The position numbers were made by a program, and so were the translations under genes. Below the pieces are notes generated by a model. The model ran no database searches and was not told where the DNA came from. It saw nothing but the letters and a program-made list of their open reading frames with translations. Shown here in pieces: positions 1-64,000 of a stretch of 64,000 nt of DNA (position 1 is the first letter of the stretch; each line of letters opens with the position of its first letter). The DNA is from Novipirellula herctigrandis (GTDB taxonomy: Bacteria > Planctomycetota > Planctomycetia > Pirellulales > Pirellulaceae), in assembly GCA_007859835.1 (NCBI GenBank), contig SJPJ01000001.1, forward strand, positions 2,478,318 through 2,542,317, given 5' to 3'.

Positions 1-2255
1 TGGAAGTATCGAGCCAATGTGCCTTCACCCATGGAGCTTTCCATCCGACAAACTGGTCCCAAAATCTGGGTGCAAGCTGCGGAGTGATTAAGATCGAACC
101 CGAACGTCGCGATGATGTTCGCATCCTCGACAAGGTTCAATTCGTACGCATGCTCTCCGGTGGGGTCCGAAGTGACCTCCAGATCAAACTCGGTCAGGTC
201 GCGTTCGGCAGGATCGTTGCCAATTCGTATCGTTCGCATGTTCGTGAAGACGTCCATCGGCCACGTTGCAGCAACGACTGGTTTTGGCAGTTCCGTGATC
301 GTTTTCCCGGTAGTGAGCTGATCAATCCGCGACCCAGTAACAACCGGGCGTGCATCTTCGATTTCCTTTGCCAACCGTTCACACCACTGGATGAATTCCG
401 GAATCAATGCATACCGATTGCTCCATGCTTTCGAGGATGCCGTCACCCCGAGCGTCTCTTTCTGTGAACCGTTTTCGCGTGATTCACCGCCGCCGAACAA
501 GTGTCCGCGAAACCGCGACGAAATATCGGTTTGATTGACATTTCGATCCGCTGACGAACCGGTCATGGTCCGATAGCTCTCGTCTTGCGAACCCGGTGCT
601 CCGTTGCGAAGTCCGACATTGTAAAACTTCGGATATTGAATCATCCGCCATGCGCGGCTCGCCATGTCGTGATCCAATGGAAGGGCGACAACGTCTTCGT
701 CGTACATGCTCTCAATGATGCGGTCATACACCTCGTTGGAATGCTCAACCGAATTGATGAATAGCAGTCCGGACTTCTGATGGTAGTGAACGAGGTAGAA
801 CAAATTCTTACGGTCGACCAACGCTTCGACTTCCAGCCACTTGGGCTTCGTCTGCCGCTGATAGACAACAATGCGTGAGTTCAAGACTTGCGATGTCGAG
901 TCAAGAAGGAGTTCGCAATCGCGTGGCACCATCGGAGCTGAATCGAAATCAGGCGGCTCCTTCACTTTCAGGATCTTCGTATGAAAGTACGGACGAATCG
1001 CATCAACGGTCAGGTCAACTTCCTCAAGCGACTTTCGTTGATCATCTTCAAACGAAGCCAAGCCTTCGCGAATCGCCTGTTCTTGTTCGATCCGAGCATC
1101 CGAGAGGTTGGCGACAAGCTCTTCCCAACTGGCACCGAACTGGTAGAGCAATTGCACTTCATCGTTAATCTCCTGCGGAACAGCGAAAAACTTTGCTGTT
1201 CCAATGCCATCGGCGTTGGTGCGTGCGAAGCGGCCGATGAACTGAAGTGTGACGGCGAGTGACTTGTGTGGCGAGTGTAGCGCAGCAAGTTTGAGACGGG
1301 GGAAATCGACGCCTTCCGCGAACATATCAACGCAGACGATGCCGTCGAGGTCGCCGCCGTTGAGGTGCTTGATGACACGTTGAACGTGCGATAAAGAATG
1401 ATCGCCTGTGACCAATTGCAACCGCAGCTTAGTCTTGTCGGAATAGAGCTTGGCGAGTTCTTTTCCTCGAGCCTTGCTATCCGTGCGGACCATGACACGA
1501 TGGTCGAGGCCGGCTTTTCGATCGGATAGAAAAGCGTCTTCAATGCTCTTTGCGATGGCGATGTCAGCGCTCTGGCCTTCCCTAGGATTGCACGGCACGA
1601 ACTGCACCTCGCCGTAGGTGCCGTCGTCAATGGCTTGCTTCAGGCTGTAGTTGTAGACGATGCGGCCTGGCAGTCGTTTGCGGTCCCGCCGAAATGGCGT
1701 CGCTGTGAATAGCGCCTTCCTCGCGTTAGGAAAAGCGTTCATCAATGCTGCGTAGGAGGTGGCTGGTGTGTGATGGGCTTCATCAACTAGCACCAAGTCA
1801 AAGAGTTGTTCAGGCGGCTGAGCAATCTCTTCGATCGACGGCGATGCACTCATCGGAGTCGTGACTACAACGTCAGACTTTTTAAGGGCATTCCAGTCAG
1901 CCAGCGTTCGCAGGTGCCCGTCCACGACATGGACACTTGGGCATCCGAGACTGCTTGGCAGAATCCCAAGCGATTTCAACAGGCCAAGTTTGCGAAATCC
2001 GTCTGCGATCTGCTCTCGCACGAGCTTAGATGGAGTGATCACGAGCGTGCGTCGAGCTTGCCAAAGGTAGGGAGTCACCTGCAAAACCGCAGTTTTACCT
2101 GTGCCGGTTGGCAGCACTATGACTGCTTCGTCATTCGCATTGGTTGCGTGCGAAATCAGGGCGGCGGACGCACCAAGTTGGGAATTCCGAAACCCGTCGT
2201 AATCGGCAGGCAGAAGATCAACCTTCCGTGCATTTTTCTGAAAATAACTCGGCAT
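1..2255 (-). CDS. DEAD/DEAH-box SF2 helicase, 3' end beyond window
   Basis: Read on the minus strand, one uninterrupted frame runs from an ATG at 2255 to the left edge, over 750 codons, so the C-terminus is missing. Visible motifs are Walker A PTGTGKT (about residues 49-55), the Walker B/DEAH box LVLVDEAHH (about 154-162), the SAT-type motif FTATPFRRD and motif VI QFIGRFAR. This is the RecA-like core of type III restriction/UvrB-like SF2 helicases. The second half (after about residue 450) has no motif I recognise. A TTG five codons upstream is an alternative start; a TGA closes the frame before it. The gene diverges from the XRE/ImmA unit. It may be a chromosomal or defence helicase flanking the phage element, or the end of another system. 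The reading frame is certain; the role is only known at the helicase level. Confidence 0.88.
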   Translation of the reverse strand, partial: MPSYFQKNARKVDLLPADYDGFRNSQLGASAALISHATNANDEAVIVLPTGTGKTAVLQVTPYLWQARRTLVITPSKLVREQIADGFRKLGLLKSLGILPSSLGCPSVHVVDGHLRTLADWNALKKSDVVVTTPMSASPSIEEIAQPPEQLFDLVLVDEAHHTPATSYAALMNAFPNARKALFTATPFRRDRKRLPGRIVYNYSLKQAIDDGTYGEVQFVPCNPREGQSADIAIAKSIEDAFLSDRKAGLDHRVMVRTDSKARGKELAKLYSDKTKLRLQLVTGDHSLSHVQRVIKHLNGGDLDGIVCVDMFAEGVDFPRLKLAALHSPHKSLAVTLQFIGRFARTNADGIGTAKFFAVPQEINDEVQLLYQFGASWEELVANLSDARIEQEQAIREGLASFEDDQRKSLEEVDLTVDAIRPYFHTKILKVKEPPDFDSAPMVPRDCELLLDSTSQVLNSRIVVYQRQTKPKWLEVEALVDRKNLFYLVHYHQKSGLLFINSVEHSNEVYDRIIESMYDEDVVALPLDHDMASRAWRMIQYPKFYNVGLRNGAPGSQDESYRTMTGSSADRNVNQTDISSRFRGHLFGGGESRENGSQKETLGVTASSKAWSNRYALIPEFIQWCERLAKEIEDARPVVTGSRIDQLTTGKTITELPKPVVAATWPMDVFTNMRTIRIGNDPAERDLTEFDLEVTSDPTGEHAYELNLVEDANIIATFGFDLNHSAACTQILGPVCRMESSMGEGTLARYF

Positions 2256-2655
2256 TCCGTTCGAGTCCAAGATCCTAAATTGTTGAGTTCACCACAGCGG
2301 ACGGTGATTTGCTTGCATTGTATGCGACTGTGGAAAAGTTGCCTAAGTCCTTATGGTTTTGGACTTTGGAAATGCTTCCAAAACGGATGTGGTTTGCTCG
2401 ACAGTGACCAAACGTGTCACGAGCGTCGGCTTCAATAATCCGGACTGACGGGTTTGCTAGCAAGAATCTGAATCGGGGGATTGTCTGGGTTTGGGGACAC
2501 GGGATATTATGATTGCAGTGTTTAGTTCACGCTACACATCGAGTGCCGGCGGATCGTGTTTTGGCCGGTTTCCGAGGGAGAAAGTGGTTGATGGAGATTG
2601 CCATGCTTTGGATGCAGTGGATTTCGGGCGACGATTCGGCGGGGAGGCCTGCGCG
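2256..2655. other. Divergent intergenic region between helicase and repressor genes
   Basis: These 400 bp hold no convincing gene. The frame of the repressor stays open upstream of 2656, but the extra 55 codons do not look like protein and lack a ribosome binding site. A promoter-like pair is present (see 2481-2510). The phage-like element probably begins somewhere here, but I could not see an obvious attachment site. Confidence 0.6.
2481..2510 (+). promoter_or_regulatory. Candidate sigma-70 promoter for XRE-ImmA operon
   Basis: TTGTCT at 2481-2486 and TATTAT at 2505-2510 are separated by 18 bp, close to the -35/-10 consensus. It would give a leader of about 140 nt before the ATG at 2656. 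It is seen in sequence only; no start site is known. Confidence 0.4.
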
Positions 2656-3021
2656 ATGAAAAAGGCTCGTGGTGCGAAGTCGTTTGGCGCGGTGCTGCGT
2701 GAGAAACGAATGGCGAAGAAGATCACGCTGCGCAAGTTCGCGGAGATGATCGGCGTGTCGGCAACTTATCTGTCGCAGGTCGAACAGGATCACTTCGCGC
2801 CGCCGACGGCGGATCGTGTCACGAAGATCGCCGAGCTGCTGGGCGAGGATTCCGACGAATGGATTCGCTTGGCCGATCGCGTGCCAGATGACGTGGATGT
2901 CATGGTCCGGCAACACCCCAAGGATATGCCCGAGCTGATGCGGTTGGCGACTGGGCTTTCACCCAAACAATTTGAAGCCATCAAAGAACAAATTCGCAAA
3001 ATGAAAAAGCGGGGGAAGTGA
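2656..3021 (+). CDS. XRE-family HTH transcriptional repressor (ImmR-like)
   Basis: 121 aa. A lambda-Cro/CI-type helix-turn-helix lies at about residues 8-62, with the typical core FAEMIGVSATYLSQVEQ. Such proteins bind operators as dimers and hold prophages or integrative elements silent. I chose the ATG at 2656 because GGGGAGG lies at 2641-2647, eight bases upstream, and because the HTH then starts near residue 10. The stop overlaps the next gene, which encodes an ImmA/IrrE-type peptidase; that pairing is characteristic of ICEBs1-type switches in which the protease cleaves the repressor after DNA damage. The C-terminal tail ends in a Lys-rich helix. Regulation of this element by it is inference from the pair. 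Confidence 0.85.
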   Translation: MKKARGAKSFGAVLREKRMAKKITLRKFAEMIGVSATYLSQVEQDHFAPPTADRVTKIAELLGEDSDEWIRLADRVPDDVDVMVRQHPKDMPELMRLATGLSPKQFEAIKEQIRKMKKRGK

Positions 3022-3023
3022 CG

Positions 3024-3779
3024 ATGGTCGTTGATTTGTTGGCACAGGGAATCGAAGTGCCGCCGCTGTCGTCTCGCCAGATCGCTGCCGAGGCCGACGC
3101 GGTGCTGGCGGAGTACGCAATGCGATTCGGGCCGATCACGAAACCTCCCATCGAAATCGAAGATGTCGCGACGTCCGTGTTGCCGCTGACGTTCGGGTTC
3201 TCGGATCTCCAGAGCCAGCTTGGCGGTCGCGTTCACGGTGCGATTTGGTTCTCACGGCAACACATACTTATCGACGACGCACTGAATCCAGATCGCTTTC
3301 CTGATCTTCTCGGTCGCTATCACTTCACACTCGCCCATGAAATCGCACACTGGCAGTTGCACCGGTTCTTGTTCTTGGATGAAGACGGGCATGCGGTGCT
3401 GTATGGTGACGGTGAAATGCCGGACGTGATTTGTCGCAAGGATCACGCTCGTCCGTTGATCGAACGACAAGCCGATGAGTTCGCCGGTTGCTTGCTGATG
3501 CCGGAATGGTTGCTGAGGCCGGCGTGGCGTGGATTGACGGGCGGCGATGAGCCGATTTGTGATCGCCAACTTCGAGAGCTTGTACCGCCGGTCGAGCCGA
3601 TTCGCTTCCTGATTGACGCCGACGGGGTCGAGGTCGAGCCGGATCCGATCCGTTTGATGCGTGAGGTGTTCTGCGAATCGCTTGCTGACCAATTCGCCGT
3701 ATCGGACGAGGCGATGCGTATTCAATTGGAGTATCTCGGTCTGTTCGTCACCGAGGGAACGCCGCGGCCCGTTCCATAG
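3024..3779 (+). CDS. ImmA/IrrE-family metallo-endopeptidase
   Basis: 251 aa from the ATG at 3024, with GGGGGAAG just upstream; a GTG at 3018 overlapping the repressor stop is an alternative. The zinc-protease signature HEIAHW (HEXXH) is near residue 110, and a second conserved segment with ERQADEFAGCLLMP follows about 40 residues later, as in ImmA/IrrE (DUF955) proteins, where the Glu of that helix is the third ligand. The family cleaves XRE repressors or related regulators. It is translationally coupled to the XRE gene and followed by a strong terminator, so the two form a self-contained switch module. Induction of lytic genes by repressor cleavage is inferred. Confidence 0.9.
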   Translation: MVVDLLAQGIEVPPLSSRQIAAEADAVLAEYAMRFGPITKPPIEIEDVATSVLPLTFGFSDLQSQLGGRVHGAIWFSRQHILIDDALNPDRFPDLLGRYHFTLAHEIAHWQLHRFLFLDEDGHAVLYGDGEMPDVICRKDHARPLIERQADEFAGCLLMPEWLLRPAWRGLTGGDEPICDRQLRELVPPVEPIRFLIDADGVEVEPDPIRLMREVFCESLADQFAVSDEAMRIQLEYLGLFVTEGTPRPVP

Positions 3780-3820
3780 TCGCTTCGCTTCGATCGAAGT
3801 TTGCGTCGAGTACGTTGTAC

Positions 3821-3848
3821 CGCCTTCCTCCGAAGGCGTTTCTTTTTG
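3821..3848 (+). terminator. Rho-independent terminator after XRE-ImmA operon
   Basis: A perfect 7-bp stem CGCCTTC/GAAGGCG with loop CTCC (3821-3838) is followed by TTTCTTTTTG. It lies 41 bp after the peptidase stop and separates the switch module from the gene at 3902. Confidence 0.9.
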
Positions 3849-3901
3849 TTTCGAGTGTTTAGTGCGTACTGCACGCTGTACTAATCTGGGGAGCTATCCA
3901 A

Positions 3902-5116
3902 ATGCCGAAGAGTTTTGATCCGCGGTACGTCCTGCGGCAGGTTTCCAACGAATTGTTGGAAGACTTGCTGGAAGGACAATCGCAAACGGTCGATGTGCCG
4001 TGGAGCGAATTGAAAGAAACACAGATCGAACCGATCTTTGCGGCGTGGCAGTCGATGCCCATCGAGCCGCGGCGGGCGATTGAGTTGATTTTGCACGATG
4101 TGTTCTCCATGGCGAACGATCATGGCGTGCGAGCGATCATGGAGGAAGCGAATCGCCAGGGGAATACGTCACTGCTGGATGACTTGGCCGGGGACGTGAG
4201 CCGATTCGACATTGCGATGCGGACGTGCTTGCAGGCCGATGCGGTGTGGTCAATCGCTTCCCAGTTCGCGAAGGCGGATGAGGTGTCGGGCGGTCGCTAT
4301 TGGATTCGGCGGATCAACGTCCCCGCAGGCACGCTGAATGTGGATCCCGACAACGTGGTCGTGTTGCAGAACGGGGTCGCTGCGTTCTATCAAGCGGGCC
4401 AGGGGCGCGGCCGGCAATGCGTGATCGAATACTTGGTGCGTGCCGATGGTAGTCACTACTTCTTCGCGTATTTGGACGACTACACCAACACGTTCTTAAA
4501 AGTCGTCGACTCAGGCCGGTTTGCTCGGGTTTGTGAAACGCATGCGTTTCAGGTTTTGTTTGTGTTGAGTGCGGATCTCACGACTCTGGACATGTTCGTG
4601 CATGGAGGAAAACAGGTCTACGAACCGCTGCAGCAGATCTTTACCCGTGTGATTCTGGGCATCGAGTTGCCGCCGGAAGATACAGACCTTCACCCGTACG
4701 CGTTGGGTGTCTTGCTCGATCCAAAGTTCTCGTTCCCCACCGATCCGGCGGACGGCATCGTGAGTGTTGAAGTTGTCTCGGCAAACATTCGTGCCAAGGG
4801 CGGATCGCAGCGACGGATGGTCTTGAAACCCGATCAACAGCTCGGGCCACGCGACTTCCAGTCGATGATTGACCAATGGGTGAACACGGAGAACGTGCCG
4901 CGTTCGATCATGCATTTGTATGGCGTGACGCTGCGATTCAATTTCGATCGTAGCGATCCCGACTTGCCTCCAAAGATGCAGTTTTCAATCTCCTGCCCGA
5001 ACCGGTGCAGCTTGAAGAATTTGCCAGACGAACAACGTGAAATTGGCGAAAAGTATCTCAAACAATGGGAGATCGACCGTGCAGTCGATAGCGAAGTGGC
5101 TGTTCCCGCTGCTTAA
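3902..5116 (+). CDS. Uncharacterised 404-aa protein
   Basis: I do not recognise this protein. It is 404 aa, soluble-looking, without signal peptide or membrane segment. The N-terminal about 100 residues are helical and acidic; a central region (about 120-300) alternates hydrophobic strands and ends with a stretch mentioning HPYALGVLLDP; the C-terminal part has SISCPNRCSLKNLPDEQ, a short Cys pair. The ATG at 3902 is preceded by GGGGAG at 3888-3893. It lies directly after the terminator of the switch module and its 3' end overlaps the next gene, so the two are probably co-expressed. Possible roles range from an early phage regulator to an accessory moron; none can be assigned. Confidence 0.75.
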   Translation: MPKSFDPRYVLRQVSNELLEDLLEGQSQTVDVPWSELKETQIEPIFAAWQSMPIEPRRAIELILHDVFSMANDHGVRAIMEEANRQGNTSLLDDLAGDVSRFDIAMRTCLQADAVWSIASQFAKADEVSGGRYWIRRINVPAGTLNVDPDNVVVLQNGVAAFYQAGQGRGRQCVIEYLVRADGSHYFFAYLDDYTNTFLKVVDSGRFARVCETHAFQVLFVLSADLTTLDMFVHGGKQVYEPLQQIFTRVILGIELPPEDTDLHPYALGVLLDPKFSFPTDPADGIVSVEVVSANIRAKGGSQRRMVLKPDQQLGPRDFQSMIDQWVNTENVPRSIMHLYGVTLRFNFDRSDPDLPPKMQFSISCPNRCSLKNLPDEQREIGEKYLKQWEIDRAVDSEVAVPAA

Positions 5117-6248
5117 TCTGCCCTGTCATGCCAATCGTGTAACGCCGGACAACTTGCGGGCTTTCGGCGAGACCGATCCTACGGGCCTTGTTGACGCCGG
5201 ATTCTTAGTGCCAATGGGGCCAGCGACGCATGTGCAAGCCATCAATGGATGCGGGTGTGGGGTGCATGAGGTAGTGCGAATCGGTCGCGGACCGCGTGCC
5301 CGTTTCATGACGTCGTGTGTGATTGATGGTGTGGAAGAGATCCAGCGGGATCGGCTTCGGCAGTGGTTCGTCAACGATCTGCAAGTCGGGGACGAACTTG
5401 CAACTGCGATCAAATCGGACAGCAAATGCCGGGCAATCGTAATTGATGGAGCGTGGCTGATCGGCGAATTGATCGTCGCCGGCGCGCGTCTGGAGATCGT
5501 TTTGGCCAGGGAATCCGATGTCGATCGCATTGCCGAGTGCATCGTTCCATCGCGAGCGATCGTCGTTGTTGCGGATTCAGTTCAGCGGAACTGGGATCAA
5601 TTTGCTGGCGTCGTGAAATTGTCGGATGCGTTTTCGTTTGCTGGACCGAAGCCGGTTTTTCAGGCCGACCGTGTGCGTTCGATGGTCCGTTGGGAGGATG
5701 GGACTGACGGTAACGTGTTCCTTTGCAAGGGCGAGTTTTGGGAACTGCGTCACGAAGGCAAGGTTGCCCATTTGAAAGATTCGGTCGGCATGGGCTATCT
5801 CGCTCGCTTGTTGGCGCAGCCGAATCGAGTGATTCCTGCGGTGACGTTGTTGGCATCGCGATTGGGGATTGATCCACTGCAACTCTCTGGCTCCAGCGGT
5901 GAAGTGATCGACGAGCAGGCACGGGAAGACTACCGCGGCCGGTACTTGATGCTGCTGGATGACATGCGCTTGGCGGAGGCGAATCACGATCGGGCGACGA
6001 TGGAGCGAATTCAGCTCGAACAAGATGCGTTGACAACGGAATTGTCGGCGGCATTTGGCAAGGACGGTCGCGGGCGAGTGAAGTCGGACGCTGAGAAGGT
6101 TCGCAAGTCCGTGTCGATGGCAGTGACGCGGGCAATCGAAAAGATCACCATGCATCACGCTTCGCTGGGCCGGTACCTCGATGCGTCGATGGAGTTGGGT
6201 GGAACGATGGTCTATCGACAGCACGAACCGATGGACTGGCTCGTGTGA
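5079..6248 (+). CDS. Uncharacterised 389-aa protein with regulator-type C-terminal domain
   Basis: The C-terminal about 190 residues follow a pattern I recall from the C-termini of some bacterial ATPase/LuxR-type regulators: a segment starting FWELRHEGKVAHLKDSVGMG, then YLARLLAQP, a long charged helix (EDYRGRYLMLLDDMRLAEA), and an end with AIEKITMHHASLGRYLDAS. This is recollection, not a database hit. The N-terminal half has a short Cys/His-containing stretch (GCGCGVHEV). I chose the GTG at 5079, with GGGAG upstream, giving a 38-bp overlap with the preceding gene; a GTG at 5037 would add 14 residues. Overlap with the 404-aa gene suggests coupled translation and a two-protein module. Function unknown. 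Confidence 0.75.
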   Translation: MQSIAKWLFPLLNLPCHANRVTPDNLRAFGETDPTGLVDAGFLVPMGPATHVQAINGCGCGVHEVVRIGRGPRARFMTSCVIDGVEEIQRDRLRQWFVNDLQVGDELATAIKSDSKCRAIVIDGAWLIGELIVAGARLEIVLARESDVDRIAECIVPSRAIVVVADSVQRNWDQFAGVVKLSDAFSFAGPKPVFQADRVRSMVRWEDGTDGNVFLCKGEFWELRHEGKVAHLKDSVGMGYLARLLAQPNRVIPAVTLLASRLGIDPLQLSGSSGEVIDEQAREDYRGRYLMLLDDMRLAEANHDRATMERIQLEQDALTTELSAAFGKDGRGRVKSDAEKVRKSVSMAVTRAIEKITMHHASLGRYLDASMELGGTMVYRQHEPMDWLV

Positions 6249-6448
6249 TTTTCTTCGGTCGGCGAGTTGCCACACGGTTTGTGGCATCGCGACATGAGTT
6301 GTGGCGGCACGTCTTCGCTGTGAGGACGTGACGAACGAACCTCGCCGGCCGTCTGCGTTCTTTTCGTGACATAACTTGTCGCGACGCAGCTTCATTGCGG
6401 TCCGTGCGAATCGCTCGCATCACGGGATGCCTCCAGCCGGAGACAACC
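6249..6448 (+). promoter_or_regulatory. Leader region of sigma-factor gene with inverted repeat
   Basis: This 200-bp gap carries an inverted repeat (TGCCAC and GTGGCA arms around 6269-6288) and two similar GACAT-TTGT segments, one about 6293-6306 and one about 6367-6382. They could be operators for the XRE repressor or another regulator. No further gene is visible. Confidence 0.3.
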
Positions 6449-7063
6449 ATGAGTGCGAATACTCAAGCGGACGGCAAACGGCTCGGCGAAGAGATTCTCA
6501 ACGATTTCGCAATGAAGACGGCGAGGATCAAGGCCGAGCAACTCCATCGGCGACCAGAATTCAGCGACTGCGACGCGGAGGACATTGGCCAAGAGTTGCT
6601 GATGTACTTGATCCAAAAGGCCGACAGCTACGACCCCGCTCGATCGAAGTTGAACACGTTCATCAATCGAGTCATCAACTCGGGCGTGCGTGAATTGTTG
6701 CGATCAAAGAAACGCCACAAACGGCATCCCTTCGGCGACGGCGTGCAAATGCAATCATTTGAAACGCCCGTCGACACCGTGGATGAAACCTTCGCGACGC
6801 TGGGCGGCGAGATTTGTGACGAGGACCAGGGCCGGCGAATGCAATCGTCTCACAGCGATCCCTTCGACGCGATCGACGAAGCGGATGCGTTGGAGGTTGC
6901 GATGCAGAAGATGCCCACGGAATTGCGGCAGGTCTGCGAGCACCTGCGATGTCATTCCATGAGCAGCACGATGGAGAAGTTTGGTCTGCCGCGTCGGCGG
7001 TTCAACGCGATGCGCGTGGAGATCGCCGAGCACTTGAAGAAGTACGGCGTGACCAATTTCTAA
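6449..7063 (+). CDS. Sigma-70 family (ECF-like) RNA polymerase sigma factor
   Basis: 204 aa. The segment DAEDIGQELLMYLIQKADSY followed by DPARSKLNTFINRVI (about residues 38-75) is a typical sigma region 2 that contacts core polymerase and the -10 element. A second helical segment (about 150-200: MPTELRQVCEHL, then SSTMEKFGLPRRRFNAMR) has the spacing of a region-4 HTH reading the -35 element. I start at the ATG 6449 because GGAG is 7-8 bases upstream; the frame is open further up to 6395. It sits between early unknown genes and the replication block, as expected for a phage factor switching transcription to middle or late genes. A plausible target is the 43-bp element repeated at 16.3-19.8 kb; this link is inference. 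It could also be a sigma-like DNA-binding protein without polymerase activity. Confidence 0.75.
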   Translation: MSANTQADGKRLGEEILNDFAMKTARIKAEQLHRRPEFSDCDAEDIGQELLMYLIQKADSYDPARSKLNTFINRVINSGVRELLRSKKRHKRHPFGDGVQMQSFETPVDTVDETFATLGGEICDEDQGRRMQSSHSDPFDAIDEADALEVAMQKMPTELRQVCEHLRCHSMSSTMEKFGLPRRRFNAMRVEIAEHLKKYGVTNF

Positions 7064-7088
7064 GTTTGGCGTGCAAGGCGACCAAATC

Positions 7089-7107
7089 ACGGCATAGGTA
7101 ACCAGGG
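7089..7107 (+). repeat. 19-bp repeat copy A, upstream of small gene
   Basis: ACGGCATAGGTAACCAGGG occurs here and identically at 22440-22458. Both copies sit 30-50 bp upstream of a short plus-strand gene that opens an operon, and both are followed by a TCAAACC word. It is likely a promoter or other control site. Confidence 0.55.
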
Positions 7108-7158
7108 GCGGCCAACGGGTCGTCGGAACATCAAACCTCCCACCCACCGGGTTAGCGA

Positions 7159-7392
7159 ATGAGTGAATTGGACATCGAACGCCGCGTGGCCCTTTCATTG
7201 GCGGTCGGCCGTTACCTGCGATCGGCCGACCGCTTCAACCAAGCGTCGCGAGATTTTACCGGAGCGTGCAAGTCGCTCCGCAAGCAATTGGGCACCAACC
7301 AACGTTTCGTCGCCCAGATTGATTTCAAGCACTACCTCGTGACCAGTGATCGCGACGGCAACTTCGATGTCGAAGCGATCCCAACTCTGTAA
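7159..7392 (+). CDS. Small hypothetical phage protein (77 aa)
   Basis: 77 aa with a helical N-terminus (residues 1-45) and a short beta-like C-terminus including FKHYLVTSDRDGNFDVE. No family is recognised. It is the first gene of the replication block, preceded by the 19-bp repeat and followed 42 bp later by the Sak4-like ATPase gene. Codon use and strand agree with its neighbours. It may be a regulatory or recombination accessory protein. Confidence 0.6.
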   Translation: MSELDIERRVALSLAVGRYLRSADRFNQASRDFTGACKSLRKQLGTNQRFVAQIDFKHYLVTSDRDGNFDVEAIPTL

Positions 7393-7434
7393 TTCCAACC
7401 ATCCCAACCATTCACTCAAGGAACTATCCAGCCT

Positions 7435-8193
7435 ATGACCAACCTACTCGAAACCATTCAATCTGGCCGGCAATCGAAGCCGCCTCGCGTCTTGCTTTAC
7501 GGTGTCGAAGGCATCGGAAAGTCAACGTTCGGCAGCGAAGCCCCCAAGCCGATCTTCATTCAAACCGAAGACGGTCTCGACGAAATCGAATGCGATCGTT
7601 TCCCGCTGGCGACGAAGCTTGATGACGTCATCGCAGCCCTGAAAACGCTCGTCAACGAGAAACACGATTACGAATCCGTCGTGATCGACTCGCTCGATTG
7701 GCTGGAGCGACTCGTCTGGGACAAACTTTGTCAGCAGTACGCCGTCGAGTCGATCGAAAAGGTCGACGGCGGGTACGCTCGCGGCTACATGCACGCCCTC
7801 TCTCTGTGGCATGAAGTATTAGACCTGCTCAATGTGCTGCGTTCTCGTGGCATGGTGATCGTTCTCATCGCCCATTCCAAGGTCGAACGGTTCGAGGATC
7901 CCGAGTCCTCGCCTTACGACCGCTATTCGCCGCGACTGCACAAGCACGCCGCGGCTCTCGTCAAGGAATGGTGCGACGCCGTGCTGTTCGCGACTCGCAA
8001 GATGCGAACGCAAAGCGAAGACGGTGGCTTCAACCGCAAACGCACCATTGCTCACGCAATCGGCAAGGACGGCGGCGAACGCGTTGTGCGTGCTTACGGT
8101 TCGCCCAGTTGCGTGGCCAAGAACCGTTATGGCATCGCCGAAGAATTGCCGCTCACGTGGTCGGCGTTCGTGGCAGCGATGTCGGCCAACTGA
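7435..8193 (+). CDS. Phage P-loop ATPase, Sak4-like recombinase (AAA_24)
   Basis: 252 aa. Walker A is GVEGIGKST (about residues 24-32), and the Walker B-type strand is VVIDSLDWLE (about 82-91). Next comes a QTEDGLDEI segment typical of the AAA_24 / phage nucleotide-binding family, which includes Sak4 single-strand annealing recombinases (RecA-core proteins). These load on phage ssDNA coated with a partner SSB. The neighbour at 8250 is a DUF669-type ssDNA-binding protein, the usual Sak4 partner, which strengthens the call. RusA and helicase genes follow. The alternative is a generic DNA-packaging or replication NTPase. Confidence 0.82.
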   Translation: MTNLLETIQSGRQSKPPRVLLYGVEGIGKSTFGSEAPKPIFIQTEDGLDEIECDRFPLATKLDDVIAALKTLVNEKHDYESVVIDSLDWLERLVWDKLCQQYAVESIEKVDGGYARGYMHALSLWHEVLDLLNVLRSRGMVIVLIAHSKVERFEDPESSPYDRYSPRLHKHAAALVKEWCDAVLFATRKMRTQSEDGGFNRKRTIAHAIGKDGGERVVRAYGSPSCVAKNRYGIAEELPLTWSAFVAAMSAN

Positions 8194-8249
8194 CCGACAC
8201 AACCAATTTCCCTTTCTAAAGACTCCAGACGAAGGACTACCAACGAACC

Positions 8250-8723
8250 ATGGCAAATCTCAACGGCTTTGATGCCAACACTGTCGAACCAGCCGACGAA
8301 CTCGAACCGATCCCCACTGGCAAGTACATCGCGGTCATCACCGACAGCGAAATGAAACCCACGAAGTCTGGCACGGGCAATTATCTGCAGTTGACGTTTC
8401 AGATCGTGGAGGGCGAGTACGCAAACCGTCTTCTCTGGGTGCGTCTCAACCTCGACAACCCCAACGCGACCGCGGTGGAAATCGCCCGGCGGGAGTTGTC
8501 TGCGATCTGCCGGTCGGTTGGCGTCTTGGTGCCAACCGACTCGGCGGACTTACACAACCTGCCATGCGTGATTCACGTGCGAGTCAAACGCCGCAACGAC
8601 ACCGGCGAATTGCAAAACGAAGTGAAGGGCTACTCGAAGAAGGACGCTGTTGCTCAGCCGATTGCCGCGTCGCAAGTCAGCGGCACGGACGACCAGGCCA
8701 CGTCCCCACCTTGGAAGCGTTAA
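8250..8723 (+). CDS. DUF669-type ssDNA-binding protein
   Basis: 157 aa. The sequence YIAVITDSEMKPTKSGTGNY, then LQLTFQIVEGEY and LLWVRLNLDNPN, matches the OB-fold-like pattern of DUF669 proteins, phage ssDNA-binding proteins. The tail is polar and Pro/Ser rich and ends in SPPWKR. In SSBs such tails recruit partners, here probably the Sak4-like ATPase 57 bp upstream. A strong terminator follows at 8749, so the unit 7159-8723 can be transcribed separately. Confidence 0.8.
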   Translation: MANLNGFDANTVEPADELEPIPTGKYIAVITDSEMKPTKSGTGNYLQLTFQIVEGEYANRLLWVRLNLDNPNATAVEIARRELSAICRSVGVLVPTDSADLHNLPCVIHVRVKRRNDTGELQNEVKGYSKKDAVAQPIAASQVSGTDDQATSPPWKR

Positions 8724-8748
8724 CCGCCCGACAGCTTCCAAGGAACGG

Positions 8749-8787
8749 CACCCAGTCAGCAATGGATTGTTGGCTGGGTGTTTTTAT
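8749..8787 (+). terminator. Rho-independent terminator after ssDNA-binding gene
   Basis: CACCCAG and CTGGGTG arms extend to a 14-bp stem with G-T pairs (8749-8780, loop TGGA), followed by TTTTTATT. Confidence 0.9.
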
Positions 8788-8816
8788 TCGCTCGTTGAAC
8801 ATCGAAATAAGCCACC

Positions 8817-9335
8817 ATGATCAGACTCACGTTGCCGTATCCGCCTTCAGTCAATCATTACTGGCGACACGTTGGCAACCGCGTGTTGATCAGCAAGGAG
8901 GGCAGAAAGTATCGAGCGGCCGTCAGTTCGCTGCTGAATCGCAAGAACGTCGAAACGCTCACTGGCGACTTGATCGTCGACATCGTCGTTTATCCGCCTG
9001 ATCGACGCCGGCGTGATGTCGATAACTGTTTGAAGGCGATGTTGGACTCGATGCAGTGGGGCGGTGCGTACGAGGACGATAGCCAGATCGTGCGGTTGAC
9101 GATCGAGAAGCGAGAACCGGCACCGAAAGCGGGCAACGCCGAAGTTGTCATTCAACGCATCCCAGCACCGATGGGGAAAGCCGGCTTTCGTTCATGCTTG
9201 CGCTGCGACGAGGCCTTTGTTTCAACGGGACCAGGCAATCGCATCTGCGAAAACTGCACGTGCATCAACGACTTGCTGCCATCGTCGCTGCCTATTGAGC
9301 GAGGTAGCAAACGGCACAACGGGGAGTTGATGTGA
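8817..9335 (+). CDS. RusA-family Holliday junction endonuclease with Zn ribbon
   Basis: 172 aa. The first about 120 residues are RusA-like: PYPPSVNHYWRH at the start, PDRRRRDVDNCLKAMLDSM containing the catalytic-type Asp residues, and YEDDSQIVRLTIEK. RusA cleaves four-way junctions at the end of phage recombination or before packaging. The C-terminal about 50 residues carry CLRCDEAF and CENCTC, a four-Cys zinc-ribbon-like extension that classical RusA (about 120 aa) lacks. The stop overlaps the following helicase start by one base, indicating coupled translation. Confidence 0.9.
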   Translation: MIRLTLPYPPSVNHYWRHVGNRVLISKEGRKYRAAVSSLLNRKNVETLTGDLIVDIVVYPPDRRRRDVDNCLKAMLDSMQWGGAYEDDSQIVRLTIEKREPAPKAGNAEVVIQRIPAPMGKAGFRSCLRCDEAFVSTGPGNRICENCTCINDLLPSSLPIERGSKRHNGELM

Positions 9336-10996
9336 TGAAATTGCGTTCCTACCAACAAGCCGCTGTCGATGCGGTCTACGATCACTTGCGAAACCGCGAC
9401 GACAATCCCGTCGCGGTCTTGCCGACGGGTGCGGGTAAGAGTCTCGTGCTGGCGAAGATTGCGTCCGACGCTGTTCAGCAATGGAACGGTCGCGTACTGA
9501 TCTTGGCTCACGTCAAAGAGTTACTCGAACAGAATGCTGACAAGGTCCGTCGGCTGTATCCTGACATCAAGGTCGGGCTGTATTCGGCTGGACTCAAGAA
9601 ACGCGACACGAACACGCCGGTACTCGTTGCCGGGATCCAGAGCGTCTACAAGCGAGCATGTGACCTCGATCCGTTCGATTTGATCATTGTCGACGAAGCC
9701 CATCTGATTTCAAAGAAGGGCGACGGCATGTACCGGCAATTCCTGGCCGATTGCAAAGTCATCAATCCGCATGTTCGTGTCATCGGCTTGACCGCGACGC
9801 CATTCCGACTCGACTCCGGTATGATCTGCTCGCCTGAGCACTTCTTGAATCAAGTCTGTTACGAGATTGGCATCAAGGAATTGATCCGCGACGGTTACTT
9901 GAGTTCGCTCATTTCCAAGGCCGGCGTGAATCGAGCCGATTTTGGTGGCCTTCATCTCCGCGCCGGCGAGTTCGTCAGCGAAGAAGTCGAGTCTTTGGTC
10001 AACGACGACGCCCTCGTGTCCGCCGCGTGTGGCGAGATCGTGGAACTGACGGCCGACCGCCGGACAGTGCTGATCTTTGCGTCGTCCGTCGCGCACGGGC
10101 GGCGTGTTGTCGAAGTGTTGCTGGCGAACCACGCCATCGAATGCGGTTTCGTCACTGGCGAGACGCCAGCCAGCGAACGAGACGAATTGTTGGCCCGCTT
10201 TCGTGGCGATGATCCGACCTCGCTGCTTGGCTCTGATCCACTGCGTTTCCTTTGCAACGTGAACGTGCTCACCACTGGTTTCGACGCACCGCGAGTCGAT
10301 TGCGTCGTGATGCTGCGTCCGACCATGTCACCCGGACTGCTCTACCAATGCGTCGGCCGCGGTTTCCGCTTGCATCCCGATAAGGAGAACTGCCTCGTCC
10401 TCGATTTCGGCGGAAACATCGAGCGACATGGGCCGATCGACCAGATCAAGCCAAAGGACAAAGCCAAACGACCAGACCAAGGTCCGCCGGCAAAGGAGTG
10501 TGAGAAGTGCCATGCGTTAGTCGCATGTTGCTATGCGAATTGTCCCGAGTGCGGTCATCCGTTCCCGCCGCCGGAACGCGAAGCCCACGACGCCGAGGCA
10601 AGCGAGGCCGGCGTGCTGTCTGGCGAAGTCACTGATACCGAGTGCGACGTCCAAGACATCATCTATCGCATCCATCGCAAACGTGACGCGGACGAGGACG
10701 CACCACGATGCCTGCGAGTCGACTACATGATTGGCTTGGATCATTGGCAGAGCGAATTCATCTGCATCGAGCACTCTGGCTACGCACGTCGAAAAGCCGA
10801 AGCGTGGTGGCGTGATCGGTGCCTGGATCCTTGTCCGACCAGTGCAGAAGAAGCCCTCGACATCGCCGACGCTGGTTTGCTTGCAGCGACCGAAACGCTG
10901 ACAGTCCGCTCAATCGCAGGCCAGAAATACGATCGCATTATTAGACAGACGATTGGTGAAATTCCAAACGCGGCATTGGAAGAGGCACCATTTTGA
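9335..10996 (+). CDS. DEAD/DEAH-box phage helicase with Zn finger
   Basis: 553 aa from the ATG at 9335 (GGGGAG at 9321-9326; GTG 9332 is also in frame). Walker A LPTGAGKS is at 29-36, VDEAHLI at 119-125, GLTATPFRLDSG follows, and QCVGRGFRLHP is motif VI. A four-Cys finger (CEKCHALVACC...CPECGHPF) lies near residue 390, then a C-terminal domain rich in Trp/Arg (ARRKAEAWWRDR). This matches the SF2 helicases that many phages encode next to a primase. It probably unwinds the origin or recombination intermediates. One-base overlaps on both sides put it in the RusA-helicase-primase operon. Confidence 0.9.
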   Translation: MKLRSYQQAAVDAVYDHLRNRDDNPVAVLPTGAGKSLVLAKIASDAVQQWNGRVLILAHVKELLEQNADKVRRLYPDIKVGLYSAGLKKRDTNTPVLVAGIQSVYKRACDLDPFDLIIVDEAHLISKKGDGMYRQFLADCKVINPHVRVIGLTATPFRLDSGMICSPEHFLNQVCYEIGIKELIRDGYLSSLISKAGVNRADFGGLHLRAGEFVSEEVESLVNDDALVSAACGEIVELTADRRTVLIFASSVAHGRRVVEVLLANHAIECGFVTGETPASERDELLARFRGDDPTSLLGSDPLRFLCNVNVLTTGFDAPRVDCVVMLRPTMSPGLLYQCVGRGFRLHPDKENCLVLDFGGNIERHGPIDQIKPKDKAKRPDQGPPAKECEKCHALVACCYANCPECGHPFPPPEREAHDAEASEAGVLSGEVTDTECDVQDIIYRIHRKRDADEDAPRCLRVDYMIGLDHWQSEFICIEHSGYARRKAEAWWRDRCLDPCPTSAEEALDIADAGLLAATETLTVRSIAGQKYDRIIRQTIGEIPNAALEEAPF

Positions 10997-13263
10997 TGGC
11001 CGATTTGCGGGAGCAGGTTGCGATTCATCGCCAGCGTGGATGGTTTTGCGTACCGCTGCGCCCTCGATCGAAGTCACCGGCACGACGTGACTGGACTAAT
11101 CTGCGATTGAAACCCGAGGTCTTTCCCGAGCAGGGTAATATCGGCATCATTCTTGGCGAACCGTCAGGGTGGCTCGTCGATGTCGATCTCGATTGTCCTG
11201 AAGCGATCGAACTAGCCGACAGCTACCTTCCGCCAACGCCGGCGATCACCGGCCGGCCGTCAGCCCAACGATCGCATCGTTGGTACTTGGCAGTTGGAGC
11301 GACGACCGAGAAACACGCCGATCCAAATAACGGTTCGATGATTGTCGAGCTGCGATCCACCGGAACTCAAACTGTCGTCGGCCCCAGCATCCATCCCGAA
11401 GGCGAAACCTACGATGTTCTCGAAAGCGAACCAGCGACCGTCCCCGCACCAATGTTGGCTGCGTGCGTGAAAGCACTCGCCGACGCGGTGATCGTCAAGC
11501 GTGGTGTGCCGGTATCAATCAAGCAGCCGACCTCATCGACGCGGTTTGCGTCGGATGGTGATGTCGAGGCCCGAGCCGTTGCCTACTTGAATGCCATGCC
11601 GCCGGCGATTGCGGGCAGCAGCGGTCACTCGCAAACGTTCGCCGCCGCGACAGCGCTGGTTCACGGTTTTGGCATCGAACCGGATCGTGCCCTGGCGATT
11701 CTCGCTGCGGACTACAACCCACGATGTTCGCCGCCCTGGTCCGATCGCGAACTCCAACACAAGATCAACCAAGCCGCCATCAAATCTCACGACCGGCCGT
11801 TTGGTTGGCTCCGCGATGACGGTCCGATCGAAACGGCAAGCGACGTCGATCTGTCCGGTTTCATGACGATGCCAAAGGTGGCCGTTTCCGAAGAGGATAA
11901 GCCGCCGTCCAAATTCACAGGCATGGCGGATCCTGGAATGTTGCCCGAGCGGTTGTTTGAAGTTCCCGGATTCGTTCGCCGCGTCATGGACTTTTCGCTC
12001 GCCAACGCACCGTATCCGAACATCGGTCTCGCGTTCTGCGGCGCGATGGCATTGCAATCGTTCCTGGCCGGTCGCAAAGTCGCGACGACTGGCGATCTTC
12101 GCACAAACCTCTACTTGCTCGCGCTCGCCGGCAGCGGAACAGGCAAGGAATTTCCTCGAAAGGTGAATTCGCAAGTCTTATTTCAAATCGGCGAGGCGAA
12201 TTCGATCGGTGACAAGTTCGCGTCGGGCGAAGGCATCCAAGACGCCCTCGTCCGCAGCGGTCGCATGCTGTTTCAAAACGACGAAATGGACGGCGTACTG
12301 CGGCAGATCAATCTCGACCGCGAAAACAGCCGCGAGTCAATTCCGAACATTTTGCTGACGCTCTACACGTCCGCTGGCGATGTCTATCCGATCCGCGTGA
12401 AAGCAAACCAGAAAGAGGCACAGCATGTCGATCAGCCGCACCTGACGTTGTTCGGCACCGCGACGCCTCAATACTTCTACGAGTCGTTATCGAAGCGAAT
12501 GTTGACCAACGGGTTCTTTGCTCGGCTGAATATCATCGACGTTGGCAAGCGCGGCAAAGGTCAAACGCCCGGATCGGCAAGAGATGTTCCCGAGGAGGTT
12601 TTGGAGATCGCGAAGTGGTGGGCGGACTTCGAGCCTGGAAGTGGCAACTTCATGAAGTTCCATCCCAAACCACTCCGCGTCGTATTCACGCCGGAAGCGG
12701 AAACCGCGATTACGGAATTACGTGAACAAACCGAAGTGGAATACGACAAGGCCGACGACGCCGGTGACGAGGTGGCTCGTGCCGCATGGAGTCGGACGTG
12801 CGAGCACGCCAAGAAGCTGGCGTTGATCTACGCGGTCAGCGAAAACCATCTTCAACCAATGATCACGATTGATGCCGTGCGTTGGGCCAGCGAGTTTTCG
12901 CTGCACCAAACCCGCCGGCAGCTCTACCTCGCATCGGTTCACGTCGCCGAGAACCCGTTTCACGCCGAGTGCTTGAAATTCAAGAAACGTCTCGCCGACC
13001 GACCCAACTACACCATGGCTCGTCGTGAAATGATGCGTTCGATGACGTTGAAGGCAAGCGATTTCGATCAAATCGTACAAACGCTGATGCAGCAGGAAGA
13101 CATCGAACCGGTCACGATCGAAACGCGAACCAAACCGGCGTCGGGATATCGCCTCACCACGGTGCCCGATCTGCCCAAAAAATCCGTCAGCCAATCCGTC
13201 AGCGATGGTGCCGACGATTCTGACGTGTTGACGACCAATGCAACCGATTCGACCCCGGAATGA
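10996..13263 (+). CDS. Bifunctional primase-polymerase with C-terminal helicase-like ATPase
   Basis: 755 aa. The N-terminus (about 10-170) is Prim-Pol-like: LRPRSKSPARRDW, the metal-binding DxD-type strand WLVDVDLDC (about 59-67), SHRWYL and VVGPSIHPEGE. A primase C-terminal helical segment follows (about 190-260). The C-terminal half (about 320-690) resembles DUF3987/phage primase-associated ATPases, with the P-loop AGSGTGKEF near residue 380 and LFQNDEMDGVL as a Walker B-like strand. The protein would make primers and extend DNA at the element's origin. The start ATG overlaps the preceding stop. The 3' end contains two copies of the iteron-like decamer AATCCGTCAG, so coding DNA runs into the putative origin. 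Confidence 0.85.
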   Translation: MADLREQVAIHRQRGWFCVPLRPRSKSPARRDWTNLRLKPEVFPEQGNIGIILGEPSGWLVDVDLDCPEAIELADSYLPPTPAITGRPSAQRSHRWYLAVGATTEKHADPNNGSMIVELRSTGTQTVVGPSIHPEGETYDVLESEPATVPAPMLAACVKALADAVIVKRGVPVSIKQPTSSTRFASDGDVEARAVAYLNAMPPAIAGSSGHSQTFAAATALVHGFGIEPDRALAILAADYNPRCSPPWSDRELQHKINQAAIKSHDRPFGWLRDDGPIETASDVDLSGFMTMPKVAVSEEDKPPSKFTGMADPGMLPERLFEVPGFVRRVMDFSLANAPYPNIGLAFCGAMALQSFLAGRKVATTGDLRTNLYLLALAGSGTGKEFPRKVNSQVLFQIGEANSIGDKFASGEGIQDALVRSGRMLFQNDEMDGVLRQINLDRENSRESIPNILLTLYTSAGDVYPIRVKANQKEAQHVDQPHLTLFGTATPQYFYESLSKRMLTNGFFARLNIIDVGKRGKGQTPGSARDVPEEVLEIAKWWADFEPGSGNFMKFHPKPLRVVFTPEAETAITELREQTEVEYDKADDAGDEVARAAWSRTCEHAKKLALIYAVSENHLQPMITIDAVRWASEFSLHQTRRQLYLASVHVAENPFHAECLKFKKRLADRPNYTMARREMMRSMTLKASDFDQIVQTLMQQEDIEPVTIETRTKPASGYRLTTVPDLPKKSVSQSVSDGADDSDVLTTNATDSTPE

Positions 13264-13440
13264 GCGAATCTGTCAGCAAACGTCAGAGGGTCAAACTGAC
13301 GGATTCGCTGACGGTTTCGGTTGATGAAAACCCAACGATATACGAATAAAAACACTCTCTCTCTTAATACGTCAGTGTGTCAGTCCCACTCGCCCGCGAT
13401 ATACGTTTGCACGCATGAGGGGGCTGTCTGACGGATTCAT
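13181..13440. other. Iteron-like region, candidate replication origin
   Basis: CTGACGGATT or its complement occurs exactly at 13181-13190, 13193-13202, 13296-13305 and 13428-13437, with close variants at 13267-13276, 13308-13317 and 13366-13375. Several copies are paired 12 bp apart. The cluster encloses an AT-rich stretch (about 13323-13370) with GATATACG words, and lies directly after the primase gene. Iterons plus an AT-rich segment next to the initiator or primase are typical of phage and plasmid origins. An operator array is the alternative. Confidence 0.5.
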
Positions 13441-13484
13441 TCATGACGTTTCTCTATTTCCCCTCGCTCAAGAAGTCGTTCGCC

Positions 13485-13784
13485 ATGCCGCAATGCTTGA
13501 ACTGTCAGTTCTATCGCCAAGACAAAACCACGACGGAGCGAAACACCGGCAGCGGTGAATGCCGCAAGCGTCCGCCAATCGTTCCACGTGACTCACACGA
13601 TCGCTTCTATCCTAATTTTGCCATCTTCCCAACTGTCTTCGAGAACGATTGGTGCGGCGAGTTCACTCCACGACGCAACGCGTCGGCCGTCCGCCGCAAC
13701 ATCGAAGCCAACGCCGCCTTCGACGCGGCATCGCACGGGGATTCGAGGGTCGGCGACGTGTGCGGTCTCACCGGCAACGCGTAG
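13485..13784 (+). CDS. Small Cys-rich protein (putative zinc binding)
   Basis: 99 aa from the ATG 13485; an in-frame ATG at 13443 would add 14 residues with no better ribosome binding site. CLNCQFYRQ, GECRKRPP and DWCGEF provide four cysteines with the spacing of a small zinc-binding module seen in short phage proteins. The C-terminal half is polar. It lies between the iteron region and the DNA methyltransferase. No function is recognised. Confidence 0.65.
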   Translation: MPQCLNCQFYRQDKTTTERNTGSGECRKRPPIVPRDSHDRFYPNFAIFPTVFENDWCGEFTPRRNASAVRRNIEANAAFDAASHGDSRVGDVCGLTGNA

Positions 13785-13973
13785 GTACTCCCGGCCGATC
13801 CGTTCTCTGGTCAGGGCTACGGGAACAGCAGCCTTATTAGGCACAGTTAGTTTCGATTGTCCGAACAAGATTTCACGTCCGTCCGAACGCATCGGATCCC
13901 AAACCAACCAACCAGCAAACCAACGACCGACCGAACCCTTCCCGCTTCATTCTCTCGCCTTGGAAGGGCAAGC

Positions 13974-15284
13974 ATGCAGGTCGAAATGTGGTCGCTTGAT
14001 CGAATCAAGCCTTACGAAAACAACCCTCGCATTAATGACGACGCAGTCGATGCCGTCATTCTCTCGATCAACGAGTTCGGCTTTCGCCAGCCAATCGTGG
14101 TCGATACCGCCGGCGTCATCATCGTCGGACATACGCGTTTCAAGGCGGCGACGAAGATGGGACTCACGGAAGTGCCTGTTCACGTCGCGAAGGATATGGA
14201 ACCCGAGGCGGTCAAGGCATACCGCATTGCGGACAATCGCACTGGCGAGAACGCGCAGTGGGACTACGACCTGCTGCCATTGGAAATCGGCGGATTACAA
14301 GAATCAGGTTTCGATGTTGAGTTGCTAGGCTTCGACGCCGATGAACTCGCCAAGCTGCTCGATCCCGGCGTCACACAGGGTTTGACGGATCCGGACGACA
14401 TTCCCGAACCGCCAGACGAAGCGATCACGCAACGCGGTGATCTTTGGATTCTCGGCGATCACCGCTTGCTGTGTGGGGACTCAACCAGTGTCGAGGACCT
14501 CGATCGGCTGCTCGCCGGCGCGAAGATCCACCTCTGCAATACCGATCCACCGTACAACGTGAAAGTTGAACCACGCAGCAAGAATGCGATCGCGGCCGGC
14601 AACAGTTCGTTTGAGGCTGGCAAAAGCAAGACGAAAGAAGGCCCGAAGAAGATGAGGGCCAAGGATCGGCCGCTCGCCAACGACTTCGTTTCGGACGAAG
14701 AGTTCGACCGATTGCTGAAAGCGTGGTTTGGCAACATCACTCGCGTGCTCGAACCCGGCCGTTGCTTTTACATTTGGGGTGGCTTCTCCAACATCGCAAA
14801 CTACCCACCGGTCCTGGCCGCGGCCGGTTTGTATTTTTCGCAGGCCATCATTTGGGACAAGCAACACCCCGTGATGACCCGCAAAGATTTCATGGGGGCA
14901 CATGAGTGGGCGTTCTACGGATGGAAAGAAGGTGCAGGCCACAAGTACTTCGGGCCAAACAATGCGACTGACCTGTGGCACGTCAAGAAAATTGCCCCAC
15001 AGAAACTCGAACACCTCACCGGCAAGCCGGCTGAACTCGCGGTGTTGGCAATGCAGTATTCATCCCGCAAGGGCGAGAACGTGCTCGACCTGTTCGGCGG
15101 GAGTGGCTCGACGCTGATTGGTGCCGAGCAGACCGGCCGCAAGGCGTTCTTGATGGAACTCGACCCGCCGTACTGCGATGTGATCGTTGATCGTTACCAA
15201 CGCTTCACCGGTAAGAAAGCAATCCTCGAACGGACCGGCGAGTCGCCAATCCCCGTTGGCAAACGCGAGGAGAACATGCGGTGA
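13974..15284 (+). CDS. ParB-domain/DNA methyltransferase fusion (N6-A or N4-C)
   Basis: 436 aa. Residues about 1-125 form a ParB/Srx N-terminal domain (PIVVDTAGVIIVGHTRFKAA, RIADNRTGE). After a linker comes a beta-class methyltransferase: DPPYNVKVEP (motif IV, about residue 190) precedes DLFGGSGSTLIGAEQTGRKA (motif I, about 365-385). The enzyme would methylate exocyclic amino groups of phage DNA, perhaps protecting it from host restriction. ParB-methylase fusions are common in phages; the ParB part probably contributes DNA binding or nucleotide hydrolysis. I chose the ATG at 13974 because GGAAGGG precedes it; the frame is open from 13857. It abuts a convergent gene. No cognate nuclease is adjacent. 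Confidence 0.9.
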   Translation: MQVEMWSLDRIKPYENNPRINDDAVDAVILSINEFGFRQPIVVDTAGVIIVGHTRFKAATKMGLTEVPVHVAKDMEPEAVKAYRIADNRTGENAQWDYDLLPLEIGGLQESGFDVELLGFDADELAKLLDPGVTQGLTDPDDIPEPPDEAITQRGDLWILGDHRLLCGDSTSVEDLDRLLAGAKIHLCNTDPPYNVKVEPRSKNAIAAGNSSFEAGKSKTKEGPKKMRAKDRPLANDFVSDEEFDRLLKAWFGNITRVLEPGRCFYIWGGFSNIANYPPVLAAAGLYFSQAIIWDKQHPVMTRKDFMGAHEWAFYGWKEGAGHKYFGPNNATDLWHVKKIAPQKLEHLTGKPAELAVLAMQYSSRKGENVLDLFGGSGSTLIGAEQTGRKAFLMELDPPYCDVIVDRYQRFTGKKAILERTGESPIPVGKREENMR

Positions 15285-15605
15285 CTAGAGTTCCTTGCAG
15301 GACCAAGCTCCGTCGTCAAAGACATAGACGAATCGAGCGCCGCAATTCCTCGCAAAGTCAATCAGTGAGCCGTTGGTCGGCAACTTGGCCGGCGGATCGC
15401 CGTCTGAGAAGCGTTCGGCCTCGCCTGTCTCGCGATTCAGACAACGCAAGTCGCCACTCGAGACGAGTTCCTCGGCGGCGGTTTGAGTTTGGTAGCTTTG
15501 CATCAGAATTTCTCCGGTGTGTTCGGGGTAACCGTCGTAGTGAAGGTAGACCGCTGCGTACGTTCGGTCGGCGCGGCGGACGGCGATCGTCGCTCGTGTG
15601 GACAT
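15285..15605 (-). CDS. Hypothetical phage protein (106 aa)
   Basis: 106 aa. It begins MSTRATIAVRRADRTYAAVY, with a hydrophobic beta pattern, then LHYDGYPEHTGEIL, a motif I associate with small phage proteins that respond to tabulated arguments only in the sense of conserved sequence, without known function. The C-terminus has an aromatic/acidic end (FVYVFDDGAWSC). GGAG is 8-10 bases upstream of the ATG at 15605. It is the last gene of the four-gene unit started by the element at 16297-16339, and it abuts the methyltransferase stop. Confidence 0.65.
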   Translation of the reverse strand: MSTRATIAVRRADRTYAAVYLHYDGYPEHTGEILMQSYQTQTAAEELVSSGDLRCLNRETGEAERFSDGDPPAKLPTNGSLIDFARNCGARFVYVFDDGAWSCKEL

Positions 15606-15617
15606 GGTGGTTTCTCC

Positions 15618-15833
15618 TCAGTTCGTTGTGTCGGTCGGCAGTCGTTCGACGACGTCCGGTGGAATGGAAAGCATCAGCGACCGGCCGCCCGCCCAATCGA
15701 CATCGACTTGCGTCCAATCGCTATGCGGATAAACGCCGGCCACCGTTCCGATGGTGCCGGCGGGAATCGGGTCGGGATCGTCGGTCATCGAAAGCAACCG
15801 CACGCGATCGCCCGCCTTAAGATTCGTTTTCAT
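15618..15833 (-). CDS. DUF4314-like small protein
   Basis: 71 aa. LKAGDRVRLLSMTDDPDPIP then GTIGTVAG and VDVDWAGGRSLMLSIPPD resembles DUF4314, a small SH3-like beta-barrel common in phages and conjugative elements. Function unknown. It is spaced 12 bp from its neighbours on each side in the four-gene minus-strand unit. AGGAAA precedes the ATG at 15833. Confidence 0.75.
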   Translation of the reverse strand: MKTNLKAGDRVRLLSMTDDPDPIPAGTIGTVAGVYPHSDWTQVDVDWAGGRSLMLSIPPDVVERLPTDTTN

Positions 15834-15844
15834 GGTTTCGTTTC

Positions 15845-16078
15845 CTAGGTGCGAGCGTTGTTGGTTTCGTCGACCAGTGCGGCGACTTCAGAAAGTTGAG
15901 CGTTGACCAAGTTCAACGCTCGCACGTGTGCCCATCGCAGTGCATTGTTGTCCGGCCGAATCATTCGGTCGAGTTGCAACTCGATGTGTTGCAGCAGGTC
16001 GCGTGCTATCTGGTGAGCATTTTCGTAGGCCGGCGCGGGTTGGATTGGCCGAGGGTTAAGCGTTTGAACTTTGCTCAT
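15845..16078 (-). CDS. Hypothetical phage protein (77 aa)
   Basis: 77 aa, mostly helical (HQIARDLLQHIELQLDRMIR and LRWAHVRALNLVNAQLSEVA). The length and the pairing of an Ile/Leu-rich helix with WAHVRALN resembles the 69-aa protein at 17924-18133 (INWGHVGSLQHLCERLKEL), so the two may be distant paralogues. Its start overlaps the preceding stop (ATGA). No family is recognised. Confidence 0.6.
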   Translation of the reverse strand: MSKVQTLNPRPIQPAPAYENAHQIARDLLQHIELQLDRMIRPDNNALRWAHVRALNLVNAQLSEVAALVDETNNART

Positions 16079-16260
16079 TGCTGGTCTCCTTTCTCGTTGA
16101 GATAGATTTCGGTGCCGTTTTCGAGTTTGACCTTGGCCGCGTCGACGCGTTTCGCATCGGCGACGATTGTTTGCACTGGTAGTCGTTCTTCAACTTCGAT
16201 TCGCCGGCCATCGGCGAAGACAACAGTCGATCGCCACCGCTGCGGTTGCACATTCGTCAT
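16075..16260 (-). CDS. Hypothetical phage protein (61 aa)
   Basis: 61 aa beginning MTNVQPQRWRSTVVFADG, a small beta-strand protein with a charged C-terminus. I start at the ATG 16260, preceded by GGAG; a longer frame to 16317 would read into the repeated promoter-like element and is rejected. It is the first gene of the unit driven by that element. Function unknown. Confidence 0.6.
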   Translation of the reverse strand: MTNVQPQRWRSTVVFADGRRIEVEERLPVQTIVADAKRVDAAKVKLENGTEIYLNEKGDQQ

Positions 16261-16296
16261 TTCATTTCTCCGTTCGTGTTGTTTGAAAAACCGTTC

Positions 16297-16339
16297 GTAC
16301 AACCACACATGAGCCATGAGTTTGCCGGCACATCAAGCG
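16297..16339 (-). promoter_or_regulatory. 43-bp promoter-like repeat, copy 1
   Basis: First of five ungapped copies. On the plus strand the invariant core is ACACATGAGCCAT (here within 16304-16318) and the right end is CAAGCG. Read in the gene direction it begins CGCTTG, a possible -35. The next gene starts 36 nt downstream. This copy serves the four-gene unit 16260-15285 and is the most divergent in the middle. Confidence 0.65.
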
Positions 16340-16450
16340 ACGTCCGCGAAACATTCCAAAACTTGTGAATGTTTCTCGCCTGAACGCAATTACCCGCGAC
16401 GTTGCCGCGTGTCGCGTCGCTCGGTTGCGCCGCGTGGTTACGGCCGTCAC

Positions 16451-16485
16451 GACGAAACGCCCGCACGTTGCCAACGTCGGGCGTT
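16451..16485 (-). terminator. Hairpin terminator after gene 16502-16735
   Basis: AACGCCCG(ACGTT)/AACGTGCGGGCGTT arms with one bulge form a long hairpin (16456-16485). TTTCGTC follows in the direction of transcription. It lies about 16 bp beyond the stop codon. Confidence 0.6.
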
Positions 16486-16501
16486 GTCGGCGGCGTTCGG
16501 C

Positions 16502-16735
16502 CTAGAAGCCGAGCGGTACCAAAACGTGGGCGTTCTTGCCCGTGACCGCGAACTCTTCGCCGGCCGTCGTCCTCGCGTAGATCGCGTCTCCGCGGCGGAC
16601 CACATATTCCACCACGCCGGCTTCAAAGTTGTCGCCGGCGATCGACCGCAGTTCGTAACCCATGTCGGGTTCCGGCGGTGCGGTTTCTCCTTCGGCCAAG
16701 TCGGTGACTTGGCGGACGTTGCAAATGAACTTCAT
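16502..16735 (-). CDS. Hypothetical phage protein (77 aa)
   Basis: 77 aa, beginning MKFICNVRQVTDLAEG, beta-rich, with VEYVVRRGDAIYARTTAGEE as an SH3-like pattern. No family is recognised. It is 9 bp downstream of the HARE-HTH gene and probably the last gene of the unit started at 17688-17730. A hairpin terminator follows. Confidence 0.6.
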   Translation of the reverse strand: MKFICNVRQVTDLAEGETAPPEPDMGYELRSIAGDNFEAGVVEYVVRRGDAIYARTTAGEEFAVTGKNAHVLVPLGF

Positions 16736-16744
16736 CGCTACGCC

Positions 16745-17239
16745 CTACGCTCTCGCCGTGAACCGGCCGCGATCCGTTTTGACGAACCGGCTTTCATCAC
16801 CGCGTTTCATGTCGCGCAGGATCGCCGAGTACAGCGTCGCGTGGGGCGTCTTGCCGCCAGGGCTTTCCCACAGGCCGGCGTCGACCATGGCCGCGATCAT
16901 CTCTTGCGCGTTCATGGGTTCGCCGCTGTCGGTCAGAACCTTCAACGCTGCTTTGACGCAAGAAAGCTTCTTCTCGCCCGCCGGCGTCGCAGTCACGTCC
17001 TTTTTCTTCGGGACTCGTTTTCGGGAACGCGTTTCGGTGGCCGGCGCGTCGGTCGCCGCGGTGCTTCCGGCCGGTCCTTGCAACCTGCCGGCCGTTTTGA
17101 TCCGCACCTTCTTTCCCGTGGAAAGATTGGTCGCGTCCCAGCCGCCACTGCGGTTCTCCGCGTCAATTCGGACCGTGACCTTCTTGTTGGTGACCTTCGC
17201 GAAATACTCGCCACCGATCTTTACGTCTGCATTCTTCAT
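16745..17239 (-). CDS. HARE-HTH (winged-helix) domain protein
   Basis: 164 aa from ATG 17239 (GGAG eight bases upstream). Residues about 1-60 form a small beta domain (MKNADVKIGGEYFAKV, VRIDAENRSGGWDATN). A basic, Thr/Ala-rich linker follows. Residues about 95-164 read CVKAALKVLTDSGEPMNAQE, MIAAMVDAGLW and HATLYSAILRDM, which fits the HARE-HTH / ASXL-type winged helix linked to nucleic-acid binding in bacterial restriction and phage proteins. It is probably a DNA-binding regulator or modification accessory factor. Confidence 0.75.
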   Translation of the reverse strand: MKNADVKIGGEYFAKVTNKKVTVRIDAENRSGGWDATNLSTGKKVRIKTAGRLQGPAGSTAATDAPATETRSRKRVPKKKDVTATPAGEKKLSCVKAALKVLTDSGEPMNAQEMIAAMVDAGLWESPGGKTPHATLYSAILRDMKRGDESRFVKTDRGRFTARA

Positions 17240-17389
17240 CGTTCGTTCTCCGTTTGGGTTTCGTTCGTGGTTGGCTGCCATCGTCAGGCCGGGGGAACCA
17301 CCCGCGACAACGCCCGATTGCGTTTCGGCTTCTCTCCTTGCGAGTCGTACCGCGGTTCCGTCCGCGGCGGTCGCCTTGCGGCGGGCGGG

Positions 17390-17641
17390 TTACACAACCG
17401 CGCCCAGCAGGCTCTTGTTGAGCCGGTCGAGCATCTCGCAAAAGATGTAGTGCTCTTCCAAGAGCGGGCCGTCCGGTCCCAGGTCCGCGTCGGCTTTCTC
17501 AAGGGCGTCGACCAAAGGGCGAAGCTCGTCGGCGATCTTGTAGTACGACTGGCGGATTTCTTGGTACGTGTCGGCGTCGAGCTTTTGCATCTCAGTGCGA
17601 AGAGCGGCGACTTTCGTCTTTTGGGTTTCGTTCATGGCCAT
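17390..17641 (-). CDS. Hypothetical coiled phage protein (83 aa)
   Basis: 83 aa from ATG 17641, almost entirely helical (KVAALRTEMQKLDADTYQE; LVDALEKADADLG). It looks like a short coiled-coil protein; no family is recognised. It is the first gene after the element copy at 17688-17730 and 150 bp upstream of the HARE-HTH gene, with a small GC-rich hairpin in that gap (about 17349-17366). Confidence 0.55.
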   Translation of the reverse strand: MAMNETQKTKVAALRTEMQKLDADTYQEIRQSYYKIADELRPLVDALEKADADLGPDGPLLEEHYIFCEMLDRLNKSLLGAVV

Positions 17642-17687
17642 GGTTTTGTCTCTCGTGAAAAAGGTTTTGAAATCGTTTTGCCGTTTG

Positions 17688-17730
17688 GCGTTAACACACA
17701 TGAGCCATCCGGTTCGGCACGCAGCAAGCG
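17688..17730 (-). promoter_or_regulatory. 43-bp promoter-like repeat, copy 2
   Basis: Contains ACACATGAGCCAT at 17696-17708 and ends in CAAGCG. It shares an additional upstream stretch, GTAATTCGCAGTCTTT, with copy 4. The gene at 17641 starts 46 nt downstream. Confidence 0.65.
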
Positions 17731-17873
17731 AAGTCTGGAAGTAATTCGCAGTCTTTCTCGATGTTTCCAAGCGTTGCCGACGTTGGCGCATGTGGGCCGG
17801 CGAGGAAAAACGGTATGGTTCGCCGAGCGTTGGCAACAGCGCACGACACGGGCCAACGTCGTCGTCGGTTCAA

Positions 17874-17904
17874 CGAGAAACGGCCGCGCTGGCGAGCGCG
17901 GCCG
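17874..17904 (-). terminator. Hairpin terminator after gene 17924-18133
   Basis: A perfect 10-bp stem CGGCCGCGCT/AGCGCGGCCG with a 4-nt loop (17881-17904) is followed, in transcription direction, by TTTCTCGTT. It is about 20 bp past the stop codon. Confidence 0.75.
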
Positions 17905-17923
17905 AAAGGTTGCGGGCAGGAAT

Positions 17924-18133
17924 CTATTCGCCGGCCGGAGCAACGAAGTCCTTCAATTCCTTGAGCCGTTCACAAAGGTGTTGCAGCGAACCGACGTGTC
18001 CCCAGTTGATGGGATGGTTGGCATCGGGGGCCGGCATGTCTTCGACAATTTGGTGAAGGTCTTCGAGCAAGGTCAAAGTTCGGATATGCGCGGTGGTGTA
18101 GGCGTCTTCGACTCGGGCGGTGTTCTTTGCCAT
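17924..18133 (-). CDS. Hypothetical phage protein (69 aa)
   Basis: 69 aa, helical. I start at the ATG 18133 (GGAG upstream); the frame extends to 18205 only through the repeated element. The sequence INWGHVGSLQHLCERLKELK is similar in layout to the 77-aa protein at 15845-16078. It is a single-gene unit between element copy 3 and a hairpin. Function unknown. Confidence 0.6.
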   Translation of the reverse strand: MAKNTARVEDAYTTAHIRTLTLLEDLHQIVEDMPAPDANHPINWGHVGSLQHLCERLKELKDFVAPAGE

Positions 18134-18170
18134 GGTTGGGTCTCCGTTGTTGGAAAGGGGAAATGCGTTT

Positions 18171-18213
18171 GCGTTGACACACATGAGCCATGCGGTTTCA
18201 GACACAGCAAGCG
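18171..18213 (-). promoter_or_regulatory. 43-bp promoter-like repeat, copy 3
   Basis: Contains ACACATGAGCCATG at 18179-18192 and ends in CAAGCG. The gene at 18133 begins 37 nt downstream. Confidence 0.65.
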
Positions 18214-18265
18214 GAGTTCGGGAAAGTTTTTGAATGTTTCCCGAACTCGTTTTCGCTGGTCGCGA

Positions 18266-18541
18266 TTAGCAATCGCGGCATGTTTCCCAAGCCCGCTTGC
18301 TGCCGTAGCAAATCTGACCTCCCTCGACGATGTAGATGATCGCGTCTTCGGCGACGTCTTGGTCGTCGAAATATTCGCTGGGATCGTCTTCGCTCGCTTC
18401 GTTTATTTCCGCGCCGCTGGTTACACCAGCGATACGGTTTTCAAAGGGCCAGTTCTCTTGCGTCATCAAACGCACTTCGGCGTCCGGACCGTGTTCGTCG
18501 CGGTACTCTTCCAGCAATCCGATCAGTTGGTCGATGGTCAT
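18266..18541 (-). CDS. Hypothetical acidic phage protein (91 aa)
   Basis: 91 aa, strongly acidic, beginning MTIDQLIGLLEEYRDEHGPD and then AEVRLMTQENWPFENRI. This opening is common in short phage proteins of unknown function. The C-terminus is YIVEGGQICYGSKRAWETCR. Start ATG 18541 with GGAG upstream. It is a single-gene unit after element copy 4; a small hairpin overlaps its stop codon (18262-18276). Confidence 0.7.
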   Translation of the reverse strand: MTIDQLIGLLEEYRDEHGPDAEVRLMTQENWPFENRIAGVTSGAEINEASEDDPSEYFDDQDVAEDAIIYIVEGGQICYGSKRAWETCRDC

Positions 18542-18578
18542 GTTTGTGTCTCCGTTGGGGTGAGTGAAAAACCGTTTC

Positions 18579-18621
18579 GTATGACCACACATGAGCCATG
18601 CGTTTCAAAACACATCAAGCG
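18579..18621 (-). promoter_or_regulatory. 43-bp promoter-like repeat, copy 4
   Basis: Contains ACACATGAGCCATG at 18587-18600 and ends in CAAGCG. An AT-rich extension (GTAATTCGCAGTCTTT, about 18632-18647) resembles copy 2. The gene at 18541 starts 37 nt downstream. Confidence 0.7.
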
Positions 18622-18770
18622 AATCCAGCTTGTAATTCGCAGTCTTTTTGAATGTTTCTCGATCTCGCCGACGCGGCCCGAAATTGCGGCGTGTGTCGCG
18701 ACGCGAAACGGTGGCCCGCTATTAGTCACATACGCCGTTGACGCGACACGATGTACGCGTGCCCCGATAA

Positions 18771-18803
18771 AACGAAAGAAACGTCGCGAGGTACATCGCG
18801 GCG
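18771..18803 (-). terminator. Rho-independent terminator after amidoligase gene
   Basis: CGCCGCGA/TCGCGACG arms (18782-18803, one mismatch) are followed in transcription direction by TTTCTTTCGTTTT. It lies about 27 bp after the stop. Confidence 0.7.
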
Positions 18804-18829
18804 TTCGTCGAGTGGACGGCCGGCAGCGG

Positions 18830-19687
18830 CTAGACCGCTTGGTCGTATTTGCGGGCCAACTCAAGAAGCTTCTTTTTGACCGGTTTCCAATCGCAGTTTT
18901 GTTGGCCGACCGAAAGTTCGCCGAAGCGTTTGTTGCGAAGCTCGCCCTTGTACCAACCCTTGGTCCATCCAAGGCGGTAGAAGAGCCGGTTGAGTTCCGT
19001 TTCGCCGTGGCCGGCGTCCGGTCGGTCCCAGCAAGATTTGGTGCCGGGTTTCTTCGCGTAGTCCCATCCGCTGCAGCGTTTTGTATTGAGGGCGAGTTCT
19101 ACCAAGCCCAAAATCATCTGGATGTAGCCGATCAGCTTCGTTTTGTTGAGCGTTCCGGCGAAGGCCCGAATCTCGATCCGGTTTCGGCCGGCGGCCAGGT
19201 GCGTCAAATTCAAAAGGTGGTAGCGGTCTCGTTCGCAGCGAGTCTTCGCGGCATCTTTGTTTCCGTACGTTTTGATTTGTTTCGCCCAATGGGTTCGTTC
19301 GCGGCGTTTGGTGCCGGTCGAAGCGTAGATGGCTCGTTCGTGATTCGCGATCAGCGAAATCAGTCGGGCCAATGCCGCGGCGTCGCCGTTCCAGGAAACC
19401 GTTACGTGCAGGCCGCAAGATTCGTTGACCCGCGCGCCGCGTTCTTTGATCGCGTCGACCGCGGTTTCTACGTTGGCGAGTCCTTCGTAGCCGCGAAGGA
19501 CCGGCGATACGAACTCGCATGGTTTGCGTCCGGCCGGTGTGCGGATGCTACCGTCGCGTTCCGCTTTCCAACCCGCGGGCAGCCAAGCGACCGGCAAGCC
19601 GTTGTGGTATCCGCCGATCGGCGTGCGGTCGGTGCCGGGCATGTGGGTTTCGATTTCGATACCGAAGGCGATGTCGTTGGCGTTCAT
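18830..19687 (-). CDS. Amidoligase-family enzyme (ATP-grasp-like/COOH-NH2 ligase)
   Basis: 285 aa from ATG 19687 (GGAG upstream). FGIEIETHMPG at the N-terminus, ESCGLHVTVSW near residue 95 and RNRIEIRAFAGTLN near residue 170 fit the putative amidoligase family, distant glutamine-synthetase/GCS-fold relatives that form amide bonds between amino and carboxyl groups. Such enzymes in phages and mobile elements are proposed to modify peptides or peptidoglycan; the substrate is unknown. The central and C-terminal parts are Lys/Arg/Trp rich. It is a monocistronic unit with its own element copy and terminator. The fold assignment is good, the reaction only inferred. Confidence 0.8.
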   Translation of the reverse strand: MNANDIAFGIEIETHMPGTDRTPIGGYHNGLPVAWLPAGWKAERDGSIRTPAGRKPCEFVSPVLRGYEGLANVETAVDAIKERGARVNESCGLHVTVSWNGDAAALARLISLIANHERAIYASTGTKRRERTHWAKQIKTYGNKDAAKTRCERDRYHLLNLTHLAAGRNRIEIRAFAGTLNKTKLIGYIQMILGLVELALNTKRCSGWDYAKKPGTKSCWDRPDAGHGETELNRLFYRLGWTKGWYKGELRNKRFGELSVGQQNCDWKPVKKKLLELARKYDQAV

Positions 19688-19718
19688 TCGTGTGTCTCCA
19701 AAAGGCGTGTAATTCTTT

Positions 19719-19761
19719 TCGTTGACACACATGAGCCATGCGTTTCGAGACACATCAAGCG
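19719..19761 (-). promoter_or_regulatory. 43-bp promoter-like repeat, copy 5
   Basis: Contains ACACATGAGCCATG at 19727-19740 and ends in CAAGCG. The amidoligase gene starts 31 nt downstream. This copy lies in the divergent region facing the morphogenesis operon. Confidence 0.7.
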
Positions 19762-19934
19762 AAGTTCAGAAGTAATGTTTCAGTAATTCCAAGGTTTCTT
19801 TTCACCCGTACACGAGGCCAGTTTCGGCCCAACGTCGCCAGCCAAAAGATGCGGCCGACGATGCCAAACATGCAAGCCAACGCGACAGTCGCCGACGTGT
19901 GCGGCGTGTTGCGAACCAACCCACGGATCCAGTC

Positions 19935-20141
19935 ATGGAAGGCAAACGAGAGAATGTTGACCCCACGAAACTTTCGGTCGAGCAACTTTCAAAGTTGTTG
20001 AGCAACGCGTACCGCCAGCGCGTTCCCGAGGAACAAATCGCCGCCGACCTAGAAGCCGGCGCACCGACAAACGTCGACGGCACGATCAACTTGGTCGTCT
20101 ACACCGCTTGGCTCTTACAGGAGATGCACCGTGGCGACTGA
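19935..20141 (+). CDS. Small protein sharing a domain with terminase N-terminus
   Basis: 68 aa from ATG 19935; an upstream in-frame start at 19899 is possible. It is helical (LSVEQLSKLLSNAYRQRVPE) and ends NLVVYTAWLLQEMHRGD. The same pattern, LRFTAWLIEERHR preceded by a KLL/QLGEAINERQLYRYR segment, forms the N-terminus of the adjacent terminase. It could be a small-terminase-like DNA-binding protein or a duplicated N-domain. Its end overlaps the terminase start by 11 bp, so translation is coupled. Confidence 0.65.
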   Translation: MEGKRENVDPTKLSVEQLSKLLSNAYRQRVPEEQIAADLEAGAPTNVDGTINLVVYTAWLLQEMHRGD

Positions 20142-22398
20142 CCCGCGACGAATGAAACCCAGCGAGTGCTGCCGGACGCTCAATAGCACGCAGCTCGGTG
20201 AGGCGATTAACGAACGCCAGCTCTATCGCTATCGAACGCGAGCCGGTAATCGTATTGGAGACGGAACGCACGTCGATCTTCTCCGCTTCACTGCGTGGCT
20301 AATCGAAGAGCGCCATCGTCCGAAGCCGCCAGCCGACGAGGATCCCTACGGGAAGGTCAAAGACAAAGCCCGCGCCCGTAACGCAGCGATCGCATTGGCA
20401 GGTCGAGACATCGGTGACTTGCCTGTAGTTGAGAATCCGCAGCGCAAAGCGAAGGCAGCCGGTAGTTTCCGATACTTCTGCGAAGCATATTTCTCGTTGA
20501 CGTTTCATCTGCAATGGTCGCCGGATCACTTGAAAGTGATGGAGCGAATCGAAGAAGCGGTCGTTCGAGGTGGACTGTTTTCACTGGCGATGGCTCGCGG
20601 TAGCGGCAAGAGTTCGCTCGCCGAAGTCGCGTGCATCTGGGCAGTGCTCAATGGTTATCGCGACTTCGTGTGTTTGATCGGCAGCGATGAAGGGCACGCC
20701 TGCGATATGCTCGACTCGATCAAAACGGAACTCGACGCCAACGAATTGTTGCTAGCCGACTATCCGGAAGTGTGTTTTCCGATCCAGGCATTGGACGGAA
20801 TCTCTAACCGCGCTAACGGTCAGCTCTATCAAGGGAAACGCACACAGATCGGTTGGACCGCCAAAGAGGTCGTGTTGCCAACGATCGCCGACAGCAAAGC
20901 GAGCGGTGCGATCATCAAAGTTGCCGGCCTAACCGGACGCATCCGCGGAATGAAGTTCAAGCGGCCGGATGGACGCACGGTTCGGCCGTCGCTGGTCGTG
21001 CTCGATGATCCGCAAACGGACGAGTCTGCTCGTTCGCTATCGCAGTGTGCAAACCGCGAAGCGATCCTTGCCGGCGCGGTGCTCGGACTTGCCGGCCCAG
21101 GCAGAAAGATCTCTGGCATTATGCCTTGCACCGTCATTCGTCCCGGTGACATGGCCGACAACATTCTCGATCGCGACAAACACCCGGAATGGAACGGTGC
21201 GCGAACGCGAATGGTCAACTCATTTCCGACCAATGAGACCCTATGGCAACGCTACGCCGAAATCCGCGCCGAGGGCTTGCGTGCCGGTGACGGTGGAGCT
21301 GCCGGAACCGAGTTCTATCGCGAGAATCGCCAGGCAATGGACGAAGGTGCCGACGTCGCGTGGAAAGAGCGATTCAATTACGATGAACTGTCGGCGATTC
21401 AGCACGCGATGAATTTGAAACTACAAGACGAAGCCGCCTTCTTCGCCGAATATCAAAACGAACCATTGCCGGAAGAACGCGTCGATGCCGATCAACTCAC
21501 CGCCGAGCAAGTCGCTGCCAAGATCAACGGTCTGGAACGACGCTGCGTTCCCATTTCGGCGAACCATCTCACTGCGTTCATTGACGTTCAGCAAAAGCTC
21601 TTGTTCTATGTCATTGCCGCTTGGGAAGACGAATTCACGGGCTACGTTCTCGACTACGGAGCGTATCCCGATCAAAGCCGAGCGTACTACACGCTTCGCG
21701 ATGCACGCCACACGCTGGCAACCGCCGCCGACGGCACGGGACTCGAGGGCAGTATCTATGCCGGCCTCGAATCACTCACCAAGGATTTGCTTGGCCGTGA
21801 ATGGAAACGCGACGACGGCGCGGCCATGAAGATCGGGCGGTGCTTGATCGACGCCAACTGGGGACATTCCACGAACGTGGTTTATCAGTTTTGCCGGCAA
21901 AGCCCGCATGCTTCGATCCTATTGCCTTCGCATGGTCGTTTCGTCGGTGCGTCCTCGAATCCATTCAGCGAATACAAACGCCGCCCCGGCGACCGCGTGG
22001 GTTTGAACTGGCGAATCCCGAGCGTCCACGGGAAACGAGCGATCCGCCACATCATCTACGACACGAATTGGTGGAAGTCCTTCACGCACGCGAGGCTCGC
22101 TGTCGCAATGGGCGATCGTGGTTGCTTGTCCGTTTACGGCAACCAGCCCGAAACCCACCGCATGTTCGCCGAGCAAATCACCGCCGAGTACTTCATCAAA
22201 ACCGAGGGCCGCGGGCGAACCGTCGACGAATGGAAAGCCCGCCCCGAACAGCCCGACAACCACTGGCTCGACTGCCTCGTCGGCTGCGCAGTCGCCGCGT
22301 CGATGCAGGGTGCGTTGCTATTTGGAACCGATGGGGAACCGACTCCCCGACGCGAGCGAGTCAGTTTCAAAGAACTGCAAAAGCGAAAACGGAACTAA
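20131..22398 (+). CDS. Phage terminase large subunit
   Basis: 755 aa starting at a GTG (20131). After an about 110-aa N-terminal segment comes the packaging ATPase: Walker A ARGSGKSS (about residue 152), FVCLIGSDEGHACDML, and Walker B SLVVLDDPQTDES (about 288-300). The C-terminal nuclease region shows TAFIDVQQKLLFYVIAAW (about 490) with an Asp at its core and further Asp/His residues (NHWLDCLVG). It would cut concatemeric DNA and pump it into proheads. Its N-terminus shares a motif with the small protein just upstream; no ordinary small terminase is recognised otherwise, so that gene may fill the role. Confidence 0.88.
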   Translation: MATDPRRMKPSECCRTLNSTQLGEAINERQLYRYRTRAGNRIGDGTHVDLLRFTAWLIEERHRPKPPADEDPYGKVKDKARARNAAIALAGRDIGDLPVVENPQRKAKAAGSFRYFCEAYFSLTFHLQWSPDHLKVMERIEEAVVRGGLFSLAMARGSGKSSLAEVACIWAVLNGYRDFVCLIGSDEGHACDMLDSIKTELDANELLLADYPEVCFPIQALDGISNRANGQLYQGKRTQIGWTAKEVVLPTIADSKASGAIIKVAGLTGRIRGMKFKRPDGRTVRPSLVVLDDPQTDESARSLSQCANREAILAGAVLGLAGPGRKISGIMPCTVIRPGDMADNILDRDKHPEWNGARTRMVNSFPTNETLWQRYAEIRAEGLRAGDGGAAGTEFYRENRQAMDEGADVAWKERFNYDELSAIQHAMNLKLQDEAAFFAEYQNEPLPEERVDADQLTAEQVAAKINGLERRCVPISANHLTAFIDVQQKLLFYVIAAWEDEFTGYVLDYGAYPDQSRAYYTLRDARHTLATAADGTGLEGSIYAGLESLTKDLLGREWKRDDGAAMKIGRCLIDANWGHSTNVVYQFCRQSPHASILLPSHGRFVGASSNPFSEYKRRPGDRVGLNWRIPSVHGKRAIRHIIYDTNWWKSFTHARLAVAMGDRGCLSVYGNQPETHRMFAEQITAEYFIKTEGRGRTVDEWKARPEQPDNHWLDCLVGCAVAASMQGALLFGTDGEPTPRRERVSFKELQKRKRN

Positions 22399-22439
22399 AT
22401 CGTGCCTTTCTGAACATTCGCGTACAAGTGTCGTCGGCT

Positions 22440-22458
22440 ACGGCATAGGTAACCAGGG
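22440..22458 (+). repeat. 19-bp repeat copy B, upstream of small gene
   Basis: Identical to 7089-7107. The next gene starts 31 nt downstream. Its place at the head of the portal/capsid genes fits a phage promoter or control site. Confidence 0.55.
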
Positions 22459-22489
22459 ATGAAGCAATATTTCAAACCAAACGTTAACC

Positions 22490-22687
22490 ATGCCAGAAGA
22501 GTTGAAAGATGTGATTCACGACAACGCATCGGGGCCTGCGAAGGCTTCGGGTGATGCGGGTTCCGTTGAGCAGCACAAGCTGACGGAGCAGATCGCTGCG
22601 GACAAGCATCTCGCTGGCAAGGACGCGGTTCGCAAGCCGAATCGCGGTTTGCGTTTTAACAAGATTGTGCCGCCTTCGGCTGGCTGA
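22490..22687 (+). CDS. Small hypothetical head-region protein (65 aa)
   Basis: 65 aa, polar, with Gly/Ala/Lys-rich composition: GPAKASGDAGSVEQHKL, ADKHLAGK and a basic end GLRFNKIVPPSAG. Position between terminase and portal is where many phages encode a head-completion (gpW-type) connector; the size fits but no homology is visible. ATG 22490. Confidence 0.6.
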   Translation: MPEELKDVIHDNASGPAKASGDAGSVEQHKLTEQIAADKHLAGKDAVRKPNRGLRFNKIVPPSAG

Positions 22688-22749
22688 TCTTTCTTTCGTT
22701 TTGCGAAGTGCATAGGGCTGCCGGGGACGGCAATAGGATTACAACACGG

Positions 22750-24243
22750 ATGTTGAAGATGTTGTCAGGGATCATTGAGCAAGCATGGCGAGGTGGAGCT
22801 TTCCGCTCCTCATCCGCGTCGGGACGCTCACTCCGGCAGCCCTTCTTTTCGCGGCTTCGTGCGAAGTACGACGCCGCGAATACGACGCTCGACAATATGA
22901 AGCATTGGTCGCGGGCCGATGGATTGTCGGCTGCGGCTGCGAATAGCACGGATGTTCGACGTACGCTTCGCAATCGGTCGCGATACGAGGTCGCCAACAA
23001 CAGTTACGCTCGCGGGATCACGCTGACGCTGGCGAATGACGTGGTTGGCACCGGGCCGCGTTTGCAAATGCTGACACCGGACGATGCCGCGAATCGTTTC
23101 GTTGAAGCGGAGTTTTTTGCGTGGGCCGAGGCGGTTGGATTAGCCGAAAAACTGCGAACGATGCGACTGGCTCGTGTATCGGACGGTGAATCATTCGGGT
23201 TGCTAACCAGCAACGAGCGAATCGACGCGAAAGTGAAACTCGATTTGCGATTGATCGAGGCCGACCAAGTTGCCTCGCCGACGCTGGTTGCTGACCGATC
23301 ACGATACATTGACGGGATTCAGTTTGATGCCGACGGAAACCCGATCACTTACGACGTGCTTCGCGAACATCCTGGCGATGTGACGTTCACGATCGACGAG
23401 GAGTTTGACACGGTCCCGGCCGCCGCTGTGTTGCACTACTTCCGTTGCGATCGACCAGGACAAATTCGCGGCATTCCCGACATCACGCCGGCACTGCCAC
23501 TATTCGCACAACTGCGTCGATTCACATTGGCGGTGCTTGCTGCCGCCGAAACTGCTGCTGAGTTCGCCGGCATTCTGTACACGGACGCTCCGGCGAATGG
23601 TGAAGCCGACTCCGCCGAACCGTTCGAGCCAATCGAACTTGAGAAGCGAATGCTGCTCACGATGCCGGGCGGCTGGAAAATGGCTCAGATGAAGTCGGAG
23701 CAACCTTCGACAACGTACGCCGAGTTCAAGAAGGAAATCCTCAACGAGATCGCTCGTTGTTTGAACATGCCATTCAACGTCGCCGCTGGTAATTCATCCG
23801 GCTACAACTACGCCAGTGGGCGACTCGATCATCAAACCTACTTCAAGTCGATCCGAGTTGAGCAAACCCAACTCGCTCGCGTCGTTCTGGATCGCTTGTT
23901 GAGTGCTTGGCTTCGCGAAGCCATTCTCATCGAGGGCTATCTGCCCAACTCGCTTCGCACGCTCGATTCAACGTTCGAGCATCAATGGTTCTGGGATGGT
24001 CACGAGCATGTGGATCCCGCCAAAGAAGCCAACGCCCAAAAGATCCGTCTCGCCAATCATACGACGACTCTGGCCATCGAATTCGCGCGGCAGGGGCGTG
24101 ATTGGGAGACGGAACTCAAACAGCGTGCCAAAGAAGTATCGCTAATGCGTGAGCTTGGTCTGTCGGCCAGCGACGAAACTGAAACCAAACCCTCAACCAA
24201 GGTCACGGAAGACAATGCCGAAGACACAGCACGCGCCGCTTGA
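22750..24243 (+). CDS. Phage portal protein (lambda gpB-like)
   Basis: 497 aa. NNSYARGITLTLANDVVGTG is the typical N-terminal motif of lambda-family portals. IRGIPDITPALPLFAQLRRF (about 240-260) and ARCLNMPFNVAAGNSSGYNY (about 335-355) are further hallmarks. Portals form the dodecameric ring through which DNA enters the head. I start at ATG 22750; the frame is open to 22708 (GTG), so the N-terminus is uncertain by 14 residues. The 3' end overlaps the protease-capsid gene by 29 bp. Confidence 0.9.
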   Translation: MLKMLSGIIEQAWRGGAFRSSSASGRSLRQPFFSRLRAKYDAANTTLDNMKHWSRADGLSAAAANSTDVRRTLRNRSRYEVANNSYARGITLTLANDVVGTGPRLQMLTPDDAANRFVEAEFFAWAEAVGLAEKLRTMRLARVSDGESFGLLTSNERIDAKVKLDLRLIEADQVASPTLVADRSRYIDGIQFDADGNPITYDVLREHPGDVTFTIDEEFDTVPAAAVLHYFRCDRPGQIRGIPDITPALPLFAQLRRFTLAVLAAAETAAEFAGILYTDAPANGEADSAEPFEPIELEKRMLLTMPGGWKMAQMKSEQPSTTYAEFKKEILNEIARCLNMPFNVAAGNSSGYNYASGRLDHQTYFKSIRVEQTQLARVVLDRLLSAWLREAILIEGYLPNSLRTLDSTFEHQWFWDGHEHVDPAKEANAQKIRLANHTTTLAIEFARQGRDWETELKQRAKEVSLMRELGLSASDETETKPSTKVTEDNAEDTARAA

Positions 24244-26227
24244 AGCCGACGCCGAATCCGTCCCCTGTTCGCTGCGAATCGTTTGTGATGATGCGGCAAC
24301 GATCACGCTTGCTGCTGCCGAGACACCGGAAGAAGGTAGGCCGTCGCTGCGCAAATTCTCCATGACTGCATACACCGGTGGTGCGATGCGGCTTGGTGGC
24401 TGGCCGTATCCGGTCGTTGTTGATCTGGCCGGCCTGCGAGTGACTCGGAAATCTCGCCCGATTTTGAAAGACCACGATCGGGGCAGCATCGTCGGACACA
24501 CCGACGACATCGCGATCACCGACAAGTCGCTTGAGGTTGCCGGCGTGATCTCAGGTGTCGGTGCGACGGCGCAGGAAGTGATCGCGACCAGCGAAAACGG
24601 CTTTCCATGGCAGGCGTCACTGGGAGCGAGTGCCGACAAGGTTGTCTTCATTCCTGAAGGCAAAACAGCGAGCGCAAACGGTCGGGAGTTCAAAGGGCCA
24701 GTCTACGTCGCTCGCAAGTCAAAGTTGGGCGAGGTCTCGTTCGTAGCATTAGGTGCTGACGACGATACCGAGGCCCGCGTCGCTGCCGGCAACCACGTCG
24801 AGGGTGATGATCCTGGCGATGTGGACGAAGACACCGAAGGCCTGGAACCCGTCAACGCAAGTTTGAACATGAGTCTAAAGCCGAAGCCCAAATCCAAACA
24901 GGGTTCATCGCCGGTTGCCGAGATGCGTGCCCAGGCCGCGGCCGAATCACGACGCATCGCCGGCATTCGCGAGGTGTGTGACGACAAACACGCCGCGATC
25001 GAAGCCGATGCGATTGAACACGGTTGGAGTATTACGAAAACGGAGTTGACTGTCTTGCGAAGCGAACGACCAAAAGCTCCTGAATCCGGCACGTCCAAAC
25101 CTGGATTCACCCGCGAAGTGCTCGAAGCCGCGGCGTGTTTGTCGGTTGGCATCGACGAAAAAACGCTATTGGCCAGCTATGGTGAACGCACTTTGAACCA
25201 GGCTGATCCGATGCGACACATCGGTTTGAAAGAACTGGTGGCCGAGTGTGCTCGCATGGAGGGCATCGACGTTCCACGTGTGTTCGGCGACGGAACGGCA
25301 ACGATCCGTGCTGGTTTCTCGACGATGAGTCTGCCGAGCATCCTCGAAAACGTGATGAACAAGACGCTGCTGGCGGCTTACACCAACACGCCGATCGCTG
25401 CATTTGATCTGTGTAGCGTCGGCACCGTGTCCGACTTCAAGGAAGTCTCACGCTACCGTCTGCTCGGAACGGGCGGGTTTGAACAAGTTGCTCCCGACGG
25501 TGAACTGAAGCACGGCAAGTTGTCCGAACAGAAATACAGCAACAAGGCCGACACCTATGGTCAAATCTTGACGCTTACACGTCACGATATCATTAACGAT
25601 GACCTGTCGGCCTTTATGGACATCCCACGTCAAATGGGACGCAGTGGTGCCGAGTCGATCGACGATCTGTTCTTCACGCTCTTGCTGAAGAACGCTGGCT
25701 TCTTCTCCTCGTCCAACGCCAACTTGCTGCAAGGTGCCGATACCAAGTTCGGACCCGATGCACTGACCGTCGCCAAGACCACCTTCCGCAAACAGAAAGC
25801 CGGCCCCGGTGGCAAACCCAAGGACCAAAAGCCGATCAACATCCGGCCCGAGTTCCTGGTCGTGCCAGTTGAGCTGGAAACGGAAGCCGAACTGTTGATG
25901 GGATCGTCGCAATTGATGATCGACGCCCAGGGATCACCCACCAAGATCCCAGTCGATAACCCGCACCGCAACAAGTACCGAATCATTTCGACGCCGCACC
26001 TATCGGACTCTTACTACCCCGGTGCCAGTGCCGCCGCGTGGTACTTGTTCGCCAACCCGCAAGTGTTGCCGGCATTCGAGATCGTGTTCCTCAACGGACG
26101 TCGCACGCCAGTCATCGAACGCGTAGAAATGCCACCAAACACGCTCGGCATGGGCTTCCGGTCTTACATCGACTTCGGTGTGAATTCGCAAGACCACCGT
26201 GCCGCCGTGAAAGTCGCCGGCGAGTGA
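24215..26227 (+). CDS. Prohead protease-major capsid protein fusion (gpT-like)
   Basis: 670 aa from ATG 24215 (GGAAG upstream). The N-terminal about 190 residues look like a prohead protease: ILKDHDRGSIVGHTDD with the His region, FPWQASLGASADKV with the Ser, and GEVSFVALGADDD. An acidic, Lys-rich linker (about 200-300) may act as scaffold. The C-terminal about 350 residues (LPSILENVMNKTLLAAYTNT, TYGQILTLTRHDIINDDLSA, IIST PHLSDSYYPGA) resemble Mu gpT-type/HK97-fold major capsid proteins. The protein would assemble proheads and self-process. Fusions of this type are known in some phages. Confidence 0.85.
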   Translation: MPKTQHAPLEADAESVPCSLRIVCDDAATITLAAAETPEEGRPSLRKFSMTAYTGGAMRLGGWPYPVVVDLAGLRVTRKSRPILKDHDRGSIVGHTDDIAITDKSLEVAGVISGVGATAQEVIATSENGFPWQASLGASADKVVFIPEGKTASANGREFKGPVYVARKSKLGEVSFVALGADDDTEARVAAGNHVEGDDPGDVDEDTEGLEPVNASLNMSLKPKPKSKQGSSPVAEMRAQAAAESRRIAGIREVCDDKHAAIEADAIEHGWSITKTELTVLRSERPKAPESGTSKPGFTREVLEAAACLSVGIDEKTLLASYGERTLNQADPMRHIGLKELVAECARMEGIDVPRVFGDGTATIRAGFSTMSLPSILENVMNKTLLAAYTNTPIAAFDLCSVGTVSDFKEVSRYRLLGTGGFEQVAPDGELKHGKLSEQKYSNKADTYGQILTLTRHDIINDDLSAFMDIPRQMGRSGAESIDDLFFTLLLKNAGFFSSSNANLLQGADTKFGPDALTVAKTTFRKQKAGPGGKPKDQKPINIRPEFLVVPVELETEAELLMGSSQLMIDAQGSPTKIPVDNPHRNKYRIISTPHLSDSYYPGASAAAWYLFANPQVLPAFEIVFLNGRRTPVIERVEMPPNTLGMGFRSYIDFGVNSQDHRAAVKVAGE

Positions 26228-26280
26228 TTGCCCGCTGATCGTTCATTCTCAAGCCTACCGCCTCTAGCCTGACAACTCCT

Positions 26281-26610
26281 ATGCAAGCTCAATTCATTCA
26301 CGATGGCAAACAAGTTGACTTCACACCCGACGTCGACGTCCCTGTCGGCTCGATCGTCATCCAAGGCGACCTGGTCGGCATCACCAAACGCGACTTGAAG
26401 GCCGACGCGCTCGGTTCGATCGCGGTCGAGGGAGTGTTCGATATTCCCAAAGACCCCGCGGACGCGGAAACCTACACCGCCGGCCAGATGGTGTACGCGA
26501 CCGTCGACGGCATCGTCACCGAAGTGCCCGACGGTTCGGTCTACCTCGGAAAAGTTGTCTCCGATGCCGAACCGACCGACAACTTCGTTCGCGTTCGCTT
26601 GAGCCAGTGA
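26281..26610 (+). CDS. DUF2190-like capsid-associated protein, copy 1
   Basis: 109 aa, all-beta, beginning MQAQFIHDGKQVDFTP and containing VPVGSIVIQGDLVGITKRDL, IAVEGVFDIPKD and YTAGQMVYATVDGIV. This matches the DUF2190 pattern of small proteins following the major capsid gene, thought to decorate or cement the head. The next gene is a recognisable paralogue. Confidence 0.85.
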   Translation: MQAQFIHDGKQVDFTPDVDVPVGSIVIQGDLVGITKRDLKADALGSIAVEGVFDIPKDPADAETYTAGQMVYATVDGIVTEVPDGSVYLGKVVSDAEPTDNFVRVRLSQ

Positions 26611-26619
26611 TGACCCACC

Positions 26620-26970
26620 GTGAACAACCCCATTATCGCGGCCGTCGGTGCGGTCCACGTCCACGAGGGTGTGACCATTCCGATCGTCACCGACTATGAA
26701 ATCACCGCCGGCAGCGTCGTTGTTCTCGGCAAGCTGGTTGGCGTTGCCAAGTTCGGCATCTGTCCCAAGTCTCGCGGCAGCATCACCGTCGCCGGCGTCT
26801 TCGACGTTGTCAAAGACCCAACGACCAACATTCCTGCTGGCACCATTCTTTACTGGTCCAAGATCAGTCACCACGTCATCAAGAACCAGTACCAGCACTC
26901 GTTGATCGGCATCGCGGTGGAGGACGCGCCACCGAGTTCGCTGACCGTCAAAGTCAAACTGACTCAGTAA
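26620..26970 (+). CDS. DUF2190-like capsid-associated protein, copy 2
   Basis: 116 aa starting at a GTG (26620), 9 bp after copy 1. ITAGSVVVLGKLVGVAKFGI, ITVAGVFDVVKDPTTNIPAG and GTILYWSKISHHV repeat the layout of the preceding protein, so the two arose by duplication or serve alternative positions on the capsid. The ribosome binding site is weak, suggesting translational coupling. Confidence 0.75.
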   Translation: MNNPIIAAVGAVHVHEGVTIPIVTDYEITAGSVVVLGKLVGVAKFGICPKSRGSITVAGVFDVVKDPTTNIPAGTILYWSKISHHVIKNQYQHSLIGIAVEDAPPSSLTVKVKLTQ

Positions 26971-26994
26971 TCACACCTAACACAAGGTCCTCGC

Positions 26995-27606
26995 ATGAAA
27001 GCGAAACTGCGCACGCTTGGCGTCGCATGCTTGCTACTGATTTGCACGGGCTGTTTGCCGGAGGGCGACGTTCAAGTCCGCTCGCTGCCGGCACCACCGC
27101 CCGAACAACCGATCGCCAATCTTCCCACCCCGTTACATCAACGAAATTGGACGGGACGTCTCAATCAAGGCAGCTGTGTTCATGCCTCGCTTGTGAATCA
27201 CCTGCGTTGGCTCAACGAGTTTGAACTCGGCGAACGTTGGCGTGCGACCTACAGCGATGGCGAGTGGGACTCTCGTTTGCGAAACCGACTCGACGCGGCT
27301 GACATCGACTACAGCTATACGACCAAAGCCGACCCGCGATTTCTGGATTGGGCGACGGCGACTCGGCGCGGTGCAATCCTGTGGTGGAAGCCGGCCCATT
27401 GTTGCACTTTTGTCGGCTGGGTGAATCGCGACGGTCGGCAATACGCAGCGATTCTCGACAACAACTATCCCGGCCGGTTTGAACTCACGCCACGCGAACA
27501 ATTCGTGCGTCTCTGGGCTGGCTACGGCGGGTTCGCCCTGACGGTGATGGAAGACCCGGCCAGTTCCTTGCCCTATCGAAGTTATGAGGTCATTGATGAA
27601 AGATGA
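26995..27606 (+). CDS. Lipoprotein with papain-like (C39-type) peptidase fold
   Basis: 203 aa. A signal peptide ends in the lipobox LLICTGC (about residues 14-20), predicting lipid anchoring after Cys20. NQGSCVHASLVNHLRW (about 58-73) fits the catalytic Cys of papain-like peptidases. AHCCTFVGWVN (about 134-144) and AAILDNNYP supply His and Asn/Asp. The best guess is a C39-like peptidase or transglutaminase-type enzyme acting outside the cytoplasm. It is unusual within a head-tail operon; it could help in lysis, virion entry or superinfection exclusion. The next gene overlaps it by 11 bp. Confidence 0.75.
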   Translation: MKAKLRTLGVACLLLICTGCLPEGDVQVRSLPAPPPEQPIANLPTPLHQRNWTGRLNQGSCVHASLVNHLRWLNEFELGERWRATYSDGEWDSRLRNRLDAADIDYSYTTKADPRFLDWATATRRGAILWWKPAHCCTFVGWVNRDGRQYAAILDNNYPGRFELTPREQFVRLWAGYGGFALTVMEDPASSLPYRSYEVIDER

Positions 27607-28591
27607 AATCCGGATCCGGCTTAGCGTCGGTCTAATTGTGGTCGCTGTACTACATGCAGTGATGCTCGGAGCAGTGTTCACGGCCTTGCACCGAACTCCC
27701 GCAGCCGACACGAACGAATCTTGGCGATTGCCGGCGGCAAGACCCATCAACGAGGTTGGAACGCGAATCCAACAACTACCGCAACCCTCGCACGTCAATT
27801 TGGAAGCACAAGGCGAACTGAAACAACAGTCTGGCTACTGTCCGCCGTGTCCACCGAATGCGATTCCAACGGTGCAGCCGTATCGTATCGTGCCTACAGG
27901 CCCAACAATTCCAGCACCGATAATCGTCACTCCCGCGTCGACGAGCAGCACGCGACCGGCAACGCCAGCCGAACAAGCAAAGAAGCGTTATCAAATTGCA
28001 TTGTTTGTCGGCAGCGACGCCATTAGCCAACGTTTGCTTGATTGGTTCAATACGGACCCAAATCTGGTGAAGTTGAAAGCAAAGTGCGCATTTCAAGTTT
28101 ACACCGAATCAAACGCGCTTTACCGAACACGATACGCAGACATCGTGCCGGCAGACCAATTCCCTGTCGTGCTTTTCCAGGACTCAACCGGCGGGCATGT
28201 CCACGCGGCGGGTCACACCATGTTGCCATCAACTGCTCGTGAACTCTACGACGACCTGCGACACGGCTACGAGCTCTATCAACAAACACGCCAAGCCCAG
28301 AAGACTGGTGCACTAAAGACGCGAGGGTATTCCTGGGACGCTGCGATCTCACCAACGCTGCAGCTCTCGTCCGAGGATTGCCCCGATGGTTATTGCCCGA
28401 TTGAACCAGCCGACAATAGATGGCGGCCTTTCGATCGGGATCATGACGGAGATCGCGATCGACTCTTCGACCGAGACTCTGGTGGGCGCAACGCGTTGAT
28501 TTGGGCGGGGGCTGGTGAGATGGCCACCCTCGCGTTGATCTTCGTTGCGGTTCTGTTGCTCGGATTCATTCTCATTAAACGAGGCCTGTGA
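27596..28591 (+). CDS. Membrane protein with central thioredoxin-like region
   Basis: 331 aa. A hydrophobic N-terminal segment (LSVGLIVVAVLHAVMLGAVF, about 8-27) and a C-terminal one (MATLALIFVAVLLLGFILI, about 307-325) flank a Pro-rich linker and a domain (about 130-225) with YQIALFVGSDAISQRLLDWF and FPVVLFQDSTGG, a pattern reminiscent of thioredoxin/glutaredoxin folds without a CxxC. It lies between the papain-like lipoprotein and a small membrane protein, all overlapping, so the three probably work in the envelope. Function unknown. Confidence 0.65.
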   Translation: MKDEIRIRLSVGLIVVAVLHAVMLGAVFTALHRTPAADTNESWRLPAARPINEVGTRIQQLPQPSHVNLEAQGELKQQSGYCPPCPPNAIPTVQPYRIVPTGPTIPAPIIVTPASTSSTRPATPAEQAKKRYQIALFVGSDAISQRLLDWFNTDPNLVKLKAKCAFQVYTESNALYRTRYADIVPADQFPVVLFQDSTGGHVHAAGHTMLPSTARELYDDLRHGYELYQQTRQAQKTGALKTRGYSWDAAISPTLQLSSEDCPDGYCPIEPADNRWRPFDRDHDGDRDRLFDRDSGGRNALIWAGAGEMATLALIFVAVLLLGFILIKRGL

Positions 28592-28875
28592 AACTTATGA
28601 TTCTTGGAATTGCAACTGTCGTCGTCCTGGTCCTGGTTGCCGTCGCCATTCTGCCGGCGAAGAAGCGAGACCGTGACTCATCCAACCCGAACTTCGTGCA
28701 GTCGTTTACGCGGCCGGCGAACTTTCGGCAACAACAACTCAGCGAAGAAGCGGAAGCGATCGCTGACGAATATCAACGGCGAGCCGACGAAGCCTGGCGT
28801 GAAGAGCTTGGCGAGAAGGCGACCGCCCTGTTTCAGTCGAAAACGACATCAGCACCGAAGCCACGCAAATCGTGA
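28588..28875 (+). CDS. Small membrane protein (95 aa)
   Basis: 95 aa. One transmembrane segment (IATVVVLVLVAVAILP, about 7-22) then a charged helical tail (EEAEAIADEYQRRADEAWRE). GTG 28588 overlaps the preceding stop; ATG 28597 is an alternative. Size and topology would suit a spanin- or holin-like accessory protein, but no signature supports that. Confidence 0.6.
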   Translation: MKLMILGIATVVVLVLVAVAILPAKKRDRDSSNPNFVQSFTRPANFRQQQLSEEAEAIADEYQRRADEAWREELGEKATALFQSKTTSAPKPRKS

Positions 28876-29252
28876 GCGACATGTTGCAACGAGGTCAGTC
28901 GTGGCTTTCCGCCAAGCTGACCCAGTTCGCCTCGCGGGCGGTCATCTACCAGCGTGATGAACTCTCGGTTGAACTGCCGGCCACAATCGGTAAGTCGGAA
29001 TACGAACAGGATGACGGCGAAGGTGTCATCACGCGTGCCCAAGTCCGTGACTTCCTGATCAATACCAAAGATCTACTGACATCGGATATCGGCACCTGGC
29101 CCCGCCGCGGCGATCGCATTCTCGAAACGGACGGCGACACGACCTTCGTTTACGAGCTGATGTCGATCGGGAATGAGCCTCCATGGCGTTACAGCGACCC
29201 TTTCCGCGTCAAACTCCGCATCCACACCAAACTGGTTGACACGATCACATGA
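28872..29252 (+). CDS. Head-tail connector-like protein
   Basis: 126 aa, beta-rich, with VIYQRDELSVELPATIGK, VRDFLINTKDLLTSDIGT and WPRRGDRILETDGDTTFVYE. The position (first of three overlapping genes before the tail tube) and small-barrel-like composition fit a head-tail joining protein. GTG 28872 overlaps the preceding stop; ATG 28881 is an alternative start. Confidence 0.65.
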   Translation: MSDMLQRGQSWLSAKLTQFASRAVIYQRDELSVELPATIGKSEYEQDDGEGVITRAQVRDFLINTKDLLTSDIGTWPRRGDRILETDGDTTFVYELMSIGNEPPWRYSDPFRVKLRIHTKLVDTIT

Positions 29253-29692
29253 CAGCAACGCCTGCAACCGTCATTCAAATTGCCGAAAGCATCGTCGCGG
29301 AAATCAACGCAGGCGACTTCAGCAAGACGAATCTCTCCGCGCAGCGACTCTACGTCCCCAACTTCGATCTCGAAGACATGAAGGAACTGCGAGTCACCGT
29401 GGTACCTCGCGAGGTTGAATACCTGCCGCTCGATCGTGCGTCGAACAAGTATCACGCGACAATCGACGTCGCGGTCCAGAAGAAGTTCAGCAAGGGCGAT
29501 GCGAAAGAGATCGACCCGCTGGTGTTCTTTGTCGAAGAACTGGCCGACTACTTCCGGCTCAAACGACTCAATTCGTTCGTGGCAGCCCGCTGTATCAAAG
29601 TCGAAAACTCCGTCCTGTACTCCTCGGAGCATTGGACCCAGTTCAATCAATTCACGAGCCTGCTTTCGTTGACGTTTGAGCTAGCGAAATGA
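29249..29692 (+). CDS. Tail completion/terminator-like protein
   Basis: 147 aa. LRVTVVPREVEYLPLDRAS, HATIDVAVQKKFS and SLLSLTFELAK give the alternating pattern of minor tail or tail-terminator proteins that cap the tube. Both ends overlap neighbours by 4 bp (ATGA). The assignment rests on order and fold-like pattern. Confidence 0.65.
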   Translation: MTATPATVIQIAESIVAEINAGDFSKTNLSAQRLYVPNFDLEDMKELRVTVVPREVEYLPLDRASNKYHATIDVAVQKKFSKGDAKEIDPLVFFVEELADYFRLKRLNSFVAARCIKVENSVLYSSEHWTQFNQFTSLLSLTFELAK

Positions 29693-30246
29693 TGCACATT
29701 CGGGCTCGCGTGCATTTCACGCCGGGCCAACTGAAAAAGAAGGTCAACCAAGCGACTTTCAAAAGCATGAATCATGCTGCCGGCACCATCCGGACGACCG
29801 CAAAACGATCCATCCGCAAACGCAAGAAACCATCCAACCCCGGATCTGCGCCCAGTTCGCCGACCGGAATGCTGCGTCGCGTGCTCCGCTATGAAGTGGA
29901 CCGCGAACGCGAACAAACCGTCATCGGTCCAGTGAACGAAATTGCTGGCCGGTTGTGGAACCTGCACGAATTCGGTGGCGTTGTTACCAAGCGACGCAAA
30001 CTGAAACGACATAGGTTCCGCGTTGGCGAGCACGGGCCGATCCGTGCGAAACAGCCGGGCAAATTTGCCCGCATCAAGTTGCTGACCGTCGCTCAAGCCA
30101 ACCGAGCCACACGACTGATCGAAGAAGAAAACGAACGACGTGGAGCCAGCAAGCCGCGACGCTATCCCGCTCGCCCGTTCATGAAACCAGCCCTCATCGC
30201 CAACCAAGCTCGCCTGCCAAAGTTCTGGCGCGACTCGGTGAAATAG
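29689..30246 (+). CDS. HK97 gp10-like neck/tail protein
   Basis: 185 aa, strongly basic. TIRTTAKRSIRKRKKP, PTGMLRRVLRYEVDR, GPVNEIAGRLWNLHEFGG and ARPFMKPAL follow the layout of HK97 gp10-type minor tail proteins (RS residues, G-P, RPF at the C-terminus). It sits in the canonical place between the terminator-like gene and the tail tube. Confidence 0.8.
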   Translation: MMHIRARVHFTPGQLKKKVNQATFKSMNHAAGTIRTTAKRSIRKRKKPSNPGSAPSSPTGMLRRVLRYEVDREREQTVIGPVNEIAGRLWNLHEFGGVVTKRRKLKRHRFRVGEHGPIRAKQPGKFARIKLLTVAQANRATRLIEEENERRGASKPRRYPARPFMKPALIANQARLPKFWRDSVK

Positions 30247-30273
30247 TCTCTCGACCCAGGATGGAATCGAAAC

Positions 30274-30684
30274 ATGTCAGCAGAAGTGAAACTCGGTCTC
30301 GATGCCGTCCTGACCATCGACGGGGCCGAGATCAAGAACGTCAAGGACTTGACGGTCAATCTCGAAAAGGCCGAAGCCGACGCATCGACTCGTGACAACA
30401 ACGGATGGCGAGCCACAGTCGGAACTCTGAAAGATGCCTCAATCGAGTTCACGGTGCTCAATAAGAACGGCGACACCTCGTTCGGGATGCTGCAGGGACT
30501 TTGGAGCAGCGGAACGCCGACGGACGTTGGCATTTCAGATGCTGGTGGTTCGCTGACGCTGACGTGCGAAGTCATGAACTTCAATGTCAATCAAAACCTC
30601 GAAGAAGTCGTCTCGGCCGACGTCACGCTCAAACCAACCCAGTCGTCGTCCGGCGGTGGCATGAATGTGGGAAGCGGGGCTTAA
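30274..30684 (+). CDS. Major tail tube protein
   Basis: 136 aa. LDAVLTIDGAEIKNVKDLTV, WRATVGTLKDASIEFTVLN, GGSLTLTCEVMNFNVNQN and EEVVSADVTLKPTQ fit the tail-tube fold of long non-contractile tails. AGGATGG lies upstream of ATG 30274. The absence of a sheath gene suggests a siphovirus-like particle. Confidence 0.8.
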   Translation: MSAEVKLGLDAVLTIDGAEIKNVKDLTVNLEKAEADASTRDNNGWRATVGTLKDASIEFTVLNKNGDTSFGMLQGLWSSGTPTDVGISDAGGSLTLTCEVMNFNVNQNLEEVVSADVTLKPTQSSSGGGMNVGSGA

Positions 30685-30717
30685 CCAGAGGAAACTCCCT
30701 GACCCAAATTGTCAGTT

Positions 30718-30975
30718 TTACCCATAGTTTGGATCCAACGACACCAAAATTTCTTGTGCTGCCTCAGGCAACCCAGGCGGAACCAAACACTCTTTCGATT
30801 GGCCCATCCATCCTGCAGTCTGAACTAGACGTTTCCTCGCCGATTCGATGTGGGGATAGCCCACATACTCCGTTTCTGCGAATGTCTGCCAATCATCGGC
30901 ATCGAACCGTCCAGTGCGAACCCGCGCAAGGAACTTGCAAAATGCATATTCAGTTACGTCGAACCGCTCAGTCAT
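30718..30975 (-). CDS. Hypothetical protein in moron cassette (85 aa)
   Basis: 85 aa on the strand opposite to the tail genes. It starts MTERFDVTEYAFCKFLARV and contains FAETEYVGYPHIESARKRLV. No family is recognised. It is the last of three reverse genes inserted between the tail tube and tail chaperone, in DNA visibly lower in GC than the surroundings. Confidence 0.55.
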   Translation of the reverse strand: MTERFDVTEYAFCKFLARVRTGRFDADDWQTFAETEYVGYPHIESARKRLVQTAGWMGQSKECLVPPGLPEAAQEILVSLDPNYG

Positions 30976-31030
30976 GTTGCAACTTTGGATTTGATAGTAC
31001 GCCGAACAAGTTTGGTTTGAGAGTCTGCGG

Positions 31031-31384
31031 CTAGCGGTTCAAAAGGTAAGCCAACGCCTCTTCTCTCGTATGAAATGGCAGCTGTTCTGCTTCATAGTCA
31101 GGGGTTAAGACGAAGCACTTGCCGTCATCTAATCGGAACGATTTTTCACCGAGTACGAAAGTACCAAGAGTCCCCGACATGTCTGGGATGCGATACGAGA
31201 TCATCGTCCCGTCATTGTCTTCTACGCATAGATCTCCATCTAACGCTTTGTGACCAAGACCATGATTAATGGACGCTCCGGAATTCTCAACGGTGCCGGA
31301 GTAGGTGCCTAGCACAACGAAAACAAAAATCTCGACGCTCATTTCTGAGCCGATTTGAAAGCACTGAATTGGCGATGTAGTCAT
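31031..31384 (-). CDS. Hypothetical protein in moron cassette (117 aa)
   Basis: 117 aa, beta-rich, including SYRIPDMSGTLGTFVLGEKS and TPDYEAEQLPFHTREEALAY. It lacks a recognisable family. The middle gene of the reverse cassette, with lower GC than its flanks, it may encode an accessory function unrelated to tail assembly. Confidence 0.5.
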   Translation of the reverse strand: MTTSPIQCFQIGSEMSVEIFVFVVLGTYSGTVENSGASINHGLGHKALDGDLCVEDNDGTMISYRIPDMSGTLGTFVLGEKSFRLDDGKCFVLTPDYEAEQLPFHTREEALAYLLNR

Positions 31385-31472
31385 GCTTTTCCTAGATGAA
31401 CGATCAATAGAACGATCCTTTTCTCCAGCCCCGAAACGTGGTTGATGCCTGAACCATTAATGCATCGAAATT

Positions 31473-31925
31473 CTAGAGTCCGCAATCCTGGGCGAATGTG
31501 CCAAACGAATTGCAAACCAGAGTCCAGTAAAACTCACCGCCTGGGTCTCCAGAATAGCAAAGAGCGACGACTCGCGGCGAATCCAAAGACGGTCGATAGT
31601 CCAGTGCAATTCCAACATCGGCCCCAGGGACGGCGCACACAGCGATAAAGATGCGTTTCTCAATGTCAATCCATGGCAAGTCTGGCGCATCTTCAACGGA
31701 ACCAGCTCGCTCTTTAAAAGTTTCCATCATCTGTTGGTCGAAAGCGTTTGCACGAGAGTCCTGTTCCATGCGATCCAAAGAAAGAAAGTCCACCGGATCG
31801 TAAGTCGGTTCATAGAGGGGTGGAACAACTTTTCGTAGCACGTCGTCACCAGGATGCCGCCAGCGTCCCTGAGCGATCAGTTCAATCAGAAGTTTCGGAA
31901 CGAGCAGTCCGTTGATGTATATCAA
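31473..31925 (-). CDS. SUKH (SMI1/KNR4)-like protein in moron cassette
   Basis: 150 aa. The C-terminal half, ADVGIALDYRPSLDSPRVVA followed by YWTLVCNSFGTFAQDC, has the D-Y-R / W...SF.xF pattern of SUKH-fold proteins, many of which are immunity proteins to toxins. The N-terminal part (IYINGLLVPKLLIELIAQGR) also fits. No toxin gene is adjacent within the cassette. The role as a moron protecting the lysogen, or as an anti-defence protein, is inference. Confidence 0.6.
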   Translation of the reverse strand: MIYINGLLVPKLLIELIAQGRWRHPGDDVLRKVVPPLYEPTYDPVDFLSLDRMEQDSRANAFDQQMMETFKERAGSVEDAPDLPWIDIEKRIFIAVCAVPGADVGIALDYRPSLDSPRVVALCYSGDPGGEFYWTLVCNSFGTFAQDCGL

Positions 31926-32036
31926 GTCACTTCAATCCAATATCGAGCAGAAACAAGCGATTCTGCGAGAAAACGGTGATAGCCGCAGTGGCCCAGGACA
32001 AATTGTATCTCGTCACCATTCGAGGATAAAATTCCC

Positions 32037-32537
32037 ATGCAGAAATTCATTGATCGTCGGGGTCGCGTTTGGATCGTTGACATCGACAACACCACGCTTC
32101 GCCGCGTGAAGGCACTCACCGACGTGCGATTGCTGGACGCGATCGACGGCGATTTGGTCACTCGGTTGTCGAGCGACCCATTGTTGCTGGGCGATGTGTT
32201 GTTCGCGATTTGCAAGCCGCAAGCCGACCAGCAGGACGTTGACGACGAGTCGTTTGCCGAGGGGCTGGCCGGCGACTCGATTGACGAAGCATGCAAGGCA
32301 TTGGTCGATGCGTTGGTCGCGTACTTCCCGGAGTCCCGCCGCCGTCTTCTGCGGAAGGCGGCCGACAAACAGAAGATGATCGAGACGCGCGGCTTGGCGG
32401 CGATCGAGAAACGGCTGGACGATCCGAATCTGGTGGACCGGATTGTGGAGGACCTAGAACGCAAACTCGCGGTGCCGACATTGAGCGACTCATCATCCGA
32501 CTCGCCGGCATCATCGGAGTCGACCCCGGACCACTAA
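32037..32537 (+). CDS. Tail assembly chaperone (gpG-like)
   Basis: 166 aa. The N-terminus (MQKFIDRRGRVWIVDIDNTT) and helical middle (DEACKALVDALVAYFPESRR) lie at the tail-chaperone position between tail tube and tape measure. The Ser/Thr-rich C-terminus (SDSSSDSPASSESTPDH) overlaps another frame that encodes the next conserved-looking segment, the arrangement of gpG/gpGT pairs. A GAGGAT ribosome site precedes ATG 32037. Confidence 0.7.
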   Translation: MQKFIDRRGRVWIVDIDNTTLRRVKALTDVRLLDAIDGDLVTRLSSDPLLLGDVLFAICKPQADQQDVDDESFAEGLAGDSIDEACKALVDALVAYFPESRRRLLRKAADKQKMIETRGLAAIEKRLDDPNLVDRIVEDLERKLAVPTLSDSSSDSPASSESTPDH

Positions 32538-32818
32538 CACTCCGTCAACTCGTCCAAATGGCGGAAGCGAAACGCCAGCACGATTGGCACATCGCCAGCA
32601 GCGTGATGGCACTGACCGCCGAAATCAACCGTGATCGCAAGCGTCGCCGGAAACCGTTCAAGCCTGACGACTTCAATCCCTACACGGTCACGCGGTCCGT
32701 TCCGGTGAAAGCCACTGTTGAACAAGTCGCCCATCTGCTTGGCACACGATTCCAACCCCGTGAGAACGATTCTCCATGTCCCAAGTCCGAGCCGGATTCG
32801 CCTACGTCGAACTGCTGA
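32480..32818 (+). CDS. Tail chaperone second frame (gpT-like), start uncertain
   Basis: This frame (-1 relative to the gpG-like gene) reads ERLIIRLAGIIGVDPGPLTL, RQLVQMAEAKRQHDWHIASS and RRKPFKPDDFNPYTV, which looks like real protein and leads into the tape-measure gene. No ATG/GTG/TTG precedes the good segment; an ATT at 32480 or an ATG at 32558 are possible, or it may be reached by ribosomal frameshifting from the gpG-like gene as in lambda gpGT. I saw no canonical X XXY YYZ heptamer in the overlap. It overlaps the tape-measure start by 43 bp. Confidence 0.6.
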   Translation: MERLIIRLAGIIGVDPGPLTLRQLVQMAEAKRQHDWHIASSVMALTAEINRDRKRRRKPFKPDDFNPYTVTRSVPVKATVEQVAHLLGTRFQPRENDSPCPKSEPDSPTSNC

Positions 32819-35800
32819 CCAAGGATGCAGCGTTCGTAAAGGGTCTGCGATCGGCTCAGAAGCGATTGGAATCGTTCGGTGCGTCGACGCGGTTGCTTGG
32901 CACCAAACTGATGGGACTCGGCGCGGCCGCTGCAGCACCACTGGCCGGCAGCGTCGCCATCTTCTCCAACTTCGACGACGCCATGCGCGGCGTCGCCGCG
33001 ATCACGCAATCGACGGGCTCGCAACTCGAGTCGCTCCGAGCGACTGCGAAGAAACTCGGAGCAACTACAAGTTACTCGGCCAGTGAAGTCGCGTCTCTGA
33101 TGACCGAACTCGGTCGCGCCGGCTTCAAACCCGAGCAGATCGAAAAGATGACGGCCGCCGTGATGAACATGGCCCGCGCAACAGGCACCGATGCCACGCA
33201 AGCCTCGGGAATCATGGCAGCGACAATCCGCCAGTTTGGTATGGAAGCCGGCGAAGCGACTCGAGTTGCTGACGGACTGACAGCCGCGGCGAACAAGTCG
33301 TTCAATACGGTGGAGTCTCTCAGCGAGGCACTCAGCTACGCCGGCCCCGTCGCTGCTGACGCGAACATGAGTCTCGAAGAGACGCTCGCGATCCTCGGCA
33401 CACTCGGAAACATGGGCATTCAGGGATCGTCAGCCGGTAATGCGATGCGTCGCCTGTTGACGATCAGTGCCGCCGAATCCGAGAAGTTCAAAACCACGTT
33501 CGGTGTCACGACCAAGGACGCAAAGGGCAACGCTCGATCGCTTGTCGACATTCTTGGCGAAGTCGCTGCAGCGACCGCAAAGATGGGCACGGCAGAGAAA
33601 GCCGAAAAGCTGAACGAAGTTTTCGGACTGCTCGGCATCACCGCGGCCAGTTCGATCGGCAAGAGCGTTGCCGATACCCGCGAGTTGTATTCCGAATTGC
33701 AAAAGGCAGGCGGGATCGCCGGCAAGACGGCTGAAGAAATGGAAGGCGGACTCGGCGGAGCGTTCCGAATCCTGAAATCATCCATCGAGGGAGTCGCGAT
33801 CGCCATCGGTGAATCACTCGAAGGCAGCGTCACGATGATGGTGCAAGCCTTCAGTCGGGCGGCGTCGGGGGTGATCGAGTGGATCAACAAGAACCAAAAG
33901 ATCGTCAAGATTGCTGCTGCGAGCGCCGTAGCCATCTTCACGATCGGCGCAGCATTGTTCGCTCTTGGTTCGTTCGCTGCTGTAGCATCGTTCGCAGTCG
34001 GCGGACTCGCGTCGATCTTTTCATTCATTGGTGCGTCGATAGGCGTGATCGTCTCTGCCGTCGGACTTCTCTTCACGCCGCTGGGCCTCGTTGTTGCAGC
34101 CGTCGCCGCGCTCGGTGGCTACTTTCTCTATTCGACCGGGATCGCCGGCCAGGCAGTCGAATACCTGAAGGGCGTCTTTGAAACACTCAAAGCGGATACT
34201 CTCGCCGCATTTGGTGCGATCGCCAATGCACTCGCCGCTGGTGAAATCACTGCCGCGACCGATGTGTTGTGGACGTACTTGAAACTCCAGTGGGTCAAAG
34301 GGACGACCTACATCAAAGGCCTCTGGGCCGACTTCACTCAATATATCTCTGACGTGTGGGCTGATTCCGCCTATGCGATCGGGGATGTTTTGATTGGTGC
34401 CTTGTCCGGGCTCGCCGGCGTGTGGAACAGCACGCTCGGTTTCATGGCTGATGGTTGGACGATCCTCACCTCGGCCGTTCAAAAAGGCTGGAACAACACG
34501 ATCGGGTTCCTCAAGAAGGGATTTCTCAAACTCCACGAACTCGTTGACATCGCGGGCGACGTATCGGTGCAGATTGGCGGAGTGCTCATCAATGCATTGG
34601 CTGGCGTTGAGAACGCGTGGGTCGAAACCGTTGATTACCTTGCTGACACATGGACCGTGTTCGTCGGTCAAGTGAAGTCGATGTGGAATTCGACAGTCGG
34701 ATTCCTCAAGAAAGCGTGGATCAAACTCAAAGGCCTCTTCGACGACGACATCAACGTCGATGTCGAAATGGCGAAAATTGACGCTGACACTCGAGCGGCC
34801 GATGCTGCGGAAGAGCAACAACGCCAGCAAGCGATCATCGAGCGTCAGCGCCGGCGATCGAAACGAAAGGAGCAGGTCGAGACCAACCGGGTTGAGATAC
34901 AGAAAGGCATCGCCGCACAACTCGAAGCCCGTCGCAAGGCTCGTGAGGGTCAGGATATCGACGCTGACATGCGAGCGATCGACGAAGAGACCAATGCGAT
35001 GAACGCGATCGTCGACCATTCTAAGGAACAACAGTTCCGCGAGAACGATGCGGCTCAGTCCAATCGCCAACAAATCATCGACGACACAACGGTCGGGGTG
35101 CAACGCACGCTCGATCAAATGCGAGCTGAAGCGAAAGCCGCACGCGAAGCAGGTCGACCCACGACTGAAGATCGCAGCAAAGAAAGCGACGAGCAAATCG
35201 CAACCGCACAGGCCGAGTTCGATGCTGCGGTGGAACGAGCCAACAACTCAACGGCCCCTTCCGACACTGAATCAAAGCCAGACGACGGTGCTCCCTCGGA
35301 ACCTCCGGTCGCTCCGCCCAAGATGCCTGAGCCCGGCGCAGTCGAAATTCCCGGCGTCGATCTGCCCGGCATCGACGATCCCGAGCTGCAACCACCCAAT
35401 GCGAAAGACCTCCGTCTCGACCTGAATCCAGATGCTCAGGCGGCGATGGACCAGTTCGCAAACGGTCCGGAAACCGACCGCACCGAAGTTGCTGGCAATT
35501 TTGATGCGAGAGGTCTGGGACTTGGCGGTGTTGCGTCGACGATTCCGCAACAGGCCCCTGAGCCACTCAAGAAGCTCGATCCGATTGCGGCAGAGAATGA
35601 TCTCGTTGAAGTCATCGTCGCGCCGCAGTTGAAGTTGGAACCCGAGCAAGGTGACGAACCAAAGCCGATCGGCGATCCAGGCAACGACGTCGCCGACAAA
35701 TCTGTCAATGCACCAAACGTCGAATTGATCGCGGGGGAGGCACCCGTGGTGCCCGCGCTGAATGTCGTCGTGAATGCGAGTGATCCGGCTGTCGCTTCGC

Positions 35801-36309
35801 CCGATGTTCAGACACCCGACGTCAACGTGCCAGCGTTGGGCACTCCCGATGTCACCGCGCCCCAGATCGCCGTTCCGGAGGTCAATGCGCCTTCGGTCGC
35901 GATCAGCCAACAACCCAACAATATCAATCTGCCGTCGCAAACTCCGCCGAGTGTCTTGGTGCAAACCGATTCGCAATCGGTCGAGACGCCAGTCGATCAG
36001 GTAAGCGATGTGAAGGTCGACTTGCGAGAAGCTAACGGTCAGCCCGAGACGTTGGATTCAAACAGTCCGTCAGACCTCGAAACCTCGCCCACACTCGACA
36101 TCGCTGCGATTACCGAAGCATTCGCTTCCGTCGGCCGTTCACTCGCGGCGTTTGACTCTGCAATCGCAAACAGCACGTCGCAATTGCAACTGCCCGCGAT
36201 GTCTGGCGGCGAATTCAGCGAGGACATGAAGCGGGCAATCATCCAAACCGCTGAGAACACTCGACGCCTTGTTGAACGTTCACAGTCGGGAGGGTTGGTA
36301 TTTAGCTGA
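32776..36309 (+). CDS. Phage tail tape measure protein
   Basis: 1177 aa. The N-terminal part has the tape-measure signature (NFDDAMRGVAAITQSTG, MTELGRAGFKPEQIEKM, SLSEALSYAGPVAADAN, GMGIQGSS-type segment NMGIQGSSAGNAMRRLL). Membrane-like stretches occur at about 375-460 (AAASAVAIFTIGAALFALGS and others), typical for proteins that fix tail length and enter the host membrane. Next follow Trp-containing helical repeats (about 480-660), a charged coiled region (660-830), and an unusually long acidic Pro-rich tail (about 830-1120) rich in PDVNVPALGTPDV-type repeats. Its length predicts a long flexible tail. Confidence 0.92.
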   Translation: MSQVRAGFAYVELLTKDAAFVKGLRSAQKRLESFGASTRLLGTKLMGLGAAAAAPLAGSVAIFSNFDDAMRGVAAITQSTGSQLESLRATAKKLGATTSYSASEVASLMTELGRAGFKPEQIEKMTAAVMNMARATGTDATQASGIMAATIRQFGMEAGEATRVADGLTAAANKSFNTVESLSEALSYAGPVAADANMSLEETLAILGTLGNMGIQGSSAGNAMRRLLTISAAESEKFKTTFGVTTKDAKGNARSLVDILGEVAAATAKMGTAEKAEKLNEVFGLLGITAASSIGKSVADTRELYSELQKAGGIAGKTAEEMEGGLGGAFRILKSSIEGVAIAIGESLEGSVTMMVQAFSRAASGVIEWINKNQKIVKIAAASAVAIFTIGAALFALGSFAAVASFAVGGLASIFSFIGASIGVIVSAVGLLFTPLGLVVAAVAALGGYFLYSTGIAGQAVEYLKGVFETLKADTLAAFGAIANALAAGEITAATDVLWTYLKLQWVKGTTYIKGLWADFTQYISDVWADSAYAIGDVLIGALSGLAGVWNSTLGFMADGWTILTSAVQKGWNNTIGFLKKGFLKLHELVDIAGDVSVQIGGVLINALAGVENAWVETVDYLADTWTVFVGQVKSMWNSTVGFLKKAWIKLKGLFDDDINVDVEMAKIDADTRAADAAEEQQRQQAIIERQRRRSKRKEQVETNRVEIQKGIAAQLEARRKAREGQDIDADMRAIDEETNAMNAIVDHSKEQQFRENDAAQSNRQQIIDDTTVGVQRTLDQMRAEAKAAREAGRPTTEDRSKESDEQIATAQAEFDAAVERANNSTAPSDTESKPDDGAPSEPPVAPPKMPEPGAVEIPGVDLPGIDDPELQPPNAKDLRLDLNPDAQAAMDQFANGPETDRTEVAGNFDARGLGLGGVASTIPQQAPEPLKKLDPIAAENDLVEVIVAPQLKLEPEQGDEPKPIGDPGNDVADKSVNAPNVELIAGEAPVVPALNVVVNASDPAVASPDVQTPDVNVPALGTPDVTAPQIAVPEVNAPSVAISQQPNNINLPSQTPPSVLVQTDSQSVETPVDQVSDVKVDLREANGQPETLDSNSPSDLETSPTLDIAAITEAFASVGRSLAAFDSAIANSTSQLQLPAMSGGEFSEDMKRAIIQTAENTRRLVERSQSGGLVFS

Positions 36310-37100
36310 TGTCACTCTCCACCGGTGGATACAACTTCGAGGTTTCGGCGCTTTCCGAAAAGGCGTCCCGCGGGAAATCGCACTCCGATTTCACTTCCTA
36401 CGTCGCAACGAACGGCGGGGCTGTCGATCCGGCCGCCGCTGCGAGTGCTTTGTATCAGTACTACAAAGCGAATCACAAAGAACTGATCAAGTATCTGCAA
36501 ATCGACTCGGAGTTCATCAACCAGAAGCACGCTTTGGTCAGCGTCACGATCAACAAGACCAAGCTCGATCCGGTTTCGTTCAGTACGACCGGAGCGACAA
36601 CCCATCTGAATCAATCGCTGCAAACTCGTGGCATCTACTCCGCGCCTGGGATCGCAGCCCCCGTTTATCACGGTGCGATCGGCGTCAGCGATTCTGGCGT
36701 CGCCGGCGTTGACATCACTGTCCCTGCGTTTGAATTCTCCGTTCGCAAGAAGTTTGAGTTCGTTTCGACGGGATATCTGCTCGCCATGGTGGCGATGACC
36801 GGGCGAGTGAACTCGACACCTTGGTCAATCTTCTCCCCTGGCGAAGCGTTGTTTCTCGGCGGGGAAGGGGGCGAAGACGAACAGAACTGGGTCGACGTGA
36901 CTTACCACTTCGCCGCTCGACCGAACGAGTTCGCGATGACGGTTGGAAACATCACCGGAATCTCCAAGCAGGGTTGGGACTACTTGTGGGTCAAACACGG
37001 CGAGAAAGTGGTCGGTGATCGTGTGCTGCAGGTTCCTGAGGCAGCGTACGTTGAACAGGTCTATCACGGAGGAAACTTCAACGTGTTGGGGATCAACTGA
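36309..37100 (+). CDS. Distal tail/virion structural protein
   Basis: 263 aa, beta-rich: YLQIDSEFINQKHALVSVTI, DITVPAFEFSVRKKFEFVST and FAARPNEFAMTVGNITGISK. It follows the tape-measure gene with a one-base overlap (TGATG), the position of distal-tail proteins that attach fibres. The fold is inferred from pattern and order only. Confidence 0.65.
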   Translation: MSLSTGGYNFEVSALSEKASRGKSHSDFTSYVATNGGAVDPAAAASALYQYYKANHKELIKYLQIDSEFINQKHALVSVTINKTKLDPVSFSTTGATTHLNQSLQTRGIYSAPGIAAPVYHGAIGVSDSGVAGVDITVPAFEFSVRKKFEFVSTGYLLAMVAMTGRVNSTPWSIFSPGEALFLGGEGGEDEQNWVDVTYHFAARPNEFAMTVGNITGISKQGWDYLWVKHGEKVVGDRVLQVPEAAYVEQVYHGGNFNVLGIN

Positions 37101-40018
37101 TGACCCGACGCGTGAAACCAGGCGATCAATTCGCGATAACCGCCGCTGAATACAACCGGCTGCTCGTTGCTGCGGAAGCCTCGCATCGCAATCGACTGCC
37201 AGGCGGAGGTGGTCCTCGGACGCATTTGCGAAACGCCGCAACCGTTCGCGTTCACAACCTGTCGGCAACGACGGTCCTAATTGGCGGAATCGTCGGCTTC
37301 GAGTCGCCGCTGACTGATCCGACCGTTGGCCCGATGGAACTGGCCCGCTTCGTTCGCGACGCGACGATTGAGTGTGTGCGTCCGACGGAAGACGAACATA
37401 CAGGTCGCGTTGGGGTCGCCATCGAACCGATCGCGGAAGACAAGGTCGGCCGCGTGGTGTTCGATGGCGTAGTGGCGGCGCGAGTCAACGTCGTCAAAAC
37501 TTGGCACAAGTTTGCGGATGTTGGCGAATCGGCCGGTGACATTCTGCAATCGAAGCCAGATGGCTCGGCACAGATCCTGTGGCGACGAGACCTCAACCAA
37601 CTCGACGACCAATGGGCAGTCGTTCGGGTCGGCCGACCTGCGGATCCGGTTTACCTTGTTGAGGTTCCGATTGGAGGTATCGCCGGCCGTCGAGGGATGC
37701 GGACGGGCAGTGCAGATTGCGACCTCTACCAACTCGACAAAAATGGCGAGATCGAAGCGGTCACGGATGCGGCTGGCGACACAGTACGAATCACCGCTCG
37801 AAATCACTCGGCGCAGCGTATTCGCGGACCGATCGCGGATTCACCGAAACAATACTTGGAAGTGCAGTTCGATGGTCAGCGATCTTGGGTGATCGACCCG
37901 CCGAAACAAACGCTTCTATGTAAACCGACGAAACGTATCAAGGCAAAGTCATGGGGAACGGCTCGCGAGCTACGGTTTGATGGCGGATGGAAACCGATTG
38001 GCCCTGCCGTCTCGGTTTACAACGTTTGCGACTACGCGTTGCTGGCGAGCCAACAGATCGTCTGCCACTTTCATGAAGACACGTCGGCATACTTGACGAT
38101 CGGGTGCCGTTGCTGCGACGGAAGCAGCAGTTCGAGCAGTTCATCAAGCTCCAGCAGTTCGTCGAGTTCAAGCTCCAGCAGTAGCTCTAGCAGCGATTCA
38201 TCATCCAGCAGTTCTTCGTCGTCGCCCTCATCATCATCTTCATCCTCGTCATCGGGAAGTTCATCGAGCAGCAGTGGCTTGTTGAGTAGTTCGAGCATGA
38301 GCAGTTCAAGCTCGTCGAGCATGTCGGCGAGTTCCAGCAGTTCCCTGTCGTCATCCAGCAGCAGTTCGTCTGGATCTAGTTCGTCGAGTAGCGGATCGTC
38401 TTCATCGTCGTCCGGCAGTCCGTCCTCCTCGTCGAGCAGTGGTTCGTCATCAAGCAGCAGTTCCGACAGTTCGTCCTCTTCATCAAAGTCCTCATCGAGT
38501 AGCGATTCATCGTCAAACTCGTCGTCATCCGACAGCAGCGATTCCTCCCTGAGTTCGTCCGCATCCAGTAGCAGCGATTCAAGCGATAGTTCCAAGTCCT
38601 CATCAAGCAGCGACAGCAGTAGTCAATCGAGCGATTCGTCGGTCAGCAGCGATTCGAGTACATCGACGAGCCTGCCAAGCGTGAGCAGTTCGTCCAGTTC
38701 AGACGGTTCCTCGTCGGCATCGAGCGGTTCGTCAGGCAGTTCATCGGATTCGCAATCGAGCGATTCATCCAACAGCGATTCGAGTGACTCGAGCACATCG
38801 ACCAGTCTTCCGAGCATCAGCGGTTCATCAAGCTCCGAGGGATCGTCGTCCGCATCGAGTGATTCATCAGATAGTTCGTCCGATTCCCAGTCCAGCGACT
38901 CATCGACAAGCGAATCAAGTGATTCCAGTGCGTCGATCAGTCTGCCAAGCGTGTCAGGGTCCAGTTCAACGGCGAGTGATTCGTCATCGAGCGATTCGCA
39001 ATCAAGCGACTCCGGTTCGTCGAGCGATTCATCTGCCTCGCAATCGAGCAAATCAACCAGTACGCCATCCATCAGCAGTTTGCAATCGTCCGCATCCGCG
39101 AGTGAGTCGTCCACCAGCGAATCATCAACATCGGAATCGAGCCAGTCCGAATCAAGCACGTCGGCAAGTGAATCACGCAGTGAGTCAGGCTCGGAGAGCG
39201 TGCCTTCGTACAGTTGGAATTCGTCAGCGAGCAGCGAAAGCGACTCTGAATCGAGTGAGTCTGAATCGGAATCCCAGTCGCACTCTGAATCAACATCGCC
39301 GTCGGCCAGTGAGTCGGGAAGCGATTCCCAAAGCGAATCAAGCATCGACCGCAGTTCGGACTCGCAAAGCTACTCAGCGAGTGCCTCAGCATCGTATTCC
39401 GACAGTGCCTCTGTCAGCGGAAGTCAAAGTGCTTCTACATCAGGCAGCGGAGCGGACTCAGGCAGCGGTTCAGGATCAGGCAGCGTAAGTGCTTCCGCAT
39501 CTGATAGCGGCAGCGGATCGGCTTCGGATTCACGATCAACAAGCACTTCAGATTCTGGTAGCGATTCGCGAAGCGATGACTCCACCAGCGTGCCCATTTC
39601 ATCAAGTGGTTCGGGTTCCGATTCAGCATCTCGGTCGACAAACGACTCGGGATCGGAAGGATCCAGCAGCGATCGCCCCAGCACTAGCGATGATCCGAGC
39701 GTCGACGATTCATCTGGCAGCGACAGCAATCAACCATCCGGAAGCAACGACTCGACATCCGAATCAGATCCACCCAGCGACGGTTCTGATCGTCCTAGCG
39801 AAAGTGCATCCGATAGCAGCGACGGCTCCGATCGGCCGAGCGAAAGCGATTCAACCGAGGAGCCTTCCGAAGACAGCAGCGGATCAAGTGAACCGTGCAA
39901 CAGCACCTGGATTTGGTCGTGTGGCTGGGAATTGGTTGACAGCGATTGTGAAGACCCCGGTGACCCACCCAGTTCGTCCGGTTCATTCGATGGAGCAGTA
40001 GCGGGGATGACAGCATGA
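37100..40018 (+). CDS. Ser-rich tail fibre / adhesin-like protein
   Basis: 972 aa. The N-terminal about 330 residues form a beta-rich domain, ending in a Cys segment (IGCRCCDGS). From about residue 340 to 920 the chain is almost entirely Ser with Asp, Gly, Thr, Gln and Glu, encoded by mixed AGC/TCG/TCA/TCC codons. The C-terminus (STWIWSCGWELVDSDCEDPG) has Cys and Trp. The repeats recall SRRP adhesins and phage-tail fibres with flexible stalks. The downstream glycosyltransferases make O-glycosylation of this region likely. Overlaps at both ends tie it to the tail operon. Confidence 0.8.
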   Translation: MTRRVKPGDQFAITAAEYNRLLVAAEASHRNRLPGGGGPRTHLRNAATVRVHNLSATTVLIGGIVGFESPLTDPTVGPMELARFVRDATIECVRPTEDEHTGRVGVAIEPIAEDKVGRVVFDGVVAARVNVVKTWHKFADVGESAGDILQSKPDGSAQILWRRDLNQLDDQWAVVRVGRPADPVYLVEVPIGGIAGRRGMRTGSADCDLYQLDKNGEIEAVTDAAGDTVRITARNHSAQRIRGPIADSPKQYLEVQFDGQRSWVIDPPKQTLLCKPTKRIKAKSWGTARELRFDGGWKPIGPAVSVYNVCDYALLASQQIVCHFHEDTSAYLTIGCRCCDGSSSSSSSSSSSSSSSSSSSSSSSSDSSSSSSSSSPSSSSSSSSSGSSSSSSGLLSSSSMSSSSSSSMSASSSSSLSSSSSSSSGSSSSSSGSSSSSSGSPSSSSSSGSSSSSSSDSSSSSSKSSSSSDSSSNSSSSDSSDSSLSSSASSSSDSSDSSKSSSSSDSSSQSSDSSVSSDSSTSTSLPSVSSSSSSDGSSSASSGSSGSSSDSQSSDSSNSDSSDSSTSTSLPSISGSSSSEGSSSASSDSSDSSSDSQSSDSSTSESSDSSASISLPSVSGSSSTASDSSSSDSQSSDSGSSSDSSASQSSKSTSTPSISSLQSSASASESSTSESSTSESSQSESSTSASESRSESGSESVPSYSWNSSASSESDSESSESESESQSHSESTSPSASESGSDSQSESSIDRSSDSQSYSASASASYSDSASVSGSQSASTSGSGADSGSGSGSGSVSASASDSGSGSASDSRSTSTSDSGSDSRSDDSTSVPISSSGSGSDSASRSTNDSGSEGSSSDRPSTSDDPSVDDSSGSDSNQPSGSNDSTSESDPPSDGSDRPSESASDSSDGSDRPSESDSTEEPSEDSSGSSEPCNSTWIWSCGWELVDSDCEDPGDPPSSSGSFDGAVAGMTA

Positions 40019-40587
40019 TGCATTGCCCTCATTTAACGCCCGACAACCAATGCGAAGTTGCCTGCCAACTCGCCGGTTGTCGCGTGCAAACCACGCCAGT
40101 CGCCTGCAACGCGTGCCAGACCAACGACAACCCATGCGCGATTAACGTCGTCACGATCGGCATGGCATTGGTCAACAAGAAACGCCGCAAACAAGACGTT
40201 ACCGAGTTGGAAGCACTGCTTCGCAACTACATGCCGGACAACGCCCTGATGCCGGCAACGCTGAAGATGAGCAGCTACCGGCCCGGCCCCGGCAACGAAC
40301 TCAAGAAGATGATCGCTTGGTTTGCAAAGCCCAGCGAAACGTGCAACTGCGAAACCCGTGTCGACACGATGAACGACTGGGGTGCCGAAGGTTGCCGCCG
40401 AAACATTGACACCATCGTCGATTGGCTACTCGAAGAAGCCCAAGCAAGAGGACTCCCCCATGGAAGGTTTACAGCAAAAGTCGCCCGCAGTCTCGTCAGC
40501 ACTGCCATCCGCAAGTACGAGCGAAAATTCCCCGAAGGGGCACCCGAACCAGACCAAGACGATCCGGAGGACGAATTCGATCGTTGA
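40015..40587 (+). CDS. Cys-rich phage protein (190 aa)
   Basis: 190 aa. The first about 45 residues contain a Cys cluster (CPHLTPDNQCEVACQLAGC, then ACNACQTNDNPC), probably metal binding. The middle has ETCNCETRVDTMNDWGAEGC and IDTIVDWLLEEAQARGLP, a pattern I associate with phage proteins near glycosyltransferases in planctomycetes. ATG 40015 overlaps the fibre stop. It may bind metal or connect the fibre gene product to modification enzymes; unproven. Confidence 0.7.
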   Translation: MMHCPHLTPDNQCEVACQLAGCRVQTTPVACNACQTNDNPCAINVVTIGMALVNKKRRKQDVTELEALLRNYMPDNALMPATLKMSSYRPGPGNELKKMIAWFAKPSETCNCETRVDTMNDWGAEGCRRNIDTIVDWLLEEAQARGLPHGRFTAKVARSLVSTAIRKYERKFPEGAPEPDQDDPEDEFDR

Positions 40588-41935
40588 ACGCTGCTTCCTA
40601 ATGAACCTCGATCGGCGCGATGATCGGCTGCAAGAATGGATGCGTCAGCTTCCCGAGCCGTGGCCGTTCCCCGAACCCGAACGATTCGCCGCGATTGAGG
40701 GCCGTCGAGTCGCGACGCCCCCGCAGTGGCGTGCTGGCAACGGTGCGTGGGGGTGCTACCGCTCACACTTGCTGATTCTCGAAAAGTGCCTGCTCGAACA
40801 CATCAACTCCTACGTTGTGTTTGAAGACGACGCGGGATTCGGCGACGACTTCTGCGAACGGCTGCAACAATTCATCGCGGAACTGCCGGCCGACTGGGGT
40901 ATGGCGTATCTCGGTGGCCAACACTTGTACGCTGGCAAGAACCCACCTCATAAGGTCAGCGAACACGTCTATCGTCCGTACAACGTGAATCGCACGCATG
41001 CGTTCATGGTGCGCGGACGTGATGCAATGAAGACTCTCTATCGACATTTGACTTGGAACGATTGGCATTCCAAGCATCACATCGACCATCACCTTGGTCG
41101 ATTGATCCAGCGTCGCTACCAGGCACTCGTTCAAGGCAATAACGTCCAAAAGGAATCCATCGCGGTTTACACACCCGATCGTTGGCTCGTCGGACAACTT
41201 CCGACGAAGTCCAACATCTGCGGTCGAAAGTGGAGTCAAACACGGTTCTTCAATGACGCCAAGAACGCGGACCACTCGGACGCACCGTTCTTTGCAGTCC
41301 TCGGCCCGCACCGCGCGGGTACGTCGTGCGTCGCGATGGTCATGCACCATCTCGGCGTACACATGGGCAATCAACTCGGTGGCTACGAAGCGACCGGAGG
41401 CGGCGAGGCAGTCGGACTGGCACAGCTTTGTGAAAAGGTGATGCGATTCCCGGCAACGGACCCGAATGTCAGCGACGAACAACTTACTCAAATGCTCAAG
41501 TCGTGGATCGTCAGCCGCAAATCGGAAGCAAACCGCGACAGAACGGTCGCTGGGGCGAAGTATCCGCACCTGTGTCGGTTCGTGAATCATCTTCACGCCG
41601 GGCTGGGTGATTCGCTGCGAATCGTCTCCGTCGAACGAGACATCGAAGCGTCGATTCGCTCGCTTCAGAACCGTAGCGAGAAACATCGTGGCCAATGGTT
41701 CGCGGCAAACGACGAGGAGTGCGAAGTTCTGCAGCGCAGTCTCCGCGACCACCGAGACAACTTCATCGCGGAACATCCCGACGTGCCGGTATTTCGGATC
41801 GAGTTTGCCGAGTTGTTGACGTATCCCGAGGAAGTGATCGGCAACTTGGTCGAGTTCCTGGGCATCACGCCGACACAGGAGGAAATCCAGTCGGCGATCG
41901 AACACGTCAATCCTGATCTCCGGAAGTTTGGGTGA
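40460..41935 (+). CDS. GT25-like glycosyltransferase / sulfotransferase-like fusion
   Basis: 491 aa from ATG 40460 (AAGAGG upstream), overlapping the preceding gene by 128 bp. The first part has FLMNLDRRDDRLQEWMRQLP, WGCYRSHLLILEKCL and YVVFEDDAGFGDD, features of family 25 (LPS/procollagen-type) glycosyltransferases. The second part has AVLGPHRAGTSCVAMVMHHL, a P-loop-like PAPS-binding site, VSVERDIEASIRSLQNR as the 3'-phosphate motif, and a C-terminal sulfotransferase-like helix. One protein may glycosylate and sulfate a virion target. Substrate unknown. Confidence 0.75.
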   Translation: MEGLQQKSPAVSSALPSASTSENSPKGHPNQTKTIRRTNSIVERCFLMNLDRRDDRLQEWMRQLPEPWPFPEPERFAAIEGRRVATPPQWRAGNGAWGCYRSHLLILEKCLLEHINSYVVFEDDAGFGDDFCERLQQFIAELPADWGMAYLGGQHLYAGKNPPHKVSEHVYRPYNVNRTHAFMVRGRDAMKTLYRHLTWNDWHSKHHIDHHLGRLIQRRYQALVQGNNVQKESIAVYTPDRWLVGQLPTKSNICGRKWSQTRFFNDAKNADHSDAPFFAVLGPHRAGTSCVAMVMHHLGVHMGNQLGGYEATGGGEAVGLAQLCEKVMRFPATDPNVSDEQLTQMLKSWIVSRKSEANRDRTVAGAKYPHLCRFVNHLHAGLGDSLRIVSVERDIEASIRSLQNRSEKHRGQWFAANDEECEVLQRSLRDHRDNFIAEHPDVPVFRIEFAELLTYPEEVIGNLVEFLGITPTQEEIQSAIEHVNPDLRKFG

Positions 41936-42696
41936 GCATCATGGCGAAAAGTATTTCAACATCAGACATTACGTTCTGCATCAAGACGATACACCGACCT
42001 TGGTCCTGCCATCGTCTGGTCGAATCGCTGCGTGAGCACATTGCTAACCCAACGATCGTCGTCGTCGATGACGGACGACCGGAACTACGTTTCAGCGAGA
42101 AGTATCCGGAAACCGCCAAGCATTGCACGGTCATAAACCTAGATCGGCACGACGTGGGTGTTGGAGTCGGACGCAACGCCGCGATCGACGCAACGCAGAC
42201 CGAGTACATCTTTTTGCTCGACGACGATCACGTGGTCACCGAGGACTTTCACATCGACCGGGTTTGCGAGTACTTCGCCACGCACGAACTCGACATTCTC
42301 GCCGTCCGCCAAGGCGGAGGCGGTCGCCCCACGATGCTTTCGCCACTGATGAACGGAAAACGCATCTGGATGCATCGCGGTGAAAAGAAACGCATTGGCA
42401 CCGTCGCGTGGTGCGACATGGTCGGCAACGCGTTTCTCGCTCGCAAGGAAACGATCGCGACGCTGCGTTGGGACGAAGCCCTGAAAACTTACGAGCATTG
42501 GGAGTTCTTCTATCGAGCGAGTCATCTCTCGAAATTGCAAATTGCGGTCGCGACCGATTGTTCCGTCGTCCATGCCCACGTTGCCGGCACTGGCTACCGC
42601 GACCTGCGGGGAAGATCGAAGTTCCGAGCGATGGGGCTTCGCAAACACGGTTTCCATTCTTTGCGTTATCCAGGAGGTCAAATCGTCCGTGCGTAA
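41932..42696 (+). CDS. GT2-family glycosyltransferase, copy 1
   Basis: 254 aa. TFCIKTIHRPWSCHRLVESL, IVVVDDGRPELRF, DVGVGVGRNAAIDATQTEYI and LLDDDHVVTEDFHI form a GT-A/GT2 core with a DDD metal-binding motif. WCDMVGNAFLARKET and WDEALKTYEHWEFFYRA follow. A GTG at 41932 overlaps the previous stop; ATG 41941 is an alternative. Its closest relative in the window is the next gene. Likely target is the virion fibre or the host surface. Confidence 0.85.
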   Translation: MSIMAKSISTSDITFCIKTIHRPWSCHRLVESLREHIANPTIVVVDDGRPELRFSEKYPETAKHCTVINLDRHDVGVGVGRNAAIDATQTEYIFLLDDDHVVTEDFHIDRVCEYFATHELDILAVRQGGGGRPTMLSPLMNGKRIWMHRGEKKRIGTVAWCDMVGNAFLARKETIATLRWDEALKTYEHWEFFYRASHLSKLQIAVATDCSVVHAHVAGTGYRDLRGRSKFRAMGLRKHGFHSLRYPGGQIVRA

Positions 42697-43402
42697 TCAA
42701 GCCACTTTCTGCATCAAGACGATTCATCGCCCGCATTGCTGTGCCGCACTCGTTCGCAGTATTCACGATCACTATGGCGAAAACCGTCCGCTGATCCACG
42801 TCCTCGATGACGGAAAACTAGAGTTGCGATTCTCGGCCGTGTGCCCCGACGAAGCTGCAATGGTCGATCGACTGATTGAAACCGAGTACGACGTCGGACT
42901 ATCCGCTGGTCGCAATCGGCTGCTCGATGCTGGCGACACACCGATCGTCATCTTCGCCGATGACGATCATCTCGTTACGAATCAAACGCGATTGCCCGAT
43001 TTGATCGCGACGCTCAACAAGCATCACGATCTCGATTTACTCGCCACACTCAGTAACAACGAGGAGCGTCCGCGAATGATACGAGTCGACGGGAGAACTC
43101 TGCGGATCGCATTCGGCAGCTACAGACAGCATCGTTCAGTTCGCTGGTGTCATTATGTCGGCAATTGCTTTGTTGCTTATCGCGACATCCTGCAAGCGAT
43201 CCGCTGGGATGAATCTCTCAAGGTCGAAGAACACTGGGATTTCTTCTGGCGAGCCAAGATCGCAGGTATGAACGTCGCGGTCGATCTGAATCACTCGTTC
43301 AAACACGAACACGTCGACCCGCCCGGCTATCAGCGCCGACGACCGGAGTACTTGAAAGCCGGATTGGACACACACGGATTGGAGAAAGTTGTATGGAAAT
43401 GA
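42689..43402 (+). CDS. GT2-family glycosyltransferase, copy 2
   Basis: 237 aa from a GTG at 42689, after AGGAGG. TFCIKTIHRPHCCAALVRSI, VGLSAGRNRLLDAGDTPIVI, FADDDHLVTNQTRLP and WDESLKVEEHWDFFWRAKIA repeat copy 1 along its length, so the pair are paralogues. The chain ends in a HEHVDPPGYQRRRPEYLKAG block. The 8-bp overlap with the previous gene implies coupling. Confidence 0.85.
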   Translation: MRNQATFCIKTIHRPHCCAALVRSIHDHYGENRPLIHVLDDGKLELRFSAVCPDEAAMVDRLIETEYDVGLSAGRNRLLDAGDTPIVIFADDDHLVTNQTRLPDLIATLNKHHDLDLLATLSNNEERPRMIRVDGRTLRIAFGSYRQHRSVRWCHYVGNCFVAYRDILQAIRWDESLKVEEHWDFFWRAKIAGMNVAVDLNHSFKHEHVDPPGYQRRRPEYLKAGLDTHGLEKVVWK

Positions 43403-44418
43403 AACGAATCATTGCAGTCCTCGACTTGCCACCACGTCGAGCATCACCGAACGTGCGAGAAAGCTATGAGGCTGCCGCGAAACGATGGGGTGGGGAGCTG
43501 CTTTGGATTGGAGAGCACCTGCAACCTGTGCATCCGTTCTGGCAGAAGATGTTTGTCTGCGATCACGTGCATCGAAAAGTCGGGCCGGCACACGTGCTGC
43601 AACTCGACAACGACATGCTGATTCGATCGGACTGCCCTTCGCCATTTGATTTGCTGACAGCGAACCAGTTTGGATTGGTGGCCGAGCGTCAGGCTGCGAA
43701 CAATCGCATCGACAATGGCGGTTGGCAACAGCGGGCTCACGAGATTTGGGCTCGACGATGCGGCGTGCGGCCAGCACTCACTTGGCTGCATCCCAACGGA
43801 GGACTCTATCTGTATGGCACCGACATGTATGGACCGATGTTCGCTCGCATCATCCGACATTTGATTCCAACTTGGGGTGCCAGCGACCAAGCCACCGACG
43901 AATCGCTAATTATCAACCAGCTCTACAACGACCATCCTGGCTACATCAAATTCTTGCCGCCCGATTTCAACGTCAGCATGATCTACTCACCCGCATGGGC
44001 AATCAATCCCGTCATGCAATCCTATATCTATCATTTCGTCGGTCGGTCGAAGGCTCACCTTGACGCCTGTCGCTGGCAACGGCGGGATCCACTGGAGTTG
44101 CCGTTTCCTGGTAACGCTCCGGCGCAAGAACTAACTCAGCAATGGTGCGACGGCCCGCCGGCCGAATACGACATCGGCCCGATTTTTACACCACAGCTCG
44201 CCGCAAATCTTCTGGCCATCTATCCAGAATTGATTGTCACTGGTCAATGGTCCGACGATCCAGACCGATTGGATCGACGCATGCTCAGTCATACCGAGAC
44301 CGGTTCGTCGCACTTGGTGCTAACTCGCTTTCTGCTGCAGCTTGGTATTAACGCCCGACGTTTCCGCCTTCGCGTCAAGGAGGACGCTGATGCAACGCTT
44401 CAACTTGCCGGCACTTGA
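43393..44418 (+). CDS. GT-A type glycosyltransferase-like protein
   Basis: 341 aa. VLQLDNDMLIRSDCPSPFDL gives a DxD-type motif, GGLYLYGTDMYGPMFARIIR and ATDESLIINQLYNDH are typical for GT8-like transferases acting with UDP-sugars, and MQSYIYHFVGRSKAHLDACR resembles the conserved HF-G end. The C-terminal about 90 residues have no recognisable domain. It overlaps both neighbours. The family is inferred from motifs. Confidence 0.7.
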   Translation: MEMKRIIAVLDLPPRRASPNVRESYEAAAKRWGGELLWIGEHLQPVHPFWQKMFVCDHVHRKVGPAHVLQLDNDMLIRSDCPSPFDLLTANQFGLVAERQAANNRIDNGGWQQRAHEIWARRCGVRPALTWLHPNGGLYLYGTDMYGPMFARIIRHLIPTWGASDQATDESLIINQLYNDHPGYIKFLPPDFNVSMIYSPAWAINPVMQSYIYHFVGRSKAHLDACRWQRRDPLELPFPGNAPAQELTQQWCDGPPAEYDIGPIFTPQLAANLLAIYPELIVTGQWSDDPDRLDRRMLSHTETGSSHLVLTRFLLQLGINARRFRLRVKEDADATLQLAGT

Positions 44419-45199
44419 ATACCACTTGGCACACGGTTGCAATTTGTCGTGCCAGCAATGCAGCCACTACAGCGACCATCGTTTGCCGGGCGCGATGCCA
44501 ACGATCGAGCAAGCCGATGCCGACTATCAGAAGTGGTCGCATCGCCTGAATCCGACTCGGTTCGCGTTGCTCGGTGGCGAGCCATTGCTGAACTCTGCGA
44601 TTCTCGAACATATCAAGCTCGCTAGGCAACATTGGGACAGCGACTTGATGCTGGTATCCAACGGATTCTTCCTGCATCGGTTTCCCGAGCTGCCGAAAGT
44701 ACTCGTCGAAACGAGATGCCGACTCGAAGTCAGCCAGCACGGAACGCACGACGAATACGTCAAACGATTCCGCGACGTCAAACACCTCGTTTGGCGCTGG
44801 CGAGAACAGTTTCCCGGCATCTGCATCAAAATACGACAGTCACATCGCGGCTGGATGCGGCAATACAAGGTGGTCAACGGAAAACCAATGCCGTTCAGCT
44901 CACGGCCGGATGCCGCATTCAAAGTCTGCATGCAGAAGACTTGCACGCAGCTCTATGAAGGCAGGCTTTGGAAATGTCCCGCACTGGCCTACTACGCCAA
45001 GCTCGAATCCAAACTGCGTTTGCAGGACTTGCCGCAGTGGCAACTGTTCCGCGACTACCAAGCGTGTTCGCACGAAGCCACTGACGCTGAATTGCAAACC
45101 TTCCTCGAAACCAAATCCATTCTGCAGTGCGGCTTGTGCCCCAGCAAACGCACCGCATTCTCCCATCCCGATCCTTTGCAACGGAGTGCCCTGCAATGA
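44390..45199 (+). CDS. Radical SAM protein with SPASM-like C-terminus
   Basis: 269 aa from ATG 44390 (AAGGAGG six bases upstream). YHLAHGCNLSCQQCSHYS holds the CxxxCxxC 4Fe-4S motif (Cys17, 21, 24). FALLGGEPLLN and LMLVSNGFFLH fit the SAM-binding core. C-terminal cysteines (CMQKTCTQLYEGRLWKC, CGLCPSK) may hold an auxiliary cluster. Such enzymes modify peptides or sugars by radical chemistry; here a link to fibre glycans or the adjacent Pro-rich protein is inference. Its presence in a phage structural operon is unusual. Confidence 0.85.
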   Translation: MQRFNLPALEYHLAHGCNLSCQQCSHYSDHRLPGAMPTIEQADADYQKWSHRLNPTRFALLGGEPLLNSAILEHIKLARQHWDSDLMLVSNGFFLHRFPELPKVLVETRCRLEVSQHGTHDEYVKRFRDVKHLVWRWREQFPGICIKIRQSHRGWMRQYKVVNGKPMPFSSRPDAAFKVCMQKTCTQLYEGRLWKCPALAYYAKLESKLRLQDLPQWQLFRDYQACSHEATDAELQTFLETKSILQCGLCPSKRTAFSHPDPLQRSALQ

Positions 45200-45648
45200 C
45201 GTATCCTTCCGACTATCCCAAAATGCCGCCGTATCCTTTCGTGCCGCCGTTCGATCCGCCCGGAAGCGAACCGCCCTACGATCCCGAAGACGACGACGGT
45301 CCAATCGTCCTTACACCGCTGCCGTTGCCGCCACCGCCGGTGTGGCCCGACGACTATCCGCCTGGGACGCCCGATCCCGGCCCACGTCCGCCGTGGTGGC
45401 CCGACGACTACCCTTGGCCGCCTCCACCCGAAGAACCGGTTGTGATCGAGTCACCGCCGCCGATTCACGTTTGGCCGCGACTGCCGCCGGACCATCCCTA
45501 TCACGTCCCGCCCGGCTACTCGGCTCCTGACAACTTGCCGCCAGGTCACCCCGGCGAAGCCTATCCTGGCATGCCGGATTATCCCGTCGTCCATCCCGGC
45601 GATTGGGGAGATGATTGGCCGAGCTATCCAGGCTTGTACGACGATTGA
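45196..45648 (+). CDS. Pro-rich protein (150 aa)
   Basis: 150 aa, about one third Pro with Tyr, Trp, Asp and Gly: YPSDYPKMPPYPFVPPFDPP, VWPDDYPPGTPDPGPR, RLPPDHPYHVPPGYSAP. No helix or membrane segment; probably extended or polyproline II. Its ATG overlaps the radical SAM stop (ATGA), so it is a candidate substrate or structural partner. It is the last gene of the morphogenesis operon before the terminator. Confidence 0.7.
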   Translation: MTYPSDYPKMPPYPFVPPFDPPGSEPPYDPEDDDGPIVLTPLPLPPPPVWPDDYPPGTPDPGPRPPWWPDDYPWPPPPEEPVVIESPPPIHVWPRLPPDHPYHVPPGYSAPDNLPPGHPGEAYPGMPDYPVVHPGDWGDDWPSYPGLYDD

Positions 45649-45676
45649 AATTCGTAGTCACGCAAAACCTTATTAC

Positions 45677-45711
45677 ACACAAGCCAGCATCACGCTGGCT
45701 TGTGTCGTTTT
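45677..45711 (+). terminator. Rho-independent terminator at end of late operon
   Basis: A perfect 12-bp stem ACACAAGCCAGC/GCTGGCTTGTGT with loop ATCAC (45677-45705) is followed by CGTTTTG. It closes the long unit starting near 19.9 kb. Confidence 0.9.
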
Positions 45712-45795
45712 GCATCGCCGGTATTCCATTTGTTGAAGGGAATGTACAACTAGCACTTCGTAACAAAACGTTTCGTTTCAACATGGAGACGCGAA

Positions 45796-46041
45796 GTGGC
45801 CAAGAAGAAAGCAACAAAAGCAGCCGTCAAGAAAACGCCTGCCAAGAAGAAAGCATCAACGCTCAATGACATCTACGATCAGGTTGCCAGAAAAGCTGAC
45901 ACGCAAGGTGTGAAAATCAATGTCGCTGAGACCAAGCGAGTGCTTGCATGCTTTTTCGACGTGCTCGAAGACTACAAACCGGCCGATGCGTTCGACTTCG
46001 TCGCCAAAGGCCTGAAGCGCGCAGGTACTCGGCGGCGGTAA
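45796..46041 (+). CDS. Small protein with histone-tail-like N-terminus
   Basis: 81 aa beginning at GTG 45796 (GGAG eight bases upstream). The first about 20 residues are Lys/Ala rich (MAKKKATKAAVKKTPAKKK), like histone H1 or DNA-binding tails. The rest (LNDIYDQVARKADTQGVKIN, VLACFFDVLEDYKPADAFDF) is helical and ends in basic residues. A role in DNA condensation or nucleoid binding is likely but not shown. It stands alone between the late terminator and the convergent partition genes. Confidence 0.65.
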   Translation: MAKKKATKAAVKKTPAKKKASTLNDIYDQVARKADTQGVKINVAETKRVLACFFDVLEDYKPADAFDFVAKGLKRAGTRRR

Positions 46042-46057
46042 GCGGTGTTCGTCTTGA

Positions 46058-46957
46058 TCACTCTGGCTCCTTAGCTCCTTCGAGCATTCGAGACTCGGCA
46101 ACTTTTTGCAACTCAGTCAGAATCTCTGGATAAGCGTTGGCCAGATATCGAACCACGCGAGCGTTATCGAGAAGCGACTTCAGGTAGCCGACCGCGATGA
46201 CGAGGTTAAGAACGTTCTTTCCGTGGACTTCGTCGATTTGCTTGAAGTCCTTGGCCAATGCGTCCATTTCTCGTTCCATGCGTGCCATGTCGATCGACGA
46301 AAGGCCATCGACTTCGCGGGAGCTATCCTTGTCAACCAACAGTTCGGCAGGCGTCGCGGCAATCAAGCATTTCGAGTAGCTGTCCGAAAAGTTGCTCGTA
46401 GCGCACATCAACTCGGCCATCTCGATTTGTCGCATCGGAATGACCTTACGCATCTGAACGAAGGTTGCACTCGTTGCTTTCTTGCCCTTCAACAGCTCGA
46501 CAGCCTCCGGACAGATCCCAACCAGGAGGTCTCTTTTCTTTCGGATCAACGCGACGTCGATGTCAAGCACGTCGGCAATCTGGCTTTCCGAAACCCCGCT
46601 CTTGACTGCCTTCATGATCATAAAGTGTTCTTGGATTGCAGAGAGACGGTTTACCTTGTGGTTGTAGGTGAAAGCTTCGTCGTCGAGTGCGACCAAGCAT
46701 TTGACGGATTCGATCTTTAGCTCCATCAGCACTTCGTATCGAACGTTTCCGTCCAGGAGCATGAACTGTCCACGGTTTCCTTTCTCGCGATGAACAACCA
46801 GCGGTTCGATTAGCCCAATCTGTTTGATTGACGCAACGATCTGTCGATACTTCACCGTGTTCTTGGTGTTCTTTGCAATCTTCCGCATTGGAAGAATATC
46901 CGATAGCGGAATCTCGCGAACCACAGTCTCGCATGCTAGTTGTACTTTTGTGTTCAT
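46058..46957 (-). CDS. RepB/ParB-like partition protein
   Basis: 299 aa. A ParB N-terminal domain (IVASIKQIGLIEPLVVH, FMLLDGNVRYEVLMELKI) precedes an HTH-like segment (SESQIADVLDIDVALIRKKR). The C-terminal part (QMRKVIPMRQIEMAELM, ELLVDKDSSREVDG) fits the RepB C-terminal domain of plasmid partition proteins. It is the last gene of the recombinase triad and overlaps its upstream neighbour by 4 bp. In this setting it probably serves DNA binding for the recombinase or its regulation rather than classical partition, since no ParA is present. Confidence 0.8.
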   Translation of the reverse strand: MNTKVQLACETVVREIPLSDILPMRKIAKNTKNTVKYRQIVASIKQIGLIEPLVVHREKGNRGQFMLLDGNVRYEVLMELKIESVKCLVALDDEAFTYNHKVNRLSAIQEHFMIMKAVKSGVSESQIADVLDIDVALIRKKRDLLVGICPEAVELLKGKKATSATFVQMRKVIPMRQIEMAELMCATSNFSDSYSKCLIAATPAELLVDKDSSREVDGLSSIDMARMEREMDALAKDFKQIDEVHGKNVLNLVIAVGYLKSLLDNARVVRYLANAYPEILTELQKVAESRMLEGAKEPE

Positions 46958-47841
46958 GTGAGACGGCCTTTCCGACTGAGTTCGGTCGCCAGATAGGCTG
47001 GCATGGTGTCCAGTTCCTCCGATCGCAGAAGTTCGACAAACTTCTGGTCCTCAACAAGCTGTCGAATGGCTGAGACGACAAACAACAATCGTGTTTCGCA
47101 GAGCTTCGACTTCTGGACCACCAGACGCTGTTTCGCCGACTCGGCTTGATATGTTTCCAGAAGTTTCTTCCCCGACACCACGGACTTCGCGCGTCTTGGC
47201 CCACTCCGCAACGACTTTCCATCAGTTTGTCGTTTCTCAATCAACCGTCGCGCCGCGAGAAGCTTCTTTCCACGCAGGTCGTTCGATTCGTAGGCTTCGG
47301 TCAACGCTCGTTGGATGTCATGATCGTCCGCGACCGCAATCGTCACGGCAACACTTACCGGAATCGGCCCTCGTTCCACCGCCATCACCAAGCGTTCCTC
47401 ACCTCGCTGAATCAGCTTGACGATTCCGCGAATGTAAGAAACCGCGAGATCAGTTTTCTTCGCAATATCAGCGAAAGAATATCCACGCTCTTTCAACGCT
47501 CCGATTTCATGAACCATCTCCACGCAAGAAGGCTTTCGCCGAGCCAGATTCTCCACCAAGCTCATCAACAACAGCTTGTCTTCGGAGACGTCAATCACGA
47601 TCGATGGGATTTCATTTTGCCCCAGCGTTTCATAGGCTTCGTATCTCCCTTGCCCGCAGACCAACAAAAACTCGTCATGGCTGCCCGGTTTCGGTGTGAC
47701 GGTGATCGGTTTCTTCAACCCGATGTTGGCGATGTTGTTGACGATCTGGCGAAACTTCGTCTGTCCTCGATCGCGGGGATTGACCACCGTAATCTTATCG
47801 AGGGGGATCAATTGGATTTCTTTTTCGTCGGGCGTATTCAT
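46954..47841 (-). CDS. ParB-like protein
   Basis: 295 aa. ITVVNPRDRGQTKFRQIVNN, FLLVCGQGRYEAYETLGQNE, LMSLVENLARRKPSCVEMVH and the HTH YSFADIAKKTDLAVSYIRGI are classic ParB/Spo0J features. No ParA ATPase gene is adjacent. It overlaps both triad neighbours by 4 bp (ATGA), so the three are translated together. It presumably binds DNA repeats; whether it assists excision/integration is unknown. Confidence 0.85.
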   Translation of the reverse strand: MNTPDEKEIQLIPLDKITVVNPRDRGQTKFRQIVNNIANIGLKKPITVTPKPGSHDEFLLVCGQGRYEAYETLGQNEIPSIVIDVSEDKLLLMSLVENLARRKPSCVEMVHEIGALKERGYSFADIAKKTDLAVSYIRGIVKLIQRGEERLVMAVERGPIPVSVAVTIAVADDHDIQRALTEAYESNDLRGKKLLAARRLIEKRQTDGKSLRSGPRRAKSVVSGKKLLETYQAESAKQRLVVQKSKLCETRLLFVVSAIRQLVEDQKFVELLRSEELDTMPAYLATELSRKGRLT

Positions 47842-49391
47842 GCTGCCACCTCGATTTTTCGGCGTTCGGACAACGAAGTGAAATAATCGAGACTGTCGAA
47901 TTGGTACGTGTCCAGGTAGACGCCGTTAGATTCGCACAACAGCAATCGCGGGGTTTGTATGTCCATGATCGGAAGTAGGTAATAGTCGGCTACCTGCTCG
48001 TTGGCAGCGTCCATCCGCACGAGGATCGTGATATCAGGGGCAACCTTCTGTTCGACGTTGATCATCCACCGCAGCGATCCTGCCTTGGTTTGCCGACAGC
48101 GAGATAGCACCATCGACGCACTGTATTCGCCATTGATCAGAAGCAGATCGGTGTCCACATCTTGGGTCACCGAAGCACCCGCTGCGCCCAGACGTGCCAT
48201 CACGTCTCTTATCAAGTCTGGGTGCATTTCGCGGAGCTTTTGATTGATCTCGATGTACTCGTAGTCTCGGTCAGGTTGATAGCCAGCGAGTCGATACGCC
48301 CGAATCAAGCTGCCGAACCGCGTGCGGTACGTCGAAGATGTTGGAGTGTTGTCGGCTGCGTCGATCAGGCCAGCGGACAGTGTGGGATTCTGTTCCATCA
48401 GCGACCGTAGGCAGGTAATCATCTCCTCATCGCTATAGCACTTGGCTCGCTCGCGAATGATCCCTTGTGCGGTGTAGAACAGCTCCTGACTGACGACGGC
48501 GTCGAACGCACCGTCTTTCCGAATCCAGATGTCTGGTTCGTTGCAAACGCGACGCTGTTTCAGTTTGAAGGATGTTCGGTTGTAGACATTATTGCCAATG
48601 TATTTCTCATTCGTGAGCAATTGGCGAATCGTACCGCGATTCCACAATCTCCCCAGATCTGTGTTGATCCCCTCTGAGTTCAATTGCTCTGCAATTTGTC
48701 GCTCGCGTTGTCCTTCGACGACAAACATACGATAGACGCGATTTACCGTCTCGATTTCTTGCTCCGGGCCTTTTACGAGTATGACACGATCCGTCTGCAA
48801 GCTCTTGCATTCGCCGCGAGCAAGCTGGGCCTTGGCTTCGCCTGCCTGGTCGATCAGCATTCGACGAAGCCCGAACCCGGCCGGACCACCTTGTCGGTAA
48901 CCGAGTTCGATCAATCTGCATTGCCCTTGGAAGACCTTTGTCGACAGCTCGCGACTGTACTCGCCGGCCATCGCCCGCTTAACGCTCTTGATGATCGTAG
49001 ACGTTGGCCCACCGTCGTTCTCGAACTGCTCGGCACAGTAATGCACCGAGATACCGGCCCGTTTGCAAAGATACTCGTAATAGGCGCTTTCGTCGGCGTC
49101 TTGAAACCGCCCCCAACGACTCACGTCGTAAACAAGAATCGCTTCGTAGTCGGCCACTCCATTCTGTACGTCTGCGATCAATGCCTGAAGAGATCGCCGG
49201 CCAGCGACATTCAAGCCGCTTTTTCCTTCATCGGCGTAGGTCTTCACAATCTCGAAGCTGCGCTTTTTTGCGTACTCTTGAATGATGTCGTCTTGATTGG
49301 CGGTTGAGTACTGCTGGTGTTCGGTTGACATCCGAACGTACTGCGCAGCTCGAACCAGTTTCGTTTCAGTTTGATCTGTGCTTGCATGCAT
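47838..49391 (-). CDS. Large serine recombinase
   Basis: 517 aa. The catalytic Ser is in RAAQYVRMSTEHQQYSTANQ (Ser22), followed by YADEGKSGLN, VYDVSRWGR and the GEYSRELS helix. The recombinase domain (INTDLGRLWNRGTIRQLLTN, EKYIGNNVYNRTSF) follows. Unlike typical phage integrases I see no Cys-zinc ribbon or long coiled-coil; instead the C-terminal about 200 residues are a different domain, with DLIRDVMARLGAAGASVTQD, then LLLCESNGVYLDTYQFDS. It may integrate the whole element or just the triad. The upstream region carries phased CGTTTGAT boxes. ATG 49391. Confidence 0.9.
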   Translation of the reverse strand: MHASTDQTETKLVRAAQYVRMSTEHQQYSTANQDDIIQEYAKKRSFEIVKTYADEGKSGLNVAGRRSLQALIADVQNGVADYEAILVYDVSRWGRFQDADESAYYEYLCKRAGISVHYCAEQFENDGGPTSTIIKSVKRAMAGEYSRELSTKVFQGQCRLIELGYRQGGPAGFGLRRMLIDQAGEAKAQLARGECKSLQTDRVILVKGPEQEIETVNRVYRMFVVEGQRERQIAEQLNSEGINTDLGRLWNRGTIRQLLTNEKYIGNNVYNRTSFKLKQRRVCNEPDIWIRKDGAFDAVVSQELFYTAQGIIRERAKCYSDEEMITCLRSLMEQNPTLSAGLIDAADNTPTSSTYRTRFGSLIRAYRLAGYQPDRDYEYIEINQKLREMHPDLIRDVMARLGAAGASVTQDVDTDLLLINGEYSASMVLSRCRQTKAGSLRWMINVEQKVAPDITILVRMDAANEQVADYYLLPIMDIQTPRLLLCESNGVYLDTYQFDSLDYFTSLSERRKIEVAA

Positions 49392-49472
49392 GACGGGAAC
49401 TCCTGTTCTGTTGACAAGTTGGGTGTGTTACGGCAAATAGGCCGTGCGGCTGCACCCAGTATGTCGAGTCCC

Positions 49473-49555
49473 TGTTTGATTCCCGTTTGACTATTCATGA
49501 TTCTGCGTTTGATCTGCGTTTGATTTTCAAGCAGTGATCAAACGAGTATCAAACG
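49473..49555. promoter_or_regulatory. Phased CGTTTGAT box array upstream of recombinase triad
   Basis: CGTTTGAT-like octamers start at 49473, 49484, 49506 and 49517 (plus orientation; the first two have one mismatch) and, inverted, at 49537 and 49548. Within each pair the spacing is exactly 11 bp, and the first two pairs are 33 bp apart, so they face the same side of the helix. Direct repeats 11 bp apart are the classical binding pattern of PhoB/OmpR-type winged helices, and such a gene overlaps the array. Confidence 0.65.
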
Positions 49556-49996
49556 ATAGAACCCAGAGTTGGAACCATCGATTGCGCTTGACAGCTCGGC
49601 CATGCCTCCCAGTGCGAGTCGATCTCGAAGGCGTTTTACAACTCCTCGGATACTCGAATTCTCTCTCGGGCCTCCCCAAACGTCGTCGAGCAGTACGTCA
49701 TAAGAGATAAATTGATTCGGCGAGCGAGAGATGCGTTCAAAGAATCGAAATAGAAGATTGTTGCCGAGAAAGCAGATCCGGCCTTTCCACAGAACCGACT
49801 GCGAGTTCGGGTCCACAAGCGAGTTCGGCTTGGATCCGAATAGCTGGAACGTTTGGATCGTAATCGGTTCTTCGTCGGAACCAATTTCCTGATTGAGCAG
49901 CTCGATCGCCAGTTCGAGTTGCTGAACGACGATTGCGTGGCTCGAAGCAAGTGTTGCGAGAGCTTCCCTGATCGCTCGCTTTCTTTCAATTTGCAC
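49538..49996 (-). CDS. PhoB/OmpR-type winged-helix DNA-binding protein
   Basis: 152 aa from GTG 49996 (GGGAG upstream); a TTG at 50062 would add 22 residues. The C-terminal about 95 residues (ICFLGNNLLFRFFERISRSP, ISYDVLLDDVWGG, IRGVVKRLRDRL, ending GSNSGFYRLI) form a typical OmpR/PhoB effector domain, preceded by a helical segment but no receiver domain with a phospho-Asp. The gene points toward the triad and its 3' end overlaps part of the box array, so it likely autoregulates and controls the recombinase. Binding to these boxes is inference from spacing. Confidence 0.8.
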   Translation of the reverse strand: MQIERKRAIREALATLASSHAIVVQQLELAIELLNQEIGSDEEPITIQTFQLFGSKPNSLVDPNSQSVLWKGRICFLGNNLLFRFFERISRSPNQFISYDVLLDDVWGGPRENSSIRGVVKRLRDRLALGGMAELSSAIDGSNSGFYRLILV

Positions 49997-50062
49997 AGTA
50001 GGGACTCCCGACTCTCTCGATGTAAAACAACGAGATTCGTCGCGGAATTTTGCACTCGCCAA

Positions 50063-50327
50063 ACTCTAGGCTAATTGGAAGGCGTTGCGAACGGCTTGGC
50101 TCATCCGTGAACGAGTCTCTGCAGAAATGACTTGTCTACGCATGGCGTTGCCATCATGTGCCGCCTGGATTCGAGCTGGTCAGCCGCATCTGAACACGAA
50201 TTACTTCGACAGAGCATTTTTGCTGCGAGCGTCTCTTTTAAGCTAAACGAAATCCGGAATCCCTTGCAGCTAAGGACGTCATGTGAAACGTGATCAATCG
50301 GTGAAAGTGACGGTGCTTACATTCCTA
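50063..50327. other. Intergenic region upstream of defence operon end
   Basis: About 265 bp between the winged-helix gene and the last gene of the helicase operon. I see no gene, tRNA or clear terminator. An attachment site could lie here, but no repeat with the left side was found by eye. Confidence 0.4.
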
Positions 50328-51401
50328 CTAGCGGACTTCAATCTCTGGCAACGCGGTGGATAGTAGTTCCATCGTCGAACGTGAGTCGAGAACTGAAAAT
50401 TGCTGCCATTTGCCGGTAGGCTCTCCGGCTAGTTGCAAGATTCTGATCGCTTGCTTCGGCGCAGGAAAAGTGATTTGAAGTTCGCTCGTTTCATGATCCG
50501 CGAGGATCACTTCGGGCTTTCCATTCATTCTGCCCAACGCGATGAGCAGCCAGTTCCTTAGGTCGTAGGTAGCAACCGAGTCGTTTCGGCAATTGAGAGA
50601 GATGGACCTCCCGTCACTTCCTTTGATCCGAAGTAACGAGGGAATCCAGTGATGTTCGTTCTGTCCAGGTTGAGCAGCCAAGTAGATACCATCATCAAGC
50701 TTGGATGGGGATGTCCAACGGCTGCGTTCCGGCTTACGCTCGCCTCCGAAAAACTCGCCCGACCTATGGTTTACTGCTAAAACCTTTGTCTCGCTGACAA
50801 ACAACGGACTGCCTTCCTGGTCGAGCTTGTTGAGATGCCAATTGAGAAGATCAGAGAGTGTGTCGAACTCCTGCGACGAATCAACCAACGACTTCCACTC
50901 CGGTTGCCCGAGCCAATCGTCGAACGATTGTTCACCCACTCCTATGTGGGCGAGGTCGTTTATGATGTCATCCGACGGACGAAAACGTCTCAAAAACTGG
51001 TTGGGATGATACGACGAAAAGCGATGTGTTTCCGTTGCGGTCGTTCCAAGTAGGACCGCATCCGTGTCGCTTAGTTTTATCCAACGCGACGGCATGGCAG
51101 AATAACCGCGTTGGTTCTCGACCTTCAAGTCAGCGAGCTCCCCGACGTCCACCATGCGTCCTGCTACCGATTGGATGGCCTTGTTTACGTCTCCCTCAAA
51201 ACCGGCAGCGATTAGGAAAGGTTCGATGGCTTTCCGTAGTTCACGTCGAGTCGCCAGCCCATGACGTCGTACTTCACGACGAATCAACCTGGCGATTCCC
51301 CATGGCGACGGGGCGGACTTATCGTCGTCGGATTCCAGATGGTCGGAAAGTCCGAGCTTGCCTGCGAAGCCTTCTTGATCGTAAAGCGAAATGGAGGTCA
51401 T
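50328..51401 (-). CDS. Uncharacterised protein of helicase operon (357 aa)
   Basis: 357 aa. The N-terminal about 90 residues (GIARLIRREVRRHGLATRRE, LRKAIEPFLIAAGFEG, VAGRMVDVGELADLKVENQR) look like a winged-helix DNA-binding fold. The rest includes SDDIINDLAHIGVGEQSFDD and SLNCRNDSVATYDLRNWLLI, alternating beta and helical segments without a motif I recognise. The ATG overlaps the stop of the NERD-helicase gene by one base, so it is translated with it. It may be the operon's sensor or DNA-targeting subunit; unproven. Confidence 0.7.
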   Translation of the reverse strand: MTSISLYDQEGFAGKLGLSDHLESDDDKSAPSPWGIARLIRREVRRHGLATRRELRKAIEPFLIAAGFEGDVNKAIQSVAGRMVDVGELADLKVENQRGYSAMPSRWIKLSDTDAVLLGTTATETHRFSSYHPNQFLRRFRPSDDIINDLAHIGVGEQSFDDWLGQPEWKSLVDSSQEFDTLSDLLNWHLNKLDQEGSPLFVSETKVLAVNHRSGEFFGGERKPERSRWTSPSKLDDGIYLAAQPGQNEHHWIPSLLRIKGSDGRSISLNCRNDSVATYDLRNWLLIALGRMNGKPEVILADHETSELQITFPAPKQAIRILQLAGEPTGKWQQFSVLDSRSTMELLSTALPEIEVR

Positions 51402-53143
51402 CAAACAAGCTCCTTTTCGGCACTTTGAATGGCGGCCTTAATGTCGGCGAGCATCTCTTTACCCGTGGCTAGGAAGTGAACGTGCGAACGGGCTCGAGTG
51501 CAGGCAACGTATAAATCGACGAGCGAAAATCCCTTCGAGATTCCATCCAGGTCATAGACCACCACAACGTCAGCTTCGAGCCCTTTGAAGCTTCGGGCGG
51601 TCGTGACCAAGATTCCTTCGTTGCGATTCCAGGCTCGCGTGTCAGTCGTTAAAGCGACGCCGGCAATCTCAGAAACGTCGGCGAGCGATCCGTTCTCGAG
51701 ACCACGCGGACCGATCAATACCAATTGGGACGGCTTGATGTCGTGTTGTGCGATCAAGTTTTCGATTGTTTTGCAGGCGATACCTTTCATCGCTGCCAGC
51801 GTGGGCACAGTGCTGATTGCCGGTTTACCTCCGAGCGGAGAACGCTTGAAGAACTTCGCGTCCGTTTTCGCGATCGTTGTGCTGGTGCGGGCGATCCAGC
51901 GACTATTGCGACAATTTCGACGCAAGCTGTATTTCGTCTGAAACGCGACTGGAGGCGTTGCGGGTGCCCACTCCCACAATCGTTGCACTGGATCGGCAAA
52001 AGCGAAGAGCGTGCCTTCTTCGGCGTTCTTCAATAATGCGCATTGAAGTACTTCCCACCAGCGGGAATGGAAATCTTGGGCCTCATCCATCACGATCGCG
52101 TCGTACTGAACCTCCTCGCCTTCTTCCATTGCGAGGTACGCCGCTTGTTCGATGAGATCAGGCACATCATCCACAAAGAACTTCGCGAGATCGCTGCTAG
52201 CGTCCGGCGGATCCCATTCAATTCCGGCGTCTTCGATGATTTCGCGAGCCAACTGATGAAAATGAGCGATCTTCAAACGCTTATCGAGCAAGCCTTTGTC
52301 AGAATGCCCATTCAGGCTACGGCGAAGGTGATCGGCAAGGTGTCGGTTGAAGCATATAAACAGCGTTCGCAGGTCATTCTTCGCCAAATGAACCGCTCGG
52401 TCAAAAGCGAGTTGCGTTTTGCCGGATCCCGCAACGCCAGAGACGTAGACCCGATTGTTTTCTTCGTACAGACCAGCGAGTAGTTCAATCTGCTCGTCGG
52501 TCATCTCTTGAATCTGTTCAAAAACATCGCTGGCGCTGCCAGCGATGGGACGAAACAATTTGAATTCAGGCAAAAGTGCAGTTGCCATTCGACGCCACTG
52601 ATGATTGGTCAGTGGAGTTTCTCTTTGGGGCCAACTAGCCATTGCTTTTTCAATCGCCACATCCATCGTTTCCATTTGGCGGCGAGACAGAATCAACGAC
52701 TCTTCTGCTCCTGGCGGAATGGCTCCGGTGTAGTTGTCGTGCGGGAACACAACAGCGTGACCATAGCTGTAGTGGTGCCCACATACATCGCCGGTGGTTT
52801 GCTTCTCGATCCGGTCAACGAGGTAGTGCATGCTGGCGCGTGCTTGTTTAAAGGGATCGGTGATGGGTTCGTAGCCGTGCTTCTTCTTTCGCTGCCAAAT
52901 CGCATTCTGGTAGCGAAGTTCGCCACCCTTGACCTCCAGAACCAACATTCCCTTGTTTTGGTGCAGGACGATGAAATCGGCTTCGCCTTCACGCAAAGCC
53001 CCATCGCGATCAGGACGCAACCACGGATACGAATGCAAGACCACAAAATCGTTTCCGAGCTGTTCTTTCAGCGCGCGGTAAACGATTCGTTCCGAATCGT
53101 ACGGAATGTCGTCGGGGTCGATATCGGGTCGCATGATTGCCAT
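51401..53143 (-). CDS. NERD-domain nuclease fused to SF1 (UvrD-like) helicase
   Basis: 580 aa. Residues about 15-130 form a NERD domain: GEADFIVLHQNKGMLVLEVK carries the Glu/Asp and Glu-Val-Lys residues expected of this PD-(D/E)xK-like nuclease. Walker A GVAGSGKT is at 236-243, IVMDEAQDFHSRWW is the DExx box near 347, and VTTARSFKGLEADVVVVYDL plus YVACTRARSHVHFLATG are UvrD motifs V/VI. NERD-helicases occur in plasmids and defence loci. It lies 32 bp downstream of the 2143-aa helicase gene and is the only gene in the operon with a plausible nuclease. Confidence 0.88.
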   Translation of the reverse strand: MAIMRPDIDPDDIPYDSERIVYRALKEQLGNDFVVLHSYPWLRPDRDGALREGEADFIVLHQNKGMLVLEVKGGELRYQNAIWQRKKKHGYEPITDPFKQARASMHYLVDRIEKQTTGDVCGHHYSYGHAVVFPHDNYTGAIPPGAEESLILSRRQMETMDVAIEKAMASWPQRETPLTNHQWRRMATALLPEFKLFRPIAGSASDVFEQIQEMTDEQIELLAGLYEENNRVYVSGVAGSGKTQLAFDRAVHLAKNDLRTLFICFNRHLADHLRRSLNGHSDKGLLDKRLKIAHFHQLAREIIEDAGIEWDPPDASSDLAKFFVDDVPDLIEQAAYLAMEEGEEVQYDAIVMDEAQDFHSRWWEVLQCALLKNAEEGTLFAFADPVQRLWEWAPATPPVAFQTKYSLRRNCRNSRWIARTSTTIAKTDAKFFKRSPLGGKPAISTVPTLAAMKGIACKTIENLIAQHDIKPSQLVLIGPRGLENGSLADVSEIAGVALTTDTRAWNRNEGILVTTARSFKGLEADVVVVYDLDGISKGFSLVDLYVACTRARSHVHFLATGKEMLADIKAAIQSAEKELV

Positions 53144-53175
53144 GTCTGTTATTTTCTAACCTTTTCTCAGGATTA

Positions 53176-56100
53176 TCATGGCAATTTCACCGGGTAGAAG
53201 ACGCCCCGGCGGACGATCCCAAGTGGTCTGCCAATGACTGTCAGCGATTCGGGAGCAACTTTTTGAGGCGTCGCCTTTGCGCTGGTTGATTGATACTGCA
53301 AACGAACTGAAATTCGTCCGTCAAATTCAGCCCATTTACACATCGCTAACGTGGCGCGTGCTCTCGTTGCTTTAAATGCGTTTTCGGATGAGCGAACTAA
53401 CCTTAACCGTTGATCGTGCAAATCTTGGCTCGCAGCTTCGGTAACTCGTTCAAACGCGATGACAGCACCTGATGCCAACGCGACATCTTTTCCATCAACT
53501 TTGAACTTGGCTTTCTCGAGCTGCGACCCGTCGATCTCCAGAAGGAATACGCTCGACGGATCGAAACCCGGAATCGCGATATCAGCACTCGCGATACTCT
53601 CTTCACTTTCCTTGGAAAGCGAATCAAAGCGATACATCTTTATGCCAGTATCAGAGCGTTCTAACCCAGCGGGTAGCGGTGCGTCGGGCGACGGCCGTGA
53701 TCCGACAGTCGTAACGCACATGTCAATCGCAGAGGGCAACGCACGCTTTACTCTCAAGTGGTCAATCGGTGCCGCGTTGTTTCGCCCGGCCGCGTAGGCT
53801 GCTTCGGCTTCGGAGGTAGCTGGAAGCCGTGGCATGAGAGAGTGAGACAGCACGATCTGTCGATCGCCCATCGAAGTGATGATTAAGCATCCGTCGTTTT
53901 GAACAACTTCGTGATCCATATCTCTCAGATCGACAGCGATCGTTTTAAGAAGCTGAGCCTCGGTTTTCTTATCTAGCCGTGGGCGTTCTTGCTGGCCGAG
54001 AACATGCTTCAGCAGCGCGGAACCCAGTTCGCGATCGAGATCCTGGTGCAAGAATCGGTTGCCATAGGATCGCAAGCATTTGTAACACGAAGACTCGCAA
54101 TCACAGCCATCTAGTAAGTCGATTGCTTGACGCAAAATTGCTTCTGGATCGTTGACCGCTGCTTTGACAAACCCGGCACCGCCTGGCGTTGTGTCATAAA
54201 GATAGACATCTACTTCAGCACCACTACGGCCTTTGTCAGTTTGAGCCGCTCGATACTCGGCCCCGATGTTCGATCGGTCAATTTCAAGCTTGTCCGAAGC
54301 GCAAATAGCCAGTGCTTGAGCAACTGTGGTCAAGCTGATTTTTGCGAGCGTTGAGCCAGGCGGAAGTAAAACATCGCCGCCCATTTGGAAACGGAACAGA
54401 GAAACGTCGGAAATGAACTTGGTGCCCAAACTGACGATTTGCGTGAACCCTGTGCAAGTCGGCCGATCACGATGGTTCGGATATGGCTTCGGGTGATTCG
54501 CTCGGTTGTTCAAGTAAGAACGCTCTTGATCGTGCCATCCTTTCGGCTCGATTCGACCGCATCTTAAACAATAGACAAACCCTCGGTTCTTCAAGTCCTC
54601 GCTGCCGCGGTTCGTCAAGAAGAGTTCCTCCTTCTTGGTCCAAACCGTGAAGCTTCTCTCACCGAATGAACTGGTCTGGCCGATTGAATCACCTTCTCGG
54701 AAAGGAGCATTCAATTTTGCCTGAGTAGGCCGTGTGTAATCGGGTGGTTGATCGACTGCCAGTTCTTCATCCATGTCTGCTGGGTGAGCAAATCCGGGTG
54801 GCACGATCCAATAAATAGCAGGACCAAGCCCGCCAGGCTCGTTGCACGACGGGCAATCCAGAACCTCACGTTCGTAATGCTCGCCGCCATGCTCTTCGAG
54901 TTTTGCGTAGCCACAACGATCGCACTCGAAATAGAGCATTCGTTTTTCCCATGCTTTGTCGCGTTCTCCGCGCATCGGGCTGTAGAGGGCGAACGAGTAG
55001 TGTCGCTTGCCGTCGATGAAGACTTCGCGACCGGGCGCGTAGCTGGAAAGTGCTTGGTCGAGTCCCCGTTGCGGTGCGTACTTGATAACGCTGCGATGTG
55101 CTGTTGACCGGTTACGATCAAATACCGTCATGCTGACGACATCGGTTGGGAACGCATACGACGGTAGCGTTGCGGTCTCGAACAAGCGATCAAGCAAATT
55201 CAGTGTTTGACGGCCAGCTTCAGGCGACTCAGACACATCAGTGTCGGTATCACTGTCGCTACTGGATTTGATGGAAGCATCGGGGTCATCATCTCCGAAA
55301 TCTTCATCGTCGTCTGACCAACTGAATGCTGATTCATTTCGCTCCTCTGGTGACTCTTCAGTCTCGGGCGGTTTGTAGTCGCAGTTAATTTCGGTAAGGC
55401 GAGCCAGAAGTCGAGCAGGAATCTCGTTGATGTCATCGGACTCCGTGCTTTGCAAATATTCTTCTGGAACGATCGAGCGTATTGCCGCTGCGATTTCTGT
55501 TTCTTTCGCCGCCAACCAAGCCTGCAGCCCACGAAAACTGAACGCTTCTTCATCGCCGGTGCGAAAATCATCAACGCGGCCGAGAGATGAAAAGATGTTT
55601 GAAGTCGCGGCGGATTGTTGGTCATCGCGGATCCGCTCAAGCTGGAACATACTCAAGAGCAACGCATAGCCGTGCCGACGCACGATCTCGGAGTTCTCGA
55701 GATTAAGAACCGGGTCAGTTACCGGACCGCTAATCATTTCCGCCGGTCGTTTGAAGTATCGCTGATCGTGGGTACCTTGGTCTGCGTAGGTGATCACCGT
55801 TGACAGGGATGACCCACGCCGGCCGGCGCGTCCAGCACGCTGTTGATAATTCGATCGGTTCGGGGGAACGTTGCGGAGCGAAACCGCGGTCAAACTTCCG
55901 ATGTCGATACCGACCTCCATCGTCGTTGTGCAACTAAGCACATCGACAATGCCGCCAGGCTCATCACCAGGACCAAGAACGTCGAGATCCTGAAATCGCA
56001 TCTCGTGCCATTCAGCTCTGGAAAACGCATCTTGTGCGTCGATGGCTCCGATCGCGGCCGTGTGCTCCTCAGCAACAAAGGGGCGAAGGTCGCTTGTATT

Positions 56101-59100
56101 TTGGTCAACGTCCTTGCGATAGAAACCTTTTCGCGTCATGAAGACGTTGTCCAGCGTCTTGTTCTGTTTGAATAGCGCTCGCAATGAATCGGTCGAGCTG
56201 CATTCAGGACAAACACCCAGATAGAACGGATGATTCGGGATCGCAAAAGTGCAAACTTCACATCGAACCCAATCAATAAAACTGAGGTCAACGGCCAGCC
56301 TTTTTGGATCTACCAAGAAGCCATCGGCACGACCACTTGTACCGAGTCGTTCTTGAAAAAATCGGTTCCAAGGGCCACCGCCTTGCTGCCCACCAGCCAA
56401 CTGTTCTTTGTAGAACGCATTGCCAACGCGGGGCTTCATCAGTTTTTCAAACTTCCCGCCACTGACTCTCAATCGGATTCCGCTGTCTTTGTTGCCGATC
56501 CACTCACCGGGCGTACCTGGCAAACGAATCGCTCTTTCGCGTGCCATTCTTAGCAGCCAAAACTCCAAGAGCCCTCGCCGTCGATCCTCGTCGGATTCGA
56601 TCGAATCGGGTTGTTCGGGAGCCGGCAATTGGTCGAGCGTTTCTTGAAGGTAGTCGGAAACAACAGGAACCAGACAACCAAGCGCCAAACTCTGGACACC
56701 GGAAAGTGGATTGAAGAGAACCTCATACAACGAAATCAGGATGTCGGCCGGAGTACGCTCTGCAATTTGCGACGATGCTTCTTCAAATGCTTTACGCTTT
56801 GCTGTCTTCGATTGACACAGCTTCAATGCCAAATCCTGGTCTTGGTAAAACGTCCTCTGCTCAGTGTCTTTCAACTGCGGTCGCAGCCCGACGCCCTGCT
56901 CACTGGCCCCACACAGCAACGCCAGATAAACGTGTTCAATCGAGACGCGTTTTGTCTCACCGTCGAACCAACGGTTTGCAACGTAGCGAAGCCCGTTGAT
57001 AAGCAAGGGACGAACGGCATCGCGAAGCGAATTTGATTTCAGCTTGCCGGCCAGTCGCGAAGCTGGCTGCCGGCCATCCGAGAAGACCAGCAGTTTACGT
57101 CCCTGGAGGGCCGTTTCATTTCCTGGTGTTGGTGGTTGCGACATCAGCTGGGCTGAAACGAGATGCTGGAATGGCTCATCACCCTTTGTCGCCATATTAG
57201 AAATGCCTGAGAAGCGATCTCGACATTTCGGACACTTGTCGAAGAGGCCGGCCTTTCGATTTCCCGCCGGGGCTTCCGCTGGGATGTAGACCGGGCGTGA
57301 TGTTTGCGAATCAACAATTTGATCAAACAGTCGTCCCGTGACGGTCTCCAAGTTCATTTCTCGACTGCGAGTCGCATCGTCATCGTCTGAAGCATGCTCT
57401 TCGGGGTCATCCAGGCAAAGATGAATCGGAACGACCGCATCCATCGCATCGTCAACCTCCCCGACATCCTCGGACCATAGATAGTTTGGACGACGAACGC
57501 TCTGTGCATACGCCTGAAACATCGCCGTTCCACAGTTTCGACACGCCAACAGTTCAAATGTGCGGCTGCCACACTCGCATTCACGACAGGGCTGGACATA
57601 CAGTTTTCCAGTAACGCCTTGCCCACGTATTGAATCTGGCAATGCGGAACAATTGGGGTCGCTGCATGCCCAGATCCCAGGAATCCCGCGAAAGAATCGG
57701 TGGACTCGCGCCGCCAATAGTGGCGTGTCTCCTGGCTTGTTCCGTGCCATTGACGCGGCTTCTACCAACACATCTGTTACTTTCTGAGCCTGGAGAGCCT
57801 CGCACTGCGGGAACAAGCGCATGGCCAATTTGCGAGTTTCTTGTGCGCCCAGATTATCACCTGTTTCGGTATCGCCATCGCAAGGAGTACCGGAGGTCAG
57901 ATTTATCAATCGGCCGGTCACGCCAAGATCGACCAAAATGTCATAGAGAATTCGTGAGAGACCGAAGTGCAAACCCTTTTCTGTTGAAGGTTCGCTATCG
58001 TCACTCGCCACGACGCATTCGACATACCCCTCGTTGCGCCGCGCGCTTATCGTGACGGCGGAATCAGAACAGTCAAGTTCAACGACCGTCAGATACGCAT
58101 TGTCGGTTTGTCTTTTTCCTCCATTAGCGATCTGGATCGTTTCTTCGACCAATTCGCCGCCTTCGATCATCCCAATTATGGTGACCTTGCATCGAGCTTT
58201 CGCCGACTCGCTCCCACTGGACTCGATGGTGTAGTTGGCCGGCGTGAGCGGTCGGCTTGAGACGCTCAGTAGCGGAACGATCGACTGGAAACGTTTCGTC
58301 GCGTCTTCCGAGAGCAAATCAGTCAAGGACACTTGAGCCATCGCACTGGCCAACTCAGCATCTCCGGCACTCGACGGTACCTTGGCTTCTTTCGTACCTT
58401 CAAGCCACTGAAATCTACTGCTCTCCGTTCCAGTCAAACCCGCCGCAAACTTCTTAGCCTGTTCACCATCCTCGAACGACGCACTAGTGGTGATGACCTG
58501 AAACTGATCGGTAGAAAGTTCCAAGCGATGACGCAAGCGGCGAATGAGCATCGCCACCTCAGTACCTTGGGCACCACGGTAAAGGTGAGCCTCGTCAAGA
58601 ACGAGAATGAATCGCTCCTTCGGATTGGCAACGAAATAGTCGCGAGTCTGCTGGAAGATTGAACGTTCAATTGGCCGCAACATCATGTACTCGAGCATCG
58701 AGTAGTTCGTCACCAACAAATCCGGTGCTGCCGCCTGAATCTCGTGACGCGTTAGCAGTTCGGTGTCATCAGGATTTTCAACGGCTCGTCGTAGATTCCC
58801 GTTTGCATCCTTCCACACTCCACCAGATCCGAGCCAGCGAGCCAGACCAGGATCATCTCCGATATCCTTTGCCGGCCACTTGCCCATCTCTCGCATGGCG
58901 TCCAGCAGTTCGATTGCATCCCCATCGCCGTCAGCGGCCCGACGTTCCATATCCACAAAGAATCGAAGCCCGGCCAGTTTCTGTGAAATACGTTTCGTGT
59001 CATCAGGAATGACACCTGGAAACGGAGTCCGGCTCGTATAGCGCCCGAATTTCACTGGCCGGCCGCCGTGTTGATTGAACCAATCGCGTGTTGCTGGCGC

Positions 59101-59607
59101 GCCAAACAACCGTCGCAAACGCGAAAGCTGGTCGTTAACGAGTGCGTTCATTGGATAAAGCAACAATGCCCGAACGGCTCGCGTCTTAAATGAACTGGGT
59201 GACTGCGCCGCCTCGCGGCCAAGCCTGCCCATGATGGGAAGCAAGAACGTTTCGGTTTTCCCCGAACCAGTGCCGGTGGTTACGATCGTGTGCTTCAGGT
59301 CATCGCCCAGCACGGCTTCCAAGGCTTGAGCTTGATGCTCGTATGGCTGCGGAAAGACTACCTTGCCACCGGATTTTGTCGCAAGAAACGACAGCAACTG
59401 TTCGGCTTCGGCCGGAATACTCAGCTCACCGTACGGCTTGCCGATTGCATAGCGTGCCGAGCTTTCAATGAACGGCGAGTGGCAGAGCACCTCGGGTTGC
59501 TCCAGCAATTCTCTTCGCAGCCCAACCAATTGAGGGTCCGACAAGTGATATGCAGATTCAATGTAGGCGAGCAGTCGCTTTCGAATGGATTCCAGTTCGT
59601 TATACAT
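53176..59607 (-). CDS. Giant DEAH helicase with DUF1998-like C-terminus
   Basis: 2143 aa. The helicase core has Walker A TGTGSGKT (111-118), ALLLYPMNALVNDQLSRLRR, VTNYSMLEYMMLRPIER, FILVLDEAHLYRGAQGTEVA (DEAH 338-341), VLSCTTTMEVGIDIGSLTAV and NYQQRAGRAGRRGS (motif VI). Several Cys pairs suggest zinc ribbons (about 630-680, 1110-1135, 1560-1600). Near 1800-1860 YDTTPGGAGFVKAA and CDCESSCYKCLRSYGNRFLH match the DUF1998 signature. The size and domain order recall Druantia DruE, or DISARM DrmA and DrmB in one chain. It presumably loads on foreign DNA with the adjacent SNF2 protein. Confidence 0.88.
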   Translation of the reverse strand: MYNELESIRKRLLAYIESAYHLSDPQLVGLRRELLEQPEVLCHSPFIESSARYAIGKPYGELSIPAEAEQLLSFLATKSGGKVVFPQPYEHQAQALEAVLGDDLKHTIVTTGTGSGKTETFLLPIMGRLGREAAQSPSSFKTRAVRALLLYPMNALVNDQLSRLRRLFGAPATRDWFNQHGGRPVKFGRYTSRTPFPGVIPDDTKRISQKLAGLRFFVDMERRAADGDGDAIELLDAMREMGKWPAKDIGDDPGLARWLGSGGVWKDANGNLRRAVENPDDTELLTRHEIQAAAPDLLVTNYSMLEYMMLRPIERSIFQQTRDYFVANPKERFILVLDEAHLYRGAQGTEVAMLIRRLRHRLELSTDQFQVITTSASFEDGEQAKKFAAGLTGTESSRFQWLEGTKEAKVPSSAGDAELASAMAQVSLTDLLSEDATKRFQSIVPLLSVSSRPLTPANYTIESSGSESAKARCKVTIIGMIEGGELVEETIQIANGGKRQTDNAYLTVVELDCSDSAVTISARRNEGYVECVVASDDSEPSTEKGLHFGLSRILYDILVDLGVTGRLINLTSGTPCDGDTETGDNLGAQETRKLAMRLFPQCEALQAQKVTDVLVEAASMARNKPGDTPLLAARVHRFFRGIPGIWACSDPNCSALPDSIRGQGVTGKLYVQPCRECECGSRTFELLACRNCGTAMFQAYAQSVRRPNYLWSEDVGEVDDAMDAVVPIHLCLDDPEEHASDDDDATRSREMNLETVTGRLFDQIVDSQTSRPVYIPAEAPAGNRKAGLFDKCPKCRDRFSGISNMATKGDEPFQHLVSAQLMSQPPTPGNETALQGRKLLVFSDGRQPASRLAGKLKSNSLRDAVRPLLINGLRYVANRWFDGETKRVSIEHVYLALLCGASEQGVGLRPQLKDTEQRTFYQDQDLALKLCQSKTAKRKAFEEASSQIAERTPADILISLYEVLFNPLSGVQSLALGCLVPVVSDYLQETLDQLPAPEQPDSIESDEDRRRGLLEFWLLRMARERAIRLPGTPGEWIGNKDSGIRLRVSGGKFEKLMKPRVGNAFYKEQLAGGQQGGGPWNRFFQERLGTSGRADGFLVDPKRLAVDLSFIDWVRCEVCTFAIPNHPFYLGVCPECSSTDSLRALFKQNKTLDNVFMTRKGFYRKDVDQNTSDLRPFVAEEHTAAIGAIDAQDAFSRAEWHEMRFQDLDVLGPGDEPGGIVDVLSCTTTMEVGIDIGSLTAVSLRNVPPNRSNYQQRAGRAGRRGSSLSTVITYADQGTHDQRYFKRPAEMISGPVTDPVLNLENSEIVRRHGYALLLSMFQLERIRDDQQSAATSNIFSSLGRVDDFRTGDEEAFSFRGLQAWLAAKETEIAAAIRSIVPEEYLQSTESDDINEIPARLLARLTEINCDYKPPETEESPEERNESAFSWSDDDEDFGDDDPDASIKSSSDSDTDTDVSESPEAGRQTLNLLDRLFETATLPSYAFPTDVVSMTVFDRNRSTAHRSVIKYAPQRGLDQALSSYAPGREVFIDGKRHYSFALYSPMRGERDKAWEKRMLYFECDRCGYAKLEEHGGEHYEREVLDCPSCNEPGGLGPAIYWIVPPGFAHPADMDEELAVDQPPDYTRPTQAKLNAPFREGDSIGQTSSFGERSFTVWTKKEELFLTNRGSEDLKNRGFVYCLRCGRIEPKGWHDQERSYLNNRANHPKPYPNHRDRPTCTGFTQIVSLGTKFISDVSLFRFQMGGDVLLPPGSTLAKISLTTVAQALAICASDKLEIDRSNIGAEYRAAQTDKGRSGAEVDVYLYDTTPGGAGFVKAAVNDPEAILRQAIDLLDGCDCESSCYKCLRSYGNRFLHQDLDRELGSALLKHVLGQQERPRLDKKTEAQLLKTIAVDLRDMDHEVVQNDGCLIITSMGDRQIVLSHSLMPRLPATSEAEAAYAAGRNNAAPIDHLRVKRALPSAIDMCVTTVGSRPSPDAPLPAGLERSDTGIKMYRFDSLSKESEESIASADIAIPGFDPSSVFLLEIDGSQLEKAKFKVDGKDVALASGAVIAFERVTEAASQDLHDQRLRLVRSSENAFKATRARATLAMCKWAEFDGRISVRLQYQSTSAKATPQKVAPESLTVIGRPLGIVRRGVFYPVKLP

Positions 59608-59622
59608 GGCGTGGAGGTTTCC

Positions 59623-62600
59623 TTACCGAGGTTTATTTGGTTTGTCGGTGGTGGTTGATTCTTGTTGAGGCGGCGACGCCGTAGCAAACTCGCTTGCCGT
59701 CGGGCTTGCCTCATCACCGTCAACAGATTCCTCGGGAATCGGCACGGGGTCATCTTCCATCTCAATTACTGCCGTGCATTGCAAAACGACCTTCGCTTGG
59801 CCAGGATTGCTGAGGTGGTCGAGACTTCGCTCGAGAAGTTGTAAACGCATGTCACGACTTCGCTCGGTCAATTGCAACTCTTCTAGAAATTGAAGCAATC
59901 GAGGTCGGTAGTTGGCCGCAATGGCTTGCTGATTTGCCTCCGAAGCGTTTTCTTCTCGTTGCGCGATTTCATTCTCGATCTCGTGGACTGCTGCTCGCAA
60001 CGCAAGCAGACGGTCTTCAGACTCAATCCGTATTACCTCCGAGCGCTCTTCAAACGCCTCGATTGCGGCATCGAGTCCAATGGCCCAAGTCGATTTTGTT
60101 GTTTGTGCGATCTGACCAATACAAAACGATGGCAGTTGCTTGATGTAGTCGGCTGGCAGTGGTTTGTTTTGGATGTTTGGGCGTTCCTTCTTGTGCCAAT
60201 CGGCACCAAAGAGATCCGCAGCGATTTGCTCATCGCAAGGTTCCATTCGATTGCCTTGCCCTAATCGCCAAGCCAAGGACGCCAAGAACGGCGGTCGCTG
60301 AAGACGCACGAATCGTTCGTCTGACTCCAAGCCAGCCTTTAGGTTCGCTAGTACTCGGCCTCGCATGAACTCGCGTCGGGTTCCGGATTTTTCGGGCAGG
60401 TCGTGAAGCAAAACTTCTGTGATATTAGCACTGTCGTACTCTGCAGCCGGATCGACGAACCCCACACCACACAGGTAGCTGCCGCGATCAAGCTCGGTTC
60501 CTTTGGGATAATGTCGTTGGCCCAATGCATAGACGGTCATTCCAAGCGGTTCCGCATTCTTTCCCGCTCGCTCAAACGTTTGGACGAGGTCCTTATGCAG
60601 TGGTGACCCGAAGGACAGAAATTGCAGCGTCTCGTGTCGCAGATTTCCGTCGTGATCAGTGCCGGTTTCAACCTCAATTCGGGGCGGACGTTGGATATTC
60701 CCGCGAGCGATAAAGAACGGCGGGAAAGGGTGCTTTTTGTCTTGAACGGAATCCAGCTTCAGTTTCGCCGTTTTGCTTTGCCCAAGCGTGTAGAAAGTTC
60801 GGCTTCGCCTTCCATCAGCTTGTTTTTCGCCCCTGAACGTAACGATGTTGATCCACTTGTGGTTGCGCAGCATGTTGACCCATCGCGACAATGCTTCTTC
60901 GCTAGGTGATGTTACGTAACCAAGAGAACGGTTTTGCCGAAGGATTGGACCGAGATCCTTTCGGCGAGCAACTTGCTGATGAAGTCTGATCGCATTTTCT
61001 ACGGTCCAGCGAGAACCCGATGGCACGGCAGTTTCCTTTTCCCTGCCTGATCGTCTGGGGACATCCTCAACTTCATCGCCTTCCGTATCGAACTCGAATA
61101 GCATCTGGCCTGCACCTGTGCCGGTCGAGATTGCCTCCGGTAAGGTTTTGGCATTAATGCTTGTTGAGATTTCCTCCAGCAATCGGCGTTCCGGGTCGAT
61201 CGCCGTTTCAAAGATGCGGTATTCATCTAGGACCTCTTGGACGCCGATCGTCGGATCACCCTGCCGATGAAGTGTCAAAATACGAATAGGCTTTGGACGG
61301 CTATTGGGCCGTTCGGGGTCGACGAATTCACGACCGAGTCGATCGACGCGGCCAATCCACTGGTCAACATCCTCCGGCTTCCACGGAAGCGAATAGAAAA
61401 TGAGTGCGTCGGCGGCCTGCAAGTTGTAGGACTGACGATACGCATGATGTGCGATCAAGAGCTGAGCATCGGACTCCTCGAATTCTCGTAGTTTCGATCC
61501 CGCCAGATTGCGTAGAGTTTGCGAGTCGAGTTCTTCGTCTCCATCATCGGACACACGCCGGTCATCGGTCGCAATGACGGTTTTCAGTCTGACTCGCCGC
61601 TCACGCGGGCCAACACGCGGCACTCGCCAAGACAGTTCATCAGCCAGCTCCTCTACCGTTACATTGTCCTCGGCAGCCAAGACGACTTTACGCGTTGGGT
61701 CTTCCTGCCAGAAACGCACCAACCAATCGACCAGGCAATCCAAACGCGAATCCGCATTCTCACGCCTTGAAAGCTCGCTCATCTTCACCAAACGCGGCTC
61801 ATGCTCTGCTTCCCCACGACGCAAACGAGTCAATCGGTCCTGAAGGCTTTGACCACCTAGGGACGATCGCTGGAGCAATGAAGACGCCGCCTGCAGATGC
61901 TGGGGTTCGTGATGCTCTTCAAGGAATTCGCCAACGTAACTTGACGCTGCACGCATTCGGTCCCGCTCTGCGTTGGTCGGTTCGACGATCATTCGCTTCG
62001 GATGGCGACGCGGCAGATGGTCTGGGAAATCCGTGCGATACGATCGGAGGACATTGCGGTACTTCCATCGTGTATCCGCCAGCACTCGAACGCGACGAAA
62101 CTCAGCGAACGATGAATATTGCTCGGAAACGCCTTCGGGAACGATAGCCGTATCCAGAGTGCCGTTTGTTACGTTTGCGCTGTGATTTTCAAACTGTTGT
62201 TGCACAAGCCGAAGAGCAGCGTCGCTTAAGTCACCAATGCGCGAACGGGTCCAATCCAAGTCCTCGTGGTTAGCGTCTCCATCGGCTTCTCTGCGGGCTC
62301 GCTCGATCCGTTCTGGCTCGAGGATTTGAAGCAACTCAAGGAATCTTCGCATGTCGCGCAAGTTCGGCGAAGCCGTTAACAACAGCAGACGCGGGAAGTC
62401 GGCCGAGTTTGCAGCGACGAAACGAAGCGTGTCCTGCTTCAGGCTTTGCGGCTCATCAAGGATCAGCAAGTCAAACGTATCAGGTGAAAGTGTCTCCGAG
62501 GGCTTCACCATGGCCGAATCATCGACAACGTCAAACCAATCCTCGCCGACCATCTCATCGCCCAGCTCAGCTGTGCATTGTGCCCGCCACGCAATCTCCT

Positions 62601-62904
62601 CGATCCACTGGCTCTGCAATTCTGCTCGCGGCACAACGATGCGAACTCGCAGCTTTCCGATCTGTAGCCTAAGGGCGTTCGCAACCATCAACGCTTGAAT
62701 CGTCTTTCCCATTCCCACTTCATCCGCGATCAGATGGTGTATCCGAGCGGATGAAAGAATTCGCTGTACATTTTGGACTTGATGGGGATAGAACTGGGCG
62801 CGAATGCCAGATGCACCGCTGATTGGGCAGGATAGCTGTTCGACTCGCCGCCGCAGCGCCTGTACGCCGTGCATCAGCAATTCAAGGTCTTCGATTTCCG
62901 GCAT
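59623..62904 (-). CDS. SNF2/HepA-type helicase of defence operon (DrmD-like)
   Basis: 1093 aa. FYPHQVQNVQRILSSARIHH, then DEVGMGKTIQ (Walker A, 61-68), give the SNF2/HepA start. Motif II is LLILDEPQSLKQD (DEPQ at 150-153, instead of the usual DEAH/DEAQ). YSLPWKPEDVDQWIGRVDRL (about 525-545) is motif VI. A long C-terminus (about 600-1030) is unassigned, with a charged helical region near 950. Of known defence proteins, DISARM DrmD is most similar by architecture. It is 2 bp downstream of the right-edge gene and 15 bp upstream of the giant helicase. Confidence 0.85.
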   Translation of the reverse strand: MPEIEDLELLMHGVQALRRRVEQLSCPISGASGIRAQFYPHQVQNVQRILSSARIHHLIADEVGMGKTIQALMVANALRLQIGKLRVRIVVPRAELQSQWIEEIAWRAQCTAELGDEMVGEDWFDVVDDSAMVKPSETLSPDTFDLLILDEPQSLKQDTLRFVAANSADFPRLLLLTASPNLRDMRRFLELLQILEPERIERARREADGDANHEDLDWTRSRIGDLSDAALRLVQQQFENHSANVTNGTLDTAIVPEGVSEQYSSFAEFRRVRVLADTRWKYRNVLRSYRTDFPDHLPRRHPKRMIVEPTNAERDRMRAASSYVGEFLEEHHEPQHLQAASSLLQRSSLGGQSLQDRLTRLRRGEAEHEPRLVKMSELSRRENADSRLDCLVDWLVRFWQEDPTRKVVLAAEDNVTVEELADELSWRVPRVGPRERRVRLKTVIATDDRRVSDDGDEELDSQTLRNLAGSKLREFEESDAQLLIAHHAYRQSYNLQAADALIFYSLPWKPEDVDQWIGRVDRLGREFVDPERPNSRPKPIRILTLHRQGDPTIGVQEVLDEYRIFETAIDPERRLLEEISTSINAKTLPEAISTGTGAGQMLFEFDTEGDEVEDVPRRSGREKETAVPSGSRWTVENAIRLHQQVARRKDLGPILRQNRSLGYVTSPSEEALSRWVNMLRNHKWINIVTFRGEKQADGRRSRTFYTLGQSKTAKLKLDSVQDKKHPFPPFFIARGNIQRPPRIEVETGTDHDGNLRHETLQFLSFGSPLHKDLVQTFERAGKNAEPLGMTVYALGQRHYPKGTELDRGSYLCGVGFVDPAAEYDSANITEVLLHDLPEKSGTRREFMRGRVLANLKAGLESDERFVRLQRPPFLASLAWRLGQGNRMEPCDEQIAADLFGADWHKKERPNIQNKPLPADYIKQLPSFCIGQIAQTTKSTWAIGLDAAIEAFEERSEVIRIESEDRLLALRAAVHEIENEIAQREENASEANQQAIAANYRPRLLQFLEELQLTERSRDMRLQLLERSLDHLSNPGQAKVVLQCTAVIEMEDDPVPIPEESVDGDEASPTASEFATASPPQQESTTTDKPNKPR

Positions 62905-62906
62905 GT

Positions 62907-64000
62907 CTACGTCGCCTCCTTGATCGTCTGAGCTGTATTCAACCGAGCGTTCTGTTCTAATCGCCAGGCAACAAACGCTCCCGCGCGTGCCACCGGACGG
63001 TCATGTAACAATTTCTCTAACACGGTTTCCCAGGGTTGTTTTCGTAATCGTTCGGGATAAATCAGGAGATTCAACCAGGTTTGCAATTCACTGGTCGCCC
63101 ATGTTTGTCGACCTCGTCCGCGACCCAATGAACGACGTATCCAACTGTGCAAGTCCGAAGCACAATCCGTGATGCTCATTTCCGACACGTGCCACGCCAG
63201 CAATTCGTCGCCAGAATCGGCGGGAATAAGTAGATCAGCCAAATGAGCACCACAGAGACGCTGATTCGCGTGTCGAAGAGATGTAGTCAAGGCTTCGGCA
63301 TCCACCATGACGGTGTCGTCATCAATCAAATACTGAAAGATCGAATCAAGCGGTTCAGCATCGTCTGCTTCGATTTCGGAAATGGAACCGTCCCACCAAG
63401 AATCGGGAAGAACTTGGTCAAACTCCGCAAGAACAATCGCCGGCAGCGAATCAGGTAAGGAGCGTTCGTCCTCCGATGGTGGTTGAAGCAGATCATTTCG
63501 TTTTGACTGACACTCCCACCAAATTTCGACTGGGTTTGCTGATTCGATTTTGCAAAACTCGCGTTGCTTGTGAATCCAGTTAGGGCCGCAAACGCTGTGC
63601 AGAATCCAGGCCCGAATTGCTTGGGCAGCTCCGACGCGATTGAATTCTGCCGTTAGCGACGAACTGCTTGCGGATGAAAGCTGCAAATACCTTTGAGTGA
63701 TGGATCGCAGACCCGCGTTGTCGCCAACATCATCCATCTGCCTGAGAAGACGCTTCGGCGACAAAAGCTGACGCTGCAGCCGCGAATCGCCATGGACGCC
63801 CACGCGGGCATCGAAGTGCAATTCGTTGCCGTCCCGGTCCAACGCGATCGAAATGAACGGATCGCCCTTCGTTGGTTCGTCAATCCACGTACCGTTGATG
63901 ACACATTGCCGGCGAACTTCAAATGGCCCATCGTCGCTGACGGCCAGGGGAATACCGTCTTCGTCGTGTTCCCACCAAAGCGTCTGTAGTTCCGCTTCAA
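62907..64000 (-). CDS. Uncharacterised protein of defence operon, 5' end beyond window
   Basis: The frame is open from the stop at 62907 to the right edge, at least 364 codons; a TTG at 63842 is not a convincing start because protein-like sequence (WWEHDEDGIPLAVSDDG, then WIDEPTKGDPFISIALDR) continues upstream. Visible features are Trp-rich helices (AQAIRAWILHSVCGPNWIHK), an acidic block (EADDAEPLDSIFQYLIDDDT) and a basic end (ASDLHSWIRRSLGRGRGRQT). I do not recognise the family. It is 2 bp upstream of the SNF2 gene and probably co-translated with it. Confidence 0.8.
   Translation of the reverse strand, partial: EAELQTLWWEHDEDGIPLAVSDDGPFEVRRQCVINGTWIDEPTKGDPFISIALDRDGNELHFDARVGVHGDSRLQRQLLSPKRLLRQMDDVGDNAGLRSITQRYLQLSSASSSSLTAEFNRVGAAQAIRAWILHSVCGPNWIHKQREFCKIESANPVEIWWECQSKRNDLLQPPSEDERSLPDSLPAIVLAEFDQVLPDSWWDGSISEIEADDAEPLDSIFQYLIDDDTVMVDAEALTTSLRHANQRLCGAHLADLLIPADSGDELLAWHVSEMSITDCASDLHSWIRRSLGRGRGRQTWATSELQTWLNLLIYPERLRKQPWETVLEKLLHDRPVARAGAFVAWRLEQNARLNTAQTIKEAT

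Follow-up and report, generated by a model that had tools for sequence, protein, structure and literature searches.

Druantia type I, represented by the loci of E. coli FREC5 and P. putida pKF715A, comprises druABCDE. In Druantia type III, DruE is accompanied by DruH, a YjiT-family protein of solved structure (PDB 9tud) with helical ends around Ig-like domains; the accessible part of PMC13192584 describes the trees of the two type III partners as concordant, with little mixing. Type IV is defined by DruF together with DruL, according to the accessible part of PMC8565338. A further system, ARMADA, has been termed a missing link between DISARM and Druantia on the basis of its helicase (PMC12458937, a preprint accessible in part). 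A literature search covering main texts, largely of open-access papers, returned no description of the gene set reported here.

ORF listing of the 64-kb window (the whole stretch of DNA analysed) revealed five nearly contiguous minus-strand ORFs, with intergenic gaps of 2, 15 and 32 bp. Inspection of the junctions confirmed these gaps and the 1-bp overlap given in the initial annotation. Judging from sequence, the gene set very probably represents a conserved five-gene bacterial anti-phage system, with the following components:

Positions 62907-63998 (part listed as 62907..64000), minus strand: gene1, 3' part only, with the 5' end beyond the window.
G000:C1:2541224-2544361, minus strand: gene1 as a whole gene, 1045 aa, from rightward extension along the contig.
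Positions 59623-62904, minus strand: SNF2-family helicase (RapA/DpdE/BrxHII-like), 1093 aa, from profile matches and motifs.
Positions 53176-59607, minus strand: DruE of the Druantia type I class (YprA-family DEAH helicase with MZB/DUF1998), 2143 aa, from PADLOC, Pfam, tree and motifs.
Positions 51401-53143, minus strand: NERD nuclease domain (PD-(D/E)xK) fused to a UvrD-like superfamily 1 helicase, 580 aa.
Positions 50328-51404, minus strand: DruD-like protein, 357 aa from ATG or 358 aa from TTG, from PADLOC and hhalign.

The possible ATG start of the DruD-like gene lies inside a TGATG, and it is this start that gives the 1-bp overlap with the NERD-helicase gene. The TTG start of gene1 may be too early, because matches of close relatives begin near residues 17-24.

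The 2143-aa helicase contains DEAD, Helicase_C and MZB (DUF1998) domains in Pfam, with helicase motifs and zinc cysteines intact. It scored 1524 bits against PADLOC DruE1, in contrast to 48 bits against DrmA. By sequence, the chain is a Druantia type I DruE, and what had been taken for DrmA- and DrmB-type regions within a single chain is simply how DruE proteins are normally built. A DruE tree was rooted on ARMADA helicases, represented by two rows only (E. coli ARMADA II and an ARMADA-I-like planctomycete helicase). The 10 rows from the five-gene group form a single clade (SH-aLRT 100), sister (100) to 17 rows of a DruA-gene1-DruD-DruE group. Within a supported group, both clades lie next to the Druantia I proteins from E. 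coli and from P. putida plus one haloarchaeal DruE, with Druantia III located apart. This placement bears on the idea of an ARMADA-like system after methyltransferase loss, whereby gene1 would occupy the place of PglX beside an SNF2/YprA/SF1 trio. Although the same three helicase kinds occur in ARMADA II (PMC12458937, in its accessible part; E. coli ATCC 8739 locus), the operon's YprA helicase falls with Druantia I and with neither of the two ARMADA rows, PADLOC lists no PglX-like methyltransferase among the matches of the operon proteins, and DruD is present. We consider such an origin highly unlikely.

The SNF2 protein has SNF2/ResIII helicase domains in Pfam, with Walker A and motif VI intact and a motif II that reads DEPQ; its profile scores are 99 bits for DpdE, 69 for BrxHI/BrxHII and 65 for DrmD. 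Pfam identifies NERD plus a UvrD-type helicase in the 580-aa protein, and both the NERD catalytic and the helicase Walker residues are invariant in 6/6 aligned rows. The domain content given in the initial annotation (SNF2-like, 2143-aa chain with DUF1998, NERD with SF1 helicase) was thus correct. The 357-aa protein, by contrast, had been left as an unknown, and on sequence grounds is a distant DruD: it matches PADLOC DruD1 with 43 bits (E 5.6e-12), and its family aligns with E. coli DruD at E 1.5e-4 in hhalign. A winged helix is predicted at about residues 34-119 in a model with weak Foldseek matches, while sequence comparison of the family with the PDB returned only designed helical repeat proteins (E 0.002-0.03).

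These assignments allow for an assessment of a DISARM subtype, in which DrmA and DrmB would be fused in one chain, with the SNF2 protein as DrmD and NERD standing in for DrmC. The scores of the SNF2 protein against DrmD and of the helicase against DrmA are in line with this, as are Rhizobium TA1 and similar loci, where true DrmA (682 bits) occurs with DrmB (282 bits) alongside relatives of gene1, SNF2 and NERD. However, the helicase is matched by DruE1 and placed beside Druantia I, and the SNF2 protein scores higher with DpdE and BrxHI/BrxHII than with DrmD. No DrmC phospholipase D nuclease is among the matches listed for the five proteins and the upstream genes scanned, and no DISARM methyltransferase (DrmMI/DrmMII) among those listed for the five operon proteins; none of the five genes encodes a methyltransferase, and the initial annotation had reported none in the window. 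HsdM, found upstream of the operon, is part of a divergent hsdRMS type I set. DISARM membership is rejected by profile scores and tree, and we regard it as very improbable. A NERD nuclease replacing the PLD nuclease, as had been suggested, presupposes DISARM ancestry, and the helicase has none. The noted resemblance to DISARM fails for the helicase, but holds for gene1, SNF2 and NERD, whose relatives do co-occur with real DrmA/DrmB elsewhere.

The first gene had been described as unknown with its 5' end outside the window, and extension indeed yielded a 1045-aa protein named in none of Pfam, NCBIfam and PADLOC, Pfam giving sub-threshold matches only. Comparison with the PDB by sequence gave no match. 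A structure model built for the relative from SM50 (identity about 82%; pTM 0.46; fold matches with low TM-scores) predicts an alpha / Ig- or FnIII-like beta / alpha layout, which agrees with the description of DruH in the accessible part of PMC13192584; Foldseek returned no confident full-length match for either gene1 or the DruD-like protein. When aligned by hhalign with DruH of E. coli ATCC 8739, the gene1 family gave E 0.063 and a score of 28.3, above 60/60 shuffled decoys (top 26.6), but unrelated profiles also reached E 0.14-0.47 (DruD family 0.14, E. coli DruC 0.31, E. coli DruB 0.47). In this hhalign comparison the similarity of gene1 to DruH falls short of significance, and PADLOC gave gene1 no match of any kind; homology to DruH is suggestive, with sequence kinship not demonstrable. 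A DruH search of the relatives and 39 other genomes, run without a positive control, returned nothing. A fusion of DruB and DruC was likewise considered for gene1, and was rejected for want of profile similarity. By analogy, we propose that gene1 may act as an infection sensor or scaffold; the sensor role of DruH is termed indirect by its own authors in the accessible part of PMC13192584.

All five genes are present in 9/12 loci of the five-gene type, hosted by Planctomycetota and Alphaproteobacteria, as opposed to neighbours that differ in every relative. The arrangement exceeds what chance would give: the order gene1-SNF2-DruE-NERD-DruD is unbroken in Rhodopirellula SM50, Gimesia SAT87 and Planctomycetota KLAP164. 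The NERD gene is missing from one five-gene-type relative (L016). A long DruA is located near three proteobacterial relatives, hence its absence is not constant across the group. gene1 is patchy, occurring in 4/296 genomes of the order and 2/392 of the phylum (both counts include the genome itself). In the 296-genome sample, with DruE matches listed at a 1e-60 cut-off or stronger, the same four genomes carry gene1 and DruE matches summing to >1000 bits; G181 and G256 lack gene1 and pass this cut-off with weaker DruE matches, the best piece scoring 211-239 bits. Such patchiness argues against a DNA-repair or housekeeping operon built around a YprA/MrfA helicase, a reading prompted by the involvement of these proteins in excision repair (PMC12458937, accessible part). 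With CRISPR, Pgl and restriction genes flanking the operons, and the DruE placed in the Druantia clade, that role is extremely improbable.

Rightward of the operon, PADLOC analysis of 16 proteins over about 33 kb identified a caspase, an RtcR-type (RtcR-CARF) regulator, type I restriction genes and a candidate PDC-S18, with no DISARM, Druantia or Dpd locus among the matches listed. The initial annotation's view of a defence-type, helicase-rich operon that is neither a complete DISARM nor a complete Druantia, and plausibly a new subtype, is borne out. No DruA-like (DUF4338) ORF was detected at E up to 10 in the window and about 35 kb rightward. The SM50 operon is directly followed by PglW (1533 bits), with PglX (1205 bits) about 10 kb after, and 63 exact CRISPR repeats lie beside the Gimesia operon. 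The caspase gene, encoded on the same strand 63 bp upstream at G000:C1:2544425-2545945, was considered as a sixth component and rejected, as no relative is found beside the other five-gene-type loci compared. Elsewhere in the window, block 37100-45648 is 88-95% identical to a block beside the Stieleria system. Since G121 carries two copies of this block at different places, it is a repeated cassette, and the notion of a unique integration site shared with Stieleria was abandoned.

A comparison of loci reveals that gene1-SNF2 is convergent to the remaining genes in Stieleria, Leisingera, Paracoccus and ERR599030, as opposed to forming one operon. It is therefore possible that two co-inherited defence modules, gene1-SNF2 and DruE-NERD-DruD, travel together; a gene1 remnant beside the Stieleria DruE and conflicting gene trees within the operon point the same way. 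The window DruE is 91% identical to that of R. maiorica at the DNA level, as against 35-50% for the neighbouring SNF2 protein, and SNF2 is the least identical of the five genes in 3/5 comparisons with close relatives. A hypervariable SNF2 and gene1 end holds only in part as a general rule. At the sequence level, the operon's genes differ in history, and would form a natural recombinant set for specificity mapping. Nevertheless, two separate modules appear unlikely: a YprA-type helicase gene shares the locus with gene1 in 71/80 cases (median distance about 1.1 kb, maximum 6.0 kb). Seven of the remaining 9 loci reach contig ends, and two (L081, L100) are without a YprA-type helicase within roughly 10 kb. 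Furthermore, SNF2 is missing from every locus of the DruA-gene1-DruD-DruE group (0/56) although gene1 is present there, so that gene1 is a partner of DruE and not of SNF2 alone.

Taken as a single system, the operon probably encodes a five-gene anti-phage defence of the Druantia type I lineage. It lacks the canonical DruA-DruB-DruC set; SNF2 provides a second helicase, alongside a NERD nuclease-helicase and the new large protein gene1. We infer the defence function and propose that gene1 would license the complex upon recognising a product of infection, which the analogy with DruH suggests to be a phage protein. The DruD-like protein, via its predicted winged helix, could hold DNA or bridge subunits. 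The SNF2 motor and DruE would move along intermediates of phage replication or recombination and open them, with the NERD-SF1 enzyme degrading the strands so exposed. Because no methyltransferase is among the five genes, self would probably be spared by DNA structure or sensor gating, as opposed to DNA marking.

The finding that an unnamed large protein family and two helicases accompany both engine types constitutes a further link between DISARM and Druantia, which are already known to have a helicase in common. Tentatively, and with somewhat more doubt than confidence, gene1 might be a general infection-sensor family that plugs into either DruE (Druantia) or DrmA/DrmB (DISARM) engines with homologous SNF2 and NERD-helicase effectors. 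If so, a single modular immune machine would have DISARM and Druantia as its alternative chassis, with phage range retuned as operons exchange DruE, SNF2 and gene1. Should gene1 be a sensor, infection recognition by Druantia-I-like and DISARM-like systems becomes directly testable.

Compared with DISARM, the window system has one chain with DruE1 as best match, as opposed to DrmA with a separate DrmB. Closer in part are DISARM-like alphaproteobacterial loci (10/80 gene1 loci and two plasmids), in which UvrD-DrmA-DrmB-NERD is divergent from gene1-SNF2. Their gene1, SNF2 and NERD-SF1 helicase are homologous to those of the window system, but the engine is DrmA plus DrmB in place of DruE, and there is an extra UvrD helicase; 8/12 UvrD proteins start with a DruD-like stretch. 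ARMADA type II (E. coli ATCC 8739) has in common the trio of RapA-like SNF2, YprA and SF1 helicase, but differs in its PglX methyltransferase, RelE-fused SF1 helicase and other YprA clade, with gene1 and DruD not described in the accessible part of PMC12458937. PADLOC lists no Druantia type II or IV genes (DruF with DruM/DruG, or DruF with DruL) among the matches of the operon proteins. Type III resembles the window system in pairing DruE with a large protein whose Ig-like domains sit between helical ends (PMC13192584, accessible part; PMC13316683), but consists of two genes only, with DruE3 outside the type I group. Druantia type I has the same DruE lineage and a distantly related DruD; DruA, DruB and DruC are absent from the window system, which adds gene1, SNF2 and the NERD-SF1 helicase, and whose DruE is about 300 aa longer than that of E. 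coli. An unnamed Druantia-I-like group, (DruA)-gene1-DruD-DruE (56/80 gene1 loci), shares gene1, DruD and a sister DruE clade with the window system. In this group gene1 stands where DruB and DruC would be. Unlike the window system, the group lacks SNF2, has DruA adjacent in 24/56 loci, and in 29/56 has DruE followed by a nuclease-like gene (matched by the in-house profiles post440 or NERD; often PD-(D/E)xK).

The five-gene minus-strand operon claimed by the initial annotation is present as stated, as found on inspection of its ORFs and junctions in the sequence. In 5' to 3' order it encodes gene1, an SNF2 helicase, a giant DEAH helicase, a NERD-SF1 helicase and a 357-aa protein, with gene1 reaching 1045 aa once the contig is extended past the end of the window, which spans G000:C1:2478318-2542317. 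When scored against PADLOC, the giant helicase matched DruE1 with 1524 bits, followed by DruE2 (654), DruE4 (629), DruE3 (581), DpdJ (111) and DrmA (48), while the 357-aa protein matched DruD1 (43 bits, E 5.6e-12). The top PADLOC relatives were DpdE (99 bits), BrxHI/BrxHII (69) and DrmD (65) for the SNF2 protein, and RTasNERD-Hel (195 bits) for the NERD protein. No PADLOC or NCBIfam model matched gene1, and Pfam returned sub-threshold noise only. Inspection and alignment found the helicase motifs, zinc cysteines and NERD catalytic residues of the operon proteins intact.

Of 296 genomes from the order, 4 carry gene1, as do 2 of 392 genomes from the phylum (both counts include the window's own genome); it also occurs in 11 plasmids and 3 viral contigs. 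A scan of 84,980 species genomes gave at least 126 confirmed places, a lower bound as a single short peptide pattern was used. The best 80 of these 126 loci were annotated with profiles built from loci already collected. A YprA-type helicase gene lies near gene1 in 71 of the 80 (median distance approximately 1.1 kb, maximum 6.0 kb); seven of the other nine reach contig edges, and L081 and L100 are without one in the ~10 kb examined. The first labelling assigned 56 loci to group A (Druantia-I-like), 10 to group B (DISARM-like), 5 to group C (window type) and 9 to no group. Two loci, L034 and L048, were reassigned to group C on later evidence, and L032 probably belongs there too. Some of these gene1 loci may be listed in the supplements of PMC12458937.

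Group A has the layout (DruA)-gene1-DruD-DruE, with DruD found in 49/56 loci, an adjacent DruA in 24/56 and SNF2 in 0/56. A nuclease-like gene, detected by our own profiles post440 or NERD, follows 3' of DruE in 29/56, with 5 loci having fewer than 900 bases past DruE; one such gene is PDDEXK_1. On a Nitrosococcus plasmid ordered DruA-gene1-DruD-DruE, DruA (720 bits), DruD (490) and DruE (2068) were recognised, and gene1 had no match in the same scoring. The order and scores indicate that gene1 occupies the place of DruB and DruC in the type I Druantia of E. coli and P. putida. The same four genes are carried by the IMG/VR contig L159, where adjoining RecT-like and exonuclease-like genes, judged by eye only, suggest carriage by a prophage or satellite. 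Two haloarchaeal plasmids (L126 and L128) hold a DruA-DruE1 system whose partner genes are different ones, of 484 and 608 aa in our gene calls for L126, the latter weakly DruD-like; these systems are another unnamed Druantia I variant. A further pair in the window's genus (L140:7403-15351), a 1943-aa YprA helicase followed by a 706-aa GajB/UvrD-like protein that matches the NERD-helicase profile, is perhaps an unnamed variant as well.

In group B, gene1-SNF2 is divergent from UvrD-DrmA-DrmB-NERD. All 10 loci have gene1, SNF2, DrmA-like and DrmB-like genes, 9 have UvrD and 7 have NERD; on the Rhizobium TA1 plasmid, DrmA and DrmB score 682 and 282 bits. The DruD profile matches the start of 8 of 12 UvrD proteins from group B loci and two plasmids (E 9e-14 to 2e-5), the weakest match, in L037, being without a single good stretch.

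Group C comprises 12 loci: the window, Stieleria, G130, Rhodopirellula SM50, R. maiorica, R. europaea, Gimesia SAT87, KLAP164, Leisingera S132, Paracoccus versutus, ERR599030 and UBA11397. Neighbours of the proposed new system are conserved across these relatives, the set of five being seen, whole or partial, in 9 of the 12. The single-operon order is wholly visible in the window, SM50, SAT87 and KLAP164; gene1-SNF2 is convergent to the remaining genes in Stieleria, Leisingera, Paracoccus and ERR599030. In both R. maiorica and R. europaea, the five genes are split over two contigs, with genes cut at contig ends. In R. maiorica, SNF2 is represented by two ORFs, and NERD and DruD are separated by two additional genes of 550 and 160 aa (L118:1784-3919); partial relatives of the 550-aa gene occur close to the systems of Stieleria and SM50. 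NERD is absent from G130, the ERR599030 contig stops within NERD, before DruE, and the 4.4-kb UBA11397 contig carries pieces of gene1 and SNF2, with no DruD match in that genome. A long DruA lies near all three proteobacterial members (584, 645 and 1029 bits); none was found in the window neighbourhood. In Stieleria, a short remnant of gene1 lies upstream of DruE (L017:8993-9493), and the convergent half (L012:6982-11565) has a complete gene1 that is extended at its N terminus (sub-threshold GYF_2 match). Directly downstream of the Gimesia operon is a CRISPR array of 63 exact 36-base repeats (L119:6271-10804).

A quick DruE tree (SH-aLRT only, long branches flagged, 17 of 56 group A rows kept), rooted on ARMADA II and an ARMADA-I-like helicase, resolves group C (10 rows) and group A as sister clades. 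Their neighbour is a group made up of two canonical Druantia I helicases plus a haloarchaeal one; Druantia III, a Meiothermus DruE and the L140 helicase fall outside. The gene1 tree (55 of 84 rows, long branches flagged) splits B and C from A at 100, with group C not a clade. Trees of SNF2 (20 rows) and NERD (18 rows) place B and C on opposite sides of a branch at 100/100. Judged from these trees, gene1 brings the window system nearer to the DISARM-like loci than to group A, its helicase places it with Druantia I, and the SNF2 and NERD-SF1 helicases are common to it and the DISARM-like loci.

Within the operon, histories differ by gene. The window and R. maiorica DruE genes share 91.4% DNA identity over a 6.5-kb stretch that begins 24 bases ahead of the SNF2 stop and runs to the contig end, compared with ~72% for gene1 and, past its start, only patches of ~58-61% for SNF2. 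The corresponding protein identities are 95% (DruE), 72% (gene1), and 50% and 35% (SNF2 pieces). Against SM50, values are 81% for gene1 (middle 95%, end 48%), 41% for SNF2 and 67% for DruE, and the nearest relative of the window SNF2 is that of Gimesia (66%). The DruE tree joins the window with R. maiorica at 100/99, a pairing rejected by gene1 (AU p 1.9e-5). The SNF2 tree, which is without R. maiorica, joins the window with Gimesia at 99/98, rejected by DruE (AU p 0.003) and gene1 (p 0.019). Gene1 is compatible with a window and SM50 pairing (AU p 0.27, not rejected), the window's nearest row differing between two gene1 trees. These clashing trees and identities indicate, at the level of sequence, that genes of the window-type operon are exchanged between relatives. 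SNF2 is the lowest-identity gene against SM50, R. maiorica and a 175-aa R. europaea piece (30%); against Gimesia and KLAP164, DruD and gene1 identities are equal to or below that of SNF2. Such divergence may reflect phage pressure.

The DNA right of the window (L004) carries the following next to gene1:

L004:5425-6945 (G000:C1:2544425-2545945), gene1 strand: EACC1-type caspase gene, 63 bp upstream of gene1
L004:7311-14399 (G000:C1:2546311-2553399), divergent from the operon: RtcR-like CARF/sigma-54 activator, directly followed by hsdR, hsdM and hsdS (type I restriction)

The other group C loci in the comparison have no relative of the caspase gene next to them. The second arrangement fits the CARF-then-type-I-RM order described in PMC11090510. 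Ten further proteins, to ~35 kb right of the window, include type I methylase/specificity parts, a weak Leo-type match and PDC-S18 (PADLOC); no DISARM, Druantia or Dpd gene is among the matches listed for them. The PDC-S18 candidate family matched the protein at L005:11815-12618, ~28 kb past the right end of the window, with 433 bits. At window 46058-49391, a serine recombinase, single copy in the genome, precedes two RepB/ParB-like genes. A counterpart triad (31-35% identity) lies ~20 kb beyond the Stieleria system (L161:8481-11815), and the triad may for this reason mark a mobile island. The gene block at window 37100-45648 is 88-95% identical to one beside the Stieleria system and has two copies in genome G121, one adjoining type I restriction genes.

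A structural model of the SM50 gene1 protein, ~82% identical to that of the window, was obtained with mean pLDDT 78.5 and pTM 0.46. The predicted layout is helical (2-248), mainly beta (~270-730) and helical again (744-1026). Foldseek returned Ig, fibronectin III and macroglobulin-type beta domains, all with low TM-scores (best E 2e-3 in PDB, 3e-4 among viral proteins). The DruD model contains a predicted winged helix near residues 34-119 and had no Foldseek match better than E 0.05. The gene1 layout resembles, as modelled, that of DruH, the likely Druantia III sensor, whose N- and C-terminal helical regions flank Ig-like domains and which diverges more than its DruE, as described in PMC13192584. 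In a profile comparison, gene1 and DruH gave E 0.063, narrowly above 60/60 shuffled decoys, with unrelated profiles at E 0.14-0.47; homology by sequence is not established.

The mechanism proposed for the window system is by analogy with Druantia III and ARMADA II. Druantia III is described as a sensor with a helicase-nuclease that acts on ssDNA-containing intermediates (PMC13192584) and, according to PMC13316683, is activated by a minor tail protein. ARMADA II combines three helicases with a methyltransferase, all four genes being required according to PMC12458937. The five-gene set of the window has no methyltransferase. PMC12458937 also reports unappreciated diversity within Druantia I and II and many uncharacterised DISARM-like classes. 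It further describes TALON, in which a NERD nuclease accompanies a YprA helicase, but with TOTE proteins as partners.
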